Assembly: GCF_004016515.1 (NCBI RefSeq)
Contig: NZ_SACT01000010.1
Coordinates: 62,001 to 126,000, forward strand
DNA length: 64,000 nucleotides
Source of the DNA: Rubrivivax albus
GTDB lineage: Bacteria; Pseudomonadota; Gammaproteobacteria; Burkholderiales; Burkholderiaceae_C
Direction: 5' to 3'
Shown: one piece after another, positions 1-64,000 of the stretch
Position numbering within the stretch: the stretch's first letter is position 1
How the letters are laid out: each line of letters opens with the position of its first letter
The notes under the pieces: model-generated
Seen by the model: the letters and a program-made list of their open reading frames with translations, nothing else
Database searches by the model: none
Told to the model about the DNA's origin: nothing
Made by a program: the position numbers and the translations under genes

Positions 1-131
1 GCGCGCTCCACGAAGCCGCGCATGCGGGCGTCGCGGCGGGTGGCGTCCACGTGCACCTCGAGCACGGACTCGGGCGCGGTCTTCAGCCGCACGGTGACGG
101 CGTGGAAGCCGTAAAGGATGCCGGGTTTCAT
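1..131 (-). CDS. rlmB: 23S rRNA (guanosine-2251) 2'-O-methyltransferase RlmB, N-terminal part only
   Basis: Only the first 43 or so codons are in the window; the gene continues past base 1. The visible start reads MKPGILYGFHAVTVRLK, followed by TAPESV, a VDATRRDARMR stretch and FVERA. This is the start of the substrate-binding domain that precedes the SPOUT methyltransferase fold in betaproteobacterial RlmB, which methylates G2251 in the peptidyl-transferase P loop of 23S rRNA. The ATG (129-131) overlaps the TGA of the preceding membrane-protein gene (ATGA), so it sits last in a four-gene chain that begins with a toxin-antitoxin pair. The identification is firm for the visible part; the catalytic domain cannot be seen. 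Confidence 0.88.
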   Translation of the reverse strand, partial: MKPGILYGFHAVTVRLKTAPESVLEVHVDATRRDARMRGFVER

Positions 132-865
132 CCGGTGATTTTCAGGTACGCCAGGATCAACCCGATCAAGATGGGCTGATGCAGCATGTAGAAGCTCAGG
201 CTCCAGCGCCCCAGGACCGCCAGCGGCTGCAGCACGCCCGGCACCGGGCCAGCAAAGGCCGCCCGCCGATGCGCCAGCAGCCACTGCGCGCCCGCCAGGC
301 CCGCCAACATCACGCCGAACCAGGGCAGCACCGGTACCCAGTCCTCGGTGATCGGCTTGCGCGTGACCAGGCCGATCCAGGCCAGCCACGGCACGTCGAA
401 CACCGGGTGGCGCCACAGCGCCGGCAGCATGATGCAGGCCGCCGCCAGCGGCCACAGCCCGCCGCGCAGCGGCGCCAGCAGCCGGGCCAGGATCAGCATC
501 AGCGCAATGCCATGCAGCACGCCGAAGAAGATCCAGCTCTTCGGGAACATGAACGACGAGCCGATGCTGACCAGCAGCGCACAGCCCGCCACCTGCGCCC
601 AGCGCCGCCAGAAGCGTGGCCAGCTCTGGCCAGCGTCCAGCGCCACCGCCAGCGCTGCGCCGGCGCACAGCAGGAAGCCCGACAGGATCATCGTGCGCTG
701 CACGGTCCACAGCGGGTCGTGGAAGAAGCGGTACGGTGGCTGGAAGAAGCCGTAGTGGTTGAGGTCGAAGGCGAAGTGGTAGGCCGCCATCCAGACGATG
801 GCCAGGCCGCGCAGCGCGTCGAGCCGGTCGAAACGCTGGCCTCGGATGGCGAGCGGGCTCGTCAC
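128..865 (-). CDS. DUF1624 / heparan-alpha-glucosaminide N-acetyltransferase-like membrane protein
   Basis: About 245 residues, starting at a GTG (863-865) that overlaps the TGA of the RES toxin gene (GTGA). A longer open frame upstream is arginine-rich and lies inside the toxin gene, so the GTG start is preferred. Near the N-terminus is the family pattern RFDRLDALRGLAIVWM followed by AYHFAFDLNHYGF, with the conserved histidine, then about six or seven hydrophobic segments and a C-terminal LSFYMLHQPI stretch. These fit the HGSNAT_cat/DUF1624 group of inner-membrane acyltransferase-like proteins. The bacterial substrate is unknown. It ends in ATGA overlap with rlmB, so it is probably translated from the same message as the toxin and rlmB. 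Confidence 0.78.
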   Translation of the reverse strand: MTSPLAIRGQRFDRLDALRGLAIVWMAAYHFAFDLNHYGFFQPPYRFFHDPLWTVQRTMILSGFLLCAGAALAVALDAGQSWPRFWRRWAQVAGCALLVSIGSSFMFPKSWIFFGVLHGIALMLILARLLAPLRGGLWPLAAACIMLPALWRHPVFDVPWLAWIGLVTRKPITEDWVPVLPWFGVMLAGLAGAQWLLAHRRAAFAGPVPGVLQPLAVLGRWSLSFYMLHQPILIGLILAYLKITG

Positions 866-1536
866 GACACCTTCTCGTAGACGTCGCTGAAGCGCTGCCC
901 GTCCCAGGCGTAGAGCAGGACGGCGGCATGTACGCAGCGCGCGGCGCCGCGCGGGCGGAACAAACCGACGCATTCACCGCCGGCGTGGCGCACGCTGCGG
1001 TAGACCACACCGGCCGACCCGCCGGCACGCAGCCGGGCACCGAGGGCGCGTGCGGCGCCGTAGTCGGCGGGGTCGTGCTCGGCGTCGAAGCCGGCGCGCA
1101 GGTCATGCAGGCTGGCGTCCACGTCCACCCGGTACAGCCGCATCGGCAGGTGCATGGGCCGCTCGCGGGTGGCCGCCAGGAAGCGGGCATGGTGGAACGC
1201 GGTCTCCGCGATCGCCGTCTCGCGGTGATGGGCGGCGTAGAAGACGCCAACGTCGCCGCTGGAAAACCGGCTGCCCAGCGGGTTCACGTGCGTGAAGGCG
1301 GCCATGATGGGCCCGCTGCCGGGGCCGTAGACGCGGTCGGCTTCGGGCACGCGGGCGATGTCGCCCACCTCGTCGCGCACACGCTCGTTGGTCAGCGCTT
1401 CCAGTGCGTAAAGCGCGTCGAAGTCGGCGGCGTCGGCCACGCGGTCGAACAGGTAGACCGAGGGGTGGCGCGTGGGCACGATGCGGCAGGCCGGCTGCCA
1501 GTGCACGCGGCGCTTCGGCGGAGCGGCCACCGTCAA
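862..1536 (-). CDS. RES-domain NAD+-targeting toxin
   Basis: 224 residues, with TTG as the likely start because TTGA overlaps the antitoxin TGA; no strong Shine-Dalgarno is visible, so translation is probably coupled. It has the RES layout: an Arg-containing CRIVPTRHP segment near residue 15-25, NPLGSRFSSGDVGVFYAA with the conserved Arg and Tyr, a downstream TAIAE glutamate, and late GSAGVVYRSVRHAGGECV with the conserved Ser. Known RES toxins of Xre-RES modules destroy NAD+ (phosphorolysis or hydrolysis) and stop growth. It lies directly after an MbcA/ParS-like antitoxin, the standard gene order. The next gene overlaps by 4 nt and is not part of any toxin module I know. Confidence 0.85.
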   Translation of the reverse strand: MTVAAPPKRRVHWQPACRIVPTRHPSVYLFDRVADAADFDALYALEALTNERVRDEVGDIARVPEADRVYGPGSGPIMAAFTHVNPLGSRFSSGDVGVFYAAHHRETAIAETAFHHARFLAATRERPMHLPMRLYRVDVDASLHDLRAGFDAEHDPADYGAARALGARLRAGGSAGVVYRSVRHAGGECVGLFRPRGAARCVHAAVLLYAWDGQRFSDVYEKVS

Positions 1537-1958
1537 GACCAGCCGCCGCCGCGCACGCCGTCCAGGTAGCAGCGCACCAGGTTCAGGTCACTGACGTTGC
1601 CGCCGAGCATGTGCTGCAGCGCGCTGCGGCCACCGAAGGGCGCGGCGCTGTTGGGCTGCCGCACCCAGGCGTCGGCCGCCGCGGCATCGGGCAGCAGGAT
1701 CTGCAGGCTCTTCCAGATGCCCAGCAGATTTGATAGGCGCTCCAGCGTGTCGCGCGACAGGTTGGCCTTCTCCGGATGCTTGCGCCAGGCGAAGAAGGTG
1801 GAGCGCGGCGGCTCGCCCAGCAGGCGGATCTGCTCGTCCACGCTGAGTTTCCAGGCGTCGGCGATGCGCACGAAGGCGCGCAGGCCCGCAGCGGCCATCT
1901 GCGCCGGCCCCACCGGCGGCATGGCCGACGAAGAGACCGGATCGAGCAATGCATTCAT
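1533..1958 (-). CDS. Xre/MbcA/ParS-type antitoxin (DUF2384)
   Basis: About 141 residues from the ATG at 1956-1958; other in-frame ATGs are at 1979 and 1922. The N-terminal half (AFVRIADAWKLSVDEQIRLL, then STFFAWRKHP) resembles the Xre-like helix-turn-helix region. The C-terminal half (LERLSNLLGIWKSLQILLP, later LQHMLGGNVSDLNLVRCYL) matches the MbcA/ParS toxin-binding domain. It neutralises the RES toxin encoded next and in this family also represses its own promoter. Two copies of an AGTCC-N6-GGACY inverted repeat lie just upstream. I chose 1958 because a promoter fit (TGGACT, 17 bp, CATAAT) would start transcription at about 1958-1960, giving a nearly leaderless message; no good Shine-Dalgarno supports the other starts. 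Confidence 0.82.
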   Translation of the reverse strand: MNALLDPVSSSAMPPVGPAQMAAAGLRAFVRIADAWKLSVDEQIRLLGEPPRSTFFAWRKHPEKANLSRDTLERLSNLLGIWKSLQILLPDAAAADAWVRQPNSAAPFGGRSALQHMLGGNVSDLNLVRCYLDGVRGGGWS

Positions 1959-1959
1959 G

Positions 1960-2004
1960 AGTCCGATTATGGACCCCATGAATACAGAAGTCCACTGAAG
2001 GACT
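1960..2004 (-). promoter_or_regulatory. Antitoxin promoter with tandem inverted-repeat operator
   Basis: Two similar inverted repeats are seen: AGTCC-GATTAT-GGACC at 1960-1975 and AGTCC-ACTGAA-GGACT at 1989-2004, with centres 29 bp apart. Reading the minus strand, a -35-like TGGACT (1994-1989), a 17-bp spacer and a -10-like CATAAT (1971-1966) fall inside these repeats. This is the arrangement expected for an autorepressing antitoxin. The distal repeat overlaps the stop codon of the upstream beta-oxidation gene. The repeats are direct observations; the operator role is inferred. Confidence 0.55.
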
Positions 2005-4138
2005 AGTTGTTCAACCGCCCCCCGGCCTCGGCCAGCCGCACCAGCATCGCTGCCGGCGCGAAGCGCGGCCCATGCGCGGCCGCGAGTTCGCGCGCCCGCG
2101 CCACGAAGGCCGCCACGCCCACGGTGTCGATGAACTGCAGCGCCCCGCCCCTGAACGGCGCGAAACCCCAGCCGAAGATCGAGCCGATGTTGCCGTCGGC
2201 CACCGAGCGCAGCACGCCCTCTTCCAGGCAGCGGGCCGCCTCGTTGGCCTGGACGAACATCAGGCGGTCGACGAGTTCGTGCTGGTCCGGCTGGCTGGCC
2301 GCCACCGGGAACAACTCGGCCAGACCCGGCCACAGGCGCTTGCCGTCGTCGGTGTAGTCGTAGAAGCCCTGGCGCGCCTTCTTGCCGATACGGCCAGCCT
2401 CGCACAGCTGGCGGATCACCGCCATGCCCGGGTGCTCCGACGGCGTCTTCCCTTCGGCAGCGAGGTCCTTCTTCGTCTGCTCGGCCACGTGCATCGACAG
2501 GCTCAGGCTCACCTCGTCCTGCAGCGCCAGCGGCGGCATCGGCATGCCGGCCTGCAGGCCGGCCACCTCGATGCTGCGCGGGTGCACGCCCTCCTTCAGC
2601 ATCGCGATGCCTTCCATCACGTAGGTGGCGAACACCCGGCTGGTGTAGAAGCCGCGGCTGTCGTTGACGACGATGGGCGTCTTGCCAATCTGCAGCACGT
2701 AGTCGAAGCCGCGCGCCAGCGTCTCGTCCGAGGTCTCCCCGCCGACGATGATCTCCACCAGCGGCATCTTGTCCACCGGGCTGAAGAAGTGCAGCCCGAT
2801 GAAGTTCGCCGGCCGCGCGCTGGCCTTGGCCAGCCCGGTGATCGGCAGCGTGGACGTGTTGGACGCGAACACCGCCGACGGCGCGATCACGGCTTCGGCC
2901 TTCGCCGTGACGTCGGCCTTGATCGCGCGGTCCTCGAACACGGCCTCGATCACGAGGTCGCAGCCGTCGAGCGCGGCGTAGTCGGTGGTAGGCGAGATGC
3001 GCGCCAGCAGCGCCTCACGCTTGTCGGCCGTGGTGCGCCCTTTCTTCAGCGCCTTGTCCAGCAGGCCCTGGCCGTAGGCCTTGCCCTTCTCGGCCGCCTC
3101 CATCGAGGTGTCCAGCAGCACCACGTCGATGCCGGCCCTGGCCGAGTCGTAGGCGATGCCCGCGCCCATCATGCCGGCACCCAGGATGCCGAGCTTCTTC
3201 ACCTTGGTCTTGGCAGGACCGGCGGGTCGCGAAGCGCCCTTCTTGATGGCATTGAGCTGGAACCACAGCGTGCCGATCATCGCCTTCGACTCCGGCGACA
3301 TCACGCAGGCGGCGAAATAGCGGCTCTCCATCTCGCAGGCGCTGTCGAAGTCGAGCAGGCCGCCTTCGAACACGCAGCTCATGATGTGCTGCACCGCAGG
3401 GTAGTTGCCGTAGCTCCTGGCCGACGCGATGGACGGTGCGATGGAGAACATCTGCACCGACGCCGGCGAGCGCGAATCGCCGCCGGGCCAGCGGAACTTG
3501 GGCGCATCCCAGGGCTGCTGGCTCTTCTCGTGCGTGGCGCACCAGGTGCGTGCCTTGAACATCAGGTCGTCGCGGTCCTGCGCCAGTTCCGTCACCAGGC
3601 CCATCTGCAGCGCCTTGGCCGGCGCAATATCGTTGCCTTCGGCGCAGATCTGCAGCGCCGCCTGCTGGCCCACCAGGCGCGGCAGGCGCTGCGTGCCGCC
3701 GCCACCGGGCAGCAGACCGAGCTTGACCTCGGGCTGGCCGAGCTTGAGCTTCGGGTCGTCGAGCACGATGCGTGCGTGGCAGGCCAGCGCGATCTCCAGC
3801 CCGCCACCCAGCGCGTGGCCGGCGATGGCGGCCACCACCGGCTTGCCGGTGGTTTCCATGCGGCGCAGCACGCGCTTCATGGCCATCGAGCCTTCGAAGG
3901 CCTGCTCCGGACGCGTCCAGGTGAACATGTTGTCCAGGTCGCCGCCGGCACAGAAGTCGGCCTTCGAGCTGGCCAGGATCAGGCCCTTGACGGCGGGGTC
4001 GGTGGCCAGCCGTTCGGCGGCTTCGGCGATGCCGGCCATCAGCGGATCGCCGACCACATTCATCGGCCGGCCTGGCAGGTTCATCGTGGCGACGAGGATG
4101 CCATCGTCGCCGAGTTCGAGAGTGACAGCGCGTTCCAT
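2003..4138 (-). CDS. Bifunctional enoyl-CoA hydratase / 3-hydroxyacyl-CoA dehydrogenase (FadJ/FadB-like)
   Basis: 711 residues from the ATG at 4138, where [14 protein letters not shown] begins a normal crotonase start; the open frame extends 17 codons upstream without meaning. Residues 1 to about 200 are a crotonase domain with [29 protein letters not shown] and a [17 protein letters not shown] stretch, carrying the usual oxyanion hole and glutamates. From about residue 330 comes the NAD-binding motif [18 protein letters not shown], then [20 protein letters not shown] with the catalytic His, and a C-terminal 3HCDH domain. It performs hydration and NAD-dependent oxidation in beta-oxidation. 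It is 2 nt after the thiolase stop, so the two probably form the usual multienzyme pair. It could handle methyl-branched acyl-CoAs released by the divergent atu pathway. Confidence 0.92.
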
Positions 4139-4140
4139 GG

Positions 4141-5346
<1,206 letters not shown>

Positions 5347-5353
5347 GGCAGTC

Positions 5354-6775
5354 TCATCGGATGAGGAATTTCAGGAGGGCGTCCATGCGGGCGCCATACG
5401 GCGGCCCGAAGAACTTCAGCGCAGACACCGGCGCCTGCTGGAACACCGGGCGCAGCTTGGAGAAGGTCTCGAAGCCCTCGCGCCCGTGGTACTGGCCCAT
5501 GCCCGAGGGCCCGACGCCGCCGAAGGGCAGGTCGTGCTGTCCCACGTGCATCAGCGCGTCGTTGACCGACACGCCGCCGGACATCACGCGGTCCAGCACG
5601 CGCTGGATCACGGCCTTGTCGTGGCTGAAAGGGTAGACGGCCAGAGGCCGGTCACCGGCATTCACGGCGGTGATCACCTCGTCGAGCGTGCGGTAGCCGC
5701 GCAGCGGCAGGATCGGCCCGAAGATCTCGCGCCGCATCAGCTCGCAGTCGGCCGGCGCCTCCAGCACCAGGTGCGGCGCGATCTTGCGTGTGGCGGTGTC
5801 GAAGGCCGGCCCGGGCAGCAGGGGCACGATGCGCGCGCCCTTCTCGCGCGCCTCGTCGAGCGCACCGAGCAGGCGCTGGAACGAGCGCACGTCGATGATC
5901 GACGTGTAGTCCGGCGAATCCAACGACGGGAACATGCGCGGCACCAGTTGCTGCGCCAGCCGCACGAAGTCCTCCAGCTTGCCCTGCGGCACCCAGGCGT
6001 GGTCCACCGTCGTGCAGATCTGGCCGGCGTTGAGGCATTTGACGAACAGGATGCGCTCGGCCGCGGTGGCCAGCGGGAAGTCGTCGGCGACGATGGCCGG
6101 CGACTTGCCGCCGAGTTCCAGCGTCACCGGGCACAGGTTCTTCGCCGCCGCGGCCATCACCAGGCGGCCGGTGGTGCCGCTGCCGGTGAACAGCAGGTGG
6201 TCGAAGGGCAGCTGCGAGAAGGCCACGCCCACGCCGCCGGTCTCGTCGAAGAACTGCAGCTTCTCCGGCGGAAAGTACTGTGGGCTCTTCTCGATCAGCA
6301 GCGCCGCCAGGCGCCGCGAGTTCTCGCTCATCTTCACCATGGCGCGGTTGCCGGCGGCGAAGATGGCGCTCAGCGGCACGAAGCTCAGGTTGATGGGGAA
6401 GTTCCAGGGCACGATGGCACCGACCACGCCCAGCGGCTGCGGGATGACGCGGTTCTTCGCCAGCGGGAAGCTGATCCAGTCGGCATGGCGCCGCTGCGGC
6501 TTCATCCAGCGCTTCAGGTGCTTGAGCGTGTGCTTGATGCCGTCGACGGCCGGCACAAGCTCGGCCAGGCGCGTCTCGTGCGGCGAGCGGTGGCCGTAGT
6601 CGGCGCTGATGGCCGCCTCGATGGCGGCCTGGTTCTCGAGCAGGAAGGCGCGCAGGCGCTTCAGGTCGTCCACGCGTTCGGCATAGGTCGGCACCGGGTG
6701 GGCGTGGTAAGCGGCGCGCTGCAGCGCCAGCGCGGACTGCAGGCGTTCGGTCAAGGGAAGGTCGGTGGGATTCAT
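5354..6775 (-). CDS. NAD(P)+-dependent aldehyde dehydrogenase, coniferyl-aldehyde-dehydrogenase-like
   Basis: 473 residues. It has the aldehyde dehydrogenase core: [10 protein letters not shown] cofactor segment, [16 protein letters not shown], catalytic Glu in [10 protein letters not shown] and catalytic Cys in [13 protein letters not shown]. The late [19 protein letters not shown] and the absence of a long N-terminal extension are typical of the coniferyl aldehyde dehydrogenase (CalB) subgroup. In this operon, beside beta-oxidation enzymes and opposite atu genes, a role in oxidising terpenoid aldehydes such as citronellal or geranial to acids is a reasonable inference. Coniferyl aldehyde or medium-chain aldehydes remain possible. 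Confidence 0.85.
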
Positions 6776-6795
6776 CGTGTCACCTCACATGTCGC

Positions 6796-7947
6796 TCACA
6801 TGGAGCGCGAGGCCAGCTCCTTCATGATCTCGTTGGTGCCGCCATAGATGCGCTGCACGCGGGCGTCGACGAAGAGCTCGGCGATCGGGTACTCCATCAT
6901 GTACCCGTAACCACCGAAGAGCTGCAGGCATTCATCCATCACCCGACCCTGCTGCTCGGACACCCAGGCCTTGGCAAGCGCGGCACGCGCAGCGTCGAGC
7001 TCGCCCTTCAGGTGCGCCACCATGCAGGCGTCGACGAAGGCACGCGCGGCCAGCACCGTGGCCTGCACCTCGGCCAGCTTGAAGCGGGTGTTCTGGAAGT
7101 CCCAGATCGGGCGCCCGAAGGCCTTGCGCTCCTTGGCGTAGCGCACGGTTTCCTCCAGCGCACGCTCCATCGCGCCGATGCCCTGGACGGCGATGATCAG
7201 GCGCTCCTGCGGCAGTTGCTGCATCAGCTGGAAGAAGCCCTGTCCTTCGGCCTCGCCCAGCAGGTTGGCGGCCGGCACGCGCACGTCGTCGAAGAAGAGC
7301 TCCGAGGTGTCCTGCGACTTGAGTCCGATCTTGTCGAGCTGGCGGCCACGGCGGAAACCGGGCGACCGCTCGGTCTCCACCAGCAGCAGTGACACCCCTT
7401 TGGCGCCCTCGCCGCCGGTGCGCGCGACCACGATCACCAGGTTTGCGTTCTGGCCGTTGGTGATGAAGGTCTTGGCGCCGTTGAGCACGTAGTGGTCGCC
7501 ATCTCGCCGTGCCGTGGTGCGGATCGCCTGCAGGTCGCTGCCGGTGCCCGGCTCGGTCATCGCGATGGCGCCGATCAGCTCGGCGCTGCACAGGCGCGGC
7601 AGGAAGCGCCGCTTCTGCGACTCGGTGCCGTAGTGCAGCAGGTAGGGCGCGACGATGGCCGAGTGCAGCCCGCCGCCCCAGCCGGAGCAGTTGGCGCGCG
7701 ACTGCTCGAGCAGGATCACCGCCTCGTGGCTGAAGTCACCGCTACCGCCACCGTACTCGGCCGGCGTGGACACGCACAACAGGCCATTGGCCGCGGCGTC
7801 ACGCCAGGCCTCGGGCGGCATGCGGCCGGTCTCGCGGAACTCGGCGGCGCGTGGCACCCAGCGTTCGGCGATGTAGCGCGCCACGCTGTCGGCCAGCGCG
7901 TGGTGCTCCTCGGTCATCCAGGGCGACGGCAGCAGCGGCAGGGTCAT
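6796..7947 (-). CDS. Acyl-CoA dehydrogenase
   Basis: 383 residues from ATG 7947, which overlaps the TGA of the MerR gene (ATGA). The three-domain acyl-CoA dehydrogenase pattern is clear: an N-terminal helical part, AMTEPGTGSDLQAIRTTA with the FAD/substrate signature, FITNGQNANLVIVVART, then the C-terminal helical domain with RKAFGRPIWDFQNTRFKLAE and QLFGGYGYMMEYPIAELFVD. The last segment, RVQRIYGGTNEIMKELASRSM, contains the position that carries the catalytic base in several family members. It introduces the alpha-beta double bond using FAD and electron transfer flavoprotein. With the MerR gene it heads the minus-strand operon facing atuB, and differs from the second dehydrogenase encoded at 11094. 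Confidence 0.9.
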   Translation of the reverse strand: MTLPLLPSPWMTEEHHALADSVARYIAERWVPRAAEFRETGRMPPEAWRDAAANGLLCVSTPAEYGGGSGDFSHEAVILLEQSRANCSGWGGGLHSAIVAPYLLHYGTESQKRRFLPRLCSAELIGAIAMTEPGTGSDLQAIRTTARRDGDHYVLNGAKTFITNGQNANLVIVVARTGGEGAKGVSLLLVETERSPGFRRGRQLDKIGLKSQDTSELFFDDVRVPAANLLGEAEGQGFFQLMQQLPQERLIIAVQGIGAMERALEETVRYAKERKAFGRPIWDFQNTRFKLAEVQATVLAARAFVDACMVAHLKGELDAARAALAKAWVSEQQGRVMDECLQLFGGYGYMMEYPIAELFVDARVQRIYGGTNEIMKELASRSM

Positions 7948-8423
7948 GTGGGCTTCTCCATCCTCGCGAGCTGCGTGCGCACCTCGGTGTTGATCAGCCG
8001 CAACTCGGCCAGCGTGGCGTCGATGGCGGCGCGCCTGGCCTCGAGCTCGGCGATCGACACGTCGGTGCGTTCGCGCACCCACTGCAGCTGCTGCTGCCGT
8101 CCCTCGCCGTGCGTGCCGTAGAGGTCCAGGTAGTGCCGGATCTCCTCCAGCGTGGCACCGATGGCCTTGCTCCGCAGGATCAGCGCCAGACGCGCGCGGT
8201 CTCGCCGGGTGTAGACCCGTGCACCGTTGACGCGGCGCGGACTGAGCAGCCCCTTGTCCTCGTAGAAGCGGATGGTGCGCAGCGTGATGCCGAATTCCGA
8301 GCACAGCTCGGTGATGCCGAACAACTGGCCGGCGTCTTCGGCGCGATGCGAGGCGATCACCGCCTGCGCCTGGCTGGCCGAACGTGCCGTGCGCCGGCGC
8401 CCGGGGGCCTGAACGGAATCCAT
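7944..8423 (-). CDS. MerR-family regulator, LiuR-like
   Basis: 159 residues from ATG 8423; a longer frame runs into the divergent promoter and is less likely. After a basic N-terminal extension the MerR winged helix-turn-helix is clear: FGITELCSEFGITLRTIRFY, then EDKGLLSPRRVNGARVYTRR and LEEIRHYLDLYG, followed by a coiled-coil segment. No metal-binding cysteines are present, so it belongs with acyl-CoA-responsive regulators. LiuR-type MerR proteins control branched-chain acyl-CoA catabolism in proteobacteria and bind TTGACGTTAACGTCAA-like palindromes. A TGACGTTAACGTCA palindrome lies 64 bp upstream, between this gene and atuB. It therefore likely controls both divergent operons. In Pseudomonas the atu operon instead has a TetR regulator (AtuR). 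Confidence 0.82.
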   Translation of the reverse strand: MDSVQAPGRRRTARSASQAQAVIASHRAEDAGQLFGITELCSEFGITLRTIRFYEDKGLLSPRRVNGARVYTRRDRARLALILRSKAIGATLEEIRHYLDLYGTHGEGRQQQLQWVRERTDVSIAELEARRAAIDATLAELRLINTEVRTQLARMEKPT

Positions 8424-8485
8424 GCAGCCATCGTAGCGGCCGCCCCTTCCCGGGCTGCTCGGGCAATCCCCTAGACGGAATCTGG

Positions 8486-8514
8486 TTGACGTTAACGTCA
8501 CCCTCGCTTTCAAT
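8486..8514 (+). promoter_or_regulatory. atuB promoter with perfect LiuR-like palindrome
   Basis: TGACGTTAACGTCA (8487-8500) is a perfect 14-bp palindrome. It overlaps a -35-like TTGACG (8486-8491), which is followed by a 17-bp spacer and a -10-like TTCAAT (8509-8514). Transcription would begin near 8520-8522, at the atuB ATG, and no Shine-Dalgarno is seen. The site resembles published LiuR operators and lies between merR and atuB, so it is the probable binding site for the divergent regulator. Binding is inferred. Confidence 0.6.
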
Positions 8515-8521
8515 CGCCGGC

Positions 8522-9388
8522 ATGACTTCGGGCTACCGCAGCGTCTTCCGTCCAGGGTTGTTCAGCGGCCAGGTGCACTGGATCACCGGCGGCGGCAGCG
8601 GCATCGGCCGCTGCGTGGCGCACGAGCTGGCGTCGCTGGGGGCCATGGTGGTCATCAGCGGCCGCACTCAGGACAAGCTCGACCGCGTGGCTGCCGAGAT
8701 CCGCGAAGACGGCGGCCACGTCGACACCCGCGCCCTCGACATCCGTGACGAGGACGCGGTCAAGACGGCCGTGGCCTCGGTGGTGCAGGCCCATGGCCCC
8801 ATCAGAGGCCTGGTCAACAACGCCGGTGGCCAGTTTCCGGCGCCGATGGCCGCCATCAGCAGGAAGGGCTTCGACGCCGTGGTGGCCAACAACCTCACCG
8901 GCGGCTTCCTGATGATGCGCGAGGTCTTCAACCAGGCCATGGCGCAGCACGGCGGTGCCATCGTCAACATGACGGCCGACTTCCGCAACGGCATGCCCGG
9001 CATGGCGCACAGCGGTGCCGCACGCGCCGGCATGAGCAACCTCACGCAGACGGCGGCCTATGAATGGGCGCACGCCGGGGTGCGCGTGAATGCGGTGGCC
9101 CCGGGCTGGATCGCCAGTTCCGGCATGGACACCTATGGCGGGGCGATGAAGGCGCTGATCCCGCGCCTGAAGGAGCACGTGCCGCTGCGACGCATGGGCG
9201 TGGAGGCAGAGGTGTCCGCCGCCATCGTGTTCCTGCTGTCGCCGGCGGCGGCCTTCATCAGCGGCGTGACACTGCAGATCGACGGTGCCGCTTCCCTGGG
9301 CAGCGAGATCTTCCCCATCCCGGCCACGTCGCGCTCGGTGCCCTTCGATGGCTTCCACCGTGCGGTGACCCCCGAGGTGCTGAAGTAG
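8522..9388 (+). CDS. atuB: SDR-family dehydrogenase AtuB-like
   Basis: 288 residues. The start MTSGYRSVFRPGLFSGQ and the rest follow the pattern I know for AtuB of Pseudomonas, including SRKGFDAVVANNLTGGF and PGWIASSGMDTYGGAMKA. The Rossmann motif TGGGSGIGR lies near residue 25 and VNNAGGQ near residue 98. The usual Tyr-x3-Lys pair is not present: the aligned stretch AHSGAARAGM has Ser164 and Arg168. The same replacement occurs in peroxisomal trans-2-enoyl-CoA reductases, so it may act on an enoyl-CoA or dienoyl-CoA rather than an alcohol. It is the first gene of the atu operon and ends 2 nt before atuC. The exact role of AtuB in terpene use is not settled. Confidence 0.85.
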   Translation: MTSGYRSVFRPGLFSGQVHWITGGGSGIGRCVAHELASLGAMVVISGRTQDKLDRVAAEIREDGGHVDTRALDIRDEDAVKTAVASVVQAHGPIRGLVNNAGGQFPAPMAAISRKGFDAVVANNLTGGFLMMREVFNQAMAQHGGAIVNMTADFRNGMPGMAHSGAARAGMSNLTQTAAYEWAHAGVRVNAVAPGWIASSGMDTYGGAMKALIPRLKEHVPLRRMGVEAEVSAAIVFLLSPAAAFISGVTLQIDGAASLGSEIFPIPATSRSVPFDGFHRAVTPEVLK

Positions 9389-9390
9389 CC

Positions 9391-11001
9391 ATGCCGATCC
9401 TGGCCTCCCGGCTCGATCCTGCCACGCCCGACTTCGCCGCCAACGCCGCGCGCATGCGCGAGCGGCTGGCCGAGGTGCAGCGGCTGCAGGCGGCCGTGGT
9501 GGCCGAGTCGGCCAGCAAACGCGCGCGCTTCGAACAGCGCGGGCAGCTGCTGCCGCGCGAGCGCGTGGCGCGGCTGCTCGACCGTGACAGCCCCTTTCTG
9601 GAACTCAGCTCCCTGGCCGGCCTGGGCATGCACGACGACGACGGGCAGGACAGCGTGCTTGGCGGCGGCAGCATCGTCGGCATCGGCAGCGTCGCGGGCA
9701 AGCGCGTGCTGGTCTCGGCCAGCGACAGCGGCATCAAGGGCGGCACCGTGCCGCCGATGGGCCTGAAGAAGGCGCTGCGAGCGCAGGAACTGGCCCTGGA
9801 AAACAAGCTGCCATTGGTGCACCTGGTGGAGTCCGGCGGCGCCAACCTGCTCTACCAGGCCGAGATCTTCGTCGACGGCGGGCGCACGTTCGCCAACCAG
9901 GCGCGGCTGTCGGCCGCCGGCATCCCGCAGATCGCGGTGGTGCACGGCGCCTCCACCGCGGGTGGTGCCTACCTGCCGGGCCTGAGCGACTACGTGGTGC
10001 TGGTGCGCGGCCGCAGCAGCATCTACCTGGCTGGGCCGCCGCTGGTGAAGGCCGCCATCGGCGAGGAGGCCGACGAGGAGACGCTGGGCGGCGCGGAGAT
10101 GCACGCCGGCGTCACCGGTCTGGGCGAGTACCTGGCCGAGGACGACGGCCATGCCATCGCGCTGGCCCGCGATCTGCTGGACAAGCTGCCCTGGGACGTG
10201 ATGCCGCCACCCGCGCCCAGCGTCGGGCCGCGCTACGCGGCAGAGGAACTGCTGGGCGTGGTGCCCGCCGACGAGCGCACGCCCTACGACGTGCGCGAGG
10301 TCATCGCCCGGCTGGTGGACAGCTCCGACTTCCTGGATTTCAAGGCCAGCTACGGCGCGGACACCGTCTGCGGCCATGCCCGCCTGCACGGCCATGCCGT
10401 GGGCCTCATCGGCAACAACGGCCCCATCCAGCCGCAGGGCTCCACCAAGGCAGCCCAGTTCATCCAGCTGTGCGACCAGAGTGGCACGCCGCTGGTCTTC
10501 CTGCAGAACACCACCGGCTACATGGTCGGCGCGGCGGCCGAACAGGCCGGCGCCATCAAGCATGGCAGCAAGATGATCCAGGCCGTGGCCAATGCGCGGG
10601 TACCCAAGTTCACCATCGTGCTCGGCGGCAGCTTCGGCGCCGGCAACTACGGCATGTGCGGACGCGGCTTCGACCCGCGCTTCATCTTCGCCTGGCCCAC
10701 CGCGCGCACCGCGGTGATGGGCGGCGCACAGGCGGCGATGGTGATGGACATCGTCAATCGCGCCAAGCTGCAGCGCGCCGGCCAGCCGGTGGACGACGCT
10801 GCCCTGGCGAAGATGAGCGACGGCCTGCGCCGCCGGCTGGACGCCGAGAGCGGCGCACTGTTCGGCACCGCCCGGCTGTGGGACGACGGGATCATCGACC
10901 CGCGCGACACGCGCCGCGTCCTCGGCCTGTGCCTGGACCTCGCGGCCGAAGCTGCGCGGCGCACGCTGCGGCCGAACACCTTCGGCGTTGCCCGGATGTA
11001 G
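9391..11001 (+). CDS. atuC: Geranyl-CoA carboxylase, carboxyltransferase (beta) subunit
   Basis: 536 residues, the length of acyl-CoA carboxylase beta subunits. Motifs for both halves of the carboxyltransferase domain are present: SGGANLLYQAEIFVDGG, VHGASTAGGAYLPGLSDY, VFLQNTTGYMVGAAAEQAG and LGGSFGAGNYGMCGRGFDPR. The family also contains methylcrotonyl-CoA carboxylase (LiuB). The neighbours (atuB, atuD, atuE, atuF in this exact order) favour the geranyl-CoA enzyme, which carboxylates cis-geranyl-CoA to isohexenylglutaconyl-CoA with the biotin-bearing subunit AtuF. Substrate choice between geranyl-CoA and methylcrotonyl-CoA is an inference from gene order. Confidence 0.85.
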   Translation: MPILASRLDPATPDFAANAARMRERLAEVQRLQAAVVAESASKRARFEQRGQLLPRERVARLLDRDSPFLELSSLAGLGMHDDDGQDSVLGGGSIVGIGSVAGKRVLVSASDSGIKGGTVPPMGLKKALRAQELALENKLPLVHLVESGGANLLYQAEIFVDGGRTFANQARLSAAGIPQIAVVHGASTAGGAYLPGLSDYVVLVRGRSSIYLAGPPLVKAAIGEEADEETLGGAEMHAGVTGLGEYLAEDDGHAIALARDLLDKLPWDVMPPPAPSVGPRYAAEELLGVVPADERTPYDVREVIARLVDSSDFLDFKASYGADTVCGHARLHGHAVGLIGNNGPIQPQGSTKAAQFIQLCDQSGTPLVFLQNTTGYMVGAAAEQAGAIKHGSKMIQAVANARVPKFTIVLGGSFGAGNYGMCGRGFDPRFIFAWPTARTAVMGGAQAAMVMDIVNRAKLQRAGQPVDDAALAKMSDGLRRRLDAESGALFGTARLWDDGIIDPRDTRRVLGLCLDLAAEAARRTLRPNTFGVARM

Positions 11002-11012
11002 GAGGAGAAAAA

Positions 11013-11096
11013 ACATGAAGCCCCCAAGCTCACTTCTTTCGCTGCCCCCCGTGGGGGCTGTCAGTACCTTCGGAACGGCCGGGCGGTACTGACATG
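11013..11096 (+). repeat. Palindromic insert inside the atu operon
   Basis: The atuC-atuD gap is filled by a sequence with two hairpins: CCCCC-CGT-GGGGG, and CAGTACC paired with GGTACTG around a GCCGGGC core. A direct repeat ACATG brackets it (11013-11017 and 11092-11096), so the unit is 79 nt, like an inserted REP- or MITE-like element with target duplication. It resembles short GC-rich intergenic repeats that I have seen in Burkholderiales genomes. No second copy was noticed in this window. Confidence 0.5.
11015..11092 (+). CDS. 25-codon leader ORF ending 1 nt before atuD
   Basis: ATG at 11015 follows a strong Shine-Dalgarno (AGGAGG at 11000-11005, 9 nt spacing) and reads MKPPSSLLSLPPVG, then AVSTFGTAGRY and TGA at 11090-11092. 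The atuD ATG begins at 11094, and atuD has no Shine-Dalgarno of its own because the bases before it belong to the palindromic insert. Ribosomes finishing this ORF could re-initiate on atuD, so it may act as a coupling leader rather than a functional peptide. The ORF and spacing are seen directly; the coupling role is inferred. Confidence 0.45.
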   Translation: MKPPSSLLSLPPVGAVSTFGTAGRY

Positions 11097-12251
11097 GAAT
11101 TCACCCCCGAACACCGGCAGCTCGACGAGACCGTCACCCGCTTCATCGAGAAGGAGGTCAACCCCTTCGTCGACGACTGGGAGAAGGCCGAGGAGTTTCC
11201 CAGCCACGCCGTGTTCAAGAAGCTGGGCGACCTGGGCCTGCTGGGCCTGAAGTACCCGGTGGCCTACGGCGGCTCGGAGCTCGACTTCAGCTACTCGATG
11301 GTGATGGCCGAGGCCCTGGGCAGCTGTGCCTGCGGTGGCGTGCCCATGGCCATCGGCGTGCAGACCGACATGGCCACGCCGGCGCTGGCCCGCTTCGGCA
11401 GCGACGAACTGCGCGAACAGTGGCTCAGGCCCACGATCGCCGGCGACATGGTGGCCTGCCTGGGCGTCAGCGAGCCCGGTGCGGGGTCGGACGTGTCCGC
11501 CGCGAAGACCACGGCCCGCACGGAAGGCGGCGACTACATCATCAACGGCAGCAAGATGTGGATCACCAACGGCCTGAAGGCCGACTGGTGCTGCCTGCTG
11601 GCCAACACCGACGACGGCCCGGCCCACCGCAACAAGAGCCTGATCGTGCTGCCGATGGACGCCGCCGGCATCACCAGGCAGAAGATCCAGAAGATAGGCA
11701 TGCACAGCAGCGACACCGCGCTGCTGTACTTCGACAACGTGCGCGTCCCACGTCGGAACCTCATCGGGCAGGAAGGCCAGGGCTTCACCTACCAGATGCT
11801 GCAGTTCCAGGAGGAACGGCTGTGGGGCGCGGCGGCCAACCTGCGCGCGCTCGACCGGCTGATCGACCTCACCATCGACTACACCCGCGAGCGCAAGGCC
11901 TTCGGCCAGAGCATCCTCGACAACCAGGTGGTGCACTTCCGCCTGGCCGAGCTGCGCACCGAGGTCGAGGCGCTGCGCGCGCTGACCTATCGCGCCGTCG
12001 AGATGTACGTGGGCGGCCAGGACGTGACCAGGCTCGCGTCGATGGCCAAGCTCAAGGCCGGGCGGCTGTCGCGCGAGGTGGCCGACGGCTGCCTGCAGTA
12101 CTGGGGCGGCATGGGCTTCACGGCCGACAACCCGGTCTCGCGCGCCTACCGCGATGGGCGGCTCAACAGCATCGGCGGCGGCGCCGACGAGGTGATGCTG
12201 GGCATCATCTGCAAGCTCGAGGACACGTTGCCCGGGCGAAAGCGGTCATGA
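11094..12251 (+). CDS. atuD: Citronellyl-CoA dehydrogenase
   Basis: 385 residues of the acyl-CoA dehydrogenase family. The internal stretch CGGVPMAIGVQTDMATPALA and the following ARFGSDELREQW match the AtuD type closely. GVSEPGAGSDVSAAKTTA and YIINGSKMWITNGLKADWCC give the FAD and substrate regions; ERKAFGQSILDNQVVHFRLA and SIGGGADEVMLGIICKLEDT form the C-terminal part. AtuD oxidises citronellyl-CoA to geranyl-CoA (cis-2-enoyl form), the substrate of the carboxylase encoded around it. Its ATG depends on the preceding leader ORF for ribosome access. The stop overlaps the atuE start (ATGA). It is not the same type as the dehydrogenase at 6796-7947. Confidence 0.88.
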   Translation: MEFTPEHRQLDETVTRFIEKEVNPFVDDWEKAEEFPSHAVFKKLGDLGLLGLKYPVAYGGSELDFSYSMVMAEALGSCACGGVPMAIGVQTDMATPALARFGSDELREQWLRPTIAGDMVACLGVSEPGAGSDVSAAKTTARTEGGDYIINGSKMWITNGLKADWCCLLANTDDGPAHRNKSLIVLPMDAAGITRQKIQKIGMHSSDTALLYFDNVRVPRRNLIGQEGQGFTYQMLQFQEERLWGAAANLRALDRLIDLTIDYTRERKAFGQSILDNQVVHFRLAELRTEVEALRALTYRAVEMYVGGQDVTRLASMAKLKAGRLSREVADGCLQYWGGMGFTADNPVSRAYRDGRLNSIGGGADEVMLGIICKLEDTLPGRKRS

Positions 12252-13036
12252 GCGATGTCCTTGTCCGGCAGGACGGCCCGGTCCTGCACCTCACGCTCAA
12301 CCGCCCGGCGCGGCGCAACCCGCTGTCGCTGGCCATGGTGCTGGCGTTGCGGGAAGCCCTGGCCGCCGCCGAGGCCGACGGCAACACCCGCGTGGTGGTG
12401 CTGCGTGGCGCCGGCGGTCACTTCTGTGCCGGCGGCGACATCGCCGACATGGCCGCGGCACGCGCCCGCGCGGCCGACGATCCCGACGTGGTCGTGCGCC
12501 TGAGTGCGGCCTTCGGCGAGCTGTGCCTGGCCTTTGCGCGCACGCCGCTGGCCACCATCGGCGTGCTCGAGGGCACGGTGATGGGCGGCGGCTTCGGTCT
12601 GGCCTGCGTGGTGGACGTGGCCTTGGCCGGCGAGAGCGTGGATCTGCGGCTGTCGGAGACCTCGCTCGGCCTGCCACCAGCGCAGATCGAACCCTTCCTG
12701 CTCGAGCGCCTGGGCTACGGCGAGACCAAGCGGCTGGTGGTCACCGGCGCGCGCATCGGCGCCGACGAAGCGCTGCGGCTGCGACTGGTGCACGAGGTGC
12801 ACGCCGACGGCATGCTCGACGCCGCGCTGCAGCGCGTGCTGGCCGACATCCTGCGCTGCGCCCCCGGAGCGCTTGCGACGAGCAAGGCGCTGCTGGCGCG
12901 CGCGCGGCTGCGCGAGCCGGCGCAGCTGATCCCCGAGGCCGCCCAGGCCTTTTCCGACGCGGTGCTGGGCGACGAGGGCACCGAAGGCACCAACGCCTTC
13001 CTGCAGAAGCGGCCGCCCCGCTGGGCGCCACCATGA
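12248..13036 (+). CDS. atuE: Isohexenylglutaconyl-CoA hydratase
   Basis: 262 residues of the crotonase superfamily, starting in an ATGA overlap with atuD and ending in an ATGA overlap with atuF. The N-terminal LHLTLNRPARRNPLSLAMV, GAGGHFCAGGDIADMAAA and LEGTVMGGGFGLACVVDVAL give the CoA-binding and oxyanion-hole elements. The segment LSETSLGLPPAQIEPFLLER, with no GGG-TQR motif, is the feature I associate with AtuE/methylglutaconyl-CoA hydratase-like proteins. It would hydrate isohexenylglutaconyl-CoA to 3-hydroxy-3-isohexenylglutaryl-CoA. A methylglutaconyl-CoA hydratase (LiuC) function is the main alternative. Confidence 0.83.
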   Translation: MSDVLVRQDGPVLHLTLNRPARRNPLSLAMVLALREALAAAEADGNTRVVVLRGAGGHFCAGGDIADMAAARARAADDPDVVVRLSAAFGELCLAFARTPLATIGVLEGTVMGGGFGLACVVDVALAGESVDLRLSETSLGLPPAQIEPFLLERLGYGETKRLVVTGARIGADEALRLRLVHEVHADGMLDAALQRVLADILRCAPGALATSKALLARARLREPAQLIPEAAQAFSDAVLGDEGTEGTNAFLQKRPPRWAPP

Positions 13037-14883
13037 GCTTCGCGACGGTGCTCATCGCCAACCGCGGCGAGATCGCCTGCCGGGTGATCCGCACCGCGCA
13101 CCGGCTGGGCTACCGCACAGTGGCGGTGTTCAGCGCGCACGACGCCGGCGCACCGCACGTGCAGCAGGCCGACGCGGCGGTGGCGGTGCCGGGCTACCTC
13201 GACATCGCGGCCCTGCTCGACGCCGCCCGCCGCAGCGGCGCCGACGCCGTGCACCCGGGCTACGGCTTCCTGTCCGAGCGCGCCGACTTCGCCGAGGCCT
13301 GCGCCGCCGCCGGCCTGGTGTTCATCGGCCCGCCGGCCGACGCCATCCGCGCCATGGGCGACAAGGCCCGGGCCAAGCGCCGCATGCTGGACGCCGGCGT
13401 GCCCTGCGCCCCCGGCTACCTGGGCGAGGCGCAGGACTTCGACACCCTGCGTGCCGAGGCCGTGCGCCTGGGCCTGCCGCTGCTGGTCAAGGCCACGGCC
13501 GGCGGTGGCGGGCGCGGCATGCGCCTGGTGCGCGTCATGAGCGAGCTCGACGAGGCGCTGGCCGGCGCGCGCCGTGAAGCCGAAACCGCGTTCGGCGACG
13601 GCACGCTGATGCTCGAACGCCTGATCGACGACGGCCGCCACATCGAGGTGCAGGTCTTCGCCGACACGCACGGCACCGTGGTCCACCTGGGAGAGCGCGA
13701 CTGCAGCGCGCAGCGCCGACGGCAGAAAGTGATCGAGGAAGCGCCCTCGCCCGCCGTCACGCCGGCGATGCGCGAGGCCCTGGGCCGCGACGCCGTGGCC
13801 GCGGCGCGCGCCGTCGGCTACGTGGGGGCCGGCACGGTGGAATTCATCGTCGACGCCGAAGGGCACCACCACTTCCTGGAGATGAACACGCGGCTGCAGG
13901 TGGAGCACCCGGTGACCGAGTGCGTCACCGGCCTGGACCTGGTGGAGTGGCAACTGCGCGTAGCCGCCGGCGAGCCGCTGCCGCCGTACGCGCTGCAGAT
14001 GCAGGGCCACGCCATCGAGGCCCGCCTCTACGCCGAGGACCCGGCCCAGGACTGGCGCCCGCAGACCGGGCGCGTGCTGCATTGGCGGCCTGCGACAGCT
14101 GGCATCCGCATCGACCACGGCCTGGCCGAGGGGGCGGAGGTCACGCCGCACTACGACCCCATGGTCGCCAAGCTCATCGCCCATGGCCGCGACCGGCCAG
14201 ACGCCATCCGCCGCCTGCGCCGCGCGCTGGCCGACGCGCCGCTGCTGGGCCTGACCACCAACGCCGGCTTCCTGCGCGACCTGCTGGCGCATCCCGACTT
14301 CACCGCCGGCGACATGACCACGGCGCGCCTGGACGCCTGGGCCGACGACGACGCCCCGATCCTGCAGCCCGTGCCGTCGCCCGAGGACCTGTGGCGCGTG
14401 GCGGCGGCCGTGCTGGGCGGCGATCAACGCGCGCTCGACCTGCACCTGCAGTGCGCCGACGCGCAGCGCACGCTGCGCGTGCCGGCAGACGGCGTGAATG
14501 TCCTGGCTTTCGCCGACCACCGGCTGACGGTGGACATCGACGGCGTGCAGCGCCACTTCCATGCCGTGCGCGACGGCGACGCGCTGCACCTGGCCCATGA
14601 CGGACGCGTGTACGTCTTCCGCGAGCGCTCCGCCTGGCCCGGCCGCGACGAGCGCCCCGACCCTGCCCATGTGCGGTCGCCTGTGGCCGGCACCCTGGTG
14701 GCGCTGAAGGTGGCCGTGGGCGACCCCGTGGTGGCCGGCCAACCGCTGGCCTGCGTGGAGGCGATGAAGATGGAGATGTGGCTGCCGGCGGGTGCCGCCG
14801 GCACCGTGGCCGCCGTGCACCGCCAGCCGCGCACCGCGGTGGCCGCGGGCGACCTGCTGATCGAACTGGACATCCAAGCATGA
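13033..14883 (+). CDS. atuF: Geranyl-CoA carboxylase, biotin carboxylase/biotin carrier (alpha) subunit
   Basis: 616 residues. Residues 1 to about 450 are a biotin carboxylase: FATVLIANRGEIACRVIRTA, VHPGYGFLSERADFAEAC, KATAGGGGRGMRLV, the ERDCSAQRRRQKVIEEAPSP motif and FLEMNTRLQVEHPVTE. The extreme C-terminus has the biotin attachment site EAMKMEMW, with the modified lysine, inside a barrel domain (SPVAGTLVALKVAVGDPVVA). It is shorter than most methylcrotonyl-CoA carboxylase alpha chains. It partners AtuC. Starts and stops overlap the flanking genes by 4 nt. The assignment to geranyl-CoA rather than methylcrotonyl-CoA rests on operon order. Confidence 0.87.
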   Translation: MSFATVLIANRGEIACRVIRTAHRLGYRTVAVFSAHDAGAPHVQQADAAVAVPGYLDIAALLDAARRSGADAVHPGYGFLSERADFAEACAAAGLVFIGPPADAIRAMGDKARAKRRMLDAGVPCAPGYLGEAQDFDTLRAEAVRLGLPLLVKATAGGGGRGMRLVRVMSELDEALAGARREAETAFGDGTLMLERLIDDGRHIEVQVFADTHGTVVHLGERDCSAQRRRQKVIEEAPSPAVTPAMREALGRDAVAAARAVGYVGAGTVEFIVDAEGHHHFLEMNTRLQVEHPVTECVTGLDLVEWQLRVAAGEPLPPYALQMQGHAIEARLYAEDPAQDWRPQTGRVLHWRPATAGIRIDHGLAEGAEVTPHYDPMVAKLIAHGRDRPDAIRRLRRALADAPLLGLTTNAGFLRDLLAHPDFTAGDMTTARLDAWADDDAPILQPVPSPEDLWRVAAAVLGGDQRALDLHLQCADAQRTLRVPADGVNVLAFADHRLTVDIDGVQRHFHAVRDGDALHLAHDGRVYVFRERSAWPGRDERPDPAHVRSPVAGTLVALKVAVGDPVVAGQPLACVEAMKMEMWLPAGAAGTVAAVHRQPRTAVAAGDLLIELDIQA

Positions 14884-15752
14884 GCGACAAGGCCATCCTC
14901 ACCTGCGCGCTGACCGGCGTGCTGACCGACCCGCAGCAGCACCCGGTGCCGGTGACGCCGGCGCAGATGGCGGCCGAGGCGCGCGACGCCTACAACGCCG
15001 GCGCCAGCGTGATGCACGTGCACCTGCGTCGCCAGGAACCGGGCCAGGGCCACCGCCCGAGCTGGGACCCCGACGTGGCCGAAGCCGTGGTCGACGCCAT
15101 CCGCGCGGCGTGCCCCGGCGTGGTCATCAACCTCACGACGGGCGTCGTGGGCCCGGACATCAGCGGCCCGGTGGCCTGCCTGCGCCGCGTGAAGCCCGAG
15201 GCGGCTGCCTGCAATGCCGGCAGCCTGAACTACCTCAAGCTCAAGGCCGACGGCACCTGGGCCTGGCCGCCGATGGTCTTCGACAACCCGGTGGAGAAAG
15301 TCGGGGCGATGCTCGACGTGATGAACGAGCTGCACATCCACCCGGAGTTCGAGTGCTTCGACGTGGGCATCGTGCGCAGCGTCGGCATGTACCTGCAGGC
15401 CGGCATGTTCAGCGGCGTGCCCGAACTGAACTTCGTGATGGGCGTGGCCAGCGGCATGCCCTGCGACGCCGACCTGCTGGCCCTGCTGCCACGCTGGCTG
15501 CCGCCGGGTGCGGTGTGGCAGAGCACGCTGATCGGCCGCGCCGAGATCTGGCCGGTGCATCAGCGCACCGCCGAACTCGGCGGCATGCTGCGCACCGGGC
15601 TCGAGGACAGCTTCTACCTGCCGGGTGGCGATCGCGCCCCCGGGAACGGCGCGATGATCGAGGCGCTGGCCCGGTGCGCACGGAACGCCGGCCGTGCCGT
15701 GGCCACGCCGGCCGAGACGCGCAAGATGCTGGGCCTGCGCGCTGCGGCATGA
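14880..15752 (+). CDS. Beta-keto acid cleavage enzyme (BKACE, DUF849)
   Basis: 290 residues. DUF849 proteins are zinc-dependent TIM barrels that take a beta-keto acid plus acetyl-CoA and give acetoacetate plus a shorter acyl-CoA. Visible family marks are ILTCALTGVLT at the N-terminus, the metal-binding VMHVHLR, INLTTGVVGPDISGPVACLR and FECFDVGIVRSVGMY. ATGA overlap with atuF shows it belongs to the atu operon. DUF849 is not part of the Pseudomonas atu operon as I know it. It might cleave a 3-oxo acid made by this pathway, such as 7-methyl-3-oxo-6-octenoate; that substrate is a hypothesis. Confidence 0.85.
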   Translation: MSDKAILTCALTGVLTDPQQHPVPVTPAQMAAEARDAYNAGASVMHVHLRRQEPGQGHRPSWDPDVAEAVVDAIRAACPGVVINLTTGVVGPDISGPVACLRRVKPEAAACNAGSLNYLKLKADGTWAWPPMVFDNPVEKVGAMLDVMNELHIHPEFECFDVGIVRSVGMYLQAGMFSGVPELNFVMGVASGMPCDADLLALLPRWLPPGAVWQSTLIGRAEIWPVHQRTAELGGMLRTGLEDSFYLPGGDRAPGNGAMIEALARCARNAGRAVATPAETRKMLGLRAAA

Positions 15753-15762
15753 TCACGCCCCC

Positions 15763-16251
15763 ATGAAGGACACCGCCAGCGAACGCCGCAGCGCCGAGGA
15801 GCAGGCGCGCTTCGAGCAGCTGCTCACGCACATGTTCGAGCACAGCATCAGCTTCAACGAGGTGCTGGGCATGAAGGTCGAATCCGTGGCCGCCGGCGGC
15901 GTGCGCGTGCGCGTCCCGATGCGGCGTGAGCTCGTCGGCCACTTCAGCACCGGCCGGCTGCACGGCGGTGCCATCTCGGCCACGCTGGACGCCCTGGGCG
16001 GGCTGGCGCTGATGGCCGAACTGGCCGAGCGCCATCCGACGGAGACCGCGGACCAGGTGATGCAGCGCTTCAGCCGCTTCGGCACCATCGACCTGCGCGT
16101 GGACTACCTTCGCCCCGGGCACGGCCGCCACTTCGTGGCCACGGCCGAGGTCACGCGCCTGGGTGGGCGCGTGGGCTCGGTGCAGACGCGCATGCACAAC
16201 GACGAGGGCACGCTGATCGCGACCGGCTCCGCCGCCTACGTGGTGGCCTGA
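15763..16251 (+). CDS. PaaI/YiiD-type acyl-CoA thioesterase
   Basis: 162 residues with a hotdog fold signature: GRLHGGAISATLDALGGLAL around residues 65-85, and the C-terminal strands RVDYLRPGHGRHFVATAEV and RVGSVQTRMHNDEG. The N-terminal helix contains SISFNEVLGMKVES, as in the YiiD C-terminal thioesterase group. It is 10 nt after the DUF849 stop and ends the atu operon. It could free CoA from dead-end intermediates or produce the free 3-oxo acid that a BKACE enzyme would need. Its substrate is not shown by the sequence. Confidence 0.8.
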   Translation: MKDTASERRSAEEQARFEQLLTHMFEHSISFNEVLGMKVESVAAGGVRVRVPMRRELVGHFSTGRLHGGAISATLDALGGLALMAELAERHPTETADQVMQRFSRFGTIDLRVDYLRPGHGRHFVATAEVTRLGGRVGSVQTRMHNDEGTLIATGSAAYVVA

Positions 16252-16284
16252 GCGCCGCGAACCGGTCGGGTTCTCAACCCGGCC

Positions 16285-16316
16285 TTGACATGCGCGAAAC
16301 GATCCCGATCTAGCAT
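16285..16316 (+). promoter_or_regulatory. Possible sigma-70 promoter of the DegP-like gene
   Basis: A perfect TTGACA lies at 16285-16290. The best -10 candidates downstream are only fair: ATCTAG at 17 bp or TAGCAT (16311-16316) at 20 bp. It lies in the only gap (95 nt) between the atu operon and the protease gene. No sigma-E type sequence (GAACTT with TCTGA) was seen. Confidence 0.4.
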
Positions 16317-16346
16317 CGGGTCGACCGTCTCTTCCCCGAACCACCG

Positions 16347-17453
16347 ATGACCCTGCGCCCTTCCCGCACGCTCTGGGCCTTCGCCGCCGGCGCCGTGGCG
16401 GCGCTGCTGGCCTTCACCTTCCCCGCCGCGTCGCGCACCGACGCTCCGGCGCCACGCTCCGTCGCGCCCCGAGGCGTGCTGCTGCCCGACGAGCAGGCCA
16501 CCATCGACCTGTTCAGGCGCCTGTCGCCATCCGTGGTGCACATCACCACGCTGGCGGCGCAGCGCGACTTCTTCTCCCTGAACGTGCAGCAGGTGCCGCG
16601 CGGCACCGGCACCGGCTTCGTCTGGGACACGGCGGGCCACGTCGTCACCAACTTCCACGTCATCCAGGGCGGCAACGCGGCGCGCGTGACCCTGGCCGAC
16701 CAGAGCACCTGGGATGCAAAGTTGGTGGGCGCCTTCCCCGACCGTGACCTGGCCGTGTTGAAGATCGACGCGCCTGCCGACAAACTGCCGCCGATCCCGC
16801 TGGGCAGCAGCAAGGACCTGCAGGTGGGCCAGCGCGTGCTGGCCATCGGCAACCCCTTCGGCCTGGACCAGACACTGACCACCGGCGTCGTCAGCGCGCT
16901 CAACCGCGAGATCGAGAGCTTCAACAACCGCACGATCCGCGGCGTGGTGCAGACCGATGCCGCCATCAACCCCGGCAACTCCGGCGGCCCGCTGCTCGAT
17001 TCCGCGGGCCGGCTGATCGGCGTGAACACGCAGATCGCCAGCCCCAGCGGCGCCAGCGCCGGCATCGGCTTCGCGATTCCCGCCGACGAGGTCAACCGCA
17101 TCGTGCCGCGGCTGATCCGGGACGGCCGCATCGTGCGCCCGTCGCTGGGCATCACCGCCGGCCCACCGGGGCTCACGCGGGCGCTGCGCCTGCCGCCGGG
17201 CGTGACCATCATCGAGACGCAGCGCGGCAGCCCCGCCGCCCGCGCCGAGCTGCAACCCTTCCGCCGCGGGCGCGACGGTGGCATCGTGCTCGGCGACGTG
17301 ATCACCGAAGTCGACGGCCAGCCGGTGACCGACCTCGATGACGTGTTGACCTTGCTGGAGGCGCGCCAGACCGGCGACACCGTGACCCTCACGCTGTGGA
17401 ACGCCGGCAAGACGCGCCAGCAGCGCATGCGGCTGGCAGACGGCGGCAGCTGA
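16347..17453 (+). CDS. Trypsin-like serine protease, DegP/HtrA type with one PDZ domain
   Basis: 368 residues. A hydrophobic N-terminal segment (TLWAFAAGAVAALLAFTFPA) serves as a signal peptide or membrane anchor, so the protease works in the periplasm. The catalytic triad is visible as VVTNFHVIQ (His), FPDRDLAVLKI (Asp) and AAINPGNSGGPLL (Ser). A single PDZ-like C-terminal region follows, with GIVLGDVITEVDGQPVTDLD. One PDZ domain and the anchor are more like DegS or plant-type Deg proteins than DegP. Promoter elements suggest an independent transcription unit. A GC-rich hairpin follows the stop, shared with the convergent glucokinase gene. Confidence 0.88.
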   Translation: MTLRPSRTLWAFAAGAVAALLAFTFPAASRTDAPAPRSVAPRGVLLPDEQATIDLFRRLSPSVVHITTLAAQRDFFSLNVQQVPRGTGTGFVWDTAGHVVTNFHVIQGGNAARVTLADQSTWDAKLVGAFPDRDLAVLKIDAPADKLPPIPLGSSKDLQVGQRVLAIGNPFGLDQTLTTGVVSALNREIESFNNRTIRGVVQTDAAINPGNSGGPLLDSAGRLIGVNTQIASPSGASAGIGFAIPADEVNRIVPRLIRDGRIVRPSLGITAGPPGLTRALRLPPGVTIIETQRGSPAARAELQPFRRGRDGGIVLGDVITEVDGQPVTDLDDVLTLLEARQTGDTVTLTLWNAGKTRQQRMRLADGGS

Positions 17454-17456
17454 GGC

Positions 17457-17472
17457 GACCGCCCCGGCGGTC
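17457..17472. terminator. Convergent-gene hairpin between protease and glucokinase
   Basis: GACCGCC (17457-17463) and GGCGGTC (17466-17472) form a 7-bp perfect stem with a 2-nt loop, between two converging stop codons 20 nt apart. There is no T-tract, so it is only a candidate bidirectional terminator. Confidence 0.4.
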
Positions 17473-18435
17473 TCAGCCGCCGAGGTCCAGCGCGCGCGAC
17501 GCGCCCTGCAGCGCCGGCGGCTGCGGCGCCACGATCAGCCAGGTGGGGATCGCCGACAGGTAGCCGTTGAAGCGCCCCTTGGCCTCGAAGCGGGCGCGGA
17601 ACGCCGAGTCGGCAAAGGCCGGTCCGAGCCGCGGCACGATGCCGCCGCCGATGTAGACACCGCCGCGCGCACCCAGCGTCAGCGCCAGGTTGCCGGCGAC
17701 GCTGCCCAGGAAGCCGCAGAAGAGGTCGATGGCCGTGCGGCAGGCGGCGTCCTGCCCGCCCAGACCGCGCTGGATCACGTCCGCCGGCTCCAGCGGCTCC
17801 GCCGCCTGCTCGTCCAGCGCACTGACAGCCGCATACAGGTTCACCAGGCCGGCACCCGACAGGACGCGCTCGGCCGACACGTGGCCGAAGCGCTGGCGCA
17901 GCCGCGCGATCACGGCAGACTCGCGGTCGTCCACAGGCGCCAGCGTGGCATGGCCGCCCTCGCCGGTCACGGCGTGGCGCCCACCGGGCAGCAGGCCCGC
18001 CATGCCCAGCCCGGTGCCCGGCCCGATCACGGCGCAGGCGGCCTGCGGGTCGGCCCGGCCGCCGCCGATGGGCTGCAGCACACTGGCCTCCAGCGTGGGC
18101 AAGGCCAGCGCCAGCGCCTCGAAGTCATTGACCACGCACAGCCGCTGCAGGCCGAGCTCGTCGCGCAGGGCCCGGATGGAGAACCGCCAGTGGTGGTTCG
18201 TCATGCGGATCTCGTCGCCCGCCACCGGGTTGGCGATGCCGATGGCCGCGGCCGCGGGCGCCGGCAGGCGCCACTGGCCCAGGTAGTGGCGCACCGCGTC
18301 GGCCAGGCCGGCATGGTCGCCACAGCGTTCGATGCCGATGTGCTCGATGGCCGCTGCCGGGGCGGACTGCCAGCCGAAACGGGCGTGGGTGCCACCCACG
18401 TCGCCGAGCAGGCGCGGGAAGCCGGGTTGTTGCAT
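17473..18435 (-). CDS. glk: Glucokinase
   Basis: 320 residues from ATG 18435. The Glk family marks are present: PRLLGDVGGTHARFGWQ at the N-terminus (phosphate 1), AIGIANPVAGDEIRMTNHHW, the catalytic region CVVNDFEALALALP, and AVIGPGTGLGMAGLLPGG followed by TGEGGHATLAP. It phosphorylates glucose with ATP. It is the last gene of an operon coming from the operator at 23478, 10 nt after the outer-membrane protein gene, so it should be induced with the glucan genes. It would capture the glucose released by beta-glucosidase and GH17/GH30 exo-enzymes in the cytoplasm. Confidence 0.93.
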   Translation of the reverse strand: MQQPGFPRLLGDVGGTHARFGWQSAPAAAIEHIGIERCGDHAGLADAVRHYLGQWRLPAPAAAAIGIANPVAGDEIRMTNHHWRFSIRALRDELGLQRLCVVNDFEALALALPTLEASVLQPIGGGRADPQAACAVIGPGTGLGMAGLLPGGRHAVTGEGGHATLAPVDDRESAVIARLRQRFGHVSAERVLSGAGLVNLYAAVSALDEQAAEPLEPADVIQRGLGGQDAACRTAIDLFCGFLGSVAGNLALTLGARGGVYIGGGIVPRLGPAFADSAFRARFEAKGRFNGYLSAIPTWLIVAPQPPALQGASRALDLGG

Positions 18436-18445
18436 GGTGGAAGCG

Positions 18446-19558
18446 TCAGAATTGGGCACGCAGCCCGGCGGTGAGCAGCGACAGGCGGCTGCCGAAGCGC
18501 CCGGCGGTGCTGCTGTTGTAGGTGACGGGCAGCTCGTTGAAGAACAGCCGTTCGCCCAGGTCGGCACGCAGGAAGAGCGCCCAGCCTGGCTGGAAGCGCC
18601 AACCCGCATCGAGCACGAGCTGGCGGTTGTGGGTGTAGGCCGAACGGCCGCGCTCGGCGACCACGTCGTCGACGCCGTCGCGCCGGATGCGGTGCCACAG
18701 GAAGCCGGCGGCCCAGGTCCAGGCCCCCGTCTCGCCCCGCAGGTTCACACCCCATTGCACGAACCGCCCCCGCCAGGCGATCTCGGCGGGCACGTCGACG
18801 CCGTAGCTACCGCTGCTGTCGAAGAACTGCTCGATCACGCCGCCCGGCGCATTGCAGGGCTCAGCCAGGGTGCCGAAGATGTCGTTGCCAGTGAACAGCA
18901 GGTCGTAGCTGCAGCCGTTGCGGCGGGTGGTGGCGGTGAGCCCGCCGTAGGACAGCCGGGTGTCGCCGACGCTGGCAAGCACCCCCAGTTCGAGTCCCGG
19001 CCGCAGCGTCCACGACGCGATGGCGTCGAGCTGCAGGGTGCGGTCCGCCGGGTCGCGGATGGTCACCGTGTCGAGCACGGCCCCGGGCACGCGCACCGGC
19101 GTCGTCGTCGCCGTCTCGCCGGCCCGGTGCCCCCAGGCCCCCAGCCGCAGCGCCATCGCCGGCAGACGGCTGCCCGCGGGCGGTTCGTGCCAGCGCCACT
19201 GGGCGGCGAGTTGCCAGCCGAGGTAGCGGTAGCGGTCGACGCCGTCGTCGAGTTCGCGCTGCGCCAGCGTGCCGGCGAGCCACCAGCCCGGCGCGGGTGC
19301 CCAGCCGCCGCTCAGGTGGGCCGCGCGGTAGTCACCGCGGGCGGCGCGGGCCGCCAGTTCGGGATCGTCCTCGGGGTCGGAGAAGTCGATGTGGCGGTTG
19401 ACGAAGGACAGGCCCGCCTCGAGCTGCGCCGCCGCGGCGGCCGAAGATGGCCCGGCCCGTTCCGGCCAGGCACCGAGCAGCGCGTCCAGCGGCGCGGCCG
19501 TGGCGCTGGCCACGGCCACGCTCAGCAGCGCGGGCCCCATGGCCCGCGCAACCGTCAT
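18446..19558 (-). CDS. Uncharacterised outer-membrane beta-barrel-like protein
   Basis: 370 residues from ATG 19558, beginning with a signal peptide (AMGPALLSVAVASATAA). The mature part alternates short amphipathic strands with many aromatic residues (for example WQLAAQWRWHEPP, GAWTWAAGFLWHRIR, WALFLRADLGERLFF) and ends in Phe (LSLLTAGLRAQF), the C-terminal signature for outer-membrane barrel assembly. I do not recognise a named family. It lies between an unknown lipoprotein and glucokinase in the operon driven from the 23478 operator, which suggests a role in glucan uptake or surface display. A transport function would be a guess. Confidence 0.65.
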   Translation of the reverse strand: MTVARAMGPALLSVAVASATAAPLDALLGAWPERAGPSSAAAAAQLEAGLSFVNRHIDFSDPEDDPELAARAARGDYRAAHLSGGWAPAPGWWLAGTLAQRELDDGVDRYRYLGWQLAAQWRWHEPPAGSRLPAMALRLGAWGHRAGETATTTPVRVPGAVLDTVTIRDPADRTLQLDAIASWTLRPGLELGVLASVGDTRLSYGGLTATTRRNGCSYDLLFTGNDIFGTLAEPCNAPGGVIEQFFDSSGSYGVDVPAEIAWRGRFVQWGVNLRGETGAWTWAAGFLWHRIRRDGVDDVVAERGRSAYTHNRQLVLDAGWRFQPGWALFLRADLGERLFFNELPVTYNSSTAGRFGSRLSLLTAGLRAQF

Positions 19559-19595
19559 GACCTGCGCCGCCGGCCAGCGAACGGGCCGGTGCACG

Positions 19596-21227
19596 TCAGT
19601 CGACCAGCGTGATCGTGCCCGTGAGCCCACGGCCCTCCACCGTCACGCTGGAAGTCACCGCACCAGCGCTGTTCAGGCCGGTCGGTACCGTCAGGCTCGC
19701 GGCCTCGAAGCGCGACCCGTCGGCATGCCGCAGGTCCAGCCCCGCCAGCACCAGCGACACCCGGTAGCTGCCGCGCAGCGCGTAGATGCCGGTGAAGTCG
19801 TTGCTGAGCTGGTTGATGGCGTAGTTGACGATGTTGCCCAGCGGGAAGCTGGTGACGTTGCCGCCGGTCTCGAAGCTGCCGGTGACGTTGCGAACGCCGT
19901 TGGCGAAGTCCACCACCGCCTTGCGGCGGCCGTCGGTGGACACGCCGTAGACGCGTGCCCGTGCCGTGCTGGGCACCGTCAGGCGCAGCACGTCGCCCAC
20001 GCGGGCCACGTCCACGCCGTCGATCAGCGCCAGGATGCTGCCCTGGCCACCGGCGGTCGTCTCCTGCATCGACACCGCCGCGCTGAGCTTCTGCCCGGCC
20101 ATCGGCGTGTAGTTCGCGGCCCGCGCCAGCGTGACCTCCAGCGTCAGCGGCTCGGCCAGCGGCCAGGGCACGCTGATGCCGTCGGCACTGGCAAAGGCGG
20201 CCAGGCTCAGCGCGGTGACGGCATTGCCGTTGACCAGGCGGAGGCTGTCGCCGGCAATCGCCAGATACGGGTCCACCAGTTCGACCAGCGTGGCCGCCAG
20301 CGCGGCGCTGCCGTCACCGGGCGCCGCCGACAGTTGCGCCGCGTTGGTGCGCACGAAGTCACCGACCACGGTGCTGCGCTGGGCGTCGGCCACCACGGCG
20401 GTCAGTTCGCTCGGCCCCGCGCCCAGGATGCGCTCGGCCTGCAGGGCCAGCGAGCCGGCCACCACCTGGGCCAGCGTGGCGGCGTTCACCGCCGGAGTCG
20501 GCGGAGCGATGCCGGCCACGGCCGACACGGCAGCCTGCACGATGGCGTCGACGACGCTGGGCGACACTGTCGTGCCGTTTCTCAGCACAGGGGGCGTACC
20601 CCCGTCGGCGGCGAGTTCAGCAGCAGCCGCCCGCGCAACGGCGGCATAGACGGCCCTTTGGGTGGCGGCATCGTCGACGCCGGCCAGTTCCAGCAGCACG
20701 CTGGCGGTGCCCTGCACGATCTGCTGCAGCGCCAGCGTGGCACGGTAGAGCTCGGGCTGCTGCAGCACGCCGTCGGTGGTGGCCGCCGGATCGGTGGTGG
20801 CCAGGCTGGTGTCGTCCGGCAGGCCCAGGGCCGCCAGCAGATCGGCCGCCGCCAGGCCTTCTGCCAGCAGCGTGGTCAGCGGCGACACCACGGTGGCGCC
20901 GGCAGGCGCCCTCAGAGTGCCGGTGAACGGCAGGCCGGTGTCGGCATTGGTGCCACCGGTGACGACCAGCGGCGCGTCGCAGGCGGGCGAGAAACCGAAG
21001 CGGCCGGCGGCGTCGGTGCCGGCACCGCGCTCGCCGGCGTCGGCCACCCCGTTGCCGTTGACGTCGCACAGCACGGTGGCGAACTGCAGGTAGCCGTCGA
21101 CGGCCACGCCGCTGCTGCTGGTCACGGGGGGGGTGTCGGTCACAGGCGGCGAACCGCCGCCACCGCCGCAGGAGGCGAGCAGGCAGGCCGCCGCCGCGGC
21201 GGGGATCACGCGATAGAGGTGTGTCAT
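19596..21227 (-). CDS. Lipoprotein of unknown function
   Basis: 543 residues. A signal peptide ends in a lipobox (CLLASC, Cys about residue 20) followed by a glycine linker, so it is a lipoprotein. Next comes a module resembling calcium-type or pre-albumin-like regions (CDVNGNGVADAGERGAGTDA, then FGFSPACDAPLVVTGG), a long alanine-rich helical middle, and a C-terminal beta-rich part containing RVYGVSTDGRRKAVVDFANG and GIYALRGSYRVSLVLAGLD. I do not recognise the whole. It is 79 nt after the surface-lipoprotein gene and 37 nt before the barrel protein, all minus strand. The context suggests a surface component of glucan capture. Confidence 0.62.
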   Translation of the reverse strand: MTHLYRVIPAAAAACLLASCGGGGGSPPVTDTPPVTSSSGVAVDGYLQFATVLCDVNGNGVADAGERGAGTDAAGRFGFSPACDAPLVVTGGTNADTGLPFTGTLRAPAGATVVSPLTTLLAEGLAAADLLAALGLPDDTSLATTDPAATTDGVLQQPELYRATLALQQIVQGTASVLLELAGVDDAATQRAVYAAVARAAAAELAADGGTPPVLRNGTTVSPSVVDAIVQAAVSAVAGIAPPTPAVNAATLAQVVAGSLALQAERILGAGPSELTAVVADAQRSTVVGDFVRTNAAQLSAAPGDGSAALAATLVELVDPYLAIAGDSLRLVNGNAVTALSLAAFASADGISVPWPLAEPLTLEVTLARAANYTPMAGQKLSAAVSMQETTAGGQGSILALIDGVDVARVGDVLRLTVPSTARARVYGVSTDGRRKAVVDFANGVRNVTGSFETGGNVTSFPLGNIVNYAINQLSNDFTGIYALRGSYRVSLVLAGLDLRHADGSRFEAASLTVPTGLNSAGAVTSSVTVEGRGLTGTITLVD

Positions 21228-21306
21228 GGTGAGGTCCTGGCGGGGTGGCGGTCGAAGGTCCGGCACGGACGGCACGATGGCCCAGGCCACCGCGCCGTCC
21301 ACGCGC

Positions 21307-23388
21307 TCACTCGAAGCGGATGCCGCCCTTGATCACCAGCGTGGTCGGGTAGACGCCGGCGCCGTTGGCGGCCGACAGGTTGGCGCCGGTGTTCATGGTG
21401 CCATCGCTGACCGCTGCACCACCGCCGGCCGCCTGGAACGACACCTGCGACACCGGCTCGGAGGCCAGCACCGAGGTTGCGGTCAGGCCAGCCACACCGC
21501 AGTTCTGCACCACGGCGAACTCGCTGAGGTTCAGGGCGTAGGCCGCGGAATCGGCGGACGTGGGCGTGACGACCTTGCGCAGCTGGATGTGGCAGGGGTT
21601 GCCGTTGACCGTGTACAGCTTGCCCATGTCGAACTGGACCATGAAGTTGTTCGTCGTCGTGCCGTACCACTCCGGGTTCGGGTTGAAGTTGAACTTGATC
21701 TGTGTCTGGCCGTTCAACTGCATCCCCGGGGTGTCCGCGGAGGCACTCAGGCCGCCGGTGACACCCGGCGCCTGCACATAGATGCCGGCGTACAGGGCCG
21801 AGGCCGGGGTCGGCGTCTGGTAGTAGTAGAAGAAGTACGAGTCCGCCGCCGCGACGTTCGGCGACACGTCGCCACCGCCACCGCAGTTCTCGGGGGCACC
21901 GTTACAGCCGAAGTTGTCGAGGTTGCTGCCGCTGAAACCGCCGTACTCGCCGCCCTCCACCGTGCGGGCACCGCCGGCGAAGCCCGACGAGAAGACCAGC
22001 GGGCCCGCGCCGCCACCGCCGCCACCCGCTGCGGCCAGCAGCGTGATGGTGTCGAAGTAGTAAGCCTGCCCCGGAGGCGCGTCCACCGTGCCCAGGTTGG
22101 GCAGCAGCACGATCTTGTTGTAGGTCTTGCTGACGTCCAGCCCGCTGAAGGTCCAGGTCAGCGTCTGCCAGCCCTGCACCACCGTCTCGTTGGCCTGCGT
22201 GTCGCCGGAGTTGGCCCCGTCGGGCCCCTCGAGCTTCAGCACCATCGGGATGCCGGCGGTGGGCGAGTAGACCTCGGCCGAGATCGTGCGACGATCGGCC
22301 GCCACCGGCACCGTGGTCTCGATGATCCCCAGCGCATAGACCTGCCCACCCGAGCGCAGCACCTTGAAGCTGTTGCCGCTGCCGCCACCGGCAGGACCAG
22401 CCTCGATCGCACTGCCTTCGGCGCCCTCGAAACCCGCGACCGGGGGCGACACGTCCTCGAAGTTCGCGATCACCGTGCCTTCGGCCACCGGCGGTGCGGC
22501 AGCGTCGAGCAGCGTGATGGCATCGAAGAAGTAGGCCTGTCCGGGTGGCGCGTCGACCGTACCCAGGTTGGGCAGCAGCACGATCTTGTTGTAGGTCTTG
22601 CTGACGTCGGTGCCGGTGAAGGTCCAGGTCAGGGTCTGCCAGCCCTGCACCACCGTCTCGTTGGCCTGCACGTCGCCGGAGTTGGCTCCGTCCGGGCCCT
22701 CGATCTTCAGGACCATGGGGATGCCGGCGGTCGGCGAGTACACCTGGGCGGAGATGGTGCGCCGCGTGTCGCTCACCGGCACGGCGGTCTCGATGATGCC
22801 CAGCGCGTAAACCTGGCCGCCCGAGCGCAGCACCTTGAAGCTGTTGCCGCTGCCGCCACCGGCGGGCCCGGCCTCCACGGCGCTACCTTCGGCACCCTCG
22901 AAGCCGGCCACCGGAGGCGAGACGTCGTCGAAGTTCGCCAGCACCGTGCCACCGGACGGCGGCGCCGTCTGGGTGTCGAAGGCCTGGGTGGCGGTGGCCT
23001 CGGCCACGTTGTCGTTGTTGGCCAGATCGCGGAACTTGGCCGCGGCCACGCTCACGCTGATCGTGCCGGCGGTGTCGGCCGGGGGCGTCACGGCCAGGGT
23101 GTAGACGGTGTCGCTGACCTTGGTCAGCGTGCCGGCCGTGCCGCCGGTGACGAGCACGTCCTCGGCGACGAAGCTCTCGCCGACGTCCTCGCTGAAGGTG
23201 AAGGTGAAGGTGACCACACCACCGGCGGTGGCGGCCGAGACGTCGTCGGTGATGGCGACGGTCGGCGGCACGGTGTCCGGCGGCGGATCGACGTCGCCGC
23301 CACCGCAGGCCGCAACGAGGGCCGCCACCGCCAGTGCAGCGGCGCTGCGGGTCAGGGCGCGGGAAGAAACGCGAGGTGACGTGTGCAT
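21307..23388 (-). CDS. Surface lipoprotein with Ig-like domain and duplicated beta-sandwich domains (possible glucan-binding protein)
   Basis: 693 residues from ATG 23388, with a lipobox ALVAAC. Residues about 30-140 are a bacterial Ig-like domain (TVPPTVAITDDVS). Residues 147-303 and 304-460 are two copies of a beta-sandwich-like module, about 90 percent identical by eye. A different C-terminal domain follows, rich in Tyr and Trp (YFFYYYQTPTP, NPNPEWYGTTTNNFMVQFDM). No hydrolase motif was found. First gene of the operon ending in glk, behind a perfect LacI-type operator. Position, lipid anchor and repeated binding-like modules suggest capture of beta-1,3-glucan at the cell surface, like the surface glycan-binding proteins of Bacteroidetes. 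This is inference; binding has not been shown for this family as far as I know. Confidence 0.62.
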   Translation of the reverse strand: MHTSPRVSSRALTRSAAALAVAALVAACGGGDVDPPPDTVPPTVAITDDVSAATAGGVVTFTFTFSEDVGESFVAEDVLVTGGTAGTLTKVSDTVYTLAVTPPADTAGTISVSVAAAKFRDLANNDNVAEATATQAFDTQTAPPSGGTVLANFDDVSPPVAGFEGAEGSAVEAGPAGGGSGNSFKVLRSGGQVYALGIIETAVPVSDTRRTISAQVYSPTAGIPMVLKIEGPDGANSGDVQANETVVQGWQTLTWTFTGTDVSKTYNKIVLLPNLGTVDAPPGQAYFFDAITLLDAAAPPVAEGTVIANFEDVSPPVAGFEGAEGSAIEAGPAGGGSGNSFKVLRSGGQVYALGIIETTVPVAADRRTISAEVYSPTAGIPMVLKLEGPDGANSGDTQANETVVQGWQTLTWTFSGLDVSKTYNKIVLLPNLGTVDAPPGQAYYFDTITLLAAAGGGGGGAGPLVFSSGFAGGARTVEGGEYGGFSGSNLDNFGCNGAPENCGGGGDVSPNVAAADSYFFYYYQTPTPASALYAGIYVQAPGVTGGLSASADTPGMQLNGQTQIKFNFNPNPEWYGTTTNNFMVQFDMGKLYTVNGNPCHIQLRKVVTPTSADSAAYALNLSEFAVVQNCGVAGLTATSVLASEPVSQVSFQAAGGGAAVSDGTMNTGANLSAANGAGVYPTTLVIKGGIRFE
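22032..22950 (-). repeat. Tandem 471-bp duplication inside the surface lipoprotein gene
   Basis: Two direct copies, about 22480-22950 and about 22032-22479, are offset by 471 bp (157 codons) and nearly identical in both DNA and protein. By eye there are about 14 amino-acid changes in about 150. Long identical stretches, such as the one coding for SFKVLRSGGQVYALGIIET, point to a recent duplication or gene conversion. Confidence 0.85.
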
Positions 23389-23475
23389 GGTGGTTCGTCC
23401 TGTCGGTGTAGAGCTGGCGCGGCGGGCGCCATCCATCGAGATGCCGGCGGCCTGTCTCCAGCCGGCGTGAAGCAA

Positions 23476-23504
23476 TCTGAAAGCGCTTTCATGCAGCATA
23501 TCAA
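23476..23504 (-). promoter_or_regulatory. LacI-type operator A and promoter of the lipoprotein-glk operon
   Basis: TGAAAGCGCTTTCA (23478-23491) is a perfect 14-bp palindrome, 87 bp before the lipoprotein ATG. On the minus strand a -35-like TTGATA (23504-23499) precedes it and a weak -10 (TTCAGA at 23481-23476) overlaps its far end, so the operator sits where a repressor would block RNA polymerase. Confidence 0.7.
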
Positions 23505-23540
23505 TGTCTCGCCGCATGGATGTTCTGGATTACCCGAGTC

Positions 23541-25835
23541 TCAGCGGGCGGCCGGCGCCGAAGACACCAGTTCGCCGGGCGGCACGCTCAGAGACTTGCC
23601 GTCGCTGAAGCGCACCGTGATGGGCGCGCGGCTGGCGTTGTAGGCCAAGTGGGTGCGCGTGCCATCTGGATTGCGGAACACGGCGTAGAAGGTGCTGTCC
23701 GCGGTGACGCTGAAGTCCGGCGTACCCATCTGCTGCAGGCTGAGCATCCAGTGCAGCGTGTGCGTGCGCGTCTCGCCCAGTTCCACCGCACCCCAGCGCT
23801 CCCAGCCGGCCAGGGCCTTGGCCGGGTCGGCCAGGGCCAGGTACTTGCCGAAGATGTCGCCCCAGATGTCCTTGGGCAGGCGGCCGTAGTTCTTGCCGCG
23901 GCCCAGCCAGGTGGCCACGTCGGACTCCAGCGTGCCCAGGTTCTTGGCGATGTACTCCGGGTAGCGGCCCAGGTAGGCCGAGGCCGTGGTCACCGGCAGC
24001 AGGTTGATGCCCTTGATCTGCCGCGGCTCGTCGGTCCACCAGGTGTTGTGGGCGTACTTGCCGCTGAAGAGCATGCTGGTCTCCACGTGCTTGTACTCGG
24101 GCGGGAAGACGAGGCCATGGATGTCGAACCAGTAGTGCTGGATGGCCTCGGTCTCGGTCGTGTACATCCAGATGCCCAGGTCGCGCAGCGCCGTGTCGCC
24201 GTGCAGCTCGCCCCACAGGATCAGGCCGGCCCAGGCGTTGATGGCCTCCGACGAGCTTTCCTGGTTGTTGCCCCAGGGGCCCAGGCCGATGCCCGACGCC
24301 CACGAGTGGCCCTCGTAGGGGTCGAAGTTGCGAAGGAACGGGAAGTCGCTGCCGCCCCGCTCGGTGCCGGCGATGTCGCGCACCAGCAGGTCCACCAGGC
24401 CACCCCAGCGGTCCTTGGCCGCCCAGGCCGGGTCGCGCAGGCCGATCTCGGCGATGGCGCGGATCCAGTAGCCGTAGTGGAAGTGGTGGTCGTTCATCTG
24501 CACGACGCTGAAGTACTCCTCCGGGTAGCCCAGCAGCGTGCCCAGGGTCTTGTCGTGCACGAAGTAGGTCTTGCGGCTCTCGCCGGAGAACCATTCCTCG
24601 ACACGCTCCTTGAGCCGCTCGAGCAGGGCGTCGCGCGCGGCCATGTCGCCCTGCGCCTCGGCCACGTCCATCAGCTTGACCAGGCGCTGCAGCCCCTTGC
24701 CCTGCCAGTAGGGCCCCTCGCCTTCCACCAGCAGCAGGCGGCGCGCGTCACGCACGTCCTTCTTCATCACGTCGGCCAGCGTGTCGCTGAACTTCGACGG
24801 GCCGACCGCAGGCCAGCGCGGCACGAAGCTGGCGTAGGTGGCGGTGGTGGTGAACTCGGGGGCGGCGAGCAGGTGCAGCTTGCCGCGGATGGTGTCGTAG
24901 GCTGGACCCAGACGGCCAGCCACGCTGGCGTTTCGGAACCAGTGGTGCGGGTACAAGCCGAGCAGCGGCGTGGCCTGGCTGCCCTCCATGGCCTTCGTCT
25001 TCGCGCTGAAGCGCGTCTCGACACGGCTGGCCGCCGGGTCGTAGCGCCAGTCGACGCGGGTCTCCTCCAGGAACGCCCAGGCGTGCTCGGTCAGCAGCTT
25101 CAGCGACGCCGGCGTCGCATCCGGCAAGGCCGCCACAGCGGCATGGCTGGCGCCAGCCGGCATGCGCGCCACCCACACGGTGTCGGACGTGCGCTCCCAG
25201 CGGGCGCCGCTCGGGCCGAACAGGGCATAGGCCCGCGGGCCGACCTTCAGCGCCAGCACCCGCGGGTCCCGCCCGTCGTCCAGCCGCTCGCCGGCGGCGG
25301 GCAGCGTCACCCTCAGGTCGCCGCGCGTCAGGCGCAGCTGCGCGTACGGGCTGCCATGGGCCACGGTCACGCGCATGTCGTCGGCGCCGCGTGCGAACGA
25401 GATGTCGATCGACCAGTCGTTGGCCTTGGCCAGCTTGGCTTGCCCCGGCTCGAAGGCCACGGGCGCGATCAGCAGCGGGTCGGCGTGCGGGTAGTGCACC
25501 TCCACGTCCAGCCGCTCGCTCGGGACGATGGTCTTCACCGGCAGCGAGAACTCCAGGCCGGCCTTGACCGTGCGCACGCTGACCGGGATCGCATAGATGG
25601 GGTCCGGCGTCTCGTTGAAGATGAGCGTGCTGTACCACTGGTTGGTCTGTGCTGCCGTCTTCAGCAGGGCCTCGGTGCGGAACGGCGCCGCCGGCGGGCG
25701 GGCCTCGCTGCCCTTGGGCGCCAGGAAGTAGGTGGCAGCACCCAGCTTGACGGGCTGCGCCTGGGCGGACAGACCCAGCGCCAGGGCGGCGGCACCCACC
25801 CAGGGCGCCAGGCGGCGGAGGCTCGACCAGATCAT
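23541..25835 (-). CDS. GH81 endo-beta-1,3-glucanase
   Basis: 764 residues with a cleavable signal peptide (WVGAAALALGLSAQAQ), so exported. The N-terminal beta-sandwich region runs to about residue 280, followed by the (alpha/alpha)6 domain. GH81 marks are QMNDHHFHYGYWIRAIAE, NFDPYEGHSWASG and GNNQESSSEAINAW, with candidate acidic residues Glu526 and Glu530 in the last. GH81 enzymes cut internal beta-1,3-linkages in laminarin, curdlan, callose and fungal glucan by inversion. A Shine-Dalgarno (AAGGAG) precedes the ATG. It has its own operator (B), so it is probably a separate transcript facing the porin operon. No binding module is attached. Confidence 0.93.
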   Translation of the reverse strand: MIWSSLRRLAPWVGAAALALGLSAQAQPVKLGAATYFLAPKGSEARPPAAPFRTEALLKTAAQTNQWYSTLIFNETPDPIYAIPVSVRTVKAGLEFSLPVKTIVPSERLDVEVHYPHADPLLIAPVAFEPGQAKLAKANDWSIDISFARGADDMRVTVAHGSPYAQLRLTRGDLRVTLPAAGERLDDGRDPRVLALKVGPRAYALFGPSGARWERTSDTVWVARMPAGASHAAVAALPDATPASLKLLTEHAWAFLEETRVDWRYDPAASRVETRFSAKTKAMEGSQATPLLGLYPHHWFRNASVAGRLGPAYDTIRGKLHLLAAPEFTTTATYASFVPRWPAVGPSKFSDTLADVMKKDVRDARRLLLVEGEGPYWQGKGLQRLVKLMDVAEAQGDMAARDALLERLKERVEEWFSGESRKTYFVHDKTLGTLLGYPEEYFSVVQMNDHHFHYGYWIRAIAEIGLRDPAWAAKDRWGGLVDLLVRDIAGTERGGSDFPFLRNFDPYEGHSWASGIGLGPWGNNQESSSEAINAWAGLILWGELHGDTALRDLGIWMYTTETEAIQHYWFDIHGLVFPPEYKHVETSMLFSGKYAHNTWWTDEPRQIKGINLLPVTTASAYLGRYPEYIAKNLGTLESDVATWLGRGKNYGRLPKDIWGDIFGKYLALADPAKALAGWERWGAVELGETRTHTLHWMLSLQQMGTPDFSVTADSTFYAVFRNPDGTRTHLAYNASRAPITVRFSDGKSLSVPPGELVSSAPAAR

Positions 25836-25870
25836 GCGCGGACTCCTTGCAATCGCGACAACGTGCGAAG

Positions 25871-25898
25871 ATTCTGCATGAAAGCGCTTTCACAACAA
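25871..25898 (-). promoter_or_regulatory. LacI-type operator B and GH81 promoter
   Basis: TGAAAGCGCTTTCA (25879-25892) lies 44 bp before the GH81 ATG. On the minus strand a -35-like TTGTTG (25898-25893) and a -10-like CAGAAT (25876-25871) are separated by a 16-bp spacer that contains the operator exactly. Repression by the LacI-family protein encoded at 47829 is inferred. Confidence 0.7.
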
Positions 25899-25974
25899 CA
25901 TCTGGTTTACCCGGATCCGCCGTCAGGCCGGGTCGAAATCGCGCAACCAAGGGTAATCACGCAGGCCCATGGCG

Positions 25975-26019
25975 TTGACGTTGACGGGCCGGGGGAACTA
26001 TCCTTTGAAAGCGCTTTCA
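25975..26019 (+). promoter_or_regulatory. LacI-type operator C and porin-operon promoter
   Basis: TGAAAGCGCTTTCA (26006-26019) is 20 bp before the porin ATG. A repeated TTGACG (25975-25980 and 25981-25986) offers -35 choices, with a -10-like TATCCT at 26000-26005 directly touching the operator; spacing is 19 or 13 bp, so the -35 is uncertain. Operator centres B and C are 127 bp apart, about 12 helical turns. Confidence 0.65.
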
Positions 26020-26038
26020 CGCTGTCAAGGCTGAACCC

Positions 26039-27412
26039 ATGCACGTACGCTCTCTCCCCCCGGCCTCCTCGCCCCTCACCCGGCCCTGCCAGGCTGCGCC
26101 GCGCCGGCCCTCGCCGCGCACCGGCGCTTCGCTCAGGCGCCTGGCCGTCGTCGTCGCGGCGGCTGCCGCCTGTTTCCCGGCCGCGGCCGTGGACATCGGC
26201 CCCTTCTTCACCCTGACCGGCTTTGCCAAGGCGGAAATGGTGCGGGGCAGCAACGTCTGCGACGAGTGCCAGAAGGAACCGAACGAGAACCGCCAGCGCG
26301 AGTGGGCCGACCCGCTCGTCTACGGCAAGGCCTACGGCAGCGACACCAGCACCACTGTGCTGTTTCAGCCCTACCTGGGCATGCAGGTCGACCTGCCCAA
26401 CGGCTTCAAGGCCGTGGGCCTGCTGAGCCAGCGCTGGCGCGACGGCAAGGTCGACATCGAGGGCGCGATCTACGAACGCAACATCGGCGTCCGCCACGAG
26501 GAGTACGGCACGCTGTCGATCGGTGCGATGACCAGCCGCAGCTGGGCGGTGGCCGACTTCCCCTACGCCTCGGACTTCGGCATCAGCGACGCCTGGGCGT
26601 CCAGCGGTGCCGGCTACGCCCTGCTGGGCCATGCCCTGCGCTACACCTCCCGCATCATGGACGTGATGGACGGTGACCTCGTGCTCGAGGCCACCTACGA
26701 CACCGGCCCCAGCGGCTGGGACCGGAACGACCCCTGGATGCTGGAGTTCTGGGGCAAGTACACCCGCGGCGGGCTGATGATCGACGCCTCGGTGCAGGTC
26801 TCGCGCAACGGTCAGCCGGTGTCCTGGGGCCATGCGCCCTTCTTCGGCCTGACCACCAACCCGGCCGACGACGACATCCTTGGTGGCTCGTCGCAGGGCA
26901 TCTTCCAGCTGATGGCGCGCTACTACTTCACGCCAAAGATCGAGGCCACCGCCGGCGTGCGCTTCAACCGGTGGAGCGGCGCCTACGCGGTGCCCACCAC
27001 CTTCGGCCGCGGCGGCCTGTGGAACAACATGTTCAACGTCGACTGGGGTGGCACCGACGCCAACGGCGTGCCCAACCCCGGCTACCCGGCGCGCACCACC
27101 GACCTGATGGCCGGCGTGCGCTACCTGCACGGCAAGTGGGCCTTCAACACCGGCATGGTCTACCTGGGCAAGGCCAGCACCGACAACCCCAGCGAGCGCG
27201 GCCAGAGCAACAGCGCGCTGATCAACACCGTGGGCGTGGACTACAACTTCGGCCACGGGATCCGGTTCTACGGCCTTGCCGGCATGGTGCACTACGACCG
27301 CAAGGGTCTGGCGCCGCTGTCCATGCCCAGCCACAACGCGTTCACCAACGTCGACCCGCGCGTCGCCACGCGCGGCAACTGGTTCGGCGTCGGCGCCGTC
27401 TTCACCTTCTGA
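26039..27412 (+). CDS. Outer-membrane porin
   Basis: 457 residues. After a basic N-terminus comes a signal segment (LAVVVAAAAACFPAAA), then VDIGPFFTLTGFAKAEMVRG, a typical start for betaproteobacterial porins. The body has alternating beta strands with aromatic girdle residues (FQLMARYYFTPKIEATAGVR, YLHGKWAFNTGMVYLGKA) and ends in VGAVFTF, the C-terminal Phe needed for insertion. It is the first gene of an operon with lipoprotein GH17, GH30, the phosphorylase and the symporter-GH17 fusion, and sits 20 bp after operator C. It probably passes gluco-oligosaccharides across the outer membrane. The first ATG is used; a later start at the signal core is possible. Confidence 0.82.
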   Translation: MHVRSLPPASSPLTRPCQAAPRRPSPRTGASLRRLAVVVAAAAACFPAAAVDIGPFFTLTGFAKAEMVRGSNVCDECQKEPNENRQREWADPLVYGKAYGSDTSTTVLFQPYLGMQVDLPNGFKAVGLLSQRWRDGKVDIEGAIYERNIGVRHEEYGTLSIGAMTSRSWAVADFPYASDFGISDAWASSGAGYALLGHALRYTSRIMDVMDGDLVLEATYDTGPSGWDRNDPWMLEFWGKYTRGGLMIDASVQVSRNGQPVSWGHAPFFGLTTNPADDDILGGSSQGIFQLMARYYFTPKIEATAGVRFNRWSGAYAVPTTFGRGGLWNNMFNVDWGGTDANGVPNPGYPARTTDLMAGVRYLHGKWAFNTGMVYLGKASTDNPSERGQSNSALINTVGVDYNFGHGIRFYGLAGMVHYDRKGLAPLSMPSHNAFTNVDPRVATRGNWFGVGAVFTF

Positions 27413-27422
27413 GGCCCGAGTC

Positions 27423-29168
27423 ATGATCTCCTGGATGTCCTCGATGGCGCTGCAGCACGGGCGCCGCCTTGCCGCCCTCCTGACGGCGGCCGTGCTCTCC
27501 CTCGTCGTCGCCGCCTGCGGCGGTGGTGGCTACCTCGACTCCCCGGTGTCGCTGACCGACCGCCGGGCCCTGCCGGCGGAGTTCACGTCGCGCACGGCCG
27601 CGGCCTACTCGCCCTACCGCACGGCGCTCAGCGAGGCCGACCTCGACGGCGAGGTCATCACCTACGCCAACGTGCTCCAGGACCTGCGCCTGGTGCAGGG
27701 TGCCGGTGTGGGCGTGATCCGCCTGTTCAGCAGCGCGCGCTTCGGCGAGCTGGTGCTGCGCGTGATCCGCGAGAACGGGCTCGACCTGAAGATGCAGCTC
27801 GGCGCCTACGTCTACAACCCGGTGGACGACGCCATGGAGGCGCAGAACCAGGCCGAGCTGGCCAGCCTGATCGACCTGTCCACCCGTTACAGCGACATCG
27901 TGCTCGCGGTCAGCGTCGGCAACGAGGCGATGGTGGACTTCTCCTTCCTGCAGATCCCGCCGGCGGTGATGGCGCGCTACATCAAGCAGGTCCGCGATGC
28001 CGTCACCCAGCCGGTGACGACCAACGACAACTGGTACTTCTGGGCCACCGCGCCCAACGCCGTGCTCGACGTGGTCGACTACGCCGCCGTGCACACCTAC
28101 CCGCTGCTGGACACCTTCTACTCGCCCGACACCTGGGACTGGCGCCAGCGCGACGTGCCGGCCGACGAACGTGCCGACGCGATGATGGACGCCGCCGTGC
28201 AGAGCGCGAAGAACGAGATCGCGGCCGTGCGCAACTACCTCGATCGCATCGGCCTGAGCACCATGCCGATCGTCATCGGCGAGACCGGCTGGACCGCCAT
28301 CGACTACAACGGCGACCCCACGCTGGGCTTCCGCGCCAGCCCGGTGAACCAGAAGATGTACTACGACCGGCTGGCCGCCTGGAAGGCCGAGCCGGCCGGC
28401 AACAAGCCGCCGGTGCAGATCTTCTACTTCCAGTCCTTCGACGAGCAATGGAAGAGCAGCGACGACGGCTGGGGCCTGTTCACGCGCGACCGCAAGGCCC
28501 GCTGCGTGGTGCAGGACATGAATCCGCCGAGCGCCGACTGGGTCTACGACACCTCGGTGTCCTGCGACCCGGCCACGGCGGTCTTCTTCGACCCGCCGAC
28601 CCCGACCGACCCGCTGGCCGACACCGTCAGCCGCTGGGTGCTGTTCTCCGACGCCCCGGCCGCCACCGGCGACCTGATCGCCACGGATCGCAGCTTCAAC
28701 CCGTTCGCCACCACCGTGGCGCCGCTCACCAGCGCCACCGCGGCCCCGGACGGCGGCAGCCAGAGCATCGCCATCACGGCCAACCCGCAGGTCTGGGGCT
28801 GGGGCTTCTTCCAGGCCGGCCCGGCGGTCAACATGACCGGCTTCGAGAACGGCCACGTCAACCTTTGGATCCGCACCAACGGCTACCCGGGCCGCATCGA
28901 GATCGGCGTCTGGACCGACACCGAGGAGCGCGAACAGGCCGAGGCCTACATCGCCATCGCGGCGGGCGACTACGGCTACTGCACCAACGACCAGTGGTGC
29001 CTGGTGTCGATCCCGGTGGCCGACTTCCTGGCGGCCAACCCTCGACTGGACCTGCGCTACGTCACCGCCGGCTTCGTGATCTCCGACATCTTCGACCGCA
29101 CGGGCAAGGCGCAGGGCACGAGCGGGCTTCCGCTGGTCTATGTCGACGGCATGTCCTGGACGCGCTGA
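27423..29168 (+). CDS. Lipoprotein GH17 beta-1,3-glucanase with C-terminal beta-sandwich
   Basis: 581 residues with a lipobox (LVVAAC), so anchored to a membrane by lipid. The GH17 TIM barrel spans about residues 50-380: GAGVGVIRLFSSARFGELVL, the acid/base Glu168 in VSVGNEAMVDF, TYPLLDTFYSP and the nucleophile Glu287 in VIGETGWTA. A further region of about 180 residues, with FFQAGPAVNMTGFENGHVNL and WIRTNGYPGRIEIGVWTD, looks like a carbohydrate-binding beta-sandwich. It likely trims beta-1,3-glucan at the outer surface or in the periplasm. It starts 11 nt after the porin stop; its end overlaps the GH30 frame. Confidence 0.87.
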   Translation: MISWMSSMALQHGRRLAALLTAAVLSLVVAACGGGGYLDSPVSLTDRRALPAEFTSRTAAAYSPYRTALSEADLDGEVITYANVLQDLRLVQGAGVGVIRLFSSARFGELVLRVIRENGLDLKMQLGAYVYNPVDDAMEAQNQAELASLIDLSTRYSDIVLAVSVGNEAMVDFSFLQIPPAVMARYIKQVRDAVTQPVTTNDNWYFWATAPNAVLDVVDYAAVHTYPLLDTFYSPDTWDWRQRDVPADERADAMMDAAVQSAKNEIAAVRNYLDRIGLSTMPIVIGETGWTAIDYNGDPTLGFRASPVNQKMYYDRLAAWKAEPAGNKPPVQIFYFQSFDEQWKSSDDGWGLFTRDRKARCVVQDMNPPSADWVYDTSVSCDPATAVFFDPPTPTDPLADTVSRWVLFSDAPAATGDLIATDRSFNPFATTVAPLTSATAAPDGGSQSIAITANPQVWGWGFFQAGPAVNMTGFENGHVNLWIRTNGYPGRIEIGVWTDTEEREQAEAYIAIAAGDYGYCTNDQWCLVSIPVADFLAANPRLDLRYVTAGFVISDIFDRTGKAQGTSGLPLVYVDGMSWTR

Positions 29169-30528
29169 CCCGGCCGCCTGGCGCGTGGTGATGACCGCGC
29201 GCGACGGTGGTGCGCGGCTCGCGGCGCAGCCCGTGGCCTCCGTGGCCCCGGGCGACGCCGACGGGCCGCGGGTTTCGATCGATGCCTCGCGCCGGTTCCA
29301 GACCGTGCTGGGTTTCGGCGGCGCCTTCACCGAGGCCGCGGCCGTCACCTGGCAGACGCTGCCCGAAGCCGAGCGCGAAGCCCTGCTGCAGGCCTACTTC
29401 GACCCGGCCACCGGCCACGGCTACACGCTGGGCCGCGTGCACATGGGCAGCTGCGACTTCTCGCTGGGCCACTACGCGCATGCCGACGTGCCGGGGGACC
29501 TGGCGCTGGAACATTTCAGCATCGCGCGCGACCGCGTGGCGCTGCTGCCGTTCCTGAAAGCGGCCCAGCGCGTGGCCGGGCGGCCGCTGACCCTGCTGGC
29601 GTCGCCCTGGAGCCCACCGGCCTGGATGAAGGACAACGGCCGGATGGCCCATGGCGGCCGGCTCAAGCCCGAATGCCGCGAGGCCTGGGCACGGTGCTTC
29701 GTGCGCTTCATCCAGGCCTATGCCGACGAAGGCGTGCCGATCTGGGGCGTGACGCTGCAGAATGAGCCGCTGGCCGTGCAGCGCTGGGACTCCTGCCTCT
29801 GGTCGGCCCAGGAGGAGCGCGACTTCGTGCGCGACCACCTCGGCCCGGCGCTGGACACGGCGGGCCTGGGCCACGTGAAGATCCTCGGCTGGGACCACAA
29901 CCGCGACCTCATGGTCGAACGTGCCAGCGTGCTCTATGGCGACCCGGACGCGGCGCGCCGCTTCTGGGGCCTGGCCTTCCACTGGTACGGCGAACCGCAC
30001 TTCGACCACGTGCGCCAGGTGCACGAGGCCTGGCCGGACAAGCAGCTGCTGTTCAGCGAAGGCTGCCAGGAAGGCGGCCCGCACTGGGACAGCTGGGCCG
30101 CCGCCGAGCGCTACGCGCTCGCCCTGGTGAACGACCTCAACCACGGCACCGTGGGCTGGATCGACTGGAACCTGCTGCTCGACGAGACCGGCGGCCCCAA
30201 CCACGTGGGCAACCTGTGCCACGCCCCGGTGCTGGTGGACCGCGCTGCGAACCGCTGGGTCGCGCAGCCGTCGTTCCACGTGCTCGGGCAGTTCGCGCGC
30301 TTCGTGGCCCCGGGCGCCCGGCGCGTGCTCTGCACCGCCACCCGAGAGGCCCTGGCCACCACCGCCCTCGCCAACCCCGACGGGTCGGTGGCGGTGGTGG
30401 TGCTCAACCGCGGTGATGAGGCCCTGTCCTGCGTGCTCACCCATGACGCCGGGCAAGGCCGCATCGACCTGCCGGCGCACGCCATCGCCACCTGCACCCT
30501 CCCGCCGGCGCTGCCGGCCGCCGCATGA
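29140..30528 (+). CDS. GH30-family glycosidase (beta-glucosidase or beta-1,6-glucanase type)
   Basis: 462 residues if ATG 29140 is used, which overlaps the previous gene by 29 nt and keeps the strand PAAWRVVMTARDGGARLA; ATG 29191 is the alternative. GH30 marks are VLGFGGAFTEAAAVTW, the acid/base Glu209 in WGVTLQNEPLAVQ and the nucleophile Glu307 in QLLFSEGCQEGG, followed by GWIDWNLLLDETGGPNHVGN. The catalytic pattern fits the GH30_1 subgroup (beta-glucosidase or glucocerebrosidase-like), while a beta-1,6-glucanase role would suit laminarin side branches. No signal peptide is visible, so it would work in the cytoplasm. It ends in ATGA overlap with the phosphorylase. Confidence 0.85.
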   Translation: MSTACPGRADPAAWRVVMTARDGGARLAAQPVASVAPGDADGPRVSIDASRRFQTVLGFGGAFTEAAAVTWQTLPEAEREALLQAYFDPATGHGYTLGRVHMGSCDFSLGHYAHADVPGDLALEHFSIARDRVALLPFLKAAQRVAGRPLTLLASPWSPPAWMKDNGRMAHGGRLKPECREAWARCFVRFIQAYADEGVPIWGVTLQNEPLAVQRWDSCLWSAQEERDFVRDHLGPALDTAGLGHVKILGWDHNRDLMVERASVLYGDPDAARRFWGLAFHWYGEPHFDHVRQVHEAWPDKQLLFSEGCQEGGPHWDSWAAAERYALALVNDLNHGTVGWIDWNLLLDETGGPNHVGNLCHAPVLVDRAANRWVAQPSFHVLGQFARFVAPGARRVLCTATREALATTALANPDGSVAVVVLNRGDEALSCVLTHDAGQGRIDLPAHAIATCTLPPALPAAA

Positions 30529-33500
30529 ACCCCACTCCACCGGCCCGCATGCAGGGCCAATTCGAGACCGACGCCGAAGGCGAGACCTGGTACCGCCTGG
30601 ACGGCATCGACGCCGCCGACCCCTTCTTCATGGCGCTGGCCGGCGACAGCGACCTCTGGGCCTTCGTGTCGTCGGCCGGCTCGCTGGCCGCCGGCCGCCA
30701 CGACGCCGAGGGCTCCTTCCTGCCCTATGAGACGGTGGACAAGATCCACCGCCGCTGGGAACACACCGGGCCGCGCACCTGGATCCGCGTCCACCGCAGC
30801 GGCGCCGCGCCACTGCTGTGGACGCCGTTCACGCCGCGGCTGGACGGCCGGGGCGGTGCACGCGCCCTGTGGAAGAACCTGTCGTCCACCCGCATCCGCT
30901 TCCGCGAGGACTGTCCCGAGGCCGGGCTGGCGTTCGAGTACGAGTGGTTCACCTCGGCCGAACTCGGCCTGGTGCGCAGCGCACGACTGCAGCTGCTGCC
31001 TGCGGCCGCGCCCGTCTGGGTGGACGTGCTCGACGGCGTGCTGAACCTGGTGCCGCCGGGGGTCAGCGTGCTGCTCAACAACACGATGAGCTGCCTGGCC
31101 GACGCCTACAAGTGGAACGAGGCCCTGGCCGGCGGCCGCCTGGGCCTGTACACGCTGTACGCCCAGATCTGGGACCGCGCCGAGCCCAAGGAATCGTTCC
31201 AGGCGCTGGTGGCCTGGCACGCCGGCCTGCCCGCCGGCACGCGCACGCTGCTGTCGGCGCACCAGGTGGGCGCCTTCTGCCGTGGCGGTGCGGTCCAGGC
31301 CGAGACGCTGACGCGTGGACGCCCTGGCGCCAGTCTGGCGCAGTTCACCGCCACCGTCGACGCTGCCGGGCTGGCCTGGCACCAGGTGATCGACGGGCCG
31401 CGCTCGCAGGTCGAGGTCGACGCGCTCGCGCGGCGCCTGGCCGCCGGCGACGGCACGGCCGAGCAGATCGTCGCGGCCCGCCGGCGCAACACCGCGGGTG
31501 TGGACGAGCTGCTGGCACGCGCCGACGGCCTGCAGCACTCCGGCGACCCGCTGGCCGCGGCCCACCACCGCGCCAACGTGCTGTTCAACATCATGCGCGG
31601 CGGCGTCTTCGTCGACGGCGCGAACATCGACCGCGACGACCTCGTGGCCTTCGCCCGCCAACGCCACCTGGCGCTGGGCGAAACGCTGGCCGAAGCCGCC
31701 GCCGCGTGGCCTGCGACGATGGCGCGCGCCGACCTGCTGGCCCGCGCGGCCGCGCTGGGCCCGCAGGTCGAGCGCCTGGCCATGGCCTACCTGCCGCTGA
31801 CCTTCAGCCGCCGCCATGGCGACCCCAGCCGGCCCTGGAACAAGTTCAGCGTGCGCGTGCGCGACGCCCAGGGCCGCCGCGTGCTGAACCACCAGGGCAA
31901 CTGGCGCGACATCTTCCAGAACTGGGAGGCGCTGGTGCCCAGCGAACCGGCTTGGGTGGGCTCGATGGTGGCCACCTTCGTCGGCGCGATGACGCCCGAC
32001 GGCTACAACCCCTACCGCATCGGCCGCGACGGCATCGACTGGGAGGCCATCGAGCCCGACGACCCCTGGAGCTACATCGGCTACTGGGGCGACCACCAGG
32101 TGGTCTACCTGCTGCGCCTGCTGGAGGCGGCGCAGGCACACGACCCGGCGCTGTTGGACGGGCTGTGGGACCGCGCGCTCTTTCCGTTCGCCGACGTGCC
32201 GTACCGCCTGAAGCCGCACGCCGAGCAGGTGCGCGCGCCCAAGCAGACCATTCACTTCGACCACGCCGCCCACGAGCGCGCCCACGCGCGCAAGGCGGCG
32301 CTGGGCTCCGACGGACTGCTGGTCTGCGACGCCGACGGCCAGCCTGTGCTGGCCACGCTGGGCGAGAAGCTGGCCAACATCGTGCTGGCCAAGGCCGGCA
32401 GCCTGCTGCCCGGCGGCGGCCTGTGGCTGCACACGCAGCGGCCGGAGTGGAACGACGCCAACAACGCGCTGGCCGGCTACGGCCTGTCGGTGGTGACGCT
32501 GGCGCACTTGCGCCGTTTCCTGGCCTGGCTGGCCGCATGGCCCCGCGCTGCCGCCCCGTTCGCGCTGCCGGCGGCCACGCTGCAGGCGTTGAAGGGTCTG
32601 CTGGCGCTGGTGCAGGCCACGCCAATCACCGCGGTGGACGATCCGGTGCAGCGCCGCCGCTTCCTGGACACTGCCGGGGCCTCGCTGGACGCCTGGCGCG
32701 CGGCGGCCTACCAGGGCGCCACCGGCCGTCAACCAGCCACGGCCCCTGAAGGCCTGCTGCCGGCGCTGGCCGAAGCCCTGCTGCCTCTGGTGGACGCCAC
32801 GCTTCAACGCTGCCGGCGGCCAGATGGCCTGTTCGACACCTACAACCTCGTCGCCTTCGGTGAGGGGACCGCCGAGGTCTCGCGCCTGTACCCCATGCTC
32901 GAAGGTCAGGTGGCCGTGCTGTCGGCCGGCCTGCTGGCCCCGGCCGAGGCCACGACGCTGCTGGACACGCTCTTCGCCAGCCCGATCTACACCGCCGATC
33001 GCGACAGCTTCCTGCTCTACCCGGACCGCGACCTGCCCCGCTTCCTGGCGCGCAACCGGCTCGACGACGACGCGCTCGCGCAACCGGTGTTGCAGCGTCT
33101 GCTCGCCGCCGGACGGCACGACCTGCTGCAGCAGCAGGCCGACGGCACCGTGCGCTTCGCCCCGGCGCTGGCGAGCCGTGGTGACCTCGAAGCCGCCGCT
33201 GCCGACCTGGGCCACGACCTGCCCGCGCTCGTGGGCATCTACGAACGCGTGCTGGGCCACCACGCCTTCACCGGCCGTTCCGGCACCATGTTCGGCTACG
33301 AGGGCCTGGGCTGCATCTACTGGCACATGGTGGCCAAGCTGCTGCTGGCCGTGCAGGAACAGGTATTCGCCGCACTCGACGCCGGCGACCCGGCCCTGCC
33401 CGCGCTGTGCCGGCACTACCGCCGCGTGCGCGACGGGCTGGGCTACAAGCGTGGCGCCGCGGCCTTCGGCGCCTTCCCGCTCGACCCCTACAGCCACACG

Positions 33501-33821
33501 CCTGGCGAGGGCGGCGCGCGCCAGCCCGGCATGACCGGCCAGGTGAAGGAGGAGATCCTCACCCGTTGGGGCGAACTGGGCCTGCGCATGCAGGGCGGCC
33601 AGGCCCGCTTCGACCCGGTGCTGCTGGACGCGGCCGAGGTGCCGCTGGACGGCGTGCTGCGGTTCACCTGGCGGCGCATCCCCTGCACCTGGCGGCGCGG
33701 CGCGGCCACCCGCCTGCGCGTGCGCACCGACGCCGGGTGGACCGACTGCCCCGACCGCCGCTTCGACCCCACCGGCGTCGTCGAGATCGAAGCCACCGTG
33801 GCGATCCCCGACAGACCCTGA
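30525..33821 (+). CDS. GH94-superfamily beta-glucan phosphorylase (GH149/GH161-like)
   Basis: 1098 residues without a signal peptide. The early half is a beta-sandwich (FMALAGDSDLWAFVSSAG, then RIRFREDCPEAGLAFEYEWF). The catalytic (alpha/alpha)6 part has NWRDIFQNWEALV, YIGYWGDHQVVYLLRLLE and RPEWNDANNALAGYGLSVVT, with Asp644 aligned to the general acid of cellobiose phosphorylases. A late segment reads GAFPLDPYSHTPGEGGARQP. Length and motifs are closest to the beta-1,3-oligoglucan phosphorylases of families GH149 and GH161, which release glucose-1-phosphate from the chain end, saving one ATP per glucose. I cannot decide between the two families by eye. Its place in a beta-1,3-glucan operon, 4-nt overlap with GH30 and 15 nt before the transporter, fits well. 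Confidence 0.72.
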   Translation: MNPTPPARMQGQFETDAEGETWYRLDGIDAADPFFMALAGDSDLWAFVSSAGSLAAGRHDAEGSFLPYETVDKIHRRWEHTGPRTWIRVHRSGAAPLLWTPFTPRLDGRGGARALWKNLSSTRIRFREDCPEAGLAFEYEWFTSAELGLVRSARLQLLPAAAPVWVDVLDGVLNLVPPGVSVLLNNTMSCLADAYKWNEALAGGRLGLYTLYAQIWDRAEPKESFQALVAWHAGLPAGTRTLLSAHQVGAFCRGGAVQAETLTRGRPGASLAQFTATVDAAGLAWHQVIDGPRSQVEVDALARRLAAGDGTAEQIVAARRRNTAGVDELLARADGLQHSGDPLAAAHHRANVLFNIMRGGVFVDGANIDRDDLVAFARQRHLALGETLAEAAAAWPATMARADLLARAAALGPQVERLAMAYLPLTFSRRHGDPSRPWNKFSVRVRDAQGRRVLNHQGNWRDIFQNWEALVPSEPAWVGSMVATFVGAMTPDGYNPYRIGRDGIDWEAIEPDDPWSYIGYWGDHQVVYLLRLLEAAQAHDPALLDGLWDRALFPFADVPYRLKPHAEQVRAPKQTIHFDHAAHERAHARKAALGSDGLLVCDADGQPVLATLGEKLANIVLAKAGSLLPGGGLWLHTQRPEWNDANNALAGYGLSVVTLAHLRRFLAWLAAWPRAAAPFALPAATLQALKGLLALVQATPITAVDDPVQRRRFLDTAGASLDAWRAAAYQGATGRQPATAPEGLLPALAEALLPLVDATLQRCRRPDGLFDTYNLVAFGEGTAEVSRLYPMLEGQVAVLSAGLLAPAEATTLLDTLFASPIYTADRDSFLLYPDRDLPRFLARNRLDDDALAQPVLQRLLAAGRHDLLQQQADGTVRFAPALASRGDLEAAAADLGHDLPALVGIYERVLGHHAFTGRSGTMFGYEGLGCIYWHMVAKLLLAVQEQVFAALDAGDPALPALCRHYRRVRDGLGYKRGAAAFGAFPLDPYSHTPGEGGARQPGMTGQVKEEILTRWGELGLRMQGGQARFDPVLLDAAEVPLDGVLRFTWRRIPCTWRRGAATRLRVRTDAGWTDCPDRRFDPTGVVEIEATVAIPDRP

Positions 33822-33836
33822 CCCCATCTCCCCACC

Positions 33837-36191
33837 ATGACAGCCCACGCCGTAGCCACGCACAAGATCCCCTTCGGCCAGAAGGTCGCGTTCGGCCTGG
33901 GCATGCTGGCCAACCAGATGTTCCCGGCGGCGCTGGGCATCTTCATGGTGGTGCTGGTGCAGAACCTGGGCTTCCCGCCCTGGATGTGGGGAGTGCTGTT
34001 CTTCCTGCCGCGGGTGTTCGACTCGGTCACCGACCCCATCATGGGGTTCATCTCCGACAACACCCGCTCCAAGTGGGGGCGGCGCCGGCACTACGTGTTC
34101 ATCGGCGCGATCATCATGGGCATCTCCTTCGTGGCGATGTGGCAGCTCTACCGCGAGGACGGGGTCACCTACAACTTCATCTACTTCCTCGCCTGGTCGC
34201 TGGTCTTCTACCTGGGGCTGACCATCTTCAGCGTGCCCTACGTGGCCATGGGCTACGAGATGAGCGATGACTTCCACGAGCGCACCAGCATCATGGCGGT
34301 GGCGCAGTGGATCGGCCAGTGGGCCTGGGTCATCGCGCCGTGGTTCTGGGTGGTGATGTACGACCCCAGCTGGTTCCCCAACGCCGACACCGCCACGCGC
34401 ACGCTGTCCGTCTGGGTGGGCGTGGTCTGCGCGGCGCTGGCCATGGTGCCGGCGATCTTCCTGAAGAGCCGCCCAACCACCGACGACACCAGCCTGGTGC
34501 CGCTGGACATGAAGAGCCTGGGGCGCGGCATGCGCGAGATCCTGGCCGGCTTCAAGGACGCCTTCGGGATCGCCCCGTTCCGCAAGCTGTGCTTTTCCAC
34601 CTTCCTGATCTTCAACGCCTTCAACACGGTGGCGGCGTTCTCCTTCTTCATCGTCGTCTACCACCTGTTCAATGGCGATGCGGCCGCGGCCGGCATCTGG
34701 CCCACGCTGTTTGGCAGCGTCGGGGCACTGGTCACCACGTTCGCGGTGATCCCCACCGTGGCGTGGATGTCCAAGCACATGGGCAAGAAGAACGCCTTCA
34801 TGCTCTCGCAGGGCATCTCCATCATCGGCTACGTGCTGCTGTGGTTCCTGATGGTGCCGGGCAAGCCGTACATGTTCATGCTCGCGCTGCCGTTCTTCAG
34901 CTTCGGCATCGGCGGCCTGTTCACGCTGATGATGTCGATGACGGCCGACGTCTGCGACCTGGACGAGCTGGCCACCGGCAAGCGCCGCGAGGGCATCTTC
35001 GGCGCCATCTACTGGTGGATGGTGAAGTTCGGCTTCGCCATCGCGGGGCTGCTGAGCGGGGCGATCATGACGGTGGTCGCCTTCACGCCCGGCGCGGCGA
35101 CGCAGCCAGACGGCGCGGTCGACGGCCTGCGGCTGTTCTACTCCGGCGTGCCCATCGTCGGCACCCTGCTGGCGATGTGGATCATGCGCAGCTATGACCT
35201 CGACGAGGCCCGCGCCACCGAGGTCCACGCCGAACTGGAGCGGCGCAAGCAGCGCGCCAACGCCGGGGCCGGCTCGTCCAGGCCGTCGGCGCCGCGCGTG
35301 CCGCTGGTCGCGCGTGGCCTGGACCTGCGCGCCGGTGCCCTGCCCGGCCCGGCCACGCCCGAACAGGCCCACGCGCAGTTCCGGGACCTGCTGGCCAACC
35401 GCGTCTACGGCCTGTGCTTCAGCCCCTACGTCGAAGGGCAGGACACCGCCGACGTGCCCACCGACGCACAGATCCATCGCCGCATCGGCATCGTCGCGCC
35501 ACACACGCGCTGGGTGCGCACCTTCTCCTGCACCGGTGGCCAGGAGCGGATCCCGGCCGTGGCGCGCGAGCAGGGTCTGAAGACGATGGTCGGCGCCTGG
35601 ATCAGCGGCGACCACGAACGCAACGAGCGCGAGATCGCCAGCCTGGTGCAGCTGGCCCGCGAAGGCCTGGTGAACGTGGCCGTGGTTGGCAACGAGGTAC
35701 TGTTGCGTGGCGAACTCGACGAGGCCGAGCTGATCGCCTACCTGAAGCGCGTGCGCGAGGCCCTGCCCGACGACGTGCCGCTGGGCTGCGTCGACGCCTA
35801 CTACCAGTTCCTGGAGCGGCCCGCCCTGGTGGCCGCCTGCGACGTGGTGCTGCCCAACTGCTACCCCTTCTGGGAGGGTGCGGAGATCGGCGTGGCAGCA
35901 CAGTACCTCAAGCGCATGCATGCCCTGGTGCAGGCCGCCGCCGGCGAGAAGCCGGTGGTCATCGCCGAGACCGGCTGGCCCGGTCGCGGGCAGCCGGTGG
36001 ACGACGCCGTGCCGTCGCCGGAGAACGCGCTGCACTACTTCGTCACCGTGCAGCAGTGGGCGCGGCGCGAAGGCGTCAAGATGTTCTACTTCGCGTCCTT
36101 CGACGAGCCGTGGAAGCTGGCGCAGGAAGGCGACGTCGGGCCCGAGTGGGGGCTGTGGGACAAGGACGAGCGCCTGAAGTACGGGGCCTGA
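33837..36191 (+). CDS. GPH-type sugar symporter fused to a C-terminal GH17 domain
   Basis: 784 residues in one uninterrupted frame. Residues 1 to about 465 are a MelB-like GPH (MFS superfamily) symporter: about 12 hydrophobic segments, PRVFDSVTDPIMGFISDNTR, then SKWGRRRHYVF and YVAMGYEMSDDFHERTS. A charged linker of about 40 residues (with AELERRKQRANAGAGSS) leads to a complete GH17 domain, about residues 500-784: VYGLCFSPYVEGQ, acid/base Glu620 in VVGNEVLLR, nucleophile Glu711 in VIAETGWPGRG, and ASFDEPWKL. With 12 helices both ends of a GPH symporter lie in the cytoplasm, so the enzyme should face inward and act on sugars as they enter. The GH17 part is very like the separate enzyme at 41346-42320. 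Last gene of the operon. Confidence 0.87.
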   Translation: MTAHAVATHKIPFGQKVAFGLGMLANQMFPAALGIFMVVLVQNLGFPPWMWGVLFFLPRVFDSVTDPIMGFISDNTRSKWGRRRHYVFIGAIIMGISFVAMWQLYREDGVTYNFIYFLAWSLVFYLGLTIFSVPYVAMGYEMSDDFHERTSIMAVAQWIGQWAWVIAPWFWVVMYDPSWFPNADTATRTLSVWVGVVCAALAMVPAIFLKSRPTTDDTSLVPLDMKSLGRGMREILAGFKDAFGIAPFRKLCFSTFLIFNAFNTVAAFSFFIVVYHLFNGDAAAAGIWPTLFGSVGALVTTFAVIPTVAWMSKHMGKKNAFMLSQGISIIGYVLLWFLMVPGKPYMFMLALPFFSFGIGGLFTLMMSMTADVCDLDELATGKRREGIFGAIYWWMVKFGFAIAGLLSGAIMTVVAFTPGAATQPDGAVDGLRLFYSGVPIVGTLLAMWIMRSYDLDEARATEVHAELERRKQRANAGAGSSRPSAPRVPLVARGLDLRAGALPGPATPEQAHAQFRDLLANRVYGLCFSPYVEGQDTADVPTDAQIHRRIGIVAPHTRWVRTFSCTGGQERIPAVAREQGLKTMVGAWISGDHERNEREIASLVQLAREGLVNVAVVGNEVLLRGELDEAELIAYLKRVREALPDDVPLGCVDAYYQFLERPALVAACDVVLPNCYPFWEGAEIGVAAQYLKRMHALVQAAAGEKPVVIAETGWPGRGQPVDDAVPSPENALHYFVTVQQWARREGVKMFYFASFDEPWKLAQEGDVGPEWGLWDKDERLKYGA

Positions 36192-36252
36192 GCCGCAGCG
36201 GCACGCCGATCACGACGGTGCCCCGACGCCCGCGCGCGGTAGATTCCCGCGC

Positions 36253-37242
36253 ATGAAGATCCTCGTCACCGGCAGTTCCGGGCACCTGGGCGACGCGCTG
36301 GTGCGCACGCTGCGCGCGCAGGGGCATGACGTCGTGGGCCTGGACATCGTGCCGGCAGTTGGCACCGATGTCGTCGGCTCCATCGTGGACCGCGCGCTCG
36401 TCGCGCGCTGCATGCAGGGCGTCGACGCCGTGCTGCACACGGCCACGCTGCACAAGCCGCACGTGCACTTGCACAGCCGGCAGGCCTTCGTCGACGTCAA
36501 CGTCAGCGGCACGCTGAACCTGCTCGAGGCCGGGGCCGCTGGCCAGGTGCGCGCCTTCGTCTTCACCAGCACGACCAGCACCTTCGGCGATGCGCTGAGC
36601 CCGCCGCCACCGGCGCCGGCTGCCTGGATCACCGAAGACGTGGCACCGGTGCCGAAGAACATCTACGGCGCGACCAAGGTTGCCGCCGAGGACCTGTGCC
36701 GGCTCTTCCACCGCAACCATGGCCTGCCAGTGGTGGTTCTGCGCACGTCCCGCTTCTTTCCGGAAGGGGACGACGACGAACATCGCCGCCTCGGCTTCGA
36801 CCCCATGAACCTGAAGGTGGTCGAACTGCTCCACCGGCGGGTGGACCTGCAGGACGTCGTCGACGCCCACCTGCTGGCCATGCAGCGTGCCGCCGACATC
36901 GGGTTCGACCGCTTCATCATCAGCGCGACATCGCCGTTCGAGCCCACGGACCTGGACCTGCTGCGCGGCCAGGCCTCTGCGGTGCTGCGACGGGTGGCGC
37001 CGGGCTTCGAGCCGGTGTTCGCGGCGCGGGGCTGGCGCATGCTCGAGGACATCGACCGCGTCTATGTCAATGCGCGCGCCCGCCAGGTGCTGGGCTGGCA
37101 GCCCAGGTATCACTTCGGCCGCGCGCTGGCCGACCTGACCCAGGGCCGCGATCCGCGCAGCCCGCTGACCCTCGCCATCGGCCACAAGGGCTACCACCCC
37201 GGACGCACCGACGGCGGCATCTATTCGACCCCGACGGGGTGA
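36253..37242 (+). CDS. NAD-dependent epimerase/dehydratase (extended SDR)
   Basis: 329 residues with the extended SDR nucleotide motif VTGSSGHLGDALVRTL, VDAVLHTATLHKP, FVFTSTTSTFGDA and the catalytic NIYGATKVAAEDLCRLF (Tyr-x3-Lys). The middle RTSRFFPEGDDDEHRRLG and the C-terminal VNARARQVLGWQPRYHF resemble UDP-glucose 4-epimerase-like proteins of unknown substrate. It starts 61 nt after the symporter-GH17 stop on the same strand, so it could be read through from operator C, but nothing in the sequence links it to glucan use. A promoter was not recognised in the gap. It converges on the cytochrome gene. Confidence 0.8.
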   Translation: MKILVTGSSGHLGDALVRTLRAQGHDVVGLDIVPAVGTDVVGSIVDRALVARCMQGVDAVLHTATLHKPHVHLHSRQAFVDVNVSGTLNLLEAGAAGQVRAFVFTSTTSTFGDALSPPPPAPAAWITEDVAPVPKNIYGATKVAAEDLCRLFHRNHGLPVVVLRTSRFFPEGDDDEHRRLGFDPMNLKVVELLHRRVDLQDVVDAHLLAMQRAADIGFDRFIISATSPFEPTDLDLLRGQASAVLRRVAPGFEPVFAARGWRMLEDIDRVYVNARARQVLGWQPRYHFGRALADLTQGRDPRSPLTLAIGHKGYHPGRTDGGIYSTPTG

Positions 37243-37287
37243 CCATCGCAGACTCCGAAGCCGAGGCGCCGAGGCCTGCCGCCGGCG

Positions 37288-39126
37288 TCAGCGCGACTTC
37301 TGAACGACCAGCGCGCTGACCGCGCCGGCACGGTGACCCCACGCCTGGCGGATGTAGGTCAGCACCGCCGCCGTGTCTTCGACCGACAGTTCCGCTGGCG
37401 GCATGCCGTACGGCAGCGGATGGTCCCGCGTGGCGGCCCCGAAGCCGCCGTGGCGCAGCACGGCCAGGAGGTTGCGCACGCCGGGCTGCGTGACGCCCGG
37501 GTTGCCCGCCAGCGGCGGGTAGGCGCCGGGCGCACCGCGGCCGTCGGCGCCGTGGCAGTCGGCGCAATGCCGGGTGTAGACGCGCTCGCCGGCGTTGACG
37601 ACCCGCGGATCGGCCGGCGCCGCCGCGCGCGGGGCGGCGACGGCCGGCAGCGCCAGCAGGTGGTCTGCCACGGCCTGCAGGTCGGCCGGCGTCCAGTGCT
37701 GGGTGCTCGCCTGGACCACTTCGGCCATCGGCCCGCTGGCAGTGCCGAAGGCGTTGCGGCCGGTGCGCAGCAGCGCCACGGTCTCGGCCGCCGGCACCGG
37801 GCGGCCCTGCACCGGGTGCAGCGAGGGCGCCGTCCAGTCCTGGCCAGGCAGGTCGCCGCCGAGCAGCGCGCGGCCGGGCGCCGACCAACGGCCGCGCGGC
37901 GCATGGCATTCGCCGCAGTGGCCGAGGCCCCGGGCCAGGTAGGCACCGCGCGCCGGCCCGCTCGCCGGTGCCTGGGCCAGCGGCGGCGCGGGCGCGAAGT
38001 TCAGCCACTGCCACGCGGTCATGGCCAGCGGCGTGTTGTACGGGAAGCGCAGCGCGTGCGGCCGGTTGCGCTGCACCACCGGGGGCAGGCTGCGCAGCCA
38101 GGCGTAGAGCGCGTCGTTGTCGGCACGCGCCACGTGCGTGAACGAGGTGTAGGGAAACGCCGGCAGCAGGCGACGGCCATCGGGTGCGCGTCCTTCGTGC
38201 ATGGCGCGGTGCAAATCGTCGGCGCTCCAGCGGCCGATGCCCGTCTGCGGGTCGGGGGTCAGGTTGCTGGCGTAGACCACGCCGTAGGGCGTGGGGATGG
38301 CCCGACCGCCGGCCATGGCGGCCCCGCCCGGCGCGGTGTGGCAGCCGGCGCAGTTGCCCAGCTTGGCGAGGTAGGCGCCGCGCTCGGCGGCGGCGGACAC
38401 CGCCACCGGTGCGGCCTTTGGTCCGGGCGGCGTGGCGCTGCCGCAGGCCAGCGGCCAGTCGCCGGGCGGGCGTTCGGCCGGCGCCGTCCGCGACGGCAGC
38501 GGCTGCGCGGCGAGCCAGCGTGCGACGAGCGGCAGGTCGCCGGGCGACAACCGGTGCACCACCTCGGCCATGCAGTCCGGCGTGCGGGCCTGGCGCTGGC
38601 CGTTGCGCCAGGCGCCCAGCTGGGCCAGCAGGTAGTCGGCCGGCAGGCCCAGCAGCCCGGGCACGTGGGATGCCACACCGGTGAGCGTGAGGCCGTGGCA
38701 GGCGACGCACGCCGGCACGCCGCGCGCGGCGTCGCCCTGGGTGACGAGCGCACGGGCGCGTGCGGTATCGGCCGGGACCAGCGTCGACGCGACCGGGGGC
38801 GGGTAAGGCAGCGACTGCCCGCTGAAATGCTGCGCCAGCGCCGCCAGCATCGCGTCGTCCAGGGGCTGCAGCAGCGCCGCCATCGTGCGGTGGCGGCGGC
38901 GACCGTCGCGGAACGCCTGCAACTGGGCCAGCAGGTAGCCGGCCGGCTTGCCGGCCAGGCGCGGCACGTAGCCTTCCGGACTGGAACGCCCCTGCGGCCC
39001 ATGGCACCCCGTGCAGGCCAGCGCGCGCTGCGCCATCGTGTCGGGCACCTCGCGTGCGAGGGCCGCACCGGTGGCCTGCCACAGCACCAGCCCTGCCAGC
39101 AGGCGCAGCAGACCCTTCATGCGCAT
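37288..39126 (-). CDS. Pentaheme c-type cytochrome (cytochrome c4-like plus alcohol dehydrogenase cytochrome-like)
   Basis: About 612 residues from ATG 39126 (39120 and 39135 are also possible), with a signal peptide (LLRLLAGLVLWQATGAALA), so periplasmic. Five CxxCH heme sites are visible: CTGCH, CVACH, CAGCH, CGECH and CADCH. The first two lie in a cytochrome c4-like diheme part (YVPRLAGKPAGYLLAQLQAF). The last three have the spacing and segments (ASNLTPDPQTGIGRWSADDL, LLPAFPYTSFTHVA) of the triheme cytochrome subunit of membrane alcohol or aldehyde dehydrogenases. No dehydrogenase partner is next to it here. It probably passes electrons from a quinone or a periplasmic dehydrogenase to a terminal oxidase. 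Confidence 0.85.
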   Translation of the reverse strand: MRMKGLLRLLAGLVLWQATGAALAREVPDTMAQRALACTGCHGPQGRSSPEGYVPRLAGKPAGYLLAQLQAFRDGRRRHRTMAALLQPLDDAMLAALAQHFSGQSLPYPPPVASTLVPADTARARALVTQGDAARGVPACVACHGLTLTGVASHVPGLLGLPADYLLAQLGAWRNGQRQARTPDCMAEVVHRLSPGDLPLVARWLAAQPLPSRTAPAERPPGDWPLACGSATPPGPKAAPVAVSAAAERGAYLAKLGNCAGCHTAPGGAAMAGGRAIPTPYGVVYASNLTPDPQTGIGRWSADDLHRAMHEGRAPDGRRLLPAFPYTSFTHVARADNDALYAWLRSLPPVVQRNRPHALRFPYNTPLAMTAWQWLNFAPAPPLAQAPASGPARGAYLARGLGHCGECHAPRGRWSAPGRALLGGDLPGQDWTAPSLHPVQGRPVPAAETVALLRTGRNAFGTASGPMAEVVQASTQHWTPADLQAVADHLLALPAVAAPRAAAPADPRVVNAGERVYTRHCADCHGADGRGAPGAYPPLAGNPGVTQPGVRNLLAVLRHGGFGAATRDHPLPYGMPPAELSVEDTAAVLTYIRQAWGHRAGAVSALVVQKSR

Positions 39127-39135
39127 GGCGGGCAC

Positions 39136-39482
39136 GCCGAACTGCGGGCGATCACCGCGCGGACGACGGCTTCAGGTGCTCGTCGACGAAGCGCCCGCGC
39201 CGATCGAGACGGCTGGCAAGCTGTTCAGGGTCGTGGAAGCCGTGGACCACCCGAGGATCGTCCGCTCCCACAGGATTCGCGCCCACGCCTGTCGTGTGAT
39301 CGTCGTCCATTGTCTGTGCTGGTCCCGCCCTGCGTGCACGACCCACCACCGGCCGGTGCGTGGGTCGCCACGCAGGATAACCAACGCGGTCGATCACCTC
39401 GCGGCCGATCGGCGAGCGATAGGCGTCCTCGGCCCAAGGCGGCGTCACCGGCCGGTGCAAGGTTCACCGGGCGGTCGACACC
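39136..39482. other. Intergenic stretch with no convincing gene
   Basis: About 350 nt between the pentaheme cytochrome start and the GH16 stop, both minus strand. The most protein-like frame is on the minus strand, 39152-39310, about 52 codons (MDDDHTTGVGANP, then DPRVVHGFHDPEQLASRLD), with acidic and basic residues well mixed. A second minus frame opens over the same bases (39172-39384, VILRGDPRTGRWWVVHAG), so the region may be a decayed gene. No clear ribosome site, promoter or terminator was found. Confidence 0.3.
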
Positions 39483-40415
39483 TCAACCCGGCGCCTGCCA
39501 CACCCGCACGTGCTCGACCTGCATCTCCACCGGGAAGATCGTGTCGTCCACCGGCCCGCCCAGGTCGCCGCCGATGGCGATGTTCAGGATCAGGAACTGC
39601 GGCGCATCGAAGGGCCAGGCCGCGCCACCGGGGCCGCTGTTGAGGTAGCGGAAGTGCTCCACCCCATCCACGCTGAAGACGATGCGCTCCGGGGTCCAGT
39701 GCATCTGGTAGTCGTGGAACGCGCTGCACGCCGTGGCCAGCGTGCGGCCCGCGCCGCGCCCGTTGCCGCCGCTGCCGGCGGCGGTGTGCACCGTCGAGAA
39801 CACGTGGTCCGGGTTGCGGCCCGTGTGCTCCAGGATGTCGAGTTCGCCGTCCTGCGGCCAGCGGCCGCCGCTGCCCAGGGTCCAGATCGCCGGCCAGGTG
39901 CCGCGGCCGCAGGGCATTCGCGCCCGCACCTCGAAGAAGCCGTAGGTCCATTCGGCCAGGCCACGGGTGATCAACCGTGCCGAGGTGTAGCGCTGGCCGC
40001 CCCAGTCCGGCGCGCTACTGAGCGATTCGCGCCGGGCCGTGATGACCAGCCGCCCGTCACGCACCTCGGCGTTCTCCAGCCGGCCCGAGGCGTAGTACTG
40101 CAGTTCGTTGTTGTACCAGCCGGCCTGGTTGCGCCCGGTGTCGGCGACCCACCGGGTGGCGTCGGGCTGGCCTGGGGTGTCGAACTCGTCGGCCCAGGCC
40201 AGCACGTAGTGGGCGGGCGCGGCAGCAGGCGGTGGCATGCCCACCGGCGGCGGCGCCGTGGGTGGCGACGGTGCAGGTGCCGGCGAAGGGCTGCCGGCCA
40301 CCGGGCCACTGTCACTGGCCGCCCCGCCGCCGCAGGCCGCGAGGAAGGCCACCAGGAGGAACAGCCAAGCCGCCGGGGCGCCACGGCGTGCCCGCGTGGT
40401 ACACGCCTCAGTCAT
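39483..40415 (-). CDS. Lipoprotein GH16 endo-beta-1,3-glucanase (laminarinase)
   Basis: 310 residues with a lipobox (AFLAAC) and a Pro/Ala/Ser-rich linker of about 40 residues, so a tethered enzyme. The GH16 beta-jelly roll follows: YVLAWADEFDTPGQPD, GWYNNELQYYASGRLENAEV, FFEVRARMPCGRGTWPAIW and the catalytic motif DGELDILEH, with nucleophile Glu191 and acid/base Glu196. The C-terminus (FLILNIAIGGDLGGP, then VEHVRVWQA) completes the fold. It likely makes oligosaccharides from laminarin-type glucan outside the cytoplasm. It is the last gene of the ABC operon and overlaps the preceding GH17 gene by 8 nt. Confidence 0.92.
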   Translation of the reverse strand: MTEACTTRARRGAPAAWLFLLVAFLAACGGGAASDSGPVAGSPSPAPAPSPPTAPPPVGMPPPAAAPAHYVLAWADEFDTPGQPDATRWVADTGRNQAGWYNNELQYYASGRLENAEVRDGRLVITARRESLSSAPDWGGQRYTSARLITRGLAEWTYGFFEVRARMPCGRGTWPAIWTLGSGGRWPQDGELDILEHTGRNPDHVFSTVHTAAGSGGNGRGAGRTLATACSAFHDYQMHWTPERIVFSVDGVEHFRYLNSGPGGAAWPFDAPQFLILNIAIGGDLGGPVDDTIFPVEMQVEHVRVWQAPG

Positions 40416-41346
40416 GCGCCGTGGCCACGGCCGGCCAGTCCTGCATCGCCAGCTTGGGCTCGCGGTCCACCGTGAACAGGCCCCAGTGCTTTTCCGGCTC
40501 CAGCGGGTCGGGCGATCCCTTCCAGGGTTCGTCGAAGGCCTCGAAGACGAAGCACAGCCGCTGCTCGCGGTCGGTCCATGCCATCAGGTCGCGCAGGTAG
40601 ATCGCCTGCAGTTCCTGCGCGGCGTGCTCGGCATGCATGCCGCGGCCGTTGCTGCGCGTGCACCAGCCGGCCTCGGTGATCACCACCGGCTTGCCCGGAT
40701 GGGCGCGCTCCACGCTCTCGACGTTGTGGCGCGTGTAGTCCAGCGCTTCGTGGATGTGCTTGTACTCCCACACCGGGTAGGTGTGCACGGAGATGAAGTC
40801 CAGTTCGGGCACCAGCGGCTTGAGCTTGTCCAGCCAGGGCACGTAGTTCTCGCAGAAGGTCACCGGCTGGCGCACGGCGGCCTTCACGCGGCGCACGTGG
40901 TGCAGCATGCGCTCCACCGGCACGATGTGGTCGCTCCAGTCCACGGTGCATTCGTTACCCACGGCCACGCTGAAGACGATGTCCTCGTAGGCCTGCGCGA
41001 GCGCGATCAGGCGCCCCACCTCGACCTCGTTGGCCGCGATGCTGGCCTCCAGTTCGTCCTCGGCGTACACACCGCCCCAGGGGCAGCCGAAGTTGTTCAT
41101 CTCCGGTCCCAGGTAGGCACCGAGCATGACCTTGAAGTCCATGCGCTCGCGCCGGATCACCTCCAGCACGCGCTCGGCATGCGGGCTGCAGTCGTACAGG
41201 CGCAGCAGCGGCCAGTGCGGCTTCAGGATGAGGAGGTCTTCGTGGATCTGCTCCAGGCTGGGGTAGATGCGGCTGTCGGGGCTCTGGCCCTCGCGGTAGC
41301 CGGAGTAGCAGATGGCACGGCCGGTGGGGATGTCGATCTTCTGCAT
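40408..41346 (-). CDS. Cytoplasmic GH17-family glucosidase/glucanase, divergent member
   Basis: 312 residues from ATG 41346, which shares its A with the TGA of the preceding gene (TGATG). GH17 barrel elements are AICYSGYREGQSPDSR, LLRLYDCSPHAERVLEVIRR, FKVMLGAYLGPEMNNFGC, the acid/base Glu132 in VAVGNECTVDW, FISVHTYPVWEYKH and the nucleophile Glu225 in VITEAGWCTRSN, then FEAFDEPWKG. It has no signal peptide. Sequence is clearly different from the other GH17 proteins here and closer to the GH17 type found with glucan-modifying glycosyltransferases. A role on short imported oligosaccharides is likely; the linkage preference cannot be read from the sequence. Confidence 0.83.
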   Translation of the reverse strand: MQKIDIPTGRAICYSGYREGQSPDSRIYPSLEQIHEDLLILKPHWPLLRLYDCSPHAERVLEVIRRERMDFKVMLGAYLGPEMNNFGCPWGGVYAEDELEASIAANEVEVGRLIALAQAYEDIVFSVAVGNECTVDWSDHIVPVERMLHHVRRVKAAVRQPVTFCENYVPWLDKLKPLVPELDFISVHTYPVWEYKHIHEALDYTRHNVESVERAHPGKPVVITEAGWCTRSNGRGMHAEHAAQELQAIYLRDLMAWTDREQRLCFVFEAFDEPWKGSPDPLEPEKHWGLFTVDREPKLAMQDWPAVATAHD

Positions 41347-42320
41347 CAGGCGAACTTCGGCTTTCCGTCCTTGTCCCACAGGCCCCAGTAGGCCCCGACA
41401 TCGCCTTCGGCGCCGACCTTCCAGGCCTCGTCGAAGGCCGCGAAGTAGAAGACCTCCAGGTCCTCTGCCTCGGCCCACTGGATGGTGTCGACGAAGTACG
41501 CCATCGCGCCTTCGGTCGAGGGCACCGAGCCGTGGAACGCGCTGCCCTGGTCGGGCCAGCCGGTCTCGCTGATCACGATGCGCTTGCCGGGGGCCGCGGC
41601 GCGCGTACGGCGCACCATGCTCTGCATGTAGGCCAGTGCGCCCTCGCGCGGGCAGCCCTCCCAGAACGGGTAGCAGTTGGTCAGCACCACGTCGCAGGCG
41701 GCGGTGATACGCGGGTGGAGCTCGAAGAGGTAGTAGGCGTCGACGTAGCCCACCGGCACGCCAGGGAGGGCGTCCTTGACGCGCTGGATGCACGCGAGCA
41801 GTTGATCCTCGCCCATGTCCTCGCGCAGCAGCACCTCGTTGCCCACGGCGACGATGTCGGCGTGGCCGGCACGCGCGACCTCGATCACGCCGGCGATCTC
41901 GCGCTCGTTGATCTCGTCGTCGGTGCCGATCCAGGCCCCCACCAGGGTCTTGATGCCCATCTCGTGCGCGATGCGGGGCGTCTGCTCGTGGCCGTCGGTG
42001 CACGAGAAGGTGCGGATCCAGCGCGTGTAGGGCTGGATGATCTGCAGGCGCTCGCGGATCTGCGCCTCGCTGACCTGCGAGCCCGGCGACTGGCCTTCCA
42101 GGTAGGGGCTGAAGCAGAAGCCGTGCACGCCGCGCTGGAGCACACCGCGGAAGGCATCGTTCAGCGTCTGGCGCTCGGCATCGGTCCAGACCTCGGGCTT
42201 GACGTGCGACCAGGCGCCGCCCTGGGCGGCCACCCGCGGCATCGCGCCGGAGCGCACGGGGTCGGCTGCCGGGTATTCGCCGTGCTCGGCGTCCTGCTGG
42301 GGAATTCGGGGTTTCGACAT
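41346..42320 (-). CDS. Cytoplasmic GH17-family glucosidase/glucanase
   Basis: 324 residues from ATG 42320, preceded by GGAG at about 7 nt; a TTG at 42332 is a weaker start. No signal peptide is visible. GH17 marks are VHGFCFSPYLEGQSPG, RWIRTFSCTDGHEQTPRIA, acid/base Glu162 in VAVGNEVLLRED, NCYPFWEGCP, nucleophile Glu252 in VISETGWPDQG and AAFDEAWKVG. It is a close paralogue of the C-terminal domain of the symporter fusion at 33837-36191: most of these motifs are shared almost word for word. It lies between the cytoplasmic GH16 gene (25 nt) and the second GH17 (TGATG overlap). It should act on imported beta-1,3-gluco-oligosaccharides. Confidence 0.87.
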   Translation of the reverse strand: MSKPRIPQQDAEHGEYPAADPVRSGAMPRVAAQGGAWSHVKPEVWTDAERQTLNDAFRGVLQRGVHGFCFSPYLEGQSPGSQVSEAQIRERLQIIQPYTRWIRTFSCTDGHEQTPRIAHEMGIKTLVGAWIGTDDEINEREIAGVIEVARAGHADIVAVGNEVLLREDMGEDQLLACIQRVKDALPGVPVGYVDAYYLFELHPRITAACDVVLTNCYPFWEGCPREGALAYMQSMVRRTRAAAPGKRIVISETGWPDQGSAFHGSVPSTEGAMAYFVDTIQWAEAEDLEVFYFAAFDEAWKVGAEGDVGAYWGLWDKDGKPKFA

Positions 42321-42345
42321 CGTGTTCTCCAATGGCCTTGCGTGT

Positions 42346-43281
42346 TCAGTTGCGGCGCTCGTTGACGTGGCCCTTCTGCCAGGGCATCACGCCGGGGCCA
42401 CGGGGCTTGACGGGGCCGTAGCCGCCCACCTTGTCGTACACGCGCACGTAGTCCACCACCAGTTCGGCGGGGAAGCGGGTCTGGTCGTTGGGCACGCCGG
42501 GGAAGTTGCCGCCGACGGCGACGTTCATCACCAGGTAGAAGGGCTGGTCGAAGGGCGCCGGCCACGGGTGCAGGTCGGCCTCCTTCTTTGCCTCCACGCC
42601 CTGGCCCTTGACGAGCTTGCCGCAGCTCCACCAGAAGTCGTAGGTGCAGGTCTGCACGTCGTCGACGTAGAAGCGGATCTCGCCCGGCTCCCATTCCACT
42701 GCGTAGGTGTGCCAGTCCGACACCAGGCTGCCCTGGGGCAGCGCGTGCGTGGTCGTGATCAGCGTGCGCCGCGGGAAGGTGGAGCCGAAGTGGATGCTGT
42801 TGAGCACCTCCTGCGGCTTCTCACCGACGATCTCCATCAGGTCGATCTCGCCGCTGGCCGCCCAGCCGCCGTAGGTGTCGTCCACCGGCAGCATCCACAG
42901 CGCCGGCCACAGGCCCTTGCCCCAGGGCACCTTGGCCCGGAACTCGATGCGCCCGTAGCGCTTGGCAAACAGCACCGAGCCATCCCGCGCCTTGGTCTTC
43001 AGCCGCGCCGAGGTGTAGCCGCAGCCGTGCAGCGGCGCCTTGACGGCGCGGATCGACAGGCAGCTGTCGCGCACGACCACGTTCTCCGGCTCGTGCGTGT
43101 AGTACTGCAGTTCCTCGTTGCCCCAGCCCGGGACCCAGGCGTGGTTCTTGTAGTCGTAGAAGCCGTTGCCCAGGTCGAAGTCCCACTTGGTCCGGTCGAC
43201 GGCGTCGCCTTCGAACTCGTCGTGCCAGACCAGGGTCCAGCCGGGGCGGCGGGCGCCGCGGGGGGCTCGGATGCGGGCCAT
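42346..43281 (-). CDS. GH16 beta-1,3-glucanase without a signal peptide
   Basis: 311 residues from ATG 43281, 2 nt after the GH1 stop. The protein starts with a short basic segment (MARIRAPRGARRPG) and goes straight into the jelly roll: TLVWHDEFEGDAVDRTKWDF, GWGNEELQYYTHEPEN, RIEFRAKVPWGKGLWPALWM and the catalytic SGEIDLMEIVG, with Glu145 and Glu150. Neither a hydrophobic signal core nor a lipobox is present, so it should stay in the cytoplasm, which is unusual for a laminarinase-type GH16. It could trim longer oligosaccharides brought in by the ABC transporter. A missed upstream start was considered; the upstream sequence lies inside the GH1 coding region. Confidence 0.9.
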   Translation of the reverse strand: MARIRAPRGARRPGWTLVWHDEFEGDAVDRTKWDFDLGNGFYDYKNHAWVPGWGNEELQYYTHEPENVVVRDSCLSIRAVKAPLHGCGYTSARLKTKARDGSVLFAKRYGRIEFRAKVPWGKGLWPALWMLPVDDTYGGWAASGEIDLMEIVGEKPQEVLNSIHFGSTFPRRTLITTTHALPQGSLVSDWHTYAVEWEPGEIRFYVDDVQTCTYDFWWSCGKLVKGQGVEAKKEADLHPWPAPFDQPFYLVMNVAVGGNFPGVPNDQTRFPAELVVDYVRVYDKVGGYGPVKPRGPGVMPWQKGHVNERRN

Positions 43282-43283
43282 GG

Positions 43284-44660
43284 TCAAGCCTCCACGGTTT
43301 CGCGGCGCGCCGCGGCCGGCGCCTGCACCGCCTGGCGCCGCCGCGCCAGGAAGTCCCGGTACCAGGCGTAGCTGGTCTTGGGCGTGCGCAACTGCGTCGC
43401 GTAGTCCACGTGCACGATGCCGAAGCGCTTGGCGTAGCCCGAGGCCCATTCGAAGTTGTCGAGCAGGCTCCAGACCATGTAGCCCTCCATGCGCACGCCC
43501 TGGCGGATGGCCTCGCCCACGGCGTCGATGTGGCGGGCGATGTAGTCGGTGCGTGCCGGGTCGTGCACGCGGCCGTCCACCGCCTCGTCGCGGAAGGCGC
43601 CACCGTTCTCCGTCACGTACAGCGGCGGCACGGCGTAGTCGTGGTCCAGCTGCACCAGCAGGTCGGTCAGGCCCTCGGGGTAGATCTCCCAACCCATGTC
43701 GGTGCGCTCGCGGCCGCTGCTGGCCACGTCCCACGGCTCGCCGGCGCGCGCCACCAGCCGCGAGTAATAGTTGATGCCCAGGAAGTCCATGCGCTGCGCA
43801 ATGGCGTTCAGGTCGCCGGGCTGCACCTTCGGCGCGTCGGCACCCAGGTGGGCCAGCACGTCGTCGGGGTAGCGGGCGTGGAACAGCGGGTCCATGTACC
43901 AGCGGCGCAGCAGGCCGTCCTCGCGGCGCGCGGCGGCCACGTCGGCGTCGGTGTCGGTGGCCGGGTATACCGGCGAGAGGTTCAGCACGATGCCCAGCCG
44001 GGCCGCACAGCCGTCGGCGCGCAGCGCCTGCAGCGCCAGGCCGTGGCTGAGCAGCAGGTGGTGCGACACCTGCGCCGCCACGGCGCGGTCGCGGATGCCG
44101 GGGGCGAACACGCCGGTCTCGTGGCCGAGGTGGGCGATGACCCAGGGCTCGTTGTGCGTGGTGATCGACGCTACCCGGTCACCCAGGCGGCGGTTCATCG
44201 CCAGCGCGTACTCGACGAAGCGGTGCACCGTCTCGCGGTTCGCCCAGCCGCCCTGCTGCTGCAGCGCGTCGGGCAGGTCCCAGTGGTTCAGCGTCAGGTA
44301 GGGCTTCACGCCGCGCGACAGCAGGCCGTCCACCAGGCGCTCGTAGAAGTCCAGGCCGGCGGCGTTCCAGGCGCCCTGCCCCGACGGCTGGACGCGCGGC
44401 CAGGACACCGAGAAGCGGTAGGCGTCCACACCCAACGCGGCGATGAGGTCCAGGTCCTCGCGCCAGCGCTGCACGTGGTCGCAGGCCACGTCGCCGTTGC
44501 TGGCGTCGGCGATGCGGCCCGGCTCGGCGCAGAAGCGGTCCCAGATCGACGGGCCCTTGCCGTCGGCCTGGGCTGCACCCTCGATCTGGAAGGCACTGGT
44601 GGCCACGCCCCAGACGAAGTCCGGGCCGAAGAAGCGGTGGCGGTCGGGTGGGATGGTCAT
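43284..44660 (-). CDS. GH1 beta-glucosidase
   Basis: 458 residues, the usual GH1 length, no signal peptide. Family marks are FVWGVATSAFQIEGAA at the N-terminus, YRFSVSWPRVQPSG, acid/base Glu171 in SITTHNEPWVIA, INYYSRLVA and nucleophile Glu351 in LYVTENGGAF, then EGYMVWSLLDNFEWASGY. It releases glucose from cello- or laminari-oligosaccharides in the cytoplasm. It lies 19 nt after the second permease gene and 2 nt before the GH16 gene. Glucose would be taken up by the glucokinase of the divergent lipoprotein operon. Substrate preference between beta-1,3 and beta-1,4 cannot be read from these motifs. Confidence 0.94.
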   Translation of the reverse strand: MTIPPDRHRFFGPDFVWGVATSAFQIEGAAQADGKGPSIWDRFCAEPGRIADASNGDVACDHVQRWREDLDLIAALGVDAYRFSVSWPRVQPSGQGAWNAAGLDFYERLVDGLLSRGVKPYLTLNHWDLPDALQQQGGWANRETVHRFVEYALAMNRRLGDRVASITTHNEPWVIAHLGHETGVFAPGIRDRAVAAQVSHHLLLSHGLALQALRADGCAARLGIVLNLSPVYPATDTDADVAAARREDGLLRRWYMDPLFHARYPDDVLAHLGADAPKVQPGDLNAIAQRMDFLGINYYSRLVARAGEPWDVASSGRERTDMGWEIYPEGLTDLLVQLDHDYAVPPLYVTENGGAFRDEAVDGRVHDPARTDYIARHIDAVGEAIRQGVRMEGYMVWSLLDNFEWASGYAKRFGIVHVDYATQLRTPKTSYAWYRDFLARRRQAVQAPAAARRETVEA

Positions 44661-44679
44661 GGTCGTGCTCGGGTGGAGG

Positions 44680-45507
44680 TCACTTGACAGCGCCGGCGGT
44701 CAAGCCGGCGATGAGCTGGCGTGACGACAGCGCAAACAGCACCAGCAAGGGAATGGTGGCGATCGCGGAGCCCGCCATCAGCGCGCCCCACTCGGTGTTC
44801 ATCGTGGTCTGCAGGCTGCGCAGCGCCAGCGGCAGCGTGTAGTTGTCGGCGCTGCGCAGCACCACCAGGGGGCCGATGAAGTTGTTCCAGCTGGCGATGA
44901 AGGTGATCAGCCCGAGCGTGCCCAGCGCGGGCCGCATCAGCGGCAGCACGATCCGCCAGTAGATGCCCCACTCGCCGCAGCCGTCCATGCGCGCGGCCTC
45001 CAGCAGCGACGGCGGCACCGCACTGACGGCGAACTGGCGCATCAGGAAGATGCCGAAGGCGCTGGCGGCGCCCGGGATGTACAGCGCGCGGTGGGTGTCG
45101 ATCCAGCCCAGCGCGTCCATGATCAGGAAGGTGGGGATCATGTTCATGAACGACGGCAGCAGCATCGTGCCCAGCACCAGTGCGAACAGCGCCTTCTTGA
45201 AGCGGAACTCGAAGCACGCGAAGGCATAGCCGGCCATCGAACAGAACAGCAGCGTCAGCGCGGTGGACATCAGGGCCACGTAGAGGCTCCAGCCCAGGTT
45301 GCGCCAGAACGGCAGCCGCTCGGTCAGGATGGCCAGGTTGGCCAGCAGGTCGCTGCCGAACCACAGCGGCGGCGGCAGCGAGAAGATCTCCGCCCGCGAG
45401 TGCGTCGCGAAGACGAACATCACGTAGAACGGCGCCAGCATCACCGCCGCACCGATGCCGACCAGGCCATACGCGGCCATGCGGGTCATGGGCTGCGTCG
45501 CCTTCAT
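44680..45507 (-). CDS. ABC sugar transporter permease, MalG type
   Basis: 275 residues from ATG 45507, overlapping the first permease stop (ATGA). Six hydrophobic segments are visible. The coupling-helix EAA motif reads LLEAARMDGCGEWGIYWRIV, followed by LPLMRPALGTLGLITFIASW and NNFIGPLVVL, the MalG-type pattern. It forms the inner-membrane channel with the MalF-type partner encoded before it. It belongs to the carbohydrate uptake transporter-1 family. No ATPase gene is seen in the window, so the ATP-binding subunit must be supplied from elsewhere. Substrate is probably a beta-1,3-gluco-oligosaccharide by operon context. Confidence 0.92.
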   Translation of the reverse strand: MKATQPMTRMAAYGLVGIGAAVMLAPFYVMFVFATHSRAEIFSLPPPLWFGSDLLANLAILTERLPFWRNLGWSLYVALMSTALTLLFCSMAGYAFACFEFRFKKALFALVLGTMLLPSFMNMIPTFLIMDALGWIDTHRALYIPGAASAFGIFLMRQFAVSAVPPSLLEAARMDGCGEWGIYWRIVLPLMRPALGTLGLITFIASWNNFIGPLVVLRSADNYTLPLALRSLQTTMNTEWGALMAGSAIATIPLLVLFALSSRQLIAGLTAGAVK

Positions 45508-46397
45508 GCGCCGTCCTTGCGCGGCCCGAGCAGCCGGTGCGTCAGCCAGGTCAGGCCCACGACGACGACGAAGAGCAGCCAGGACATCGCGCTGGCGCCG
45601 CCGAAGTCGTTGAAGTCGAAGGCCATGCGGTACAGGTAGACCGCCGCCGTCATGCCCGACTGGTCGGGCCCGCCGCGGCCGCCGGTGAGGATGAAGGGCT
45701 CCTCGAACAGCTGCAGCCCGCCGACCACGCTGAGCGTGACGCCGAAGAAGATCATCGGCCGCAGGCCCGGCAGCGTGATGTACCGGAAGCGCTGCAGCGG
45801 GCCGGCGCCGTCCAGGGCCGCAGCCTCGTAGAGGTCGCGCGGGATGGACTGCAGTGCGGCCAGGTAAAGCACCACGTTGAACCCGACGAAGCGCCAGAAG
45901 ACGATGGACGCGATGGCCGGCTTCACGTTCTCCGGCTGACCCAGCCAGTCCACCGGCCCCAGCCCCACCCAGCCCAGCATCGCGTTGACGAGGCCGAAGT
46001 CGGTGGAGAACAGCGACGCGAACAGGATGGCGATGGCCACGGTGGAGGTGATGTAGGGCACGAACCAGGCGCCCACCACGCCATCGCGCCAGCGCCGGAT
46101 GCCGCCGTCGATGAAGGCCGCCAGCGGGATCGCGACCAGGTGCTGCGGCAGGCCCGACATCAGGGCGAGCCACGCGGTGTTCTTCAGTGCCTTCCAGAAC
46201 CACGGGTCCTGCAGCGCGAAGGCAAAGTTCTCCAGCCCCACCCAGCGCATCGTCTCCAGGCCGCTGGTGGGCTCCCAGGCCTGGAAGGCCAGCCACAGCG
46301 AAAAGCCGAGGGGAAACACGCCGAAGACGGCGAAGAGGATCAGGAACGGGCTGATCAGCACGTAGGGCGCCCAGCGCGGCGACAGACGGAAGTTCAT
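45504..46397 (-). CDS. ABC sugar transporter permease, MalF type
   Basis: 297 residues from ATG 46397, overlapping the binding-protein stop (ATGA). The protein starts WAPYVLISPFLILFAVFGVF, with six predicted hydrophobic segments. The EAA loop is IPRDLYEAAALDGAGPLQRF, then RYITLPGLRPMIFFGVTLSV. Pairing with the MalG-type subunit is clear from the overlaps on both sides. These permeases usually work with MalK/MsmX/UgpC-type ATPases shared among several transporters, which fits the missing ATPase gene. Confidence 0.92.
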   Translation of the reverse strand: MNFRLSPRWAPYVLISPFLILFAVFGVFPLGFSLWLAFQAWEPTSGLETMRWVGLENFAFALQDPWFWKALKNTAWLALMSGLPQHLVAIPLAAFIDGGIRRWRDGVVGAWFVPYITSTVAIAILFASLFSTDFGLVNAMLGWVGLGPVDWLGQPENVKPAIASIVFWRFVGFNVVLYLAALQSIPRDLYEAAALDGAGPLQRFRYITLPGLRPMIFFGVTLSVVGGLQLFEEPFILTGGRGGPDQSGMTAAVYLYRMAFDFNDFGGASAMSWLLFVVVVGLTWLTHRLLGPRKDGA

Positions 46398-47671
46398 CGG
46401 TGGGCCCGCCTTTGCAGCAGCCGTTCGGCATCGTCCAGCGCCTCGGCGATGGGCTTGCCACGGTCCATCACGTTGTCGAGTTCGGTGCCCACCACCTCGT
46501 CGGCAAAGTTGTTCTGCTTGTGCACCTGCACCGGCGTGATGCGCCGGGCCGCGTCGCGCCACAGGCGGCGCGCCGGCTGCCCACCCAGGAACGGCAGGGG
46601 CTCGTCGAAGAACGGGGCCTCGTGCACGTCCAGCAGCGCAGGGAAGGCGTCCTCGGCCTTGAACGCGGCCAGCTGCAGCGTCGGGTCCAGCGTGAGCAGG
46701 CGAATCAGTGCCCAAGCCATGGCCTTGCGCGCCGGCTCGGAGCGGCGCGGGATGGCATAGAAGGTGCCGCCATAGCCGACGAAGGTCTGGCCCGGCAGGT
46801 GTGCTGCCTCCCATTGCCCGCGTGTGTCGGGCGCCACCCAGTTGGCCATCTGGCCCACCATCCAGGCGCCCGACAATTCGGTGGCCAGCCGCCCACGGCG
46901 GAAGGCCTCGGCCCACTCGTTGGACCAGGCGTTGACGCGCGCGTCCAGCCGCTGGCGCCGCACCTCACGCGCCAGTTCGAAGGCGCGCACGAAGCGCGGC
47001 GAGTTCACCAGCACGCGCGAGTCGCGGTCGAAGTACAGCCCCTCGCCCGGCCCGATGCCGGTGCGGATCAGGATGTCCTTGAGCGCCTGGGCGTTGGAGA
47101 TCAGGTAGGCCCCCGTGGCCGCCTTGATGCGTGCACCGGCGGCCACGTAGGCCTCCCAGCTGGGTTGCAGGTAGGCGGCCGCCAGCCCGGCCCGTGCGAG
47201 CAGGTCGCGCCGCAGCAGCATCGTGCCCGGGCCGATGTCGGTGGGCACGGCTACGAGCTCACCACGCGGGTTCAGGGCGCTGGACCAGGCATACGGCACG
47301 AAACGCGACTGCAGCGCGCCGCCGTCGTAGGGCGGCAGCGACAGGCGGTCCAGCCCACCGCCGGTGGAGAAGCGGCCCAGGTAGCTGGCTTCCAGCGCCA
47401 TCACGTCGGGCAGGTAGACCGACGTGGACAACGCCGTGGTCATCGCGGTGTGGTGGTCGCCGTACTGGCGGCTGACCACGTTCACGGCCACGTCAGGATG
47501 CCGCTGCCGCCAGGCCGGCAGCGCGGCCTTGACGATGGCGTCCACCGCCGGATAGGCGGCCACGGTCAGAGTGATGGAGGTGGCTGCACTTGCGCGGTGC
47601 AAAGGCGCCGCCACGGCCGCAGCCATGCCGGCCAGCCATGCGCGACGGCGCCATGCCCCGGTTTCGACCAA
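46394..47671 (-). CDS. ABC sugar transporter solute-binding protein
   Basis: 425 residues with a TTG start at 47671, supported by AGGAG 7 nt upstream and by the lack of an in-frame ATG with a signal peptide. The N-terminus WRRRAWLAGMAAAVAAPLHR, then ASA, looks like a Tat-type signal (twin arginine before a moderately hydrophobic core), so it may be exported folded. The rest is a family-1 extracellular solute-binding protein (TLTVAAYPAVDAIVKAALPA, VMALEASYLGRFS, GTMLLRRDLLARAGL, FVGYGGTFYAIPRRSEPARK). It is first in an eight-gene operon behind operator D. It should bind beta-gluco-oligosaccharides; the ligand is inferred. Confidence 0.9.
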   Translation of the reverse strand: MVETGAWRRRAWLAGMAAAVAAPLHRASAATSITLTVAAYPAVDAIVKAALPAWRQRHPDVAVNVVSRQYGDHHTAMTTALSTSVYLPDVMALEASYLGRFSTGGGLDRLSLPPYDGGALQSRFVPYAWSSALNPRGELVAVPTDIGPGTMLLRRDLLARAGLAAAYLQPSWEAYVAAGARIKAATGAYLISNAQALKDILIRTGIGPGEGLYFDRDSRVLVNSPRFVRAFELAREVRRQRLDARVNAWSNEWAEAFRRGRLATELSGAWMVGQMANWVAPDTRGQWEAAHLPGQTFVGYGGTFYAIPRRSEPARKAMAWALIRLLTLDPTLQLAAFKAEDAFPALLDVHEAPFFDEPLPFLGGQPARRLWRDAARRITPVQVHKQNNFADEVVGTELDNVMDRGKPIAEALDDAERLLQRRAHR

Positions 47672-47696
47672 GCCCTGCTCCTGCCTCGATAGATGA

Positions 47697-47741
47697 TGAA
47701 AGCGCTTTCACACTGTAGTTGACGGTACACCAGGGTGTCAA
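47697..47741 (-). promoter_or_regulatory. LacI-type operator D and ABC-operon promoter
   Basis: On the minus strand a perfect -35 TTGACA (47741-47736), an 18-bp spacer and a -10-like TACAGT (47717-47712) are followed at once by TGAAAGCGCTTTCA (47710-47697), which covers the expected transcription start. The binding-protein TTG start is 26 nt further on. This is the clearest promoter-operator pair in the window. Confidence 0.78.
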
Positions 47742-47828
47742 CGCAGGGTAATCGCGGAGGCATCGTCGAGGCCCCGGACGGCCTTGAGGCGCCCTGGGGC
47801 GGCCTGGCGCCCGCCACCAGGCGGCGTG

Positions 47829-48839
47829 TCAGCCGCCCACTGCCGAGGCGGTGGACTCGCGCACGACGAGCTGAGGCGGTGGCAGCGCGGTGTCGGGCTT
47901 GCTTCCCGCCAGCAGGGCCAGCATGCCGGCCGCCGCGGCACGGCCGAGGTCCATCACCGGCTGATGCACGGTGGTCAGCGGCGGGATGCTGTAGGACGCC
48001 GAGGCCAGGTCGTCGAAACCGACCAGCGACACGTCCTGCGGCACGCGCAGACCACGGCGGTGCAGCGCCAGCGCGGCGCCGAAGGCCATCTGGTCGTTCG
48101 CGGCGAACACCGCGCTGAAGCGGCGCCTGGCGTCCAGCAGCCGCTCGATGGCCTGGCGGCCGCCGGCCTCCTGGTAATCGCCCACCGTCATCAGCATCGG
48201 ATCGACGGTCACGCCAGCGTCGGTGAAGGCGGCGCGGAAGCCGGCCTCGCGTTCGCGCGAATCGGGGTGAAGCGGATCACCACCGATGAAGGCGATCGAG
48301 CGATGGCCCAGCCCCAACAGGTGCTCGGTGGCGATGCGGGCACCCAAAGCGTTGTCGAAGTCCAGTGACAGCAGGCCCGGTGCCTTCAGGCTGCGCCCGG
48401 TCACCACCACGGGCAGCTGGCGCGCCAACGCGCGCAGTGCAGCGTCGCTCAGGCGCCCGGTGAGGACGATCAGGCCATCCACCCGGCGGGCGCGCAGCAC
48501 GTCGATGCAGCGGGCCTCCTCGTCGGCGTTCCAGTGGCCACTGACGAACAGCGGGCTGTAGCCCGCCGCCCCCAGCGTGTCCTCGATGCCGCGCAGCGCC
48601 GCACCGTAGAACGGCGAGTCGATCGCCTGCGTGACGACGCCGATGCTCAGCGTGCGGCCACCGGCCAGACCACGCGCCACCGGGTTGGGCACGAAGCCCA
48701 GGGTGCGGATCGCGTCCTCCACGGCCTGCTTCTTGTCGTCGCTGACGACCGCGGTGCCGTTGAGGATGCGCGACACCGTGCTCGGCGACACGCCCGCATG
48801 GCGGGCGACCTGTTCGAGGGTGACGGTCCGGGAAGCCAT
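47829..48839 (-). CDS. LacI-family transcriptional regulator of the glucan locus
   Basis: 336 residues. The N-terminal helix-turn-helix is VTLEQVARHAGVSPSTVSRI with LNG after it, followed by the hinge (FVPNPVARGLAGGRTLSIGV) and a periplasmic-binding-protein-like effector domain (GLIVLTGRLSD, FIGGDPLHPDSREREAGF, VSLVGFDDLASASYSIPPLT). LacI proteins of this class bind palindromes with a central CG, such as the TGAAAGCGCTTTCA sites in front of the glucan operons. It lies next to the ABC operon, 157 nt from its start, on the same strand. A partial copy of the operator lies just upstream of its own ATG. The effector is probably a gluco-oligosaccharide or a sugar phosphate; this is inferred. Confidence 0.9.
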   Translation of the reverse strand: MASRTVTLEQVARHAGVSPSTVSRILNGTAVVSDDKKQAVEDAIRTLGFVPNPVARGLAGGRTLSIGVVTQAIDSPFYGAALRGIEDTLGAAGYSPLFVSGHWNADEEARCIDVLRARRVDGLIVLTGRLSDAALRALARQLPVVVTGRSLKAPGLLSLDFDNALGARIATEHLLGLGHRSIAFIGGDPLHPDSREREAGFRAAFTDAGVTVDPMLMTVGDYQEAGGRQAIERLLDARRRFSAVFAANDQMAFGAALALHRRGLRVPQDVSLVGFDDLASASYSIPPLTTVHQPVMDLGRAAAAGMLALLAGSKPDTALPPPQLVVRESTASAVGG

Positions 48840-48861
48840 GGGGCAGGGAGTCTACGCCGGC

Positions 48862-48875
48862 CGGCAGCGCTTTCA
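48862..48875 (-). promoter_or_regulatory. Degenerate LacI-type half-operator before the regulator gene
   Basis: AGCGCTTTCA (48866-48875) matches ten bases of the TGAAAGCGCTTTCA operator, while the other arm is degraded. It lies 23 bp upstream of the regulator ATG and could give weak autoregulation. Confidence 0.35.
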
Positions 48876-48912
48876 TCACATCTTCGCGCGGCGCTGGGAG
48901 AGCCGCGGTCGC

Positions 48913-49479
48913 TCAGACGTGGGTTGGTGGCAGCGGATTGGTGCGTTCCACCCGGCTTTCGGATCCCAGCGCTGGTTGGCCCGGCGCCATGGCCCGGGCG
49001 GTGGCCGAAGCCAGTGAAGCCGGCAGCGCCGGCGGGACGATGGGCGGCACGCCGCTCGGCGGCGGCTGGAGCGTCGGCACCCGTGCCGTGACCGTCGGCA
49101 AGGCGGCCGGCGACGGCTCCCTTGACGGGATCCGGGAGGAGGTCCAGTCGCCCCAGCCTCGCGGTGGCGTGCCAGGCGGCGGCGGTGGGATGGTCTCGAT
49201 CACGCGGCCACCTGAATCGGCCACCTGCACGTGGTCGCCGGCCGTGTTGGCCGCCAGCGCATGGCCGAATCGGCGCACGCGCTCGAGGTCGCTGTGCCAG
49301 ATCTTGCCGATGCGGGTGACGCGGCCATTGGGCTCACGCATCACCTCAACCGCCCGGTAGAGGCTGGCGCTCACCCGCTGCACCGGCTTCAGGCGCTGTG
49401 ACGCCGCTTCCAGCGTTTCGGCGGCAGACGACCGCAGTTTCAGCGCAAAGGGATCATCCTCATCCATCGAACAGCTCAT
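48913..49479 (-). CDS. Hypothetical protein with proline-rich tail
   Basis: 188 residues from ATG 49479 (ATG 49467 is also possible). The N-terminal 95 residues look like a folded domain (DDPFALKLRSSAAETLEAAS, then RLKPVQRVSASLYRAVEVM and RIGKIWHSDLERVRRFGHAL). The remainder is Pro/Ala-rich and probably disordered. I do not recognise the family; I believe similar short proteins occur in related Burkholderiales. No signal peptide or membrane segment is visible. It lies upstream of the LacI gene on the same strand (73-nt gap) and divergent from the oxidoreductase. No functional clue comes from its neighbours. Confidence 0.6.
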   Translation of the reverse strand: MSCSMDEDDPFALKLRSSAAETLEAASQRLKPVQRVSASLYRAVEVMREPNGRVTRIGKIWHSDLERVRRFGHALAANTAGDHVQVADSGGRVIETIPPPPPGTPPRGWGDWTSSRIPSREPSPAALPTVTARVPTLQPPPSGVPPIVPPALPASLASATARAMAPGQPALGSESRVERTNPLPPTHV

Positions 49480-49541
49480 CGTCGAGCCCCGGGAAAACTT
49501 GAGCGGCCGGGCCGCGAACGAGGGCGCATCATCGTCACGAC

Positions 49542-51767
49542 ATGCAACCCGAATTGCGAGAAATGCGTCACTACCGCATCTGTCCTGTGTGCGAGGCCTG
49601 CTGCGGCCTGGAAATCCGCACCGAGGCCGGCCGGATCACCAGCGTCCGCGGCGCCGAGCACGACGTCTTCAGCCACGGCTACATCTGCCCCAAGGGCGTG
49701 GCCGTGAAAGACCTGCACGACGACCCGGACCGCCTGCGCACACCGCTGATCCGCCGCGGCAACACCTTCGTGGAAGCCACCTGGGACGAGGCCTTCGCCG
49801 AGATCGCGGCCCGCCTGCCGGCCGCGCAGGCGGCGCACGGCCGCGACGCGGTGGCGCTGAGCATCGGCAACCCGTCGGCCCACAAGATGGGTCTGCTGCT
49901 GTACGTGCCGCGACTGGCCAAGGCGCTGGACACGAAGAACATCTTCACCGCCTCCACGCTGGACCAGATGCCCAAGCAGTTGTCCTGCGGCCTGATGTTC
50001 GGCCACTGGCTGTCCATCCCCGTGCCCGACATCGACCGCACCGACCTGCTGGTGGTGCTGGGCGCCAACCCCATGGCCAGCAACGGCAGCCTGTGGACCG
50101 TGCCCGACTTCCGCGGCCGGGCCAAGGCGCTGCGCGCGCGCGGCGGCCGGCTGGTCGTCATCGACCCGCGGCGCACCGAGACGGCCGCCATCGCTGACGA
50201 GCACCATTTCATCCGGCCGGGCAGCGACGTGTTCCTGCTGGCCGCAATGGTGCACGCGCTGTTCGGCGACGGGTGGGTGCGGCCGGAGCGGCTGTCGCCG
50301 TGGCTGGCCGGTGTGGACGCGGTGCGCGACGCCGTGCAGCCCTTCGCGCCGGAAGCCGTCGCCGCACGCTGCGGCATCCCGGCGCCCAGCATCCGTGCCC
50401 TGGCCCGCCAGCTTGCCGAGGCCGAGCGCGCGTGCCTGTACGGCCGCATCGGCACCTGCACCCAGACCTACGGCAGCGCGGCCTCGTGGCTCGTGGACGT
50501 GATCAATGCCCTGACAGGCCACCTCGACACCGAGGGCGGCGCCATGTTCCCCAAGGCCGCGGCCTTCGCGCGCAACACCGAGGGCCGGCCCGGCCAGGGT
50601 GCGGGCATCGTCACGGGCCGCCATCGCAGCCGTGTCAGCGGCGCACCCGAGGTCTTCGGCGAACTGCCGATGACGCTGATGGCCGAGGAGATGGAGACCC
50701 CCGGTGCCGGCCAGGTGCGCGCGCTGGTCACGCTGGCCAGCAACCCGGTGCTGTCGGCACCCAACGGCGATCGCATCGCGCGAGCGCTGGCGGGCCTCGA
50801 TTTCATGGTCAGCGTGGACCTGTACCTGAACGAGACCACGCGCCACGCCCACGTCATCCTGCCCGGCAGCAGCCCGCTGGAGGACGGCCACTGGGACGTG
50901 CCCTTCCCGCAGCTGTCGGTGCGCAACCACGCCCGCTACAGCGCGCCGGTGCTGCCCCGGCCGGCGGGCCATCTGCCGGAGTGGCAGATCCTGACGAAGC
51001 TCGCCGCCATCGCGCGCGGCGACGGGCCCGACGCCGACCCGGTGGCGCTGGACGACACGCTGGTCCGCCGCGACGTCGAGAGGCTGGCCGGCGAGCGCGC
51101 CGACGCCGTGCTGGCCGAGGTGTCGCGCTGGACCGGCCCCGAGCGCCTGCTCGACCTGTCGCTGCGTGCCGGCCCCTACGGCGACGGCTTCGGCGCCCGG
51201 CCCGACGGGCTGACGCTGCAGCGCGTGGCCGACGCAACGGGTGGCATAGACCTCGGCGCGCTGCAGCCGCGCCTGCCGGAGTTGCTGCGCACGACCAGCG
51301 GCCGCGTGGAGCTGGCGCCGGCACCGTTGCTGGCCGAGCTGGCCAAGGCCCGGGCCGAGCTGCACGCCCCCGCCCCGCCAATGGTGATCATCGGCCGCCG
51401 CGAGGTGCGCAGCAACAACAGCTGGATGCACAACCTGCAGCCGCTGGCCAAGGGGCCGGAGCGCTGCACGCTGAAGCTGCACCCACAGGACGCCGCGCGC
51501 CACGGCGTGGTCGACGGCCAGCGGGTGCGCATCGTCGGCCCGCAGGGCGCGGCCGAAGCCCCGGTGGAACTGGACGATGCGCTGATGCCGGGTGTCTGCA
51601 GCCTGCCGCACGGCTGGGGCCACGACGTGCCGGGCACGCGCATGACCGTGGCCGCCGAACGGCCTGGCGCCAACCTCAACGCGCTGCTCGACGACCGCCT
51701 GCGCGATGCGCCCTCGGGCAATGCAGTGCTCTCCGGTGTCAGCGTCACGCTGGAGCCCGCCGGTTAG
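49542..51767 (+). CDS. Molybdopterin oxidoreductase with Fe4S4 cluster
   Basis: 741 residues. The N-terminal Fe4S4 ligands are CPVCEACC (C-x2-C-x3-C) with a fourth Cys in YICPKGVAVKD. The molybdopterin regions follow (AVALSIGNPSAHKMG, LGANPMASNGSLWTVPD, VVIDPRRTETAAIAD, VLSAPNGDRIARAL, RHAHVILPGSSPLEDGHWD) and the C-terminal dinucleotide-binding barrel (REVRSNNSWMHNLQPL, LPHGWGHDVPG). A cysteine in MPKQLSCGLMFG is a possible metal ligand. No Tat signal is seen, so it is cytoplasmic. It resembles formate dehydrogenase/BisC-like enzymes annotated only by family. Substrate unknown. It is followed after 9 nt by thrH. Confidence 0.85.
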   Translation: MQPELREMRHYRICPVCEACCGLEIRTEAGRITSVRGAEHDVFSHGYICPKGVAVKDLHDDPDRLRTPLIRRGNTFVEATWDEAFAEIAARLPAAQAAHGRDAVALSIGNPSAHKMGLLLYVPRLAKALDTKNIFTASTLDQMPKQLSCGLMFGHWLSIPVPDIDRTDLLVVLGANPMASNGSLWTVPDFRGRAKALRARGGRLVVIDPRRTETAAIADEHHFIRPGSDVFLLAAMVHALFGDGWVRPERLSPWLAGVDAVRDAVQPFAPEAVAARCGIPAPSIRALARQLAEAERACLYGRIGTCTQTYGSAASWLVDVINALTGHLDTEGGAMFPKAAAFARNTEGRPGQGAGIVTGRHRSRVSGAPEVFGELPMTLMAEEMETPGAGQVRALVTLASNPVLSAPNGDRIARALAGLDFMVSVDLYLNETTRHAHVILPGSSPLEDGHWDVPFPQLSVRNHARYSAPVLPRPAGHLPEWQILTKLAAIARGDGPDADPVALDDTLVRRDVERLAGERADAVLAEVSRWTGPERLLDLSLRAGPYGDGFGARPDGLTLQRVADATGGIDLGALQPRLPELLRTTSGRVELAPAPLLAELAKARAELHAPAPPMVIIGRREVRSNNSWMHNLQPLAKGPERCTLKLHPQDAARHGVVDGQRVRIVGPQGAAEAPVELDDALMPGVCSLPHGWGHDVPGTRMTVAAERPGANLNALLDDRLRDAPSGNAVLSGVSVTLEPAG

Positions 51768-51776
51768 CATCGCGGC

Positions 51777-52391
51777 ATGCACATCGTCTGCCTCGACCTC
51801 GAAGGGGTGCTCGTCCCCGAAATCTGGATCGCCTTCGCCCAGGAAACCGGCATCGCCGAGTTCCGCCGCACCACGCGCGACGAGCCCGACTACGACAAGC
51901 TGATGCGCTACCGGCTCGACCTGCTGAAGCAGCACGGGCTGAAGCTGGCCGACATCCAGAAGGTCATCGCCCGGCTGAGTCCGCTGCCCGGCGCCAAGGA
52001 CTTCCTGGACACGCTGCGCAGCCGTTACCAGGTGATCATCCTGTCGGACACCTTCTACGAGTTCGCCGACCCGCTGATGGCGCAACTGGGCCGCCCCACC
52101 CTCTTCTGCCACAAGCTGCTGATCGACGATGCCGGCCATGTGGCCGATTACCGCCTGCGCCAGCCCGACCAGAAGCGCCACGCGGTCAATGCCCTCAAGG
52201 GTCTGAACTTCAAGGTCATGGCGGCGGGCGATTCCTACAACGACACCGGCATGCTCTCGGCCGCCGACGCCGGCTTCCTGATCCACGCCCCGGCCAACGT
52301 GGTGGCGCAGTTCCCGCAGTTCCCGCTGCACGAGGACTACGCGTCGCTGCTGCGCTCCTTCGACGCAGCGGCAGCGGGCTTCGATGACTGA
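51777..52391 (+). CDS. thrH: Phosphoserine phosphatase / homoserine phosphotransferase ThrH
   Basis: 204 residues, almost the exact length of Pseudomonas ThrH. The haloacid dehalogenase motif I reads MHIVCLDLEGVLVPEIWIAF, with Glu in the second catalytic position as in ThrH rather than DxD. Motif II is VIILSDTFYEFADPLMAQLG, and motif III/IV are KRHAVNAL and AAGDSYNDTGMLSAADAGF. It dephosphorylates phosphoserine and can move the phosphate to homoserine. It overlaps the next gene by 8 nt and follows the oxidoreductase by 9 nt, so the three may be cotranscribed. Confidence 0.93.
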   Translation: MHIVCLDLEGVLVPEIWIAFAQETGIAEFRRTTRDEPDYDKLMRYRLDLLKQHGLKLADIQKVIARLSPLPGAKDFLDTLRSRYQVIILSDTFYEFADPLMAQLGRPTLFCHKLLIDDAGHVADYRLRQPDQKRHAVNALKGLNFKVMAAGDSYNDTGMLSAADAGFLIHAPANVVAQFPQFPLHEDYASLLRSFDAAAAGFDD

Positions 52392-53163
52392 GCTGCCGGT
52401 CGACGCGCTGCTGCTGACGGCCACGCGCATCGCCACCTTCCAGGGCGACCGGCCGCTGACCAACGCCAGCGGCTTCTTCTTCGAACGCGACGACGCGCTG
52501 TTCCTCGTCACCAGCCGCCACGTCTTCCTGGACGCGGACAACGAACACCACCCCGACCGCATCGAGATCGAGGTCCACAGCCGCCGGGACGACCTGGCCC
52601 GTGTGGAGGCGACCTCGCTGCTGCTCTACGAGAACGGCAAGAGCGCCTGGCGCAGCGCGGAGGACGCCGGCGGCGAGATCGACGTGGCCATGCTCGCCAT
52701 CGACCGCTCGCGGCTGCCGGCCGGCCACCTTCTGCGCGCGTTCCGTCCGGCCGACCTGCAGCGCCCCGACGCGCCGCTGCGCATCGGCCACCCGCTGCTG
52801 ATCGTCGGCTTCCCGCTGGGCTTCCAGGACACGCTGCACCGGCTGCCGGTGGTGCGCCAGGCGATCGTCGCGTCGGCCTTCGGCCTGCGCTTCCAGGGCC
52901 AGGGCCACTTCCTGACCGACGGGCGCACCCACCGCGGCATCAGCGGCGCGGCGGTGGTGGCGCACGCGCCGGAACGCGCCGGCGACCTGCCCTGGCGGTT
53001 GGCCGGTGTGCACTCCGCGCGGCTGGACCTGAGCACGCGCGACAAGGTCGAGGACGAATCGCTGGGCCTGAACCTGGCCTGGTATGCCGACGTGCTGATG
53101 ACGCTGAGCGAAGCACCAGCCATGCCTGAGCGTCCTGTCACGGGCACCGACGACAGCACCTGA
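52384..53163 (+). CDS. Trypsin-like serine protease fold protein
   Basis: 259 residues without a signal peptide. The chymotrypsin-like fold is indicated by the His segment FLVTSRHVFLD, the Asp segment EIDVAMLAIDRS and the Ser segment THRGISGAAVVAHAP, where GxSGA carries the nucleophile. Spacing of these residues fits a small cytoplasmic S1-type peptidase-like domain. It overlaps thrH by 8 nt. Cytoplasmic trypsin-like proteins of this length are common but uncharacterised. A GC-rich hairpin follows the stop, so it may end this transcript. Confidence 0.75.
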   Translation: MTELPVDALLLTATRIATFQGDRPLTNASGFFFERDDALFLVTSRHVFLDADNEHHPDRIEIEVHSRRDDLARVEATSLLLYENGKSAWRSAEDAGGEIDVAMLAIDRSRLPAGHLLRAFRPADLQRPDAPLRIGHPLLIVGFPLGFQDTLHRLPVVRQAIVASAFGLRFQGQGHFLTDGRTHRGISGAAVVAHAPERAGDLPWRLAGVHSARLDLSTRDKVEDESLGLNLAWYADVLMTLSEAPAMPERPVTGTDDST

Positions 53164-53175
53164 CCCCAAGAGTCC

Positions 53176-53188
53176 GGGGGTCGCCCCC
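53176..53188. terminator. GC-rich hairpin after the trypsin-like gene
   Basis: GGGGG (53176-53180), TCG loop, CCCCC (53184-53188), 13 nt after the stop codon. No T-tract follows, so it is a weak terminator candidate. Confidence 0.3.
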
Positions 53189-53254
53189 ATGGCGTGAGCT
53201 CCAGCGGACCCGCGCGCGGCGTAGCAGTTCATCCCTGCTCTCATGGAGTTCCGT

Positions 53255-53974
53255 ATGCTCGCCACCCGTCCCGCGCTCGCCGCCATCGCACTGGCCGCGC
53301 TCGCCACCCTGTTGCCAACCAGCGCCCATGCGGGCCTGGTCAATGGTGGCTTCGAATCGCCGGATATCGCCAGCTGGACGCTAAAGCAGATCGGCGACAC
53401 GTCCATCACCGGCTGGACGGTGGTGGGCAACACCATCTCGTTCCAGGACAGTGCCGCCTTCGGGCACGTGGGCGTCGTAGCCTCGGAGGGAGGTCAGTTT
53501 CTCGAGCTCAGTGGGGTCGTGGGCCGTGGCGGCGGAGTGCGCTCCGACCCGTTCGCCACCATGGCCGGAGCAAGGTACCGACTGGCCTTCGACATCGGTG
53601 CCTTCTTCGTGGGTGGCCAGGGCGCCTATGGCGACGTCACCGTGGATCTGTGGATCGACGGCCAGGCGGCCGGCAGCTTCACCAACTTGCTGGGCCTGAG
53701 CAGCGCCGGATCGGACTGGGAGACCCGGACGGTCGAGTTCGTCGCTGCCGGCCCACTCAGCACGGTCGAGTTCCGCAGTTCCCTGCTGACGAGTTCCAGC
53801 GACCTCGGCGTCGGTCTGGACAACATCCACCTGGACCAAGTCGCCGGGCCACCGCCCGCGGTGCCCGAGCCCGGCAGCCTGGCGCTGGCCGCGCTGGGTC
53901 TGGCCGTCCTCGGCCTGCGTGGACGCGCCGGCTTGCAGGACAATCGCGGCCACCATGCCGCGCCCCCAGCTTGA
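53255..53974 (+). CDS. PEP-CTERM sorted exported protein
   Basis: 239 residues from ATG 53255, which has GGAG 6 nt upstream; ATG 53243 lacks one. It begins with a signal peptide (LAAIALAALATLLPTSAHA) and a mature part typical of beta-sandwich DUF642/PEP-CTERM proteins (GLVNGGFESPDIASWTLKQ, FLELSGVVGRGGG, YRLAFDIGAFFVGGQGAYGD). Near the C-terminus is VPEPGSLALAALGLAVLGLR with a basic end, the exosortase sorting signal. About 13 residues follow the usual end and overlap rlhA by 20 nt. It implies an exosortase/PEP-CTERM export system elsewhere in the genome. Function unknown. Confidence 0.82.
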   Translation: MLATRPALAAIALAALATLLPTSAHAGLVNGGFESPDIASWTLKQIGDTSITGWTVVGNTISFQDSAAFGHVGVVASEGGQFLELSGVVGRGGGVRSDPFATMAGARYRLAFDIGAFFVGGQGAYGDVTVDLWIDGQAAGSFTNLLGLSSAGSDWETRTVEFVAAGPLSTVEFRSSLLTSSSDLGVGLDNIHLDQVAGPPPAVPEPGSLALAALGLAVLGLRGRAGLQDNRGHHAAPPA

Positions 53975-55946
53975 ACTGCTCGCCCCCGCCCGCGACGCCG
54001 ACATCGGCATCGAGGCGGTGAACCACGGCGCCGATGCCGTCTACATCGGCGGCCCCGGCTTCGGCGCCCGCGACAAGGCGTCCAACGACGTGGCCGACAT
54101 CGGCCGCCTGGCCGCGCATGCGCACCGCTACGGCGCCCACGTCTTCGTCACGCTCAACACCATCCTGCGCGACGACGAACTGGAAGGCGCCCGCCAGCTC
54201 GCCTGGCAGCTGTACGACGCCGGTGCCGACGCGCTGATCGTGCAGGACATGGGCCTGCTGGAACTGGACCTGCCACCGATCCAGCTGCACGCCAGCACGC
54301 AGACCGACATCCGCACGCCGGAGAAGGCACGCTTCCTGCAGGACGTGGGCTTCTCGCAGATGGTGCTGGCGCGCGAGCTGGACCTGCACCAGATCCGCGC
54401 CATCGCCACCGAGGTGCAGGACGCGGTGCTGGAGTTCTTCGTGCACGGTGCGCTGTGCGTGGCCTACAGCGGCCAGTGCTTCATCAGCCATGCCGTCACG
54501 GGCCGCAGTGCCAACCGCGGCAGCTGCAGTCAGGAATGCCGTCAGCCCTACACCGTGCTCGACACCCAGGGCCGCGTCGTGGCGCACGACAAGCACGTGC
54601 TGAGCCTGAAGGACAACGACCAGAGCGCCAACCTCGCTGCCCTGGTGGACGCCGGCATCCGCAGCTTCAAGATCGAGGGCCGCTACAAGGACATGGCGAC
54701 GGTGAAGAACGTCACCGCCCACTACCGCAAGCTGCTGGACGCGCTGCTGGAAGGCCGGCGCGACGTGCAGCCTGCGTCGTCCGGCCGCTGCACCTTCAGC
54801 TTCACGCCGCAGCCCGAGCAGGGCTACAACCGCGGCGGCACCGACTACTTCGTCAACGGCCGCAAGGACGACATCGGCGCTTTCGACAGCCCCAAGCACG
54901 CAGGGCTGCCGGTGGGCCACGTGATGAAGATGGACGCCGAGAGCTTCGAGCTGGACACCGGCGACACGTCCATCCTGCTGCACAACGGCGACGCGCTGAC
55001 CTGGTGGGACCTGCAGGGTGAACTCCAGGGCGTGCCGGTGAACACCGCCACGCCCCTGCCCACGGGGAATGGCACCCGCTGGCGCATCGTGCCCAACCAG
55101 CCGCCCGGCGTCGGTACCACGGCGCTGAAGGACCTGCGCCCCGGCACCGCCGTCAACCGCAACCGCGACATGGGCTGGGAGCGCCTGCTGGCCAAACCCT
55201 CGGCCGAACGGCGGATCGCGGTGGACCTGACGCTGGCGCAAACCAGCGACGGCTTTGAATTGGCGCTGAAGGACGCCGACGGCCATCGCGCCAGCGTGCG
55301 CGTGGCGCACGCGCACGAACCTGCCCGCGATGCCGCCCGGGCCGAGGCGCAGCTCAAGGACGGTCTGGCCAAACTGGGCGGCACGATCTTCCAGGCCCGC
55401 CGCGTGCGCCTGGCGCTGGCCCGGCCCTGGTTCCTGCCGGCGGGCGTGCTCAACGCGCTGCGCCGGGACGGCATCGCCGCCCTCGAGGCCGCACGCGCCG
55501 CCGCCTTCCAGCGCCTGCCCCGCGCCGTGCCGGTGGACCCGCCCGCGCCCTACCCCGAGGACACACTGAGCTACCTGGCCAACGTTTACAACGCCCAGGC
55601 CGCAGGCTTCTACGCCCGCCATGGCGTGAAGCTGGTGGAGGCCGCCTACGAGAGCCACGAGGCACTGGGCGAGGTGAGCCTGATGATCACCAAGCATTGC
55701 GTGCGCTACAGCCTGAGCCTGTGCCCCAAGCAGGCCAAGGGCGTGACCGGCGTGCAGGGCACGGTGCGCGCCGAACCGATGACCCTGGTGCACGAAGACC
55801 TGCGCTACACCCTGCGCTTCGACTGCAAGCCTTGCGAGATGCACGTGGTGGGCGCGATGCAGCCGCACGTGCTCAAGGCGCTGAACCGGCAGCTGAAGGC
55901 CGAGCCGGTGACCTTCTACCGGACCCGGCCCACCGCTGCCGCCTGA
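53955..55946 (+). CDS. rlhA: 23S rRNA C2501 hydroxylation protein, peptidase U32 family (RlhA/YdcP)
   Basis: 663 residues from ATG 53955 (MPRPQLELLAPARDADIG), close to the E. coli RlhA length. The U32 domain shows the usual order: NHGADAVYIGGPGFGARD, HVFVTLNTILRDDELEGA, IQLHASTQTDIRTPEKARFL and FVHGALCVAYSGQCFISHAV with the Cys-rich segment GSCSQECRQPY, which is thought to bind metal. IRSFKIEGRYKDMATVKNVT and a C-terminal DUF3656-like part follow (CPKQAKGVTGVQG, CKPCEMHVVGAMQPHVLKA). RlhA modifies C2501 of 23S rRNA to 5-hydroxycytidine. A longer upstream frame overlaps the previous gene and is less likely. Confidence 0.88.
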   Translation: MPRPQLELLAPARDADIGIEAVNHGADAVYIGGPGFGARDKASNDVADIGRLAAHAHRYGAHVFVTLNTILRDDELEGARQLAWQLYDAGADALIVQDMGLLELDLPPIQLHASTQTDIRTPEKARFLQDVGFSQMVLARELDLHQIRAIATEVQDAVLEFFVHGALCVAYSGQCFISHAVTGRSANRGSCSQECRQPYTVLDTQGRVVAHDKHVLSLKDNDQSANLAALVDAGIRSFKIEGRYKDMATVKNVTAHYRKLLDALLEGRRDVQPASSGRCTFSFTPQPEQGYNRGGTDYFVNGRKDDIGAFDSPKHAGLPVGHVMKMDAESFELDTGDTSILLHNGDALTWWDLQGELQGVPVNTATPLPTGNGTRWRIVPNQPPGVGTTALKDLRPGTAVNRNRDMGWERLLAKPSAERRIAVDLTLAQTSDGFELALKDADGHRASVRVAHAHEPARDAARAEAQLKDGLAKLGGTIFQARRVRLALARPWFLPAGVLNALRRDGIAALEAARAAAFQRLPRAVPVDPPAPYPEDTLSYLANVYNAQAAGFYARHGVKLVEAAYESHEALGEVSLMITKHCVRYSLSLCPKQAKGVTGVQGTVRAEPMTLVHEDLRYTLRFDCKPCEMHVVGAMQPHVLKALNRQLKAEPVTFYRTRPTAAA

Positions 55947-56009
55947 GCGACGCCCGCCCCAGGGTTCCACCGCTCCCGCATCGGCGGCGGGCTGCGTACG
56001 CTCTCGGGC

Positions 56010-57698
56010 ATGGCGAACGACACCTCCACCCCGCTGCTGCTCGACCTCGTCTACGACCACGAGGCCGCCCACCCCGACCGCATCTACCTGACGCAGCCGC
56101 TCACCGGCGGCAGCACGGTGGACTTCACCTGGGGCCAGACGCTGGACCAGGCGCGGCGCATGGCCACGCACCTGCAGGCCCAGGGCTTTGCGCCGGGTGC
56201 GCGCATCGCCATCCTGTCGAAGAACTGCGCGCACTTCATCATCGCCGAACTGGCCATCTGGCTGGCCGGGTACACGACGGTGGCCATCTTCCCCACCGAG
56301 AAGGCGGCCACCGTGCGCTTCGTGCTCGAGCACAGCGAGGCCAGCCTCCTGTTCGTCGGCAAGCTCGACACCTGGGATGAACAACGTGGCGGCGTGCCCG
56401 CCAGCTTGCCGATGATCGCGCTGCCGCTGGCGCCTGCCTCGGCCGCCGACCTGCCGCGCTGGGACGACGTCATCGCGAAGGCGTCGCCGATGCCCGGCCG
56501 TCCGGCCCGCGCGGCCGACGACCTGGCGATGATCCTCTACACCTCCGGCAGCACCGGCACGCCCAAGGGCGTGATGACGAGCTTTGGCGCCATCACGCGG
56601 ACGGCCCAGGGCATCGCGGCCGACACACGCCGCCGCGTGGGCCCGGGCGAGAGCCGCATGCTGTCGTACCTGCCGCTGGCGCACAGCTTCGAGCGCAGCT
56701 GGGTGGAGGCGGCGTCGCTGGCCGACGGCGCGACCCACATCTACTTCGCCGAGAGCCTGGACACCTTCCTGCAGGACCTGCAGCGCGCGCGGCCGACGCT
56801 GTTCATTTCCGTACCCCGGCTGTGGCTGAAGTTCCAGCAGGGCGTGTTCGCCAAGATGCCGCCGGCCAAGCTGGACCGCCTGCTGGGCATCCCGATCCTC
56901 GGCGGCATCGTGCGCAAGAAGGTGCTCAAGGGCCTGGGGCTGGATGCGGTCAAGCAGGCCGGCAGCGGCTCCGCCCCGCTGCCGGCGGACCTGATCCGCT
57001 GGTACCGCCGGCTCGGCCTGCAGCTGTTCGAAGGCTACGGCATGAGCGAGGACAACTCGTACTCGCACAGCTCCAACGAGGACCATGGCGAGCCTGGCTG
57101 GGTCGGCGTGCCGATGCCCGGTGTGGAGTGCCGCATCGCCGAGGATGGCGAGGTGCTGATCAGGTCGCCGGGCCAGTTCAGCGGCTACTACAAGGACCCG
57201 GCCTTGACCGCCGAGAGCTTCACGGCGGACGGCTTCTTCCGCACCGGCGACCTGGGCGAGCGCCGTCCGGACGGCATGCTCAAGATCACCGGTCGCAAGA
57301 AGGAACTGTTCAAGACCGCCAAGGGCAAGTACGTGGCGCCGGCGCCGATCGAGAACCTGATCAACGTGCACCCGATGGTGGAGATGTCCATGGTCACCGG
57401 CAACGGCCAGGTGTCGGCCATCGCCGTCGTGGTGCTGTCCGAAGCGCTGCAGCCCCGCCTGGGCGACGACGCCGTGCGCACCGAGGTGGAGTCCGAGATG
57501 AAGGCCCTGCTGGCGCAGGTCAACGGCCAGCTGTCCGACTACGAGAAGCTGCACACCATCGTCATCGCGCGCGAGGCCTGGTCCATCGACAACGGCCTGC
57601 TGACGCCGACCATGAAGCTCAAGCGGGCCCGCATCGAGCAGGCCATCGCCGGCGCCCTGCCCGCCTGGTACGAGCGCAAGGGCGTGCTGTGGCATTGA
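56010..57698 (+). CDS. Long-chain acyl-CoA synthetase-like AMP ligase
   Basis: 562 residues. The adenylate-forming motifs are ILYTSGSTGTPKGVMTSFG (about residue 175), LPLAHSFERSWVEAASL, LFEGYGMSEDNSYSHSSNED, FRTGDLGERRPDGMLKITGR and the C-terminal KLKRARIEQ with the adenylation lysine. The pattern is closest to the FadD15-like group with a late GRKKELFKTAKGKYVAPAPI. It activates fatty or aromatic acids to CoA thioesters. It is followed after 20 nt by a thiamine-diphosphate lyase gene, so the two may form a small operon. Atu-type citronellyl-CoA synthetase (AtuH) is missing from the atu operon, but nothing ties this distant gene to it. Confidence 0.87.
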   Translation: MANDTSTPLLLDLVYDHEAAHPDRIYLTQPLTGGSTVDFTWGQTLDQARRMATHLQAQGFAPGARIAILSKNCAHFIIAELAIWLAGYTTVAIFPTEKAATVRFVLEHSEASLLFVGKLDTWDEQRGGVPASLPMIALPLAPASAADLPRWDDVIAKASPMPGRPARAADDLAMILYTSGSTGTPKGVMTSFGAITRTAQGIAADTRRRVGPGESRMLSYLPLAHSFERSWVEAASLADGATHIYFAESLDTFLQDLQRARPTLFISVPRLWLKFQQGVFAKMPPAKLDRLLGIPILGGIVRKKVLKGLGLDAVKQAGSGSAPLPADLIRWYRRLGLQLFEGYGMSEDNSYSHSSNEDHGEPGWVGVPMPGVECRIAEDGEVLIRSPGQFSGYYKDPALTAESFTADGFFRTGDLGERRPDGMLKITGRKKELFKTAKGKYVAPAPIENLINVHPMVEMSMVTGNGQVSAIAVVVLSEALQPRLGDDAVRTEVESEMKALLAQVNGQLSDYEKLHTIVIAREAWSIDNGLLTPTMKLKRARIEQAIAGALPAWYERKGVLWH

Positions 57699-57718
57699 GC
57701 GGCACGGCGCCGGAGACG

Positions 57719-59491
57719 ATGGCACGCCAGGGCCGGGACGACGCCATGGCGCCGGTGGCCGTGCGCCATGGCGGCGACCACGTCGCCGCCGCGCTGCAGG
57801 CCCAGGGCACGACGGTCATGTTCACGCTCTGCGGCGGCCACATCTCCCCCATCCTGTCGGCGGCCAAGGCGCGCGGCCTGCGCATCGTCGACACCCGCGA
57901 CGAGGTCACCGCCGTCTTCGCCGCCGACGCCTACGCGCGGCTGACCGGCCGTCCGGGTGTGGCCGCCGTCACCGCCGGGCCGGGCATCACCAACACGCTG
58001 ACGGCGCTGAAGAACGCGCAGCTTGCACAGTCGCCGGTGGTGCTCATCGCCGGCGCCGCGCCCACGGCACTGCAGGGCCGCGGCGCACTGCAGGACATCG
58101 ACCAGCGCCCGCTGGTGGCGCCGCACGTCAAGCGCTTCTTCAAGCTGCGGCGGGTGGCGGAACTCGGCCCCGCGGTGGCCGAGGCCTTTGCGCTGGCACT
58201 CGAGGGCGTGCCCGGCCCGGTGTGCCTGGAATGCCCGGTGGACCTGCTGTACGACGAGGCCAGCATCCGCCAGTGGTACGCCGAGGCCGCCGGCAAGGGC
58301 ACCGGCCTGGCCGACCGCGCGCTGCGCTGGTACCTCAACCGCCATGCGGAGCGCATGTTCGCGGGTGCGGCCCAGGCCAGCACGCCCGCGCGGCGCACTG
58401 GGGTGCTGCCCACGGCCGGCGACGGCGCCGTGGCCGCCGCGGCCCGGGCCATGAACCGGGCCGAACGTCCGCTGATGGTCATCGGCAGCCAGGCGGTGGT
58501 GAACGCCGGGCGCGCCGACGCGCTGGCCGCCGCCGTGGGCGCATTGGGCATCCCGGTCTACCTGTCGGGCATGGCGCGCGGCCTGCTGGGCCGCGAACAT
58601 CCTCTGCAACGACGGCAAGCGCGCCGCAACGCATTGCGCGAGGCCGACGCCGTGCTGCTGGCCGGCGTGCCCTGCGACTTCCGACTGGACTACGGCCGCC
58701 ACGTGCGCCGCAGCGCCACGCTGATCGCCGCCAACCGCAGCGCCAAGGACGCGCGGCTGAACCGGCGGCCGAACGTGGCCGCCATCGGCGACGCCGGCGC
58801 CTTCATCGAGGCACTGGCCACCCGTGTCGCGCCGCAAGCGGCCTGGCCGTCATGGCTGGAGAACTTGGCCGAGCGCGACCGTGCCCGCGAGGCGGAGATC
58901 GACACCCAGGCGGCCGAGCCTGGCGAGTTCGTCAACCCGCTGGCCTTCTTCCGCGCGATGGACAAGGCCGCAGCCGACGACGCGATCTTCGTCGCCGACG
59001 GCGGCGACTTCGTCGGCACCGCCAGCTACGTGCTGCGCCCACGTGGGCCGCTGGCCTGGCTGGACCCGGGCGCCTTCGGCACGCTGGGCGTTGGCGCCGG
59101 CTTTGCCATCGGCGCGGCCTCCGCGCGCCCGGGGCGCGAGCTGTGGATCGTCTTCGGCGACGGCGCCTGCGGCTGGAGCCTCAGCGAGATCGACAGCTGC
59201 GTCCGCCAGGGTTTCGCGCCCATCATGGTGGTGGGCAACGATGCCGGCTGGACGCAGATCGCGCGCGAGCAGGTCAAGATGCTGCACGACGAAGTGGCCA
59301 CGGTGCTGGCGCGCACCGACTACCACCGCGTGGCCGAGGGCTTCGGTGCCGCCGGCCTGTGCGTGAAGACCGACGCCGAGGTGCCGGCCGCACTGGCCCA
59401 GGCGCGCGATATCGCGCGCAGCGGGCGACCAGTGCTGGTCAACGTCTGGCTCGAGAAGACGGCGTTCCGCGAGGGCTCGCTGTCCATGTGA
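57719..59491 (+). CDS. Thiamine-diphosphate enzyme, ILVBL/2-hydroxyacyl-CoA lyase-like
   Basis: 590 residues from ATG 57719, preceded by GGAG (5 nt). The N-terminal domain has [20 protein letters not shown] and the catalytic Glu in [20 protein letters not shown], then [20 protein letters not shown]. The C-terminal thiamine-diphosphate motif is [20 protein letters not shown] followed by VVGNDAGW (GDG through N). The wording of the first domain is very close to the ILVBL/HACL2 group, which cleaves 2-hydroxyacyl-CoAs to a shorter aldehyde and formyl-CoA. Acetolactate synthase is an alternative but lacks its usual surroundings. A hairpin follows the stop. Confidence 0.83.
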
Positions 59492-59508
59492 GCGGGCGGC
59501 CGGCCCGC
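59492..59508. terminator. Convergent-gene hairpin between lyase and halogenase genes
   Basis: GCGGGC (59492-59497), loop GGCCG, GCCCGC (59503-59508), placed between the converging stops at 59491 and 59525. It lacks a T-tract; a candidate bidirectional terminator. Confidence 0.35.
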
Positions 59509-59524
59509 CAGGGCCAACCGCGCC

Positions 59525-61036
59525 TCAGCCCGCCGCCGCCTTGCAGTGCTGCGCGATGTACTGGGCGTGCGTCGGCATGCGCTCGACCACCCGGTGCATC
59601 ACGGTCCTCACGTTGTCCAGCATCCGCCAGGTGGGCTCGTCGGCGGTGTTGTCCGCCAGCGGGTGGTAGCCCTGCGGGCGGATGCCCTGACCGAACATCA
59701 CCTGCACCCAGCTGGTCTCGTTGAAGAGCTCGTCGTTCTGCCGGAAAAAGCGTCCGTTGGCGCGGAACAGGTCGATCTTGCGCCGCAGCGTGTCGGGCAC
59801 GTCCATGGTGGCGCAGTACTCCCAGAACGGCGTGTCGCGCCGCTGCGTGGCGTGGTAATGCAGCACGATGAAGTCGCGCACCTGTTCGAACTCGGTGGTC
59901 GACTGCTGGTTGTACTCGTCGATGTCGGCCTGCAGGAAGCCCTGGCTGGGGAACAGTTCGACCAGGCGCACGATGCCTTGCTGGATGAGGTGGATGGACG
60001 TCGATTCCAGCGGTTCGATGAAGCCGCTGGCCAGGCCGATGGCCACTACGTTCTTGTGCCAGAACTTCTTGCGCTTGCCGGTGGTGAATCGGATCAGGCG
60101 CGGCTCGGCCAGGGCCTTGCCGTCCAGGTTGCCCAGCAGGATGGCCGTGGCCTCGTCCTGGCTCATGAAGCGGCTGCAGAACACGTGGCCATTGCCGATG
60201 CGGTGCTGCAGCGGGATGCGCCACTGCCAGCCCGCGCCGTGGGCCGTGGCGCGCGTGTACGGCAGCAGGGGTTCCACCGACTCGCAGGGCACGGCCAGCG
60301 CGCTGTCGCAGGGCAGCCAGTGGCTCCAGTCGTCGTAGCCGGTGCGCAGGGTCTGCTCGATCAGCAGGCCGCGGAAGCCGGAGCAATCGATGAACAGGTC
60401 GGCGGCGTGCACGTCGCCGTTGGCCATCGTCACCGAGGTGACGAAACCCGTCTCCGGGTGGACCTGAACACTGTCGATCCGGCCCTCGGTGCGCGTGACG
60501 CCGCGCTGTTCACAGTAGCCGCGCAGGTAGCGCGCGTACAGGCCGGCATCGAAGTGGAAGGCATGGCGGATGTCCGCCAGCGGCGAGTTGGGATTCGACG
60601 GGTCGGCGCGCGAGAACCGGTTCGTCTCGCAGGCCAGCAGGTTGATCGAGTAGTCGTCCAGCCGGTCCACCCGGCCCGCCTGGAAGGCCTTGAGCCAGTA
60701 ATGGTGGAAGTCCACCAGCCCGGTCTTGCGCCCCATGCTGCCAAAGCCATGGATGTAGGCATCGCCCTGGGCACCCCAGTTCCTGAACTGGATGCCGAGC
60801 TTGAACGTCGCCTGCGTGCGGCGCATGAACTCGTTCTCGTCGATGCCGATCAGGTCGTTGAAGCGGATGATCGACGGGATCGTGGCCTCGCCCACGCCGA
60901 CGGTGGAGATCTCGTCGGACTCGATCAACTGGACCTCGTACTGCCGGCCCAGCGAATGCACCAGCACCGCGGCCGACATCCAACCCGCGGTGCCGCCGCC
61001 CACGATCAGGACCTTCTTCAATCGGGTGTCGCCCAT
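59525..61036 (-). CDS. Flavin-dependent tryptophan halogenase family protein
   Basis: 503 residues. The FAD motif GGGTAGWMSAAVL is at the N-terminus and GVGEATIPSIIRFNDLIG follows. Lys79 in ATFKLGIQFRNWG and Glu344 in EPLESTSIHLI match the catalytic pair known from PrnA (Lys79 and Glu346). The halogenase signature GWQWRIPLQHRIG is also present. The protein is therefore a likely active-site-complete member. It lies divergent from a TonB receptor of the TIGR01782 group. This gene pair recurs in carbohydrate-use loci of Xanthomonas and Caulobacter relatives, where the halogenase role is unknown. No small-molecule biosynthesis genes are nearby. Confidence 0.88.
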   Translation of the reverse strand: MGDTRLKKVLIVGGGTAGWMSAAVLVHSLGRQYEVQLIESDEISTVGVGEATIPSIIRFNDLIGIDENEFMRRTQATFKLGIQFRNWGAQGDAYIHGFGSMGRKTGLVDFHHYWLKAFQAGRVDRLDDYSINLLACETNRFSRADPSNPNSPLADIRHAFHFDAGLYARYLRGYCEQRGVTRTEGRIDSVQVHPETGFVTSVTMANGDVHAADLFIDCSGFRGLLIEQTLRTGYDDWSHWLPCDSALAVPCESVEPLLPYTRATAHGAGWQWRIPLQHRIGNGHVFCSRFMSQDEATAILLGNLDGKALAEPRLIRFTTGKRKKFWHKNVVAIGLASGFIEPLESTSIHLIQQGIVRLVELFPSQGFLQADIDEYNQQSTTEFEQVRDFIVLHYHATQRRDTPFWEYCATMDVPDTLRRKIDLFRANGRFFRQNDELFNETSWVQVMFGQGIRPQGYHPLADNTADEPTWRMLDNVRTVMHRVVERMPTHAQYIAQHCKAAAG

Positions 61037-61350
61037 CGGAATGCCTCGTCCACTTCGGCATGGATGCTACCCAAGGCCACGGCCCACCGGCCAGGGACTT
61101 GCCCTGCTGGCAGGCGCTTTCATGCGGCTTGCGCTCACCCAGGAGGTCTCGGGCGAGCGCGATGCAGCGGCTGGAGCCGTGCTGTTGGTGGTTCCACTAG
61201 GACACAAGCCGGGGTCTGGCCTGTAGATTACTGAAAGCGCTTTCATACCATACCCCGCAGCGGTCGACACGTGCGGCGGGTAGAAGCGCCCGCCGTGCGC
61301 CGATGCTCGATCGCGCGGACGGCAGCGACACGATTCATCCTGGAGACGCC
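61037..61350. other. Divergent intergenic region between halogenase gene and TonB receptor gene
   Basis: 314 nt without a gene. It contains the perfect operator E at 61232-61245 and a degenerate copy, GCGCTTTCA at 61114-61122, preceded by GGCAG instead of the other arm. The perfect copy is nearer the receptor, the degenerate copy nearer the halogenase ATG (about 78 bp away). Hence both divergent genes could answer to the same LacI-type regulator. No transcription terminator or small RNA is evident. Confidence 0.6.
61224..61245 (+). promoter_or_regulatory. LacI-type operator E and TonB-receptor promoter
   Basis: TGAAAGCGCTTTCA (61232-61245) follows a -10-like TAGATT (61224-61229) by 2 nt, as at operators C and D. 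A possible -35 AGGACA (61199-61204) is 19 bp further up. The receptor start is 105 nt downstream. It links this receptor to the glucan regulon across 12 kb of unrelated genes. Confidence 0.7.
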
Positions 61351-64000
61351 GTGAGCCACGCCCAAACCCCGCCCCACCGCCTGCCGGCCATCCGCCCCGC
61401 CTTCCGCCTGACCCGCCTGGCGGCGGCCTGCGCGATGGCTGCGGCAGGCGCCAGCGGCGCCCTCGCCCAGCAGGCGCCTGCCCCCGCGCCGGCGGCCAGC
61501 GGCGCGGCGGCAGCCGAACCGCAGCGCGTCATCGTCAAGGGCATCCGCTCGGCGCTGGAATCCTCGCTCGACCTGAAGCGCGACAACCAGGGCATCGTCG
61601 ACGGCATCTCCGCCGAGGACATCGGCAAGTTCCCGGACACCAACCTCGCCGAATCGCTGCAGCGCATCAGCGGCGTGTCGATCGACCGCTCCATCGGCGA
61701 AGGTTCGCGCGTCACGGTGCGTGGCGTGGGGCCGGACTTCAACCTCGTGCTGCTCAACGGCCGCCAGATGCCGGCCTCCAGCATCGCCGACACCACCGCG
61801 CCCACCTCGCGCGCCTTCGATTTCGGCAACCTCGCGTCGGAGGCCATCGCCGGTATCGAGGTCTACAAGACCAGCCGCGCCGCGTCGCCCACCGGCGGCA
61901 TCGGCGCCACCATCAACATCAAGACGGCGCGCCCGCTGGAGAACCCGGGGCTGCATGGCAGTCTGGGCGTCAAGGCCGTGCACGACGTCTCCAACGGCCG
62001 CCTGCCCAGCACCATGCAGGGCGCCGACGTCACGCCCGAGGTCTCGGGCATCTACAGCAACACCTTCGCCGACGGCAAGTTCGGCGTGGCCATCAGCGCC
62101 AGCTACCAGGAGCGGGACCTCGGCTACAACCAGGCCGCCGTGGGCGGTGGCTGGTACGCCTTCCAGGGCAACCAGGGGCCTCTGGCCAACCCCAACCTGA
62201 ACCTGGCGGACGTGACCAACAAGCCGGGCGCGGACGACATCTATTCGATCCCGCAGAACCTGATCTACAGCCTCAACAGCGTGCAGCGACAGCGCACCAA
62301 CGGGCAGCTGACCCTGCAGTACGCGCCGGTGAAGAACCTGACGGCGACGCTGGACTACACCTACTCCGAACTGCAGCTGCAGACGCGGCGCAACGAGCTG
62401 TCGGCCTGGTTCGACCAGGCGCCGCAGTCCTCCAGCGCCTGGACCAACGGCCCGGTGTCCAGCCCGATCTTCTACTCCGAGACCCGGGGGCCTGGCACGT
62501 CGCCGCTGCGTCGCGGCCTGGGCGACCTGGCCATGGCCGGGTCCGACTTCGCCACCCGCGCCGAGAACAAGTCCACCGGCCTGAACGTGGCGTGGAAGGC
62601 CTCCGACCGCCTGCGCCTGGAGTTCGACGCCCATTCGTCGACCGCCGAGTCGGGCGCCGACAGCCCGTTCGGTTCCAACAACACCATCGGCACCGCCAGC
62701 TTCAACCGGGCCACGACCTCGGTCGATTTCCGGCGCGACTTCCCGGTGCTGAGCATCTACGACACGGCCATCGACCCTGCACTGATGAAGGTCACCGGTT
62801 CGTCGTTCCGCAACAGCTACATGAAGTCCGGTGTGGACCAGGCCCAGGTGAAGGGGCAGTTCAAGCTGGAAGACGAATCCAAGCTGGACTTCGGCGTCGG
62901 CCTGACCACGGTGAAGAACCGCAGTGCCTTCTCCAACGTGCAGCAGGACGACTGGGGGGGCAACCAGAGCAGCGTCGACGACATCCCCGACAGCGTCTGG
63001 CAGGCGCAGCAGATCCGGCCGTACTTCTCGCAGATCAAGGGCAGTGGCGACCCCGCGCTGTTCAACCAGTTCTTCACCTGGGACTTCAAGACCGTGCGCG
63101 ACCTGGCCGCCGCGGCCCGGGGCGACGAGGCCCTGTTCCTGCCCAACCCGCGCTTCGACGTCACCGACAGCCGGGTCAAGGAGACCTCGACGAGTGCCTT
63201 CGTGCAGTACGTCAAGGACTGGGACACCCGATTCCCCCTGCGCAGCGCCATCGGCCTGCGCTACGAGAAGACCGACATCACCTCCACCGCGCAGGTGCCG
63301 GAGGCCACCGGCATCGTCTGGACCGGCGTCAACGAGTTCTCGGTCGTGTTCTCGCCGACACCGGGCTTCACGACGCTCAAGGGCAGCTACAACCACTTCC
63401 TGCCGAGCATCGACTTCGACATGGACGTCACCGACGACGTCAAGGTCCGGGCCAGCTACGGCGAGACCATCGGCCGGCCCGGCTGGGGTGCCATCCAGGG
63501 CGGCCAGACGCTGGACGCGCTGGCCCGTGCTGACGGCGGCACGGGGCGCCAGGGCAACCCGTCACTGCAGCCGCTGAAGTCGAAGAACTTCGACCTGTCC
63601 CTGGAGTGGTACTACGCCAAGGGCAGCTACGCGGCGGTGAGCTACTTCAGGAAGAGCATCACCAACTTCATCACCGACACCACGATCACCGCAACGCCCT
63701 TCAACCTGCCGACCCCGGTGGACGGGGCACTGTGGGACGGGGCCGTGGCCTCGGGCTGCGAGGCGTCCGACCGCGACTGCATCCGGACCTACATCTTCGA
63801 CAACTACGATGGGCAGTTCGGCGTCGACAAAGCCGCCGGCACCATCGCGGGCCAGCCTGGCGATCCGATCGCAGGTTTCCAGATCCGGTCCCAGATCAAC
63901 AGCAGCCGGTCTGCATCGTTGTACGGGCTGGAGTTCAACGTCCAGCACATGTTCGGCAAGTCCGGCTTCGGCGCATCGGCCAACTACACGGTGGTGCGGT
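61351..64000 (+). CDS. TonB-dependent outer-membrane receptor (TIGR01782 type), C-terminus missing
   Basis: About 883 residues are visible and the gene continues past the window. The start is GTG 61351 with GGAG 6 nt upstream (MSHAQTPPHRLPA), followed by a signal peptide (LAAACAMAAAGASGALA). The plug domain has GIVDGISAEDIGKFPDTNLA, ESLQRISGVSIDRSIGEGSR, VTVRGVGPDFNLVLLNGRQM and GIEVYKTSRAASPTGGIGAT. The barrel follows with aromatic strands; YGETIGRPGWGAIQGG and LQPLKSKNFDLSLEWYYAKG are typical of the late barrel of this group. It imports large substrates using TonB energy. Operator E and the glucan locus suggest beta-1,3-gluco-oligosaccharides. Confidence 0.92.
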   Translation, partial: MSHAQTPPHRLPAIRPAFRLTRLAAACAMAAAGASGALAQQAPAPAPAASGAAAAEPQRVIVKGIRSALESSLDLKRDNQGIVDGISAEDIGKFPDTNLAESLQRISGVSIDRSIGEGSRVTVRGVGPDFNLVLLNGRQMPASSIADTTAPTSRAFDFGNLASEAIAGIEVYKTSRAASPTGGIGATINIKTARPLENPGLHGSLGVKAVHDVSNGRLPSTMQGADVTPEVSGIYSNTFADGKFGVAISASYQERDLGYNQAAVGGGWYAFQGNQGPLANPNLNLADVTNKPGADDIYSIPQNLIYSLNSVQRQRTNGQLTLQYAPVKNLTATLDYTYSELQLQTRRNELSAWFDQAPQSSSAWTNGPVSSPIFYSETRGPGTSPLRRGLGDLAMAGSDFATRAENKSTGLNVAWKASDRLRLEFDAHSSTAESGADSPFGSNNTIGTASFNRATTSVDFRRDFPVLSIYDTAIDPALMKVTGSSFRNSYMKSGVDQAQVKGQFKLEDESKLDFGVGLTTVKNRSAFSNVQQDDWGGNQSSVDDIPDSVWQAQQIRPYFSQIKGSGDPALFNQFFTWDFKTVRDLAAAARGDEALFLPNPRFDVTDSRVKETSTSAFVQYVKDWDTRFPLRSAIGLRYEKTDITSTAQVPEATGIVWTGVNEFSVVFSPTPGFTTLKGSYNHFLPSIDFDMDVTDDVKVRASYGETIGRPGWGAIQGGQTLDALARADGGTGRQGNPSLQPLKSKNFDLSLEWYYAKGSYAAVSYFRKSITNFITDTTITATPFNLPTPVDGALWDGAVASGCEASDRDCIRTYIFDNYDGQFGVDKAAGTIAGQPGDPIAGFQIRSQINSSRSASLYGLEFNVQHMFGKSGFGASANYTVVR

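Follow-up and report, generated by a model that had tools for sequence, protein, structure and literature searches.

Does joining a sugar carrier to a digestive enzyme in one polypeptide give a cell more than co-expression of the two? The question is raised by a gene of Rubrivivax albus that lies in the stretch of 64,000 nucleotides analysed here (the window; assembly GCF_004016515.1, contig NZ_SACT01000010.1, positions 62,001 to 126,000 of the forward strand) and encodes a carrier resembling the GPH cation symporters (TC 2.A.2), followed by a GH17 domain. We know of few carriers that are fused to a digestive enzyme, and of no enzyme domain on MelB or other GPH carriers; a literature search on extra domains of carriers yielded nothing useful. 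LacS is a GPH carrier with a C-terminal IIA domain, which regulates and does not digest, and it offers a precedent for a cytoplasmic C-terminal domain on such a carrier; NdvB, in which a GH17 domain is joined to a membrane glycosyltransferase and builds glucan, is a precedent for GH17 on a membrane protein.

As a preliminary description of the locus had claimed, a single frame of 784 codons, free of internal stops, joins the two halves (Table 1). Residues 19-457 matched Pfam MFS_2 at 225.3 bits (cut-off 27) and residues 706-782 matched Glyco_hydro_17 at 38.8 bits (cut-off 28.2), while phmmer related residues 539-772 to the Rhizomucor GH17 glucanosyltransferase 4wtp (E 1.4e-30). An AlphaFold2 model made from 42 sequences (mean pLDDT 83.8) comprised twelve membrane helices, an extra helix at residues 457-477 and an eight-strand barrel; its pTM was 0.60, so that the placing of the two halves relative to each other is uncertain. 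Confidence was lowest at residues 475-488, within the linker, which is predicted to be flexible. The best Foldseek matches placed the carrier half closest in fold to MFSD2A and MelB, and the GH17 half closest to 4wtr and 4wtp (TMt 0.86 for 4wtr).

Table 1. Coordinates of the fusion gene, its parts and its neighbours within the window.
Feature	Position	Strand	Basis
Putative porin-like ORF, no Pfam match; first gene of the same-strand set	26039..27412	+	
GH17 with lipoprotein-type leader (LSLVVAAC), start inferred	27423..29168	+	
GH30	29140..30528	+	Pfam
GH149-type beta-1,3-glucan phosphorylase	30525..33821	+	1107 bits, just under the 1150 cut-off
GPH-like carrier-GH17 fusion, 784 aa	33837..36191	+	ORF, Pfam, AlphaFold2
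Carrier half, residues 1-475: 12 membrane helices, then cytoplasmic helix 457-477	33837..35261	+	Pfam MFS_2, MelB alignment, AlphaFold2, hydropathy
Linker, about residues 476-507, differs between relatives	35262..35357	+	Alignment, AlphaFold2
GH17 half, about residues 508-784, eight-strand barrel	35358..36188	+	Pfam, phmmer, AlphaFold2, Foldseek
Glu620 codon, predicted acid/base, aligned to Glu of GSEVLYR in 4wtp	35694..35696	+	
Glu711 codon, predicted nucleophile, aligned to Glu of SETGWP in 4wtp	35967..35969	+	
GH16, lipoprotein-like leader (by eye)	39483..40415	-	Pfam
Another free GH17, distant (about 34% identity to the fused domain); start provisional	40408..41390	-	
Free GH17 (GH17-S), sharing 52% identity with the fused domain; lineage fused in class 2	41346..42332	-	
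GH1 family enzyme	43284..44660	-	Pfam
ABC importer	44680-47671	-	One permease and binding protein by Pfam
LacI-type regulator, adjoins the ABC importer	47829..48839	-	

The carrier had been described as having twelve segments, with both of its ends, and hence the enzyme, in the cytoplasm. Hydropathy analysis agreed with the model in giving twelve hydrophobic segments, all within residues 22-450. With the N-terminus assumed to be inside, the predicted inner loops and tails held 28 Lys+Arg in 168 residues, against 3 in 65 residues of the outer loops, and the last helix and C-tail of the carrier aligned to their counterparts in MFSD2A; from this charge bias and homology we take the GH17 half to be cytoplasmic. 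A thirteenth membrane helix was considered at residues 599-619 and discarded, as by hydropathy and the AlphaFold2 model this stretch is taken up by a helix and a strand that belong to the GH17 barrel. Asp62 and Asp66, invariant in all 42 rows of a two-phylum alignment, align to the two cation-site aspartates of MelB helix II (residues 55 and 59), whereas Ser132 occupies the place of an aspartate in MelB helix IV (residue 124). The carrier passed the MFS_2 cut-off and missed that of the NCBIfam GPH model TIGR00792 (184 bits against 231.35), and is therefore named GPH-like. The fold and the helix II aspartates are thus shared with MelB, and the carrier half is probably cation-coupled; for its sugar and ion specificity MelB is no guide, owing to the score under the GPH cut-off and to Ser132.

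The two catalytic glutamates, Glu620 (in VVGNEVLLR) and Glu711 (in VIAETGWP), are present where they had been described, and are invariant in the 18 fusions of the same genus (own included) as well as in the 42 rows of the two-phylum alignment. The Tyr/Trp/Glu acceptor platform of GH17 beta-1,3-glucanosyltransglycosylases is incomplete: Trp679 and Glu680 are present, and invariant in both the fusions of the window's kind (class 1) and the free GH17 rows, and the Tyr that ends GSEVLYR in 4wtp is matched by Leu623. According to the available passages of PMC11005184, that residue is Tyr102 in RmBgt17A, where its change to Ala abolished transglycosylation, and Tyr136 in MlGH17B, while FbGH17B has Met at this place. 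With Leu623 in the position of a Tyr needed for transglycosylation, hydrolysis is expected, and we predict the GH17 half to be a hydrolase. Leu stood at this position in 18/18 same-genus fusions, and Tyr in 4 of 42 class-1-labelled rows (which include one, L121, whose GH17 belongs to the free lineage) as opposed to 34 of 55 free GH17 rows; since the other 21 free GH17-S rows have Leu, residue 623 alone cannot separate the two GH17 lineages.

The preliminary description knew of no characterised example of such a protein, and here it has to be corrected. FbGH17B (FORMB_24740, AOR29491.1) of Formosa sp. Hel1_33_131 has the same architecture, a 12-helix MFS carrier followed by a C-terminal GH17, and its gene is clustered with GH30 and GH17A genes, as at the window locus. 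In the passages available to us, Unfried et al. 2018 (PMC6246565) assayed its GH17 module, whose activity was confined to debranched laminarin, with reported release of glucose; they proposed coupled uptake and hydrolysis, and told of one architecture, said to be common in marine Flavobacteriia. Those passages held no transport measurement. The window fusion is a further member of the architecture reported in 2018, from Burkholderiales and with Leu623 where FbGH17B has Met; the likeness is one of described architecture, FbGH17B itself standing outside our alignment and tree sets. MlGH17B of Muricauda lutaonensis is described in the available text (PMC11005184, PMC13188888) as a transglycosylase without signal peptide, whose laminarin cluster also contains GH30 and an MFS gene. 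It is reported as free, unlike the fused GH17 of the window, and by this description may be functionally nearer to the free GH17-S on the minus strand. The word 'fused' is absent from PMC11345257, and among the papers searched, few of them subscription papers and some available in part, none was found to report the fusion from Burkholderiales or the class-2 fusions described below. What is new here is the second phylum, the evidence for separate re-joins and the probable secondary losses.

The GH149-type gene stops 15 bases before the fusion starts, and is not a constant partner, as GH149 was present in only one of seven Burkholderiales loci compared; an ORF 49-55% identical to the porin-like one was present in six of the seven. 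The GH30 scored 242 bits against the endo-beta-1,6-glucanase model, under its 700-bit cut-off, and inspection by eye revealed no signal peptide on it. The lipoprotein-type GH17 may perhaps have a role like that of FbGH17A. Within the DNA examined at 15 Bacteroidota loci, GH17-S was found at all 15, GH149 at 13, GH30 at 11 and GH16 at 10.

The preliminary description had called for a database search for the same two-domain order, which was found widely. Full-length, stop-free fusions 75-80% identical to the window protein occurred in 17 of the other 59 genomes of the genus, and a scan of a contig collection gave at least 535 confirmed relatives; in the best 80 named loci, which were kept and which, as the best-scoring subset, lean towards full-length matches, both halves lay in one frame in 80/80, with one locus (L061) running off its contig end. 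Some of these loci (L numbers) and genomes (G numbers) are the same genome, so that the counts are not to be added. A frameshift or sequencing error in the other assemblies, which had been named as what would undo the fusion, was thus not what they contained: the kept frame argues against both sequencing error and chance, no support was found for an artefact that joined two genes during sequencing or assembly, and we regard its probability as negligible. The best 80 loci included Rubrivivax, Hydrogenophaga, Rhodoferax, Aquabacterium and others among Burkholderiales, and Flavobacteriaceae, Saprospiraceae, Lewinellaceae, Cyclobacteriaceae, Chitinophagaceae and others among Bacteroidota. Over the whole alignment the window protein was 63-65% identical to the 12 Flavobacteriaceae rows, and this identity, together with the carrier tree, supports common descent of the window fusion with the flavobacterial members.

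Carriers without the enzyme were also present. In three same-genus genomes (G006, G019 and G031) a carrier 82% identical to that of the window ended at a natural stop without GH17, which makes three unfused among the 21 same-genus genomes that have a class-1 carrier (own included). Of 296 Bacteroidota genomes, 15 had a class-1 carrier (a listed match of at least 58% identity): ten in class-1 fusions, one (G152, locus L121) attached to another kind of GH17, and four unfused (L118, L119, L120 and L122). A further 17 had a carrier of 42-50% identity, fused in one case (G163, locus L126); the frame was checked in 11 of the other 16, and G314, G241, G144, G214 and G233 were judged by listed frame length. 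These Bacteroidota counts leave aside L131-L133 (carrier near 40%, all unfused) and everything weaker.

The fusions do not seem to descend from a single join. Two GH17 lineages coexist in these loci, the fused one of class 1 and the free GH17-S, and in a quick tree of 104 GH17 rows (all trees were of this quick kind) GH17-S formed a clade of 59 rows (SH-aLRT 97). A second kind of fusion, class 2, was represented by G056, G015 and G025, whose GH17 halves sat among the GH17-S of Burkholderiales (18 rows, SH-aLRT 100), being 79-82% identical to free GH17s and 54-59% to those of class 1. The GH17 of L121 lay beside the free GH17s of L125, L115 and L116 (SH-aLRT 95), with 73% identity to free GH17 and 57% to class 1. 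Constraining all fused GH17s to one clade was rejected (AU p 2.8e-07), as was the same constraint without L121 (3.0e-04) or without class 2 (0.017); these p values are optimistic, since the groupings were decided on with the first tree already in view. With that caveat, the AU tests reject a single origin of all fusions for the GH17 halves. The carriers of the two classes differ as well, that of class 2 being a standard GPH member (P0002 passes TIGR00792 at 409 bits) only 24-26% identical to the class-1 carrier.

With P0002 as query in 20 of the 59 other same-genus genomes, the full class-2 fusion was found in G056 (the source of the query), G015 and G025, and its carrier alone in G053, where it is cut by the contig end, and in G058, where it ends with a stop. 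The class-2 linker contains an in-frame ATG. In L022 and L023 it is preceded by AGGAG at a distance of six bases, whereas L021 has a weaker GAGG before it; a ribosome site was thus seen in two of three class-2 linkers (script rule applied by eye). Of 87 distinct class-1 frames, 24 had a linker Met, in no case with a ribosome site by the script rule. Merely overlapping frames do not explain the class-2 linkers, as the carrier frame has no stop before GH17. The linker of L121 has the sequence RNMSFREERFLNFKQSD, which resembles the way free GH17-S proteins begin, for instance KRNMSFRKEKYLKFKESD; like the ATG of class 2, this fits a carrier frame that came to read through into the gene behind it. 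L126 was rejected as a fourth fusion because its linker and GH17 look class-1, and it is more likely a half-swap. The three class-2 GH17s did not group with each other in the quick tree, which leaves the count of class-2 joins unfixed. These comparisons are evidence for at least three separate joins: class 1, class 2 in the window's genus, and L121. The balance tips slightly towards a tie between carrier and GH17 that was invented repeatedly, in class 1 (the window and Bacteroidota), in class 2 (a standard GPH carrier with GH17-S), in L121 (a class-1 carrier with GH17-S) and, by a probable half-swap, in L126, with class 2 perhaps yielding both a fusion and a free GH17 through an internal start. 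If this is true, the recurrence would mean that the tether itself is selected, and the pairs would be natural test objects for the coupling of transport and hydrolysis.

The tie also appears to have been undone. In a quick tree of 89 carriers, the unfused L024 paired with the fused L053 (support 96) and, with the unfused L025 and two more fused rows, formed a five-row clade (99); as L024 and L025 are nested with fused rows, the GH17 half was probably lost in this clade. The unfused L026 (in a clade at 87) and L118 (in a 22-row clade, 98) also lay among fused rows. L119, L120 and L122 lay outside the fused rows (83), and perhaps were never fused.

Laminarin, an algal storage sugar, is a beta-1,3-glucan, and we read the window protein, with a probability of about 0.68, as an importer of laminari-oligosaccharides with its own cytoplasmic beta-1,3-glucan hydrolase, tethered so as to cut at the point of entry. 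Outer enzymes would cut laminarin and the porin would pass the fragments; the carrier half would then move short beta-1,3-gluco-oligosaccharides across the inner membrane, and the GH17 half, on its flexible tether at the inner face, would cut the imported chains where the sugar enters. The GH149-type phosphorylase and probably GH30 would finish or debranch the chains at the membrane. The tether could provide local concentration, a fixed 1:1 dose and a forward pull on uptake. The single frame, the two domains, the catalytic residues, the conservation and the cytoplasmic charge pattern are observations, whereas the substrate, the coupling ion, the locations of the neighbours and the benefit of the tether are inferred.

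If the GH17 half were instead periplasmic, it would cut before uptake and the carrier would import glucose. The Formosa paper does have two periplasmic enzymes, unnamed in the passage available, in a location model that is itself tentative (PMC6246565); the charge bias, the twelve helices and the C-tail aligned to that of MFSD2A speak against such a placing here, the sole further hydrophobic stretch lies inside the barrel, and we hold it to be very improbable. A cytoplasmic GH17 half might also act mainly as a transglycosylase like MlGH17B, storing imported chains as branched oligosaccharides. FbGH17B and MlGH17B are 53% identical (PMC11005184, as far as available), and of the three transglycosylation residues the fusions invariably keep Trp679 and Glu680; but the third is Leu623, Tyr is scarce at that place among class-1-labelled rows, and FbGH17B is reported to release glucose (PMC6246565, available in part), which together make this role improbable.

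A hydrolysing, cytoplasmic GH17 half leaves the question posed at the outset, since the join could fix co-expression and a 1:1 ratio only, the halves working independently with no kinetic gain from the tether. The flexible and variable linker would suit such independence, as would the intermingling of unfused with fused orthologues in the carrier tree, and in nine of the 11 frame-checked unfused relatives of 42-50% identity a free GH17 gene follows directly downstream on the same strand. Tethering is indeed dispensable, given the unfused orthologues in 3/21 same-genus and 4/15 Bacteroidota genomes with a class-1 carrier. However, three apparent joins and two phyla suggest a link worth keeping; this is not decisive, and we consider independent halves unlikely, tethered cutting at entry being the reading we prefer. 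The second-phylum members, the re-joins, the losses and the matched unfused orthologues within one genus offer natural comparisons for a direct test.

The distribution of the fusion may also bear on the direction of transfer between the phyla. The Burkholderiales carriers formed one clade (20 rows, 100). The quick carrier tree could be read as nesting this clade within the Bacteroidota fusions, but such nesting was rejected as an argument for transfer from Bacteroidota to Burkholderiales, as a constraint holding the class-1 carriers of Bacteroidota together was not rejected (AU p 0.705) and yielded a tree 12.8 log units better. Among 399 order-wide Burkholderiales genomes (own included), a fusion at E<=1e-60 was found only in the window's own, with a carrier-only match of 32% identity in G089, and the nearest unfused carriers, of 42-50% identity, were found in Bacteroidota; it is only this distribution that would favour transfer from Bacteroidota. 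Where found at the 15 Bacteroidota loci, the neighbours were 34-46% (GH30), 36-41% (GH149), 36-42% (GH16) and 50-60% (GH17-S) identical to those of the window, against 69-82% for the carrier half over the Bacteroidota loci of the best-80 set, a contrast to which the choice of these loci by carrier similarity itself contributes. Among the 296 Bacteroidota genomes, a sample not chosen in this way, whole fusions were 58-64% identical to the window protein.

Across phyla the carrier half of the fusion is more conserved than the neighbouring genes, at 69-82% identity to its counterparts in the other phylum against 34-46% for GH30 and 36-41% for GH149; the loci were picked for a similar carrier, which accounts for part of this difference. 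Because this half did not reach the NCBIfam cut-off for GPH carriers, and because the position of one MelB aspartic acid is occupied by Ser132, its sequence suggests a separate subfamily.

A second class of carrier-GH17 fusion, in which the GPH carrier is a different one, was found within the window's own genus in three loci (L021 in genome G056, L022 in G015 and L023 in G025). The linkers of this class are 98-117 residues long and, in all three loci, contain an in-frame ATG, which is preceded by AGGAG in two of them. In L121 (genome G152), a carrier of the window's class is joined to a GH17 of a normally free lineage, and the former start peptide, MSFREERF, remains legible within the linker. 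In L126 (G163), a carrier of the Bacteroidota clade 42-50% identical to the window's, bearing an insertion, is followed by a linker and GH17 resembling those of the window's class; this looks like a half-swap.

Features discussed, in coordinates of the window or of the locus named
Feature	Position	Strand
Carrier half, window	33837-35261	+
ABC importer and binding protein, window	44680-47671	-
L121 fusion	1884-4346	-
L126 fusion	2312-4891	+
L065 unfused carrier	4168-5610	
L105 unfused carrier	1707-3149	

In the published account (PMC13188888), Muricauda loci are ordered GH17A, GH30, MFS, GH17B, an arrangement resembling that of many Bacteroidota loci, in which the MFS gene is the fusion and a free GH17 follows. 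The Muricauda MFS gene might likewise end in an unrecognised GH17. Both L065 and L105 encode, upstream of their fusion, a second carrier that is unfused and 47-49% identical. The window's beta-glucan region also encodes an ABC importer, binding protein included, and may therefore possess two uptake routes.
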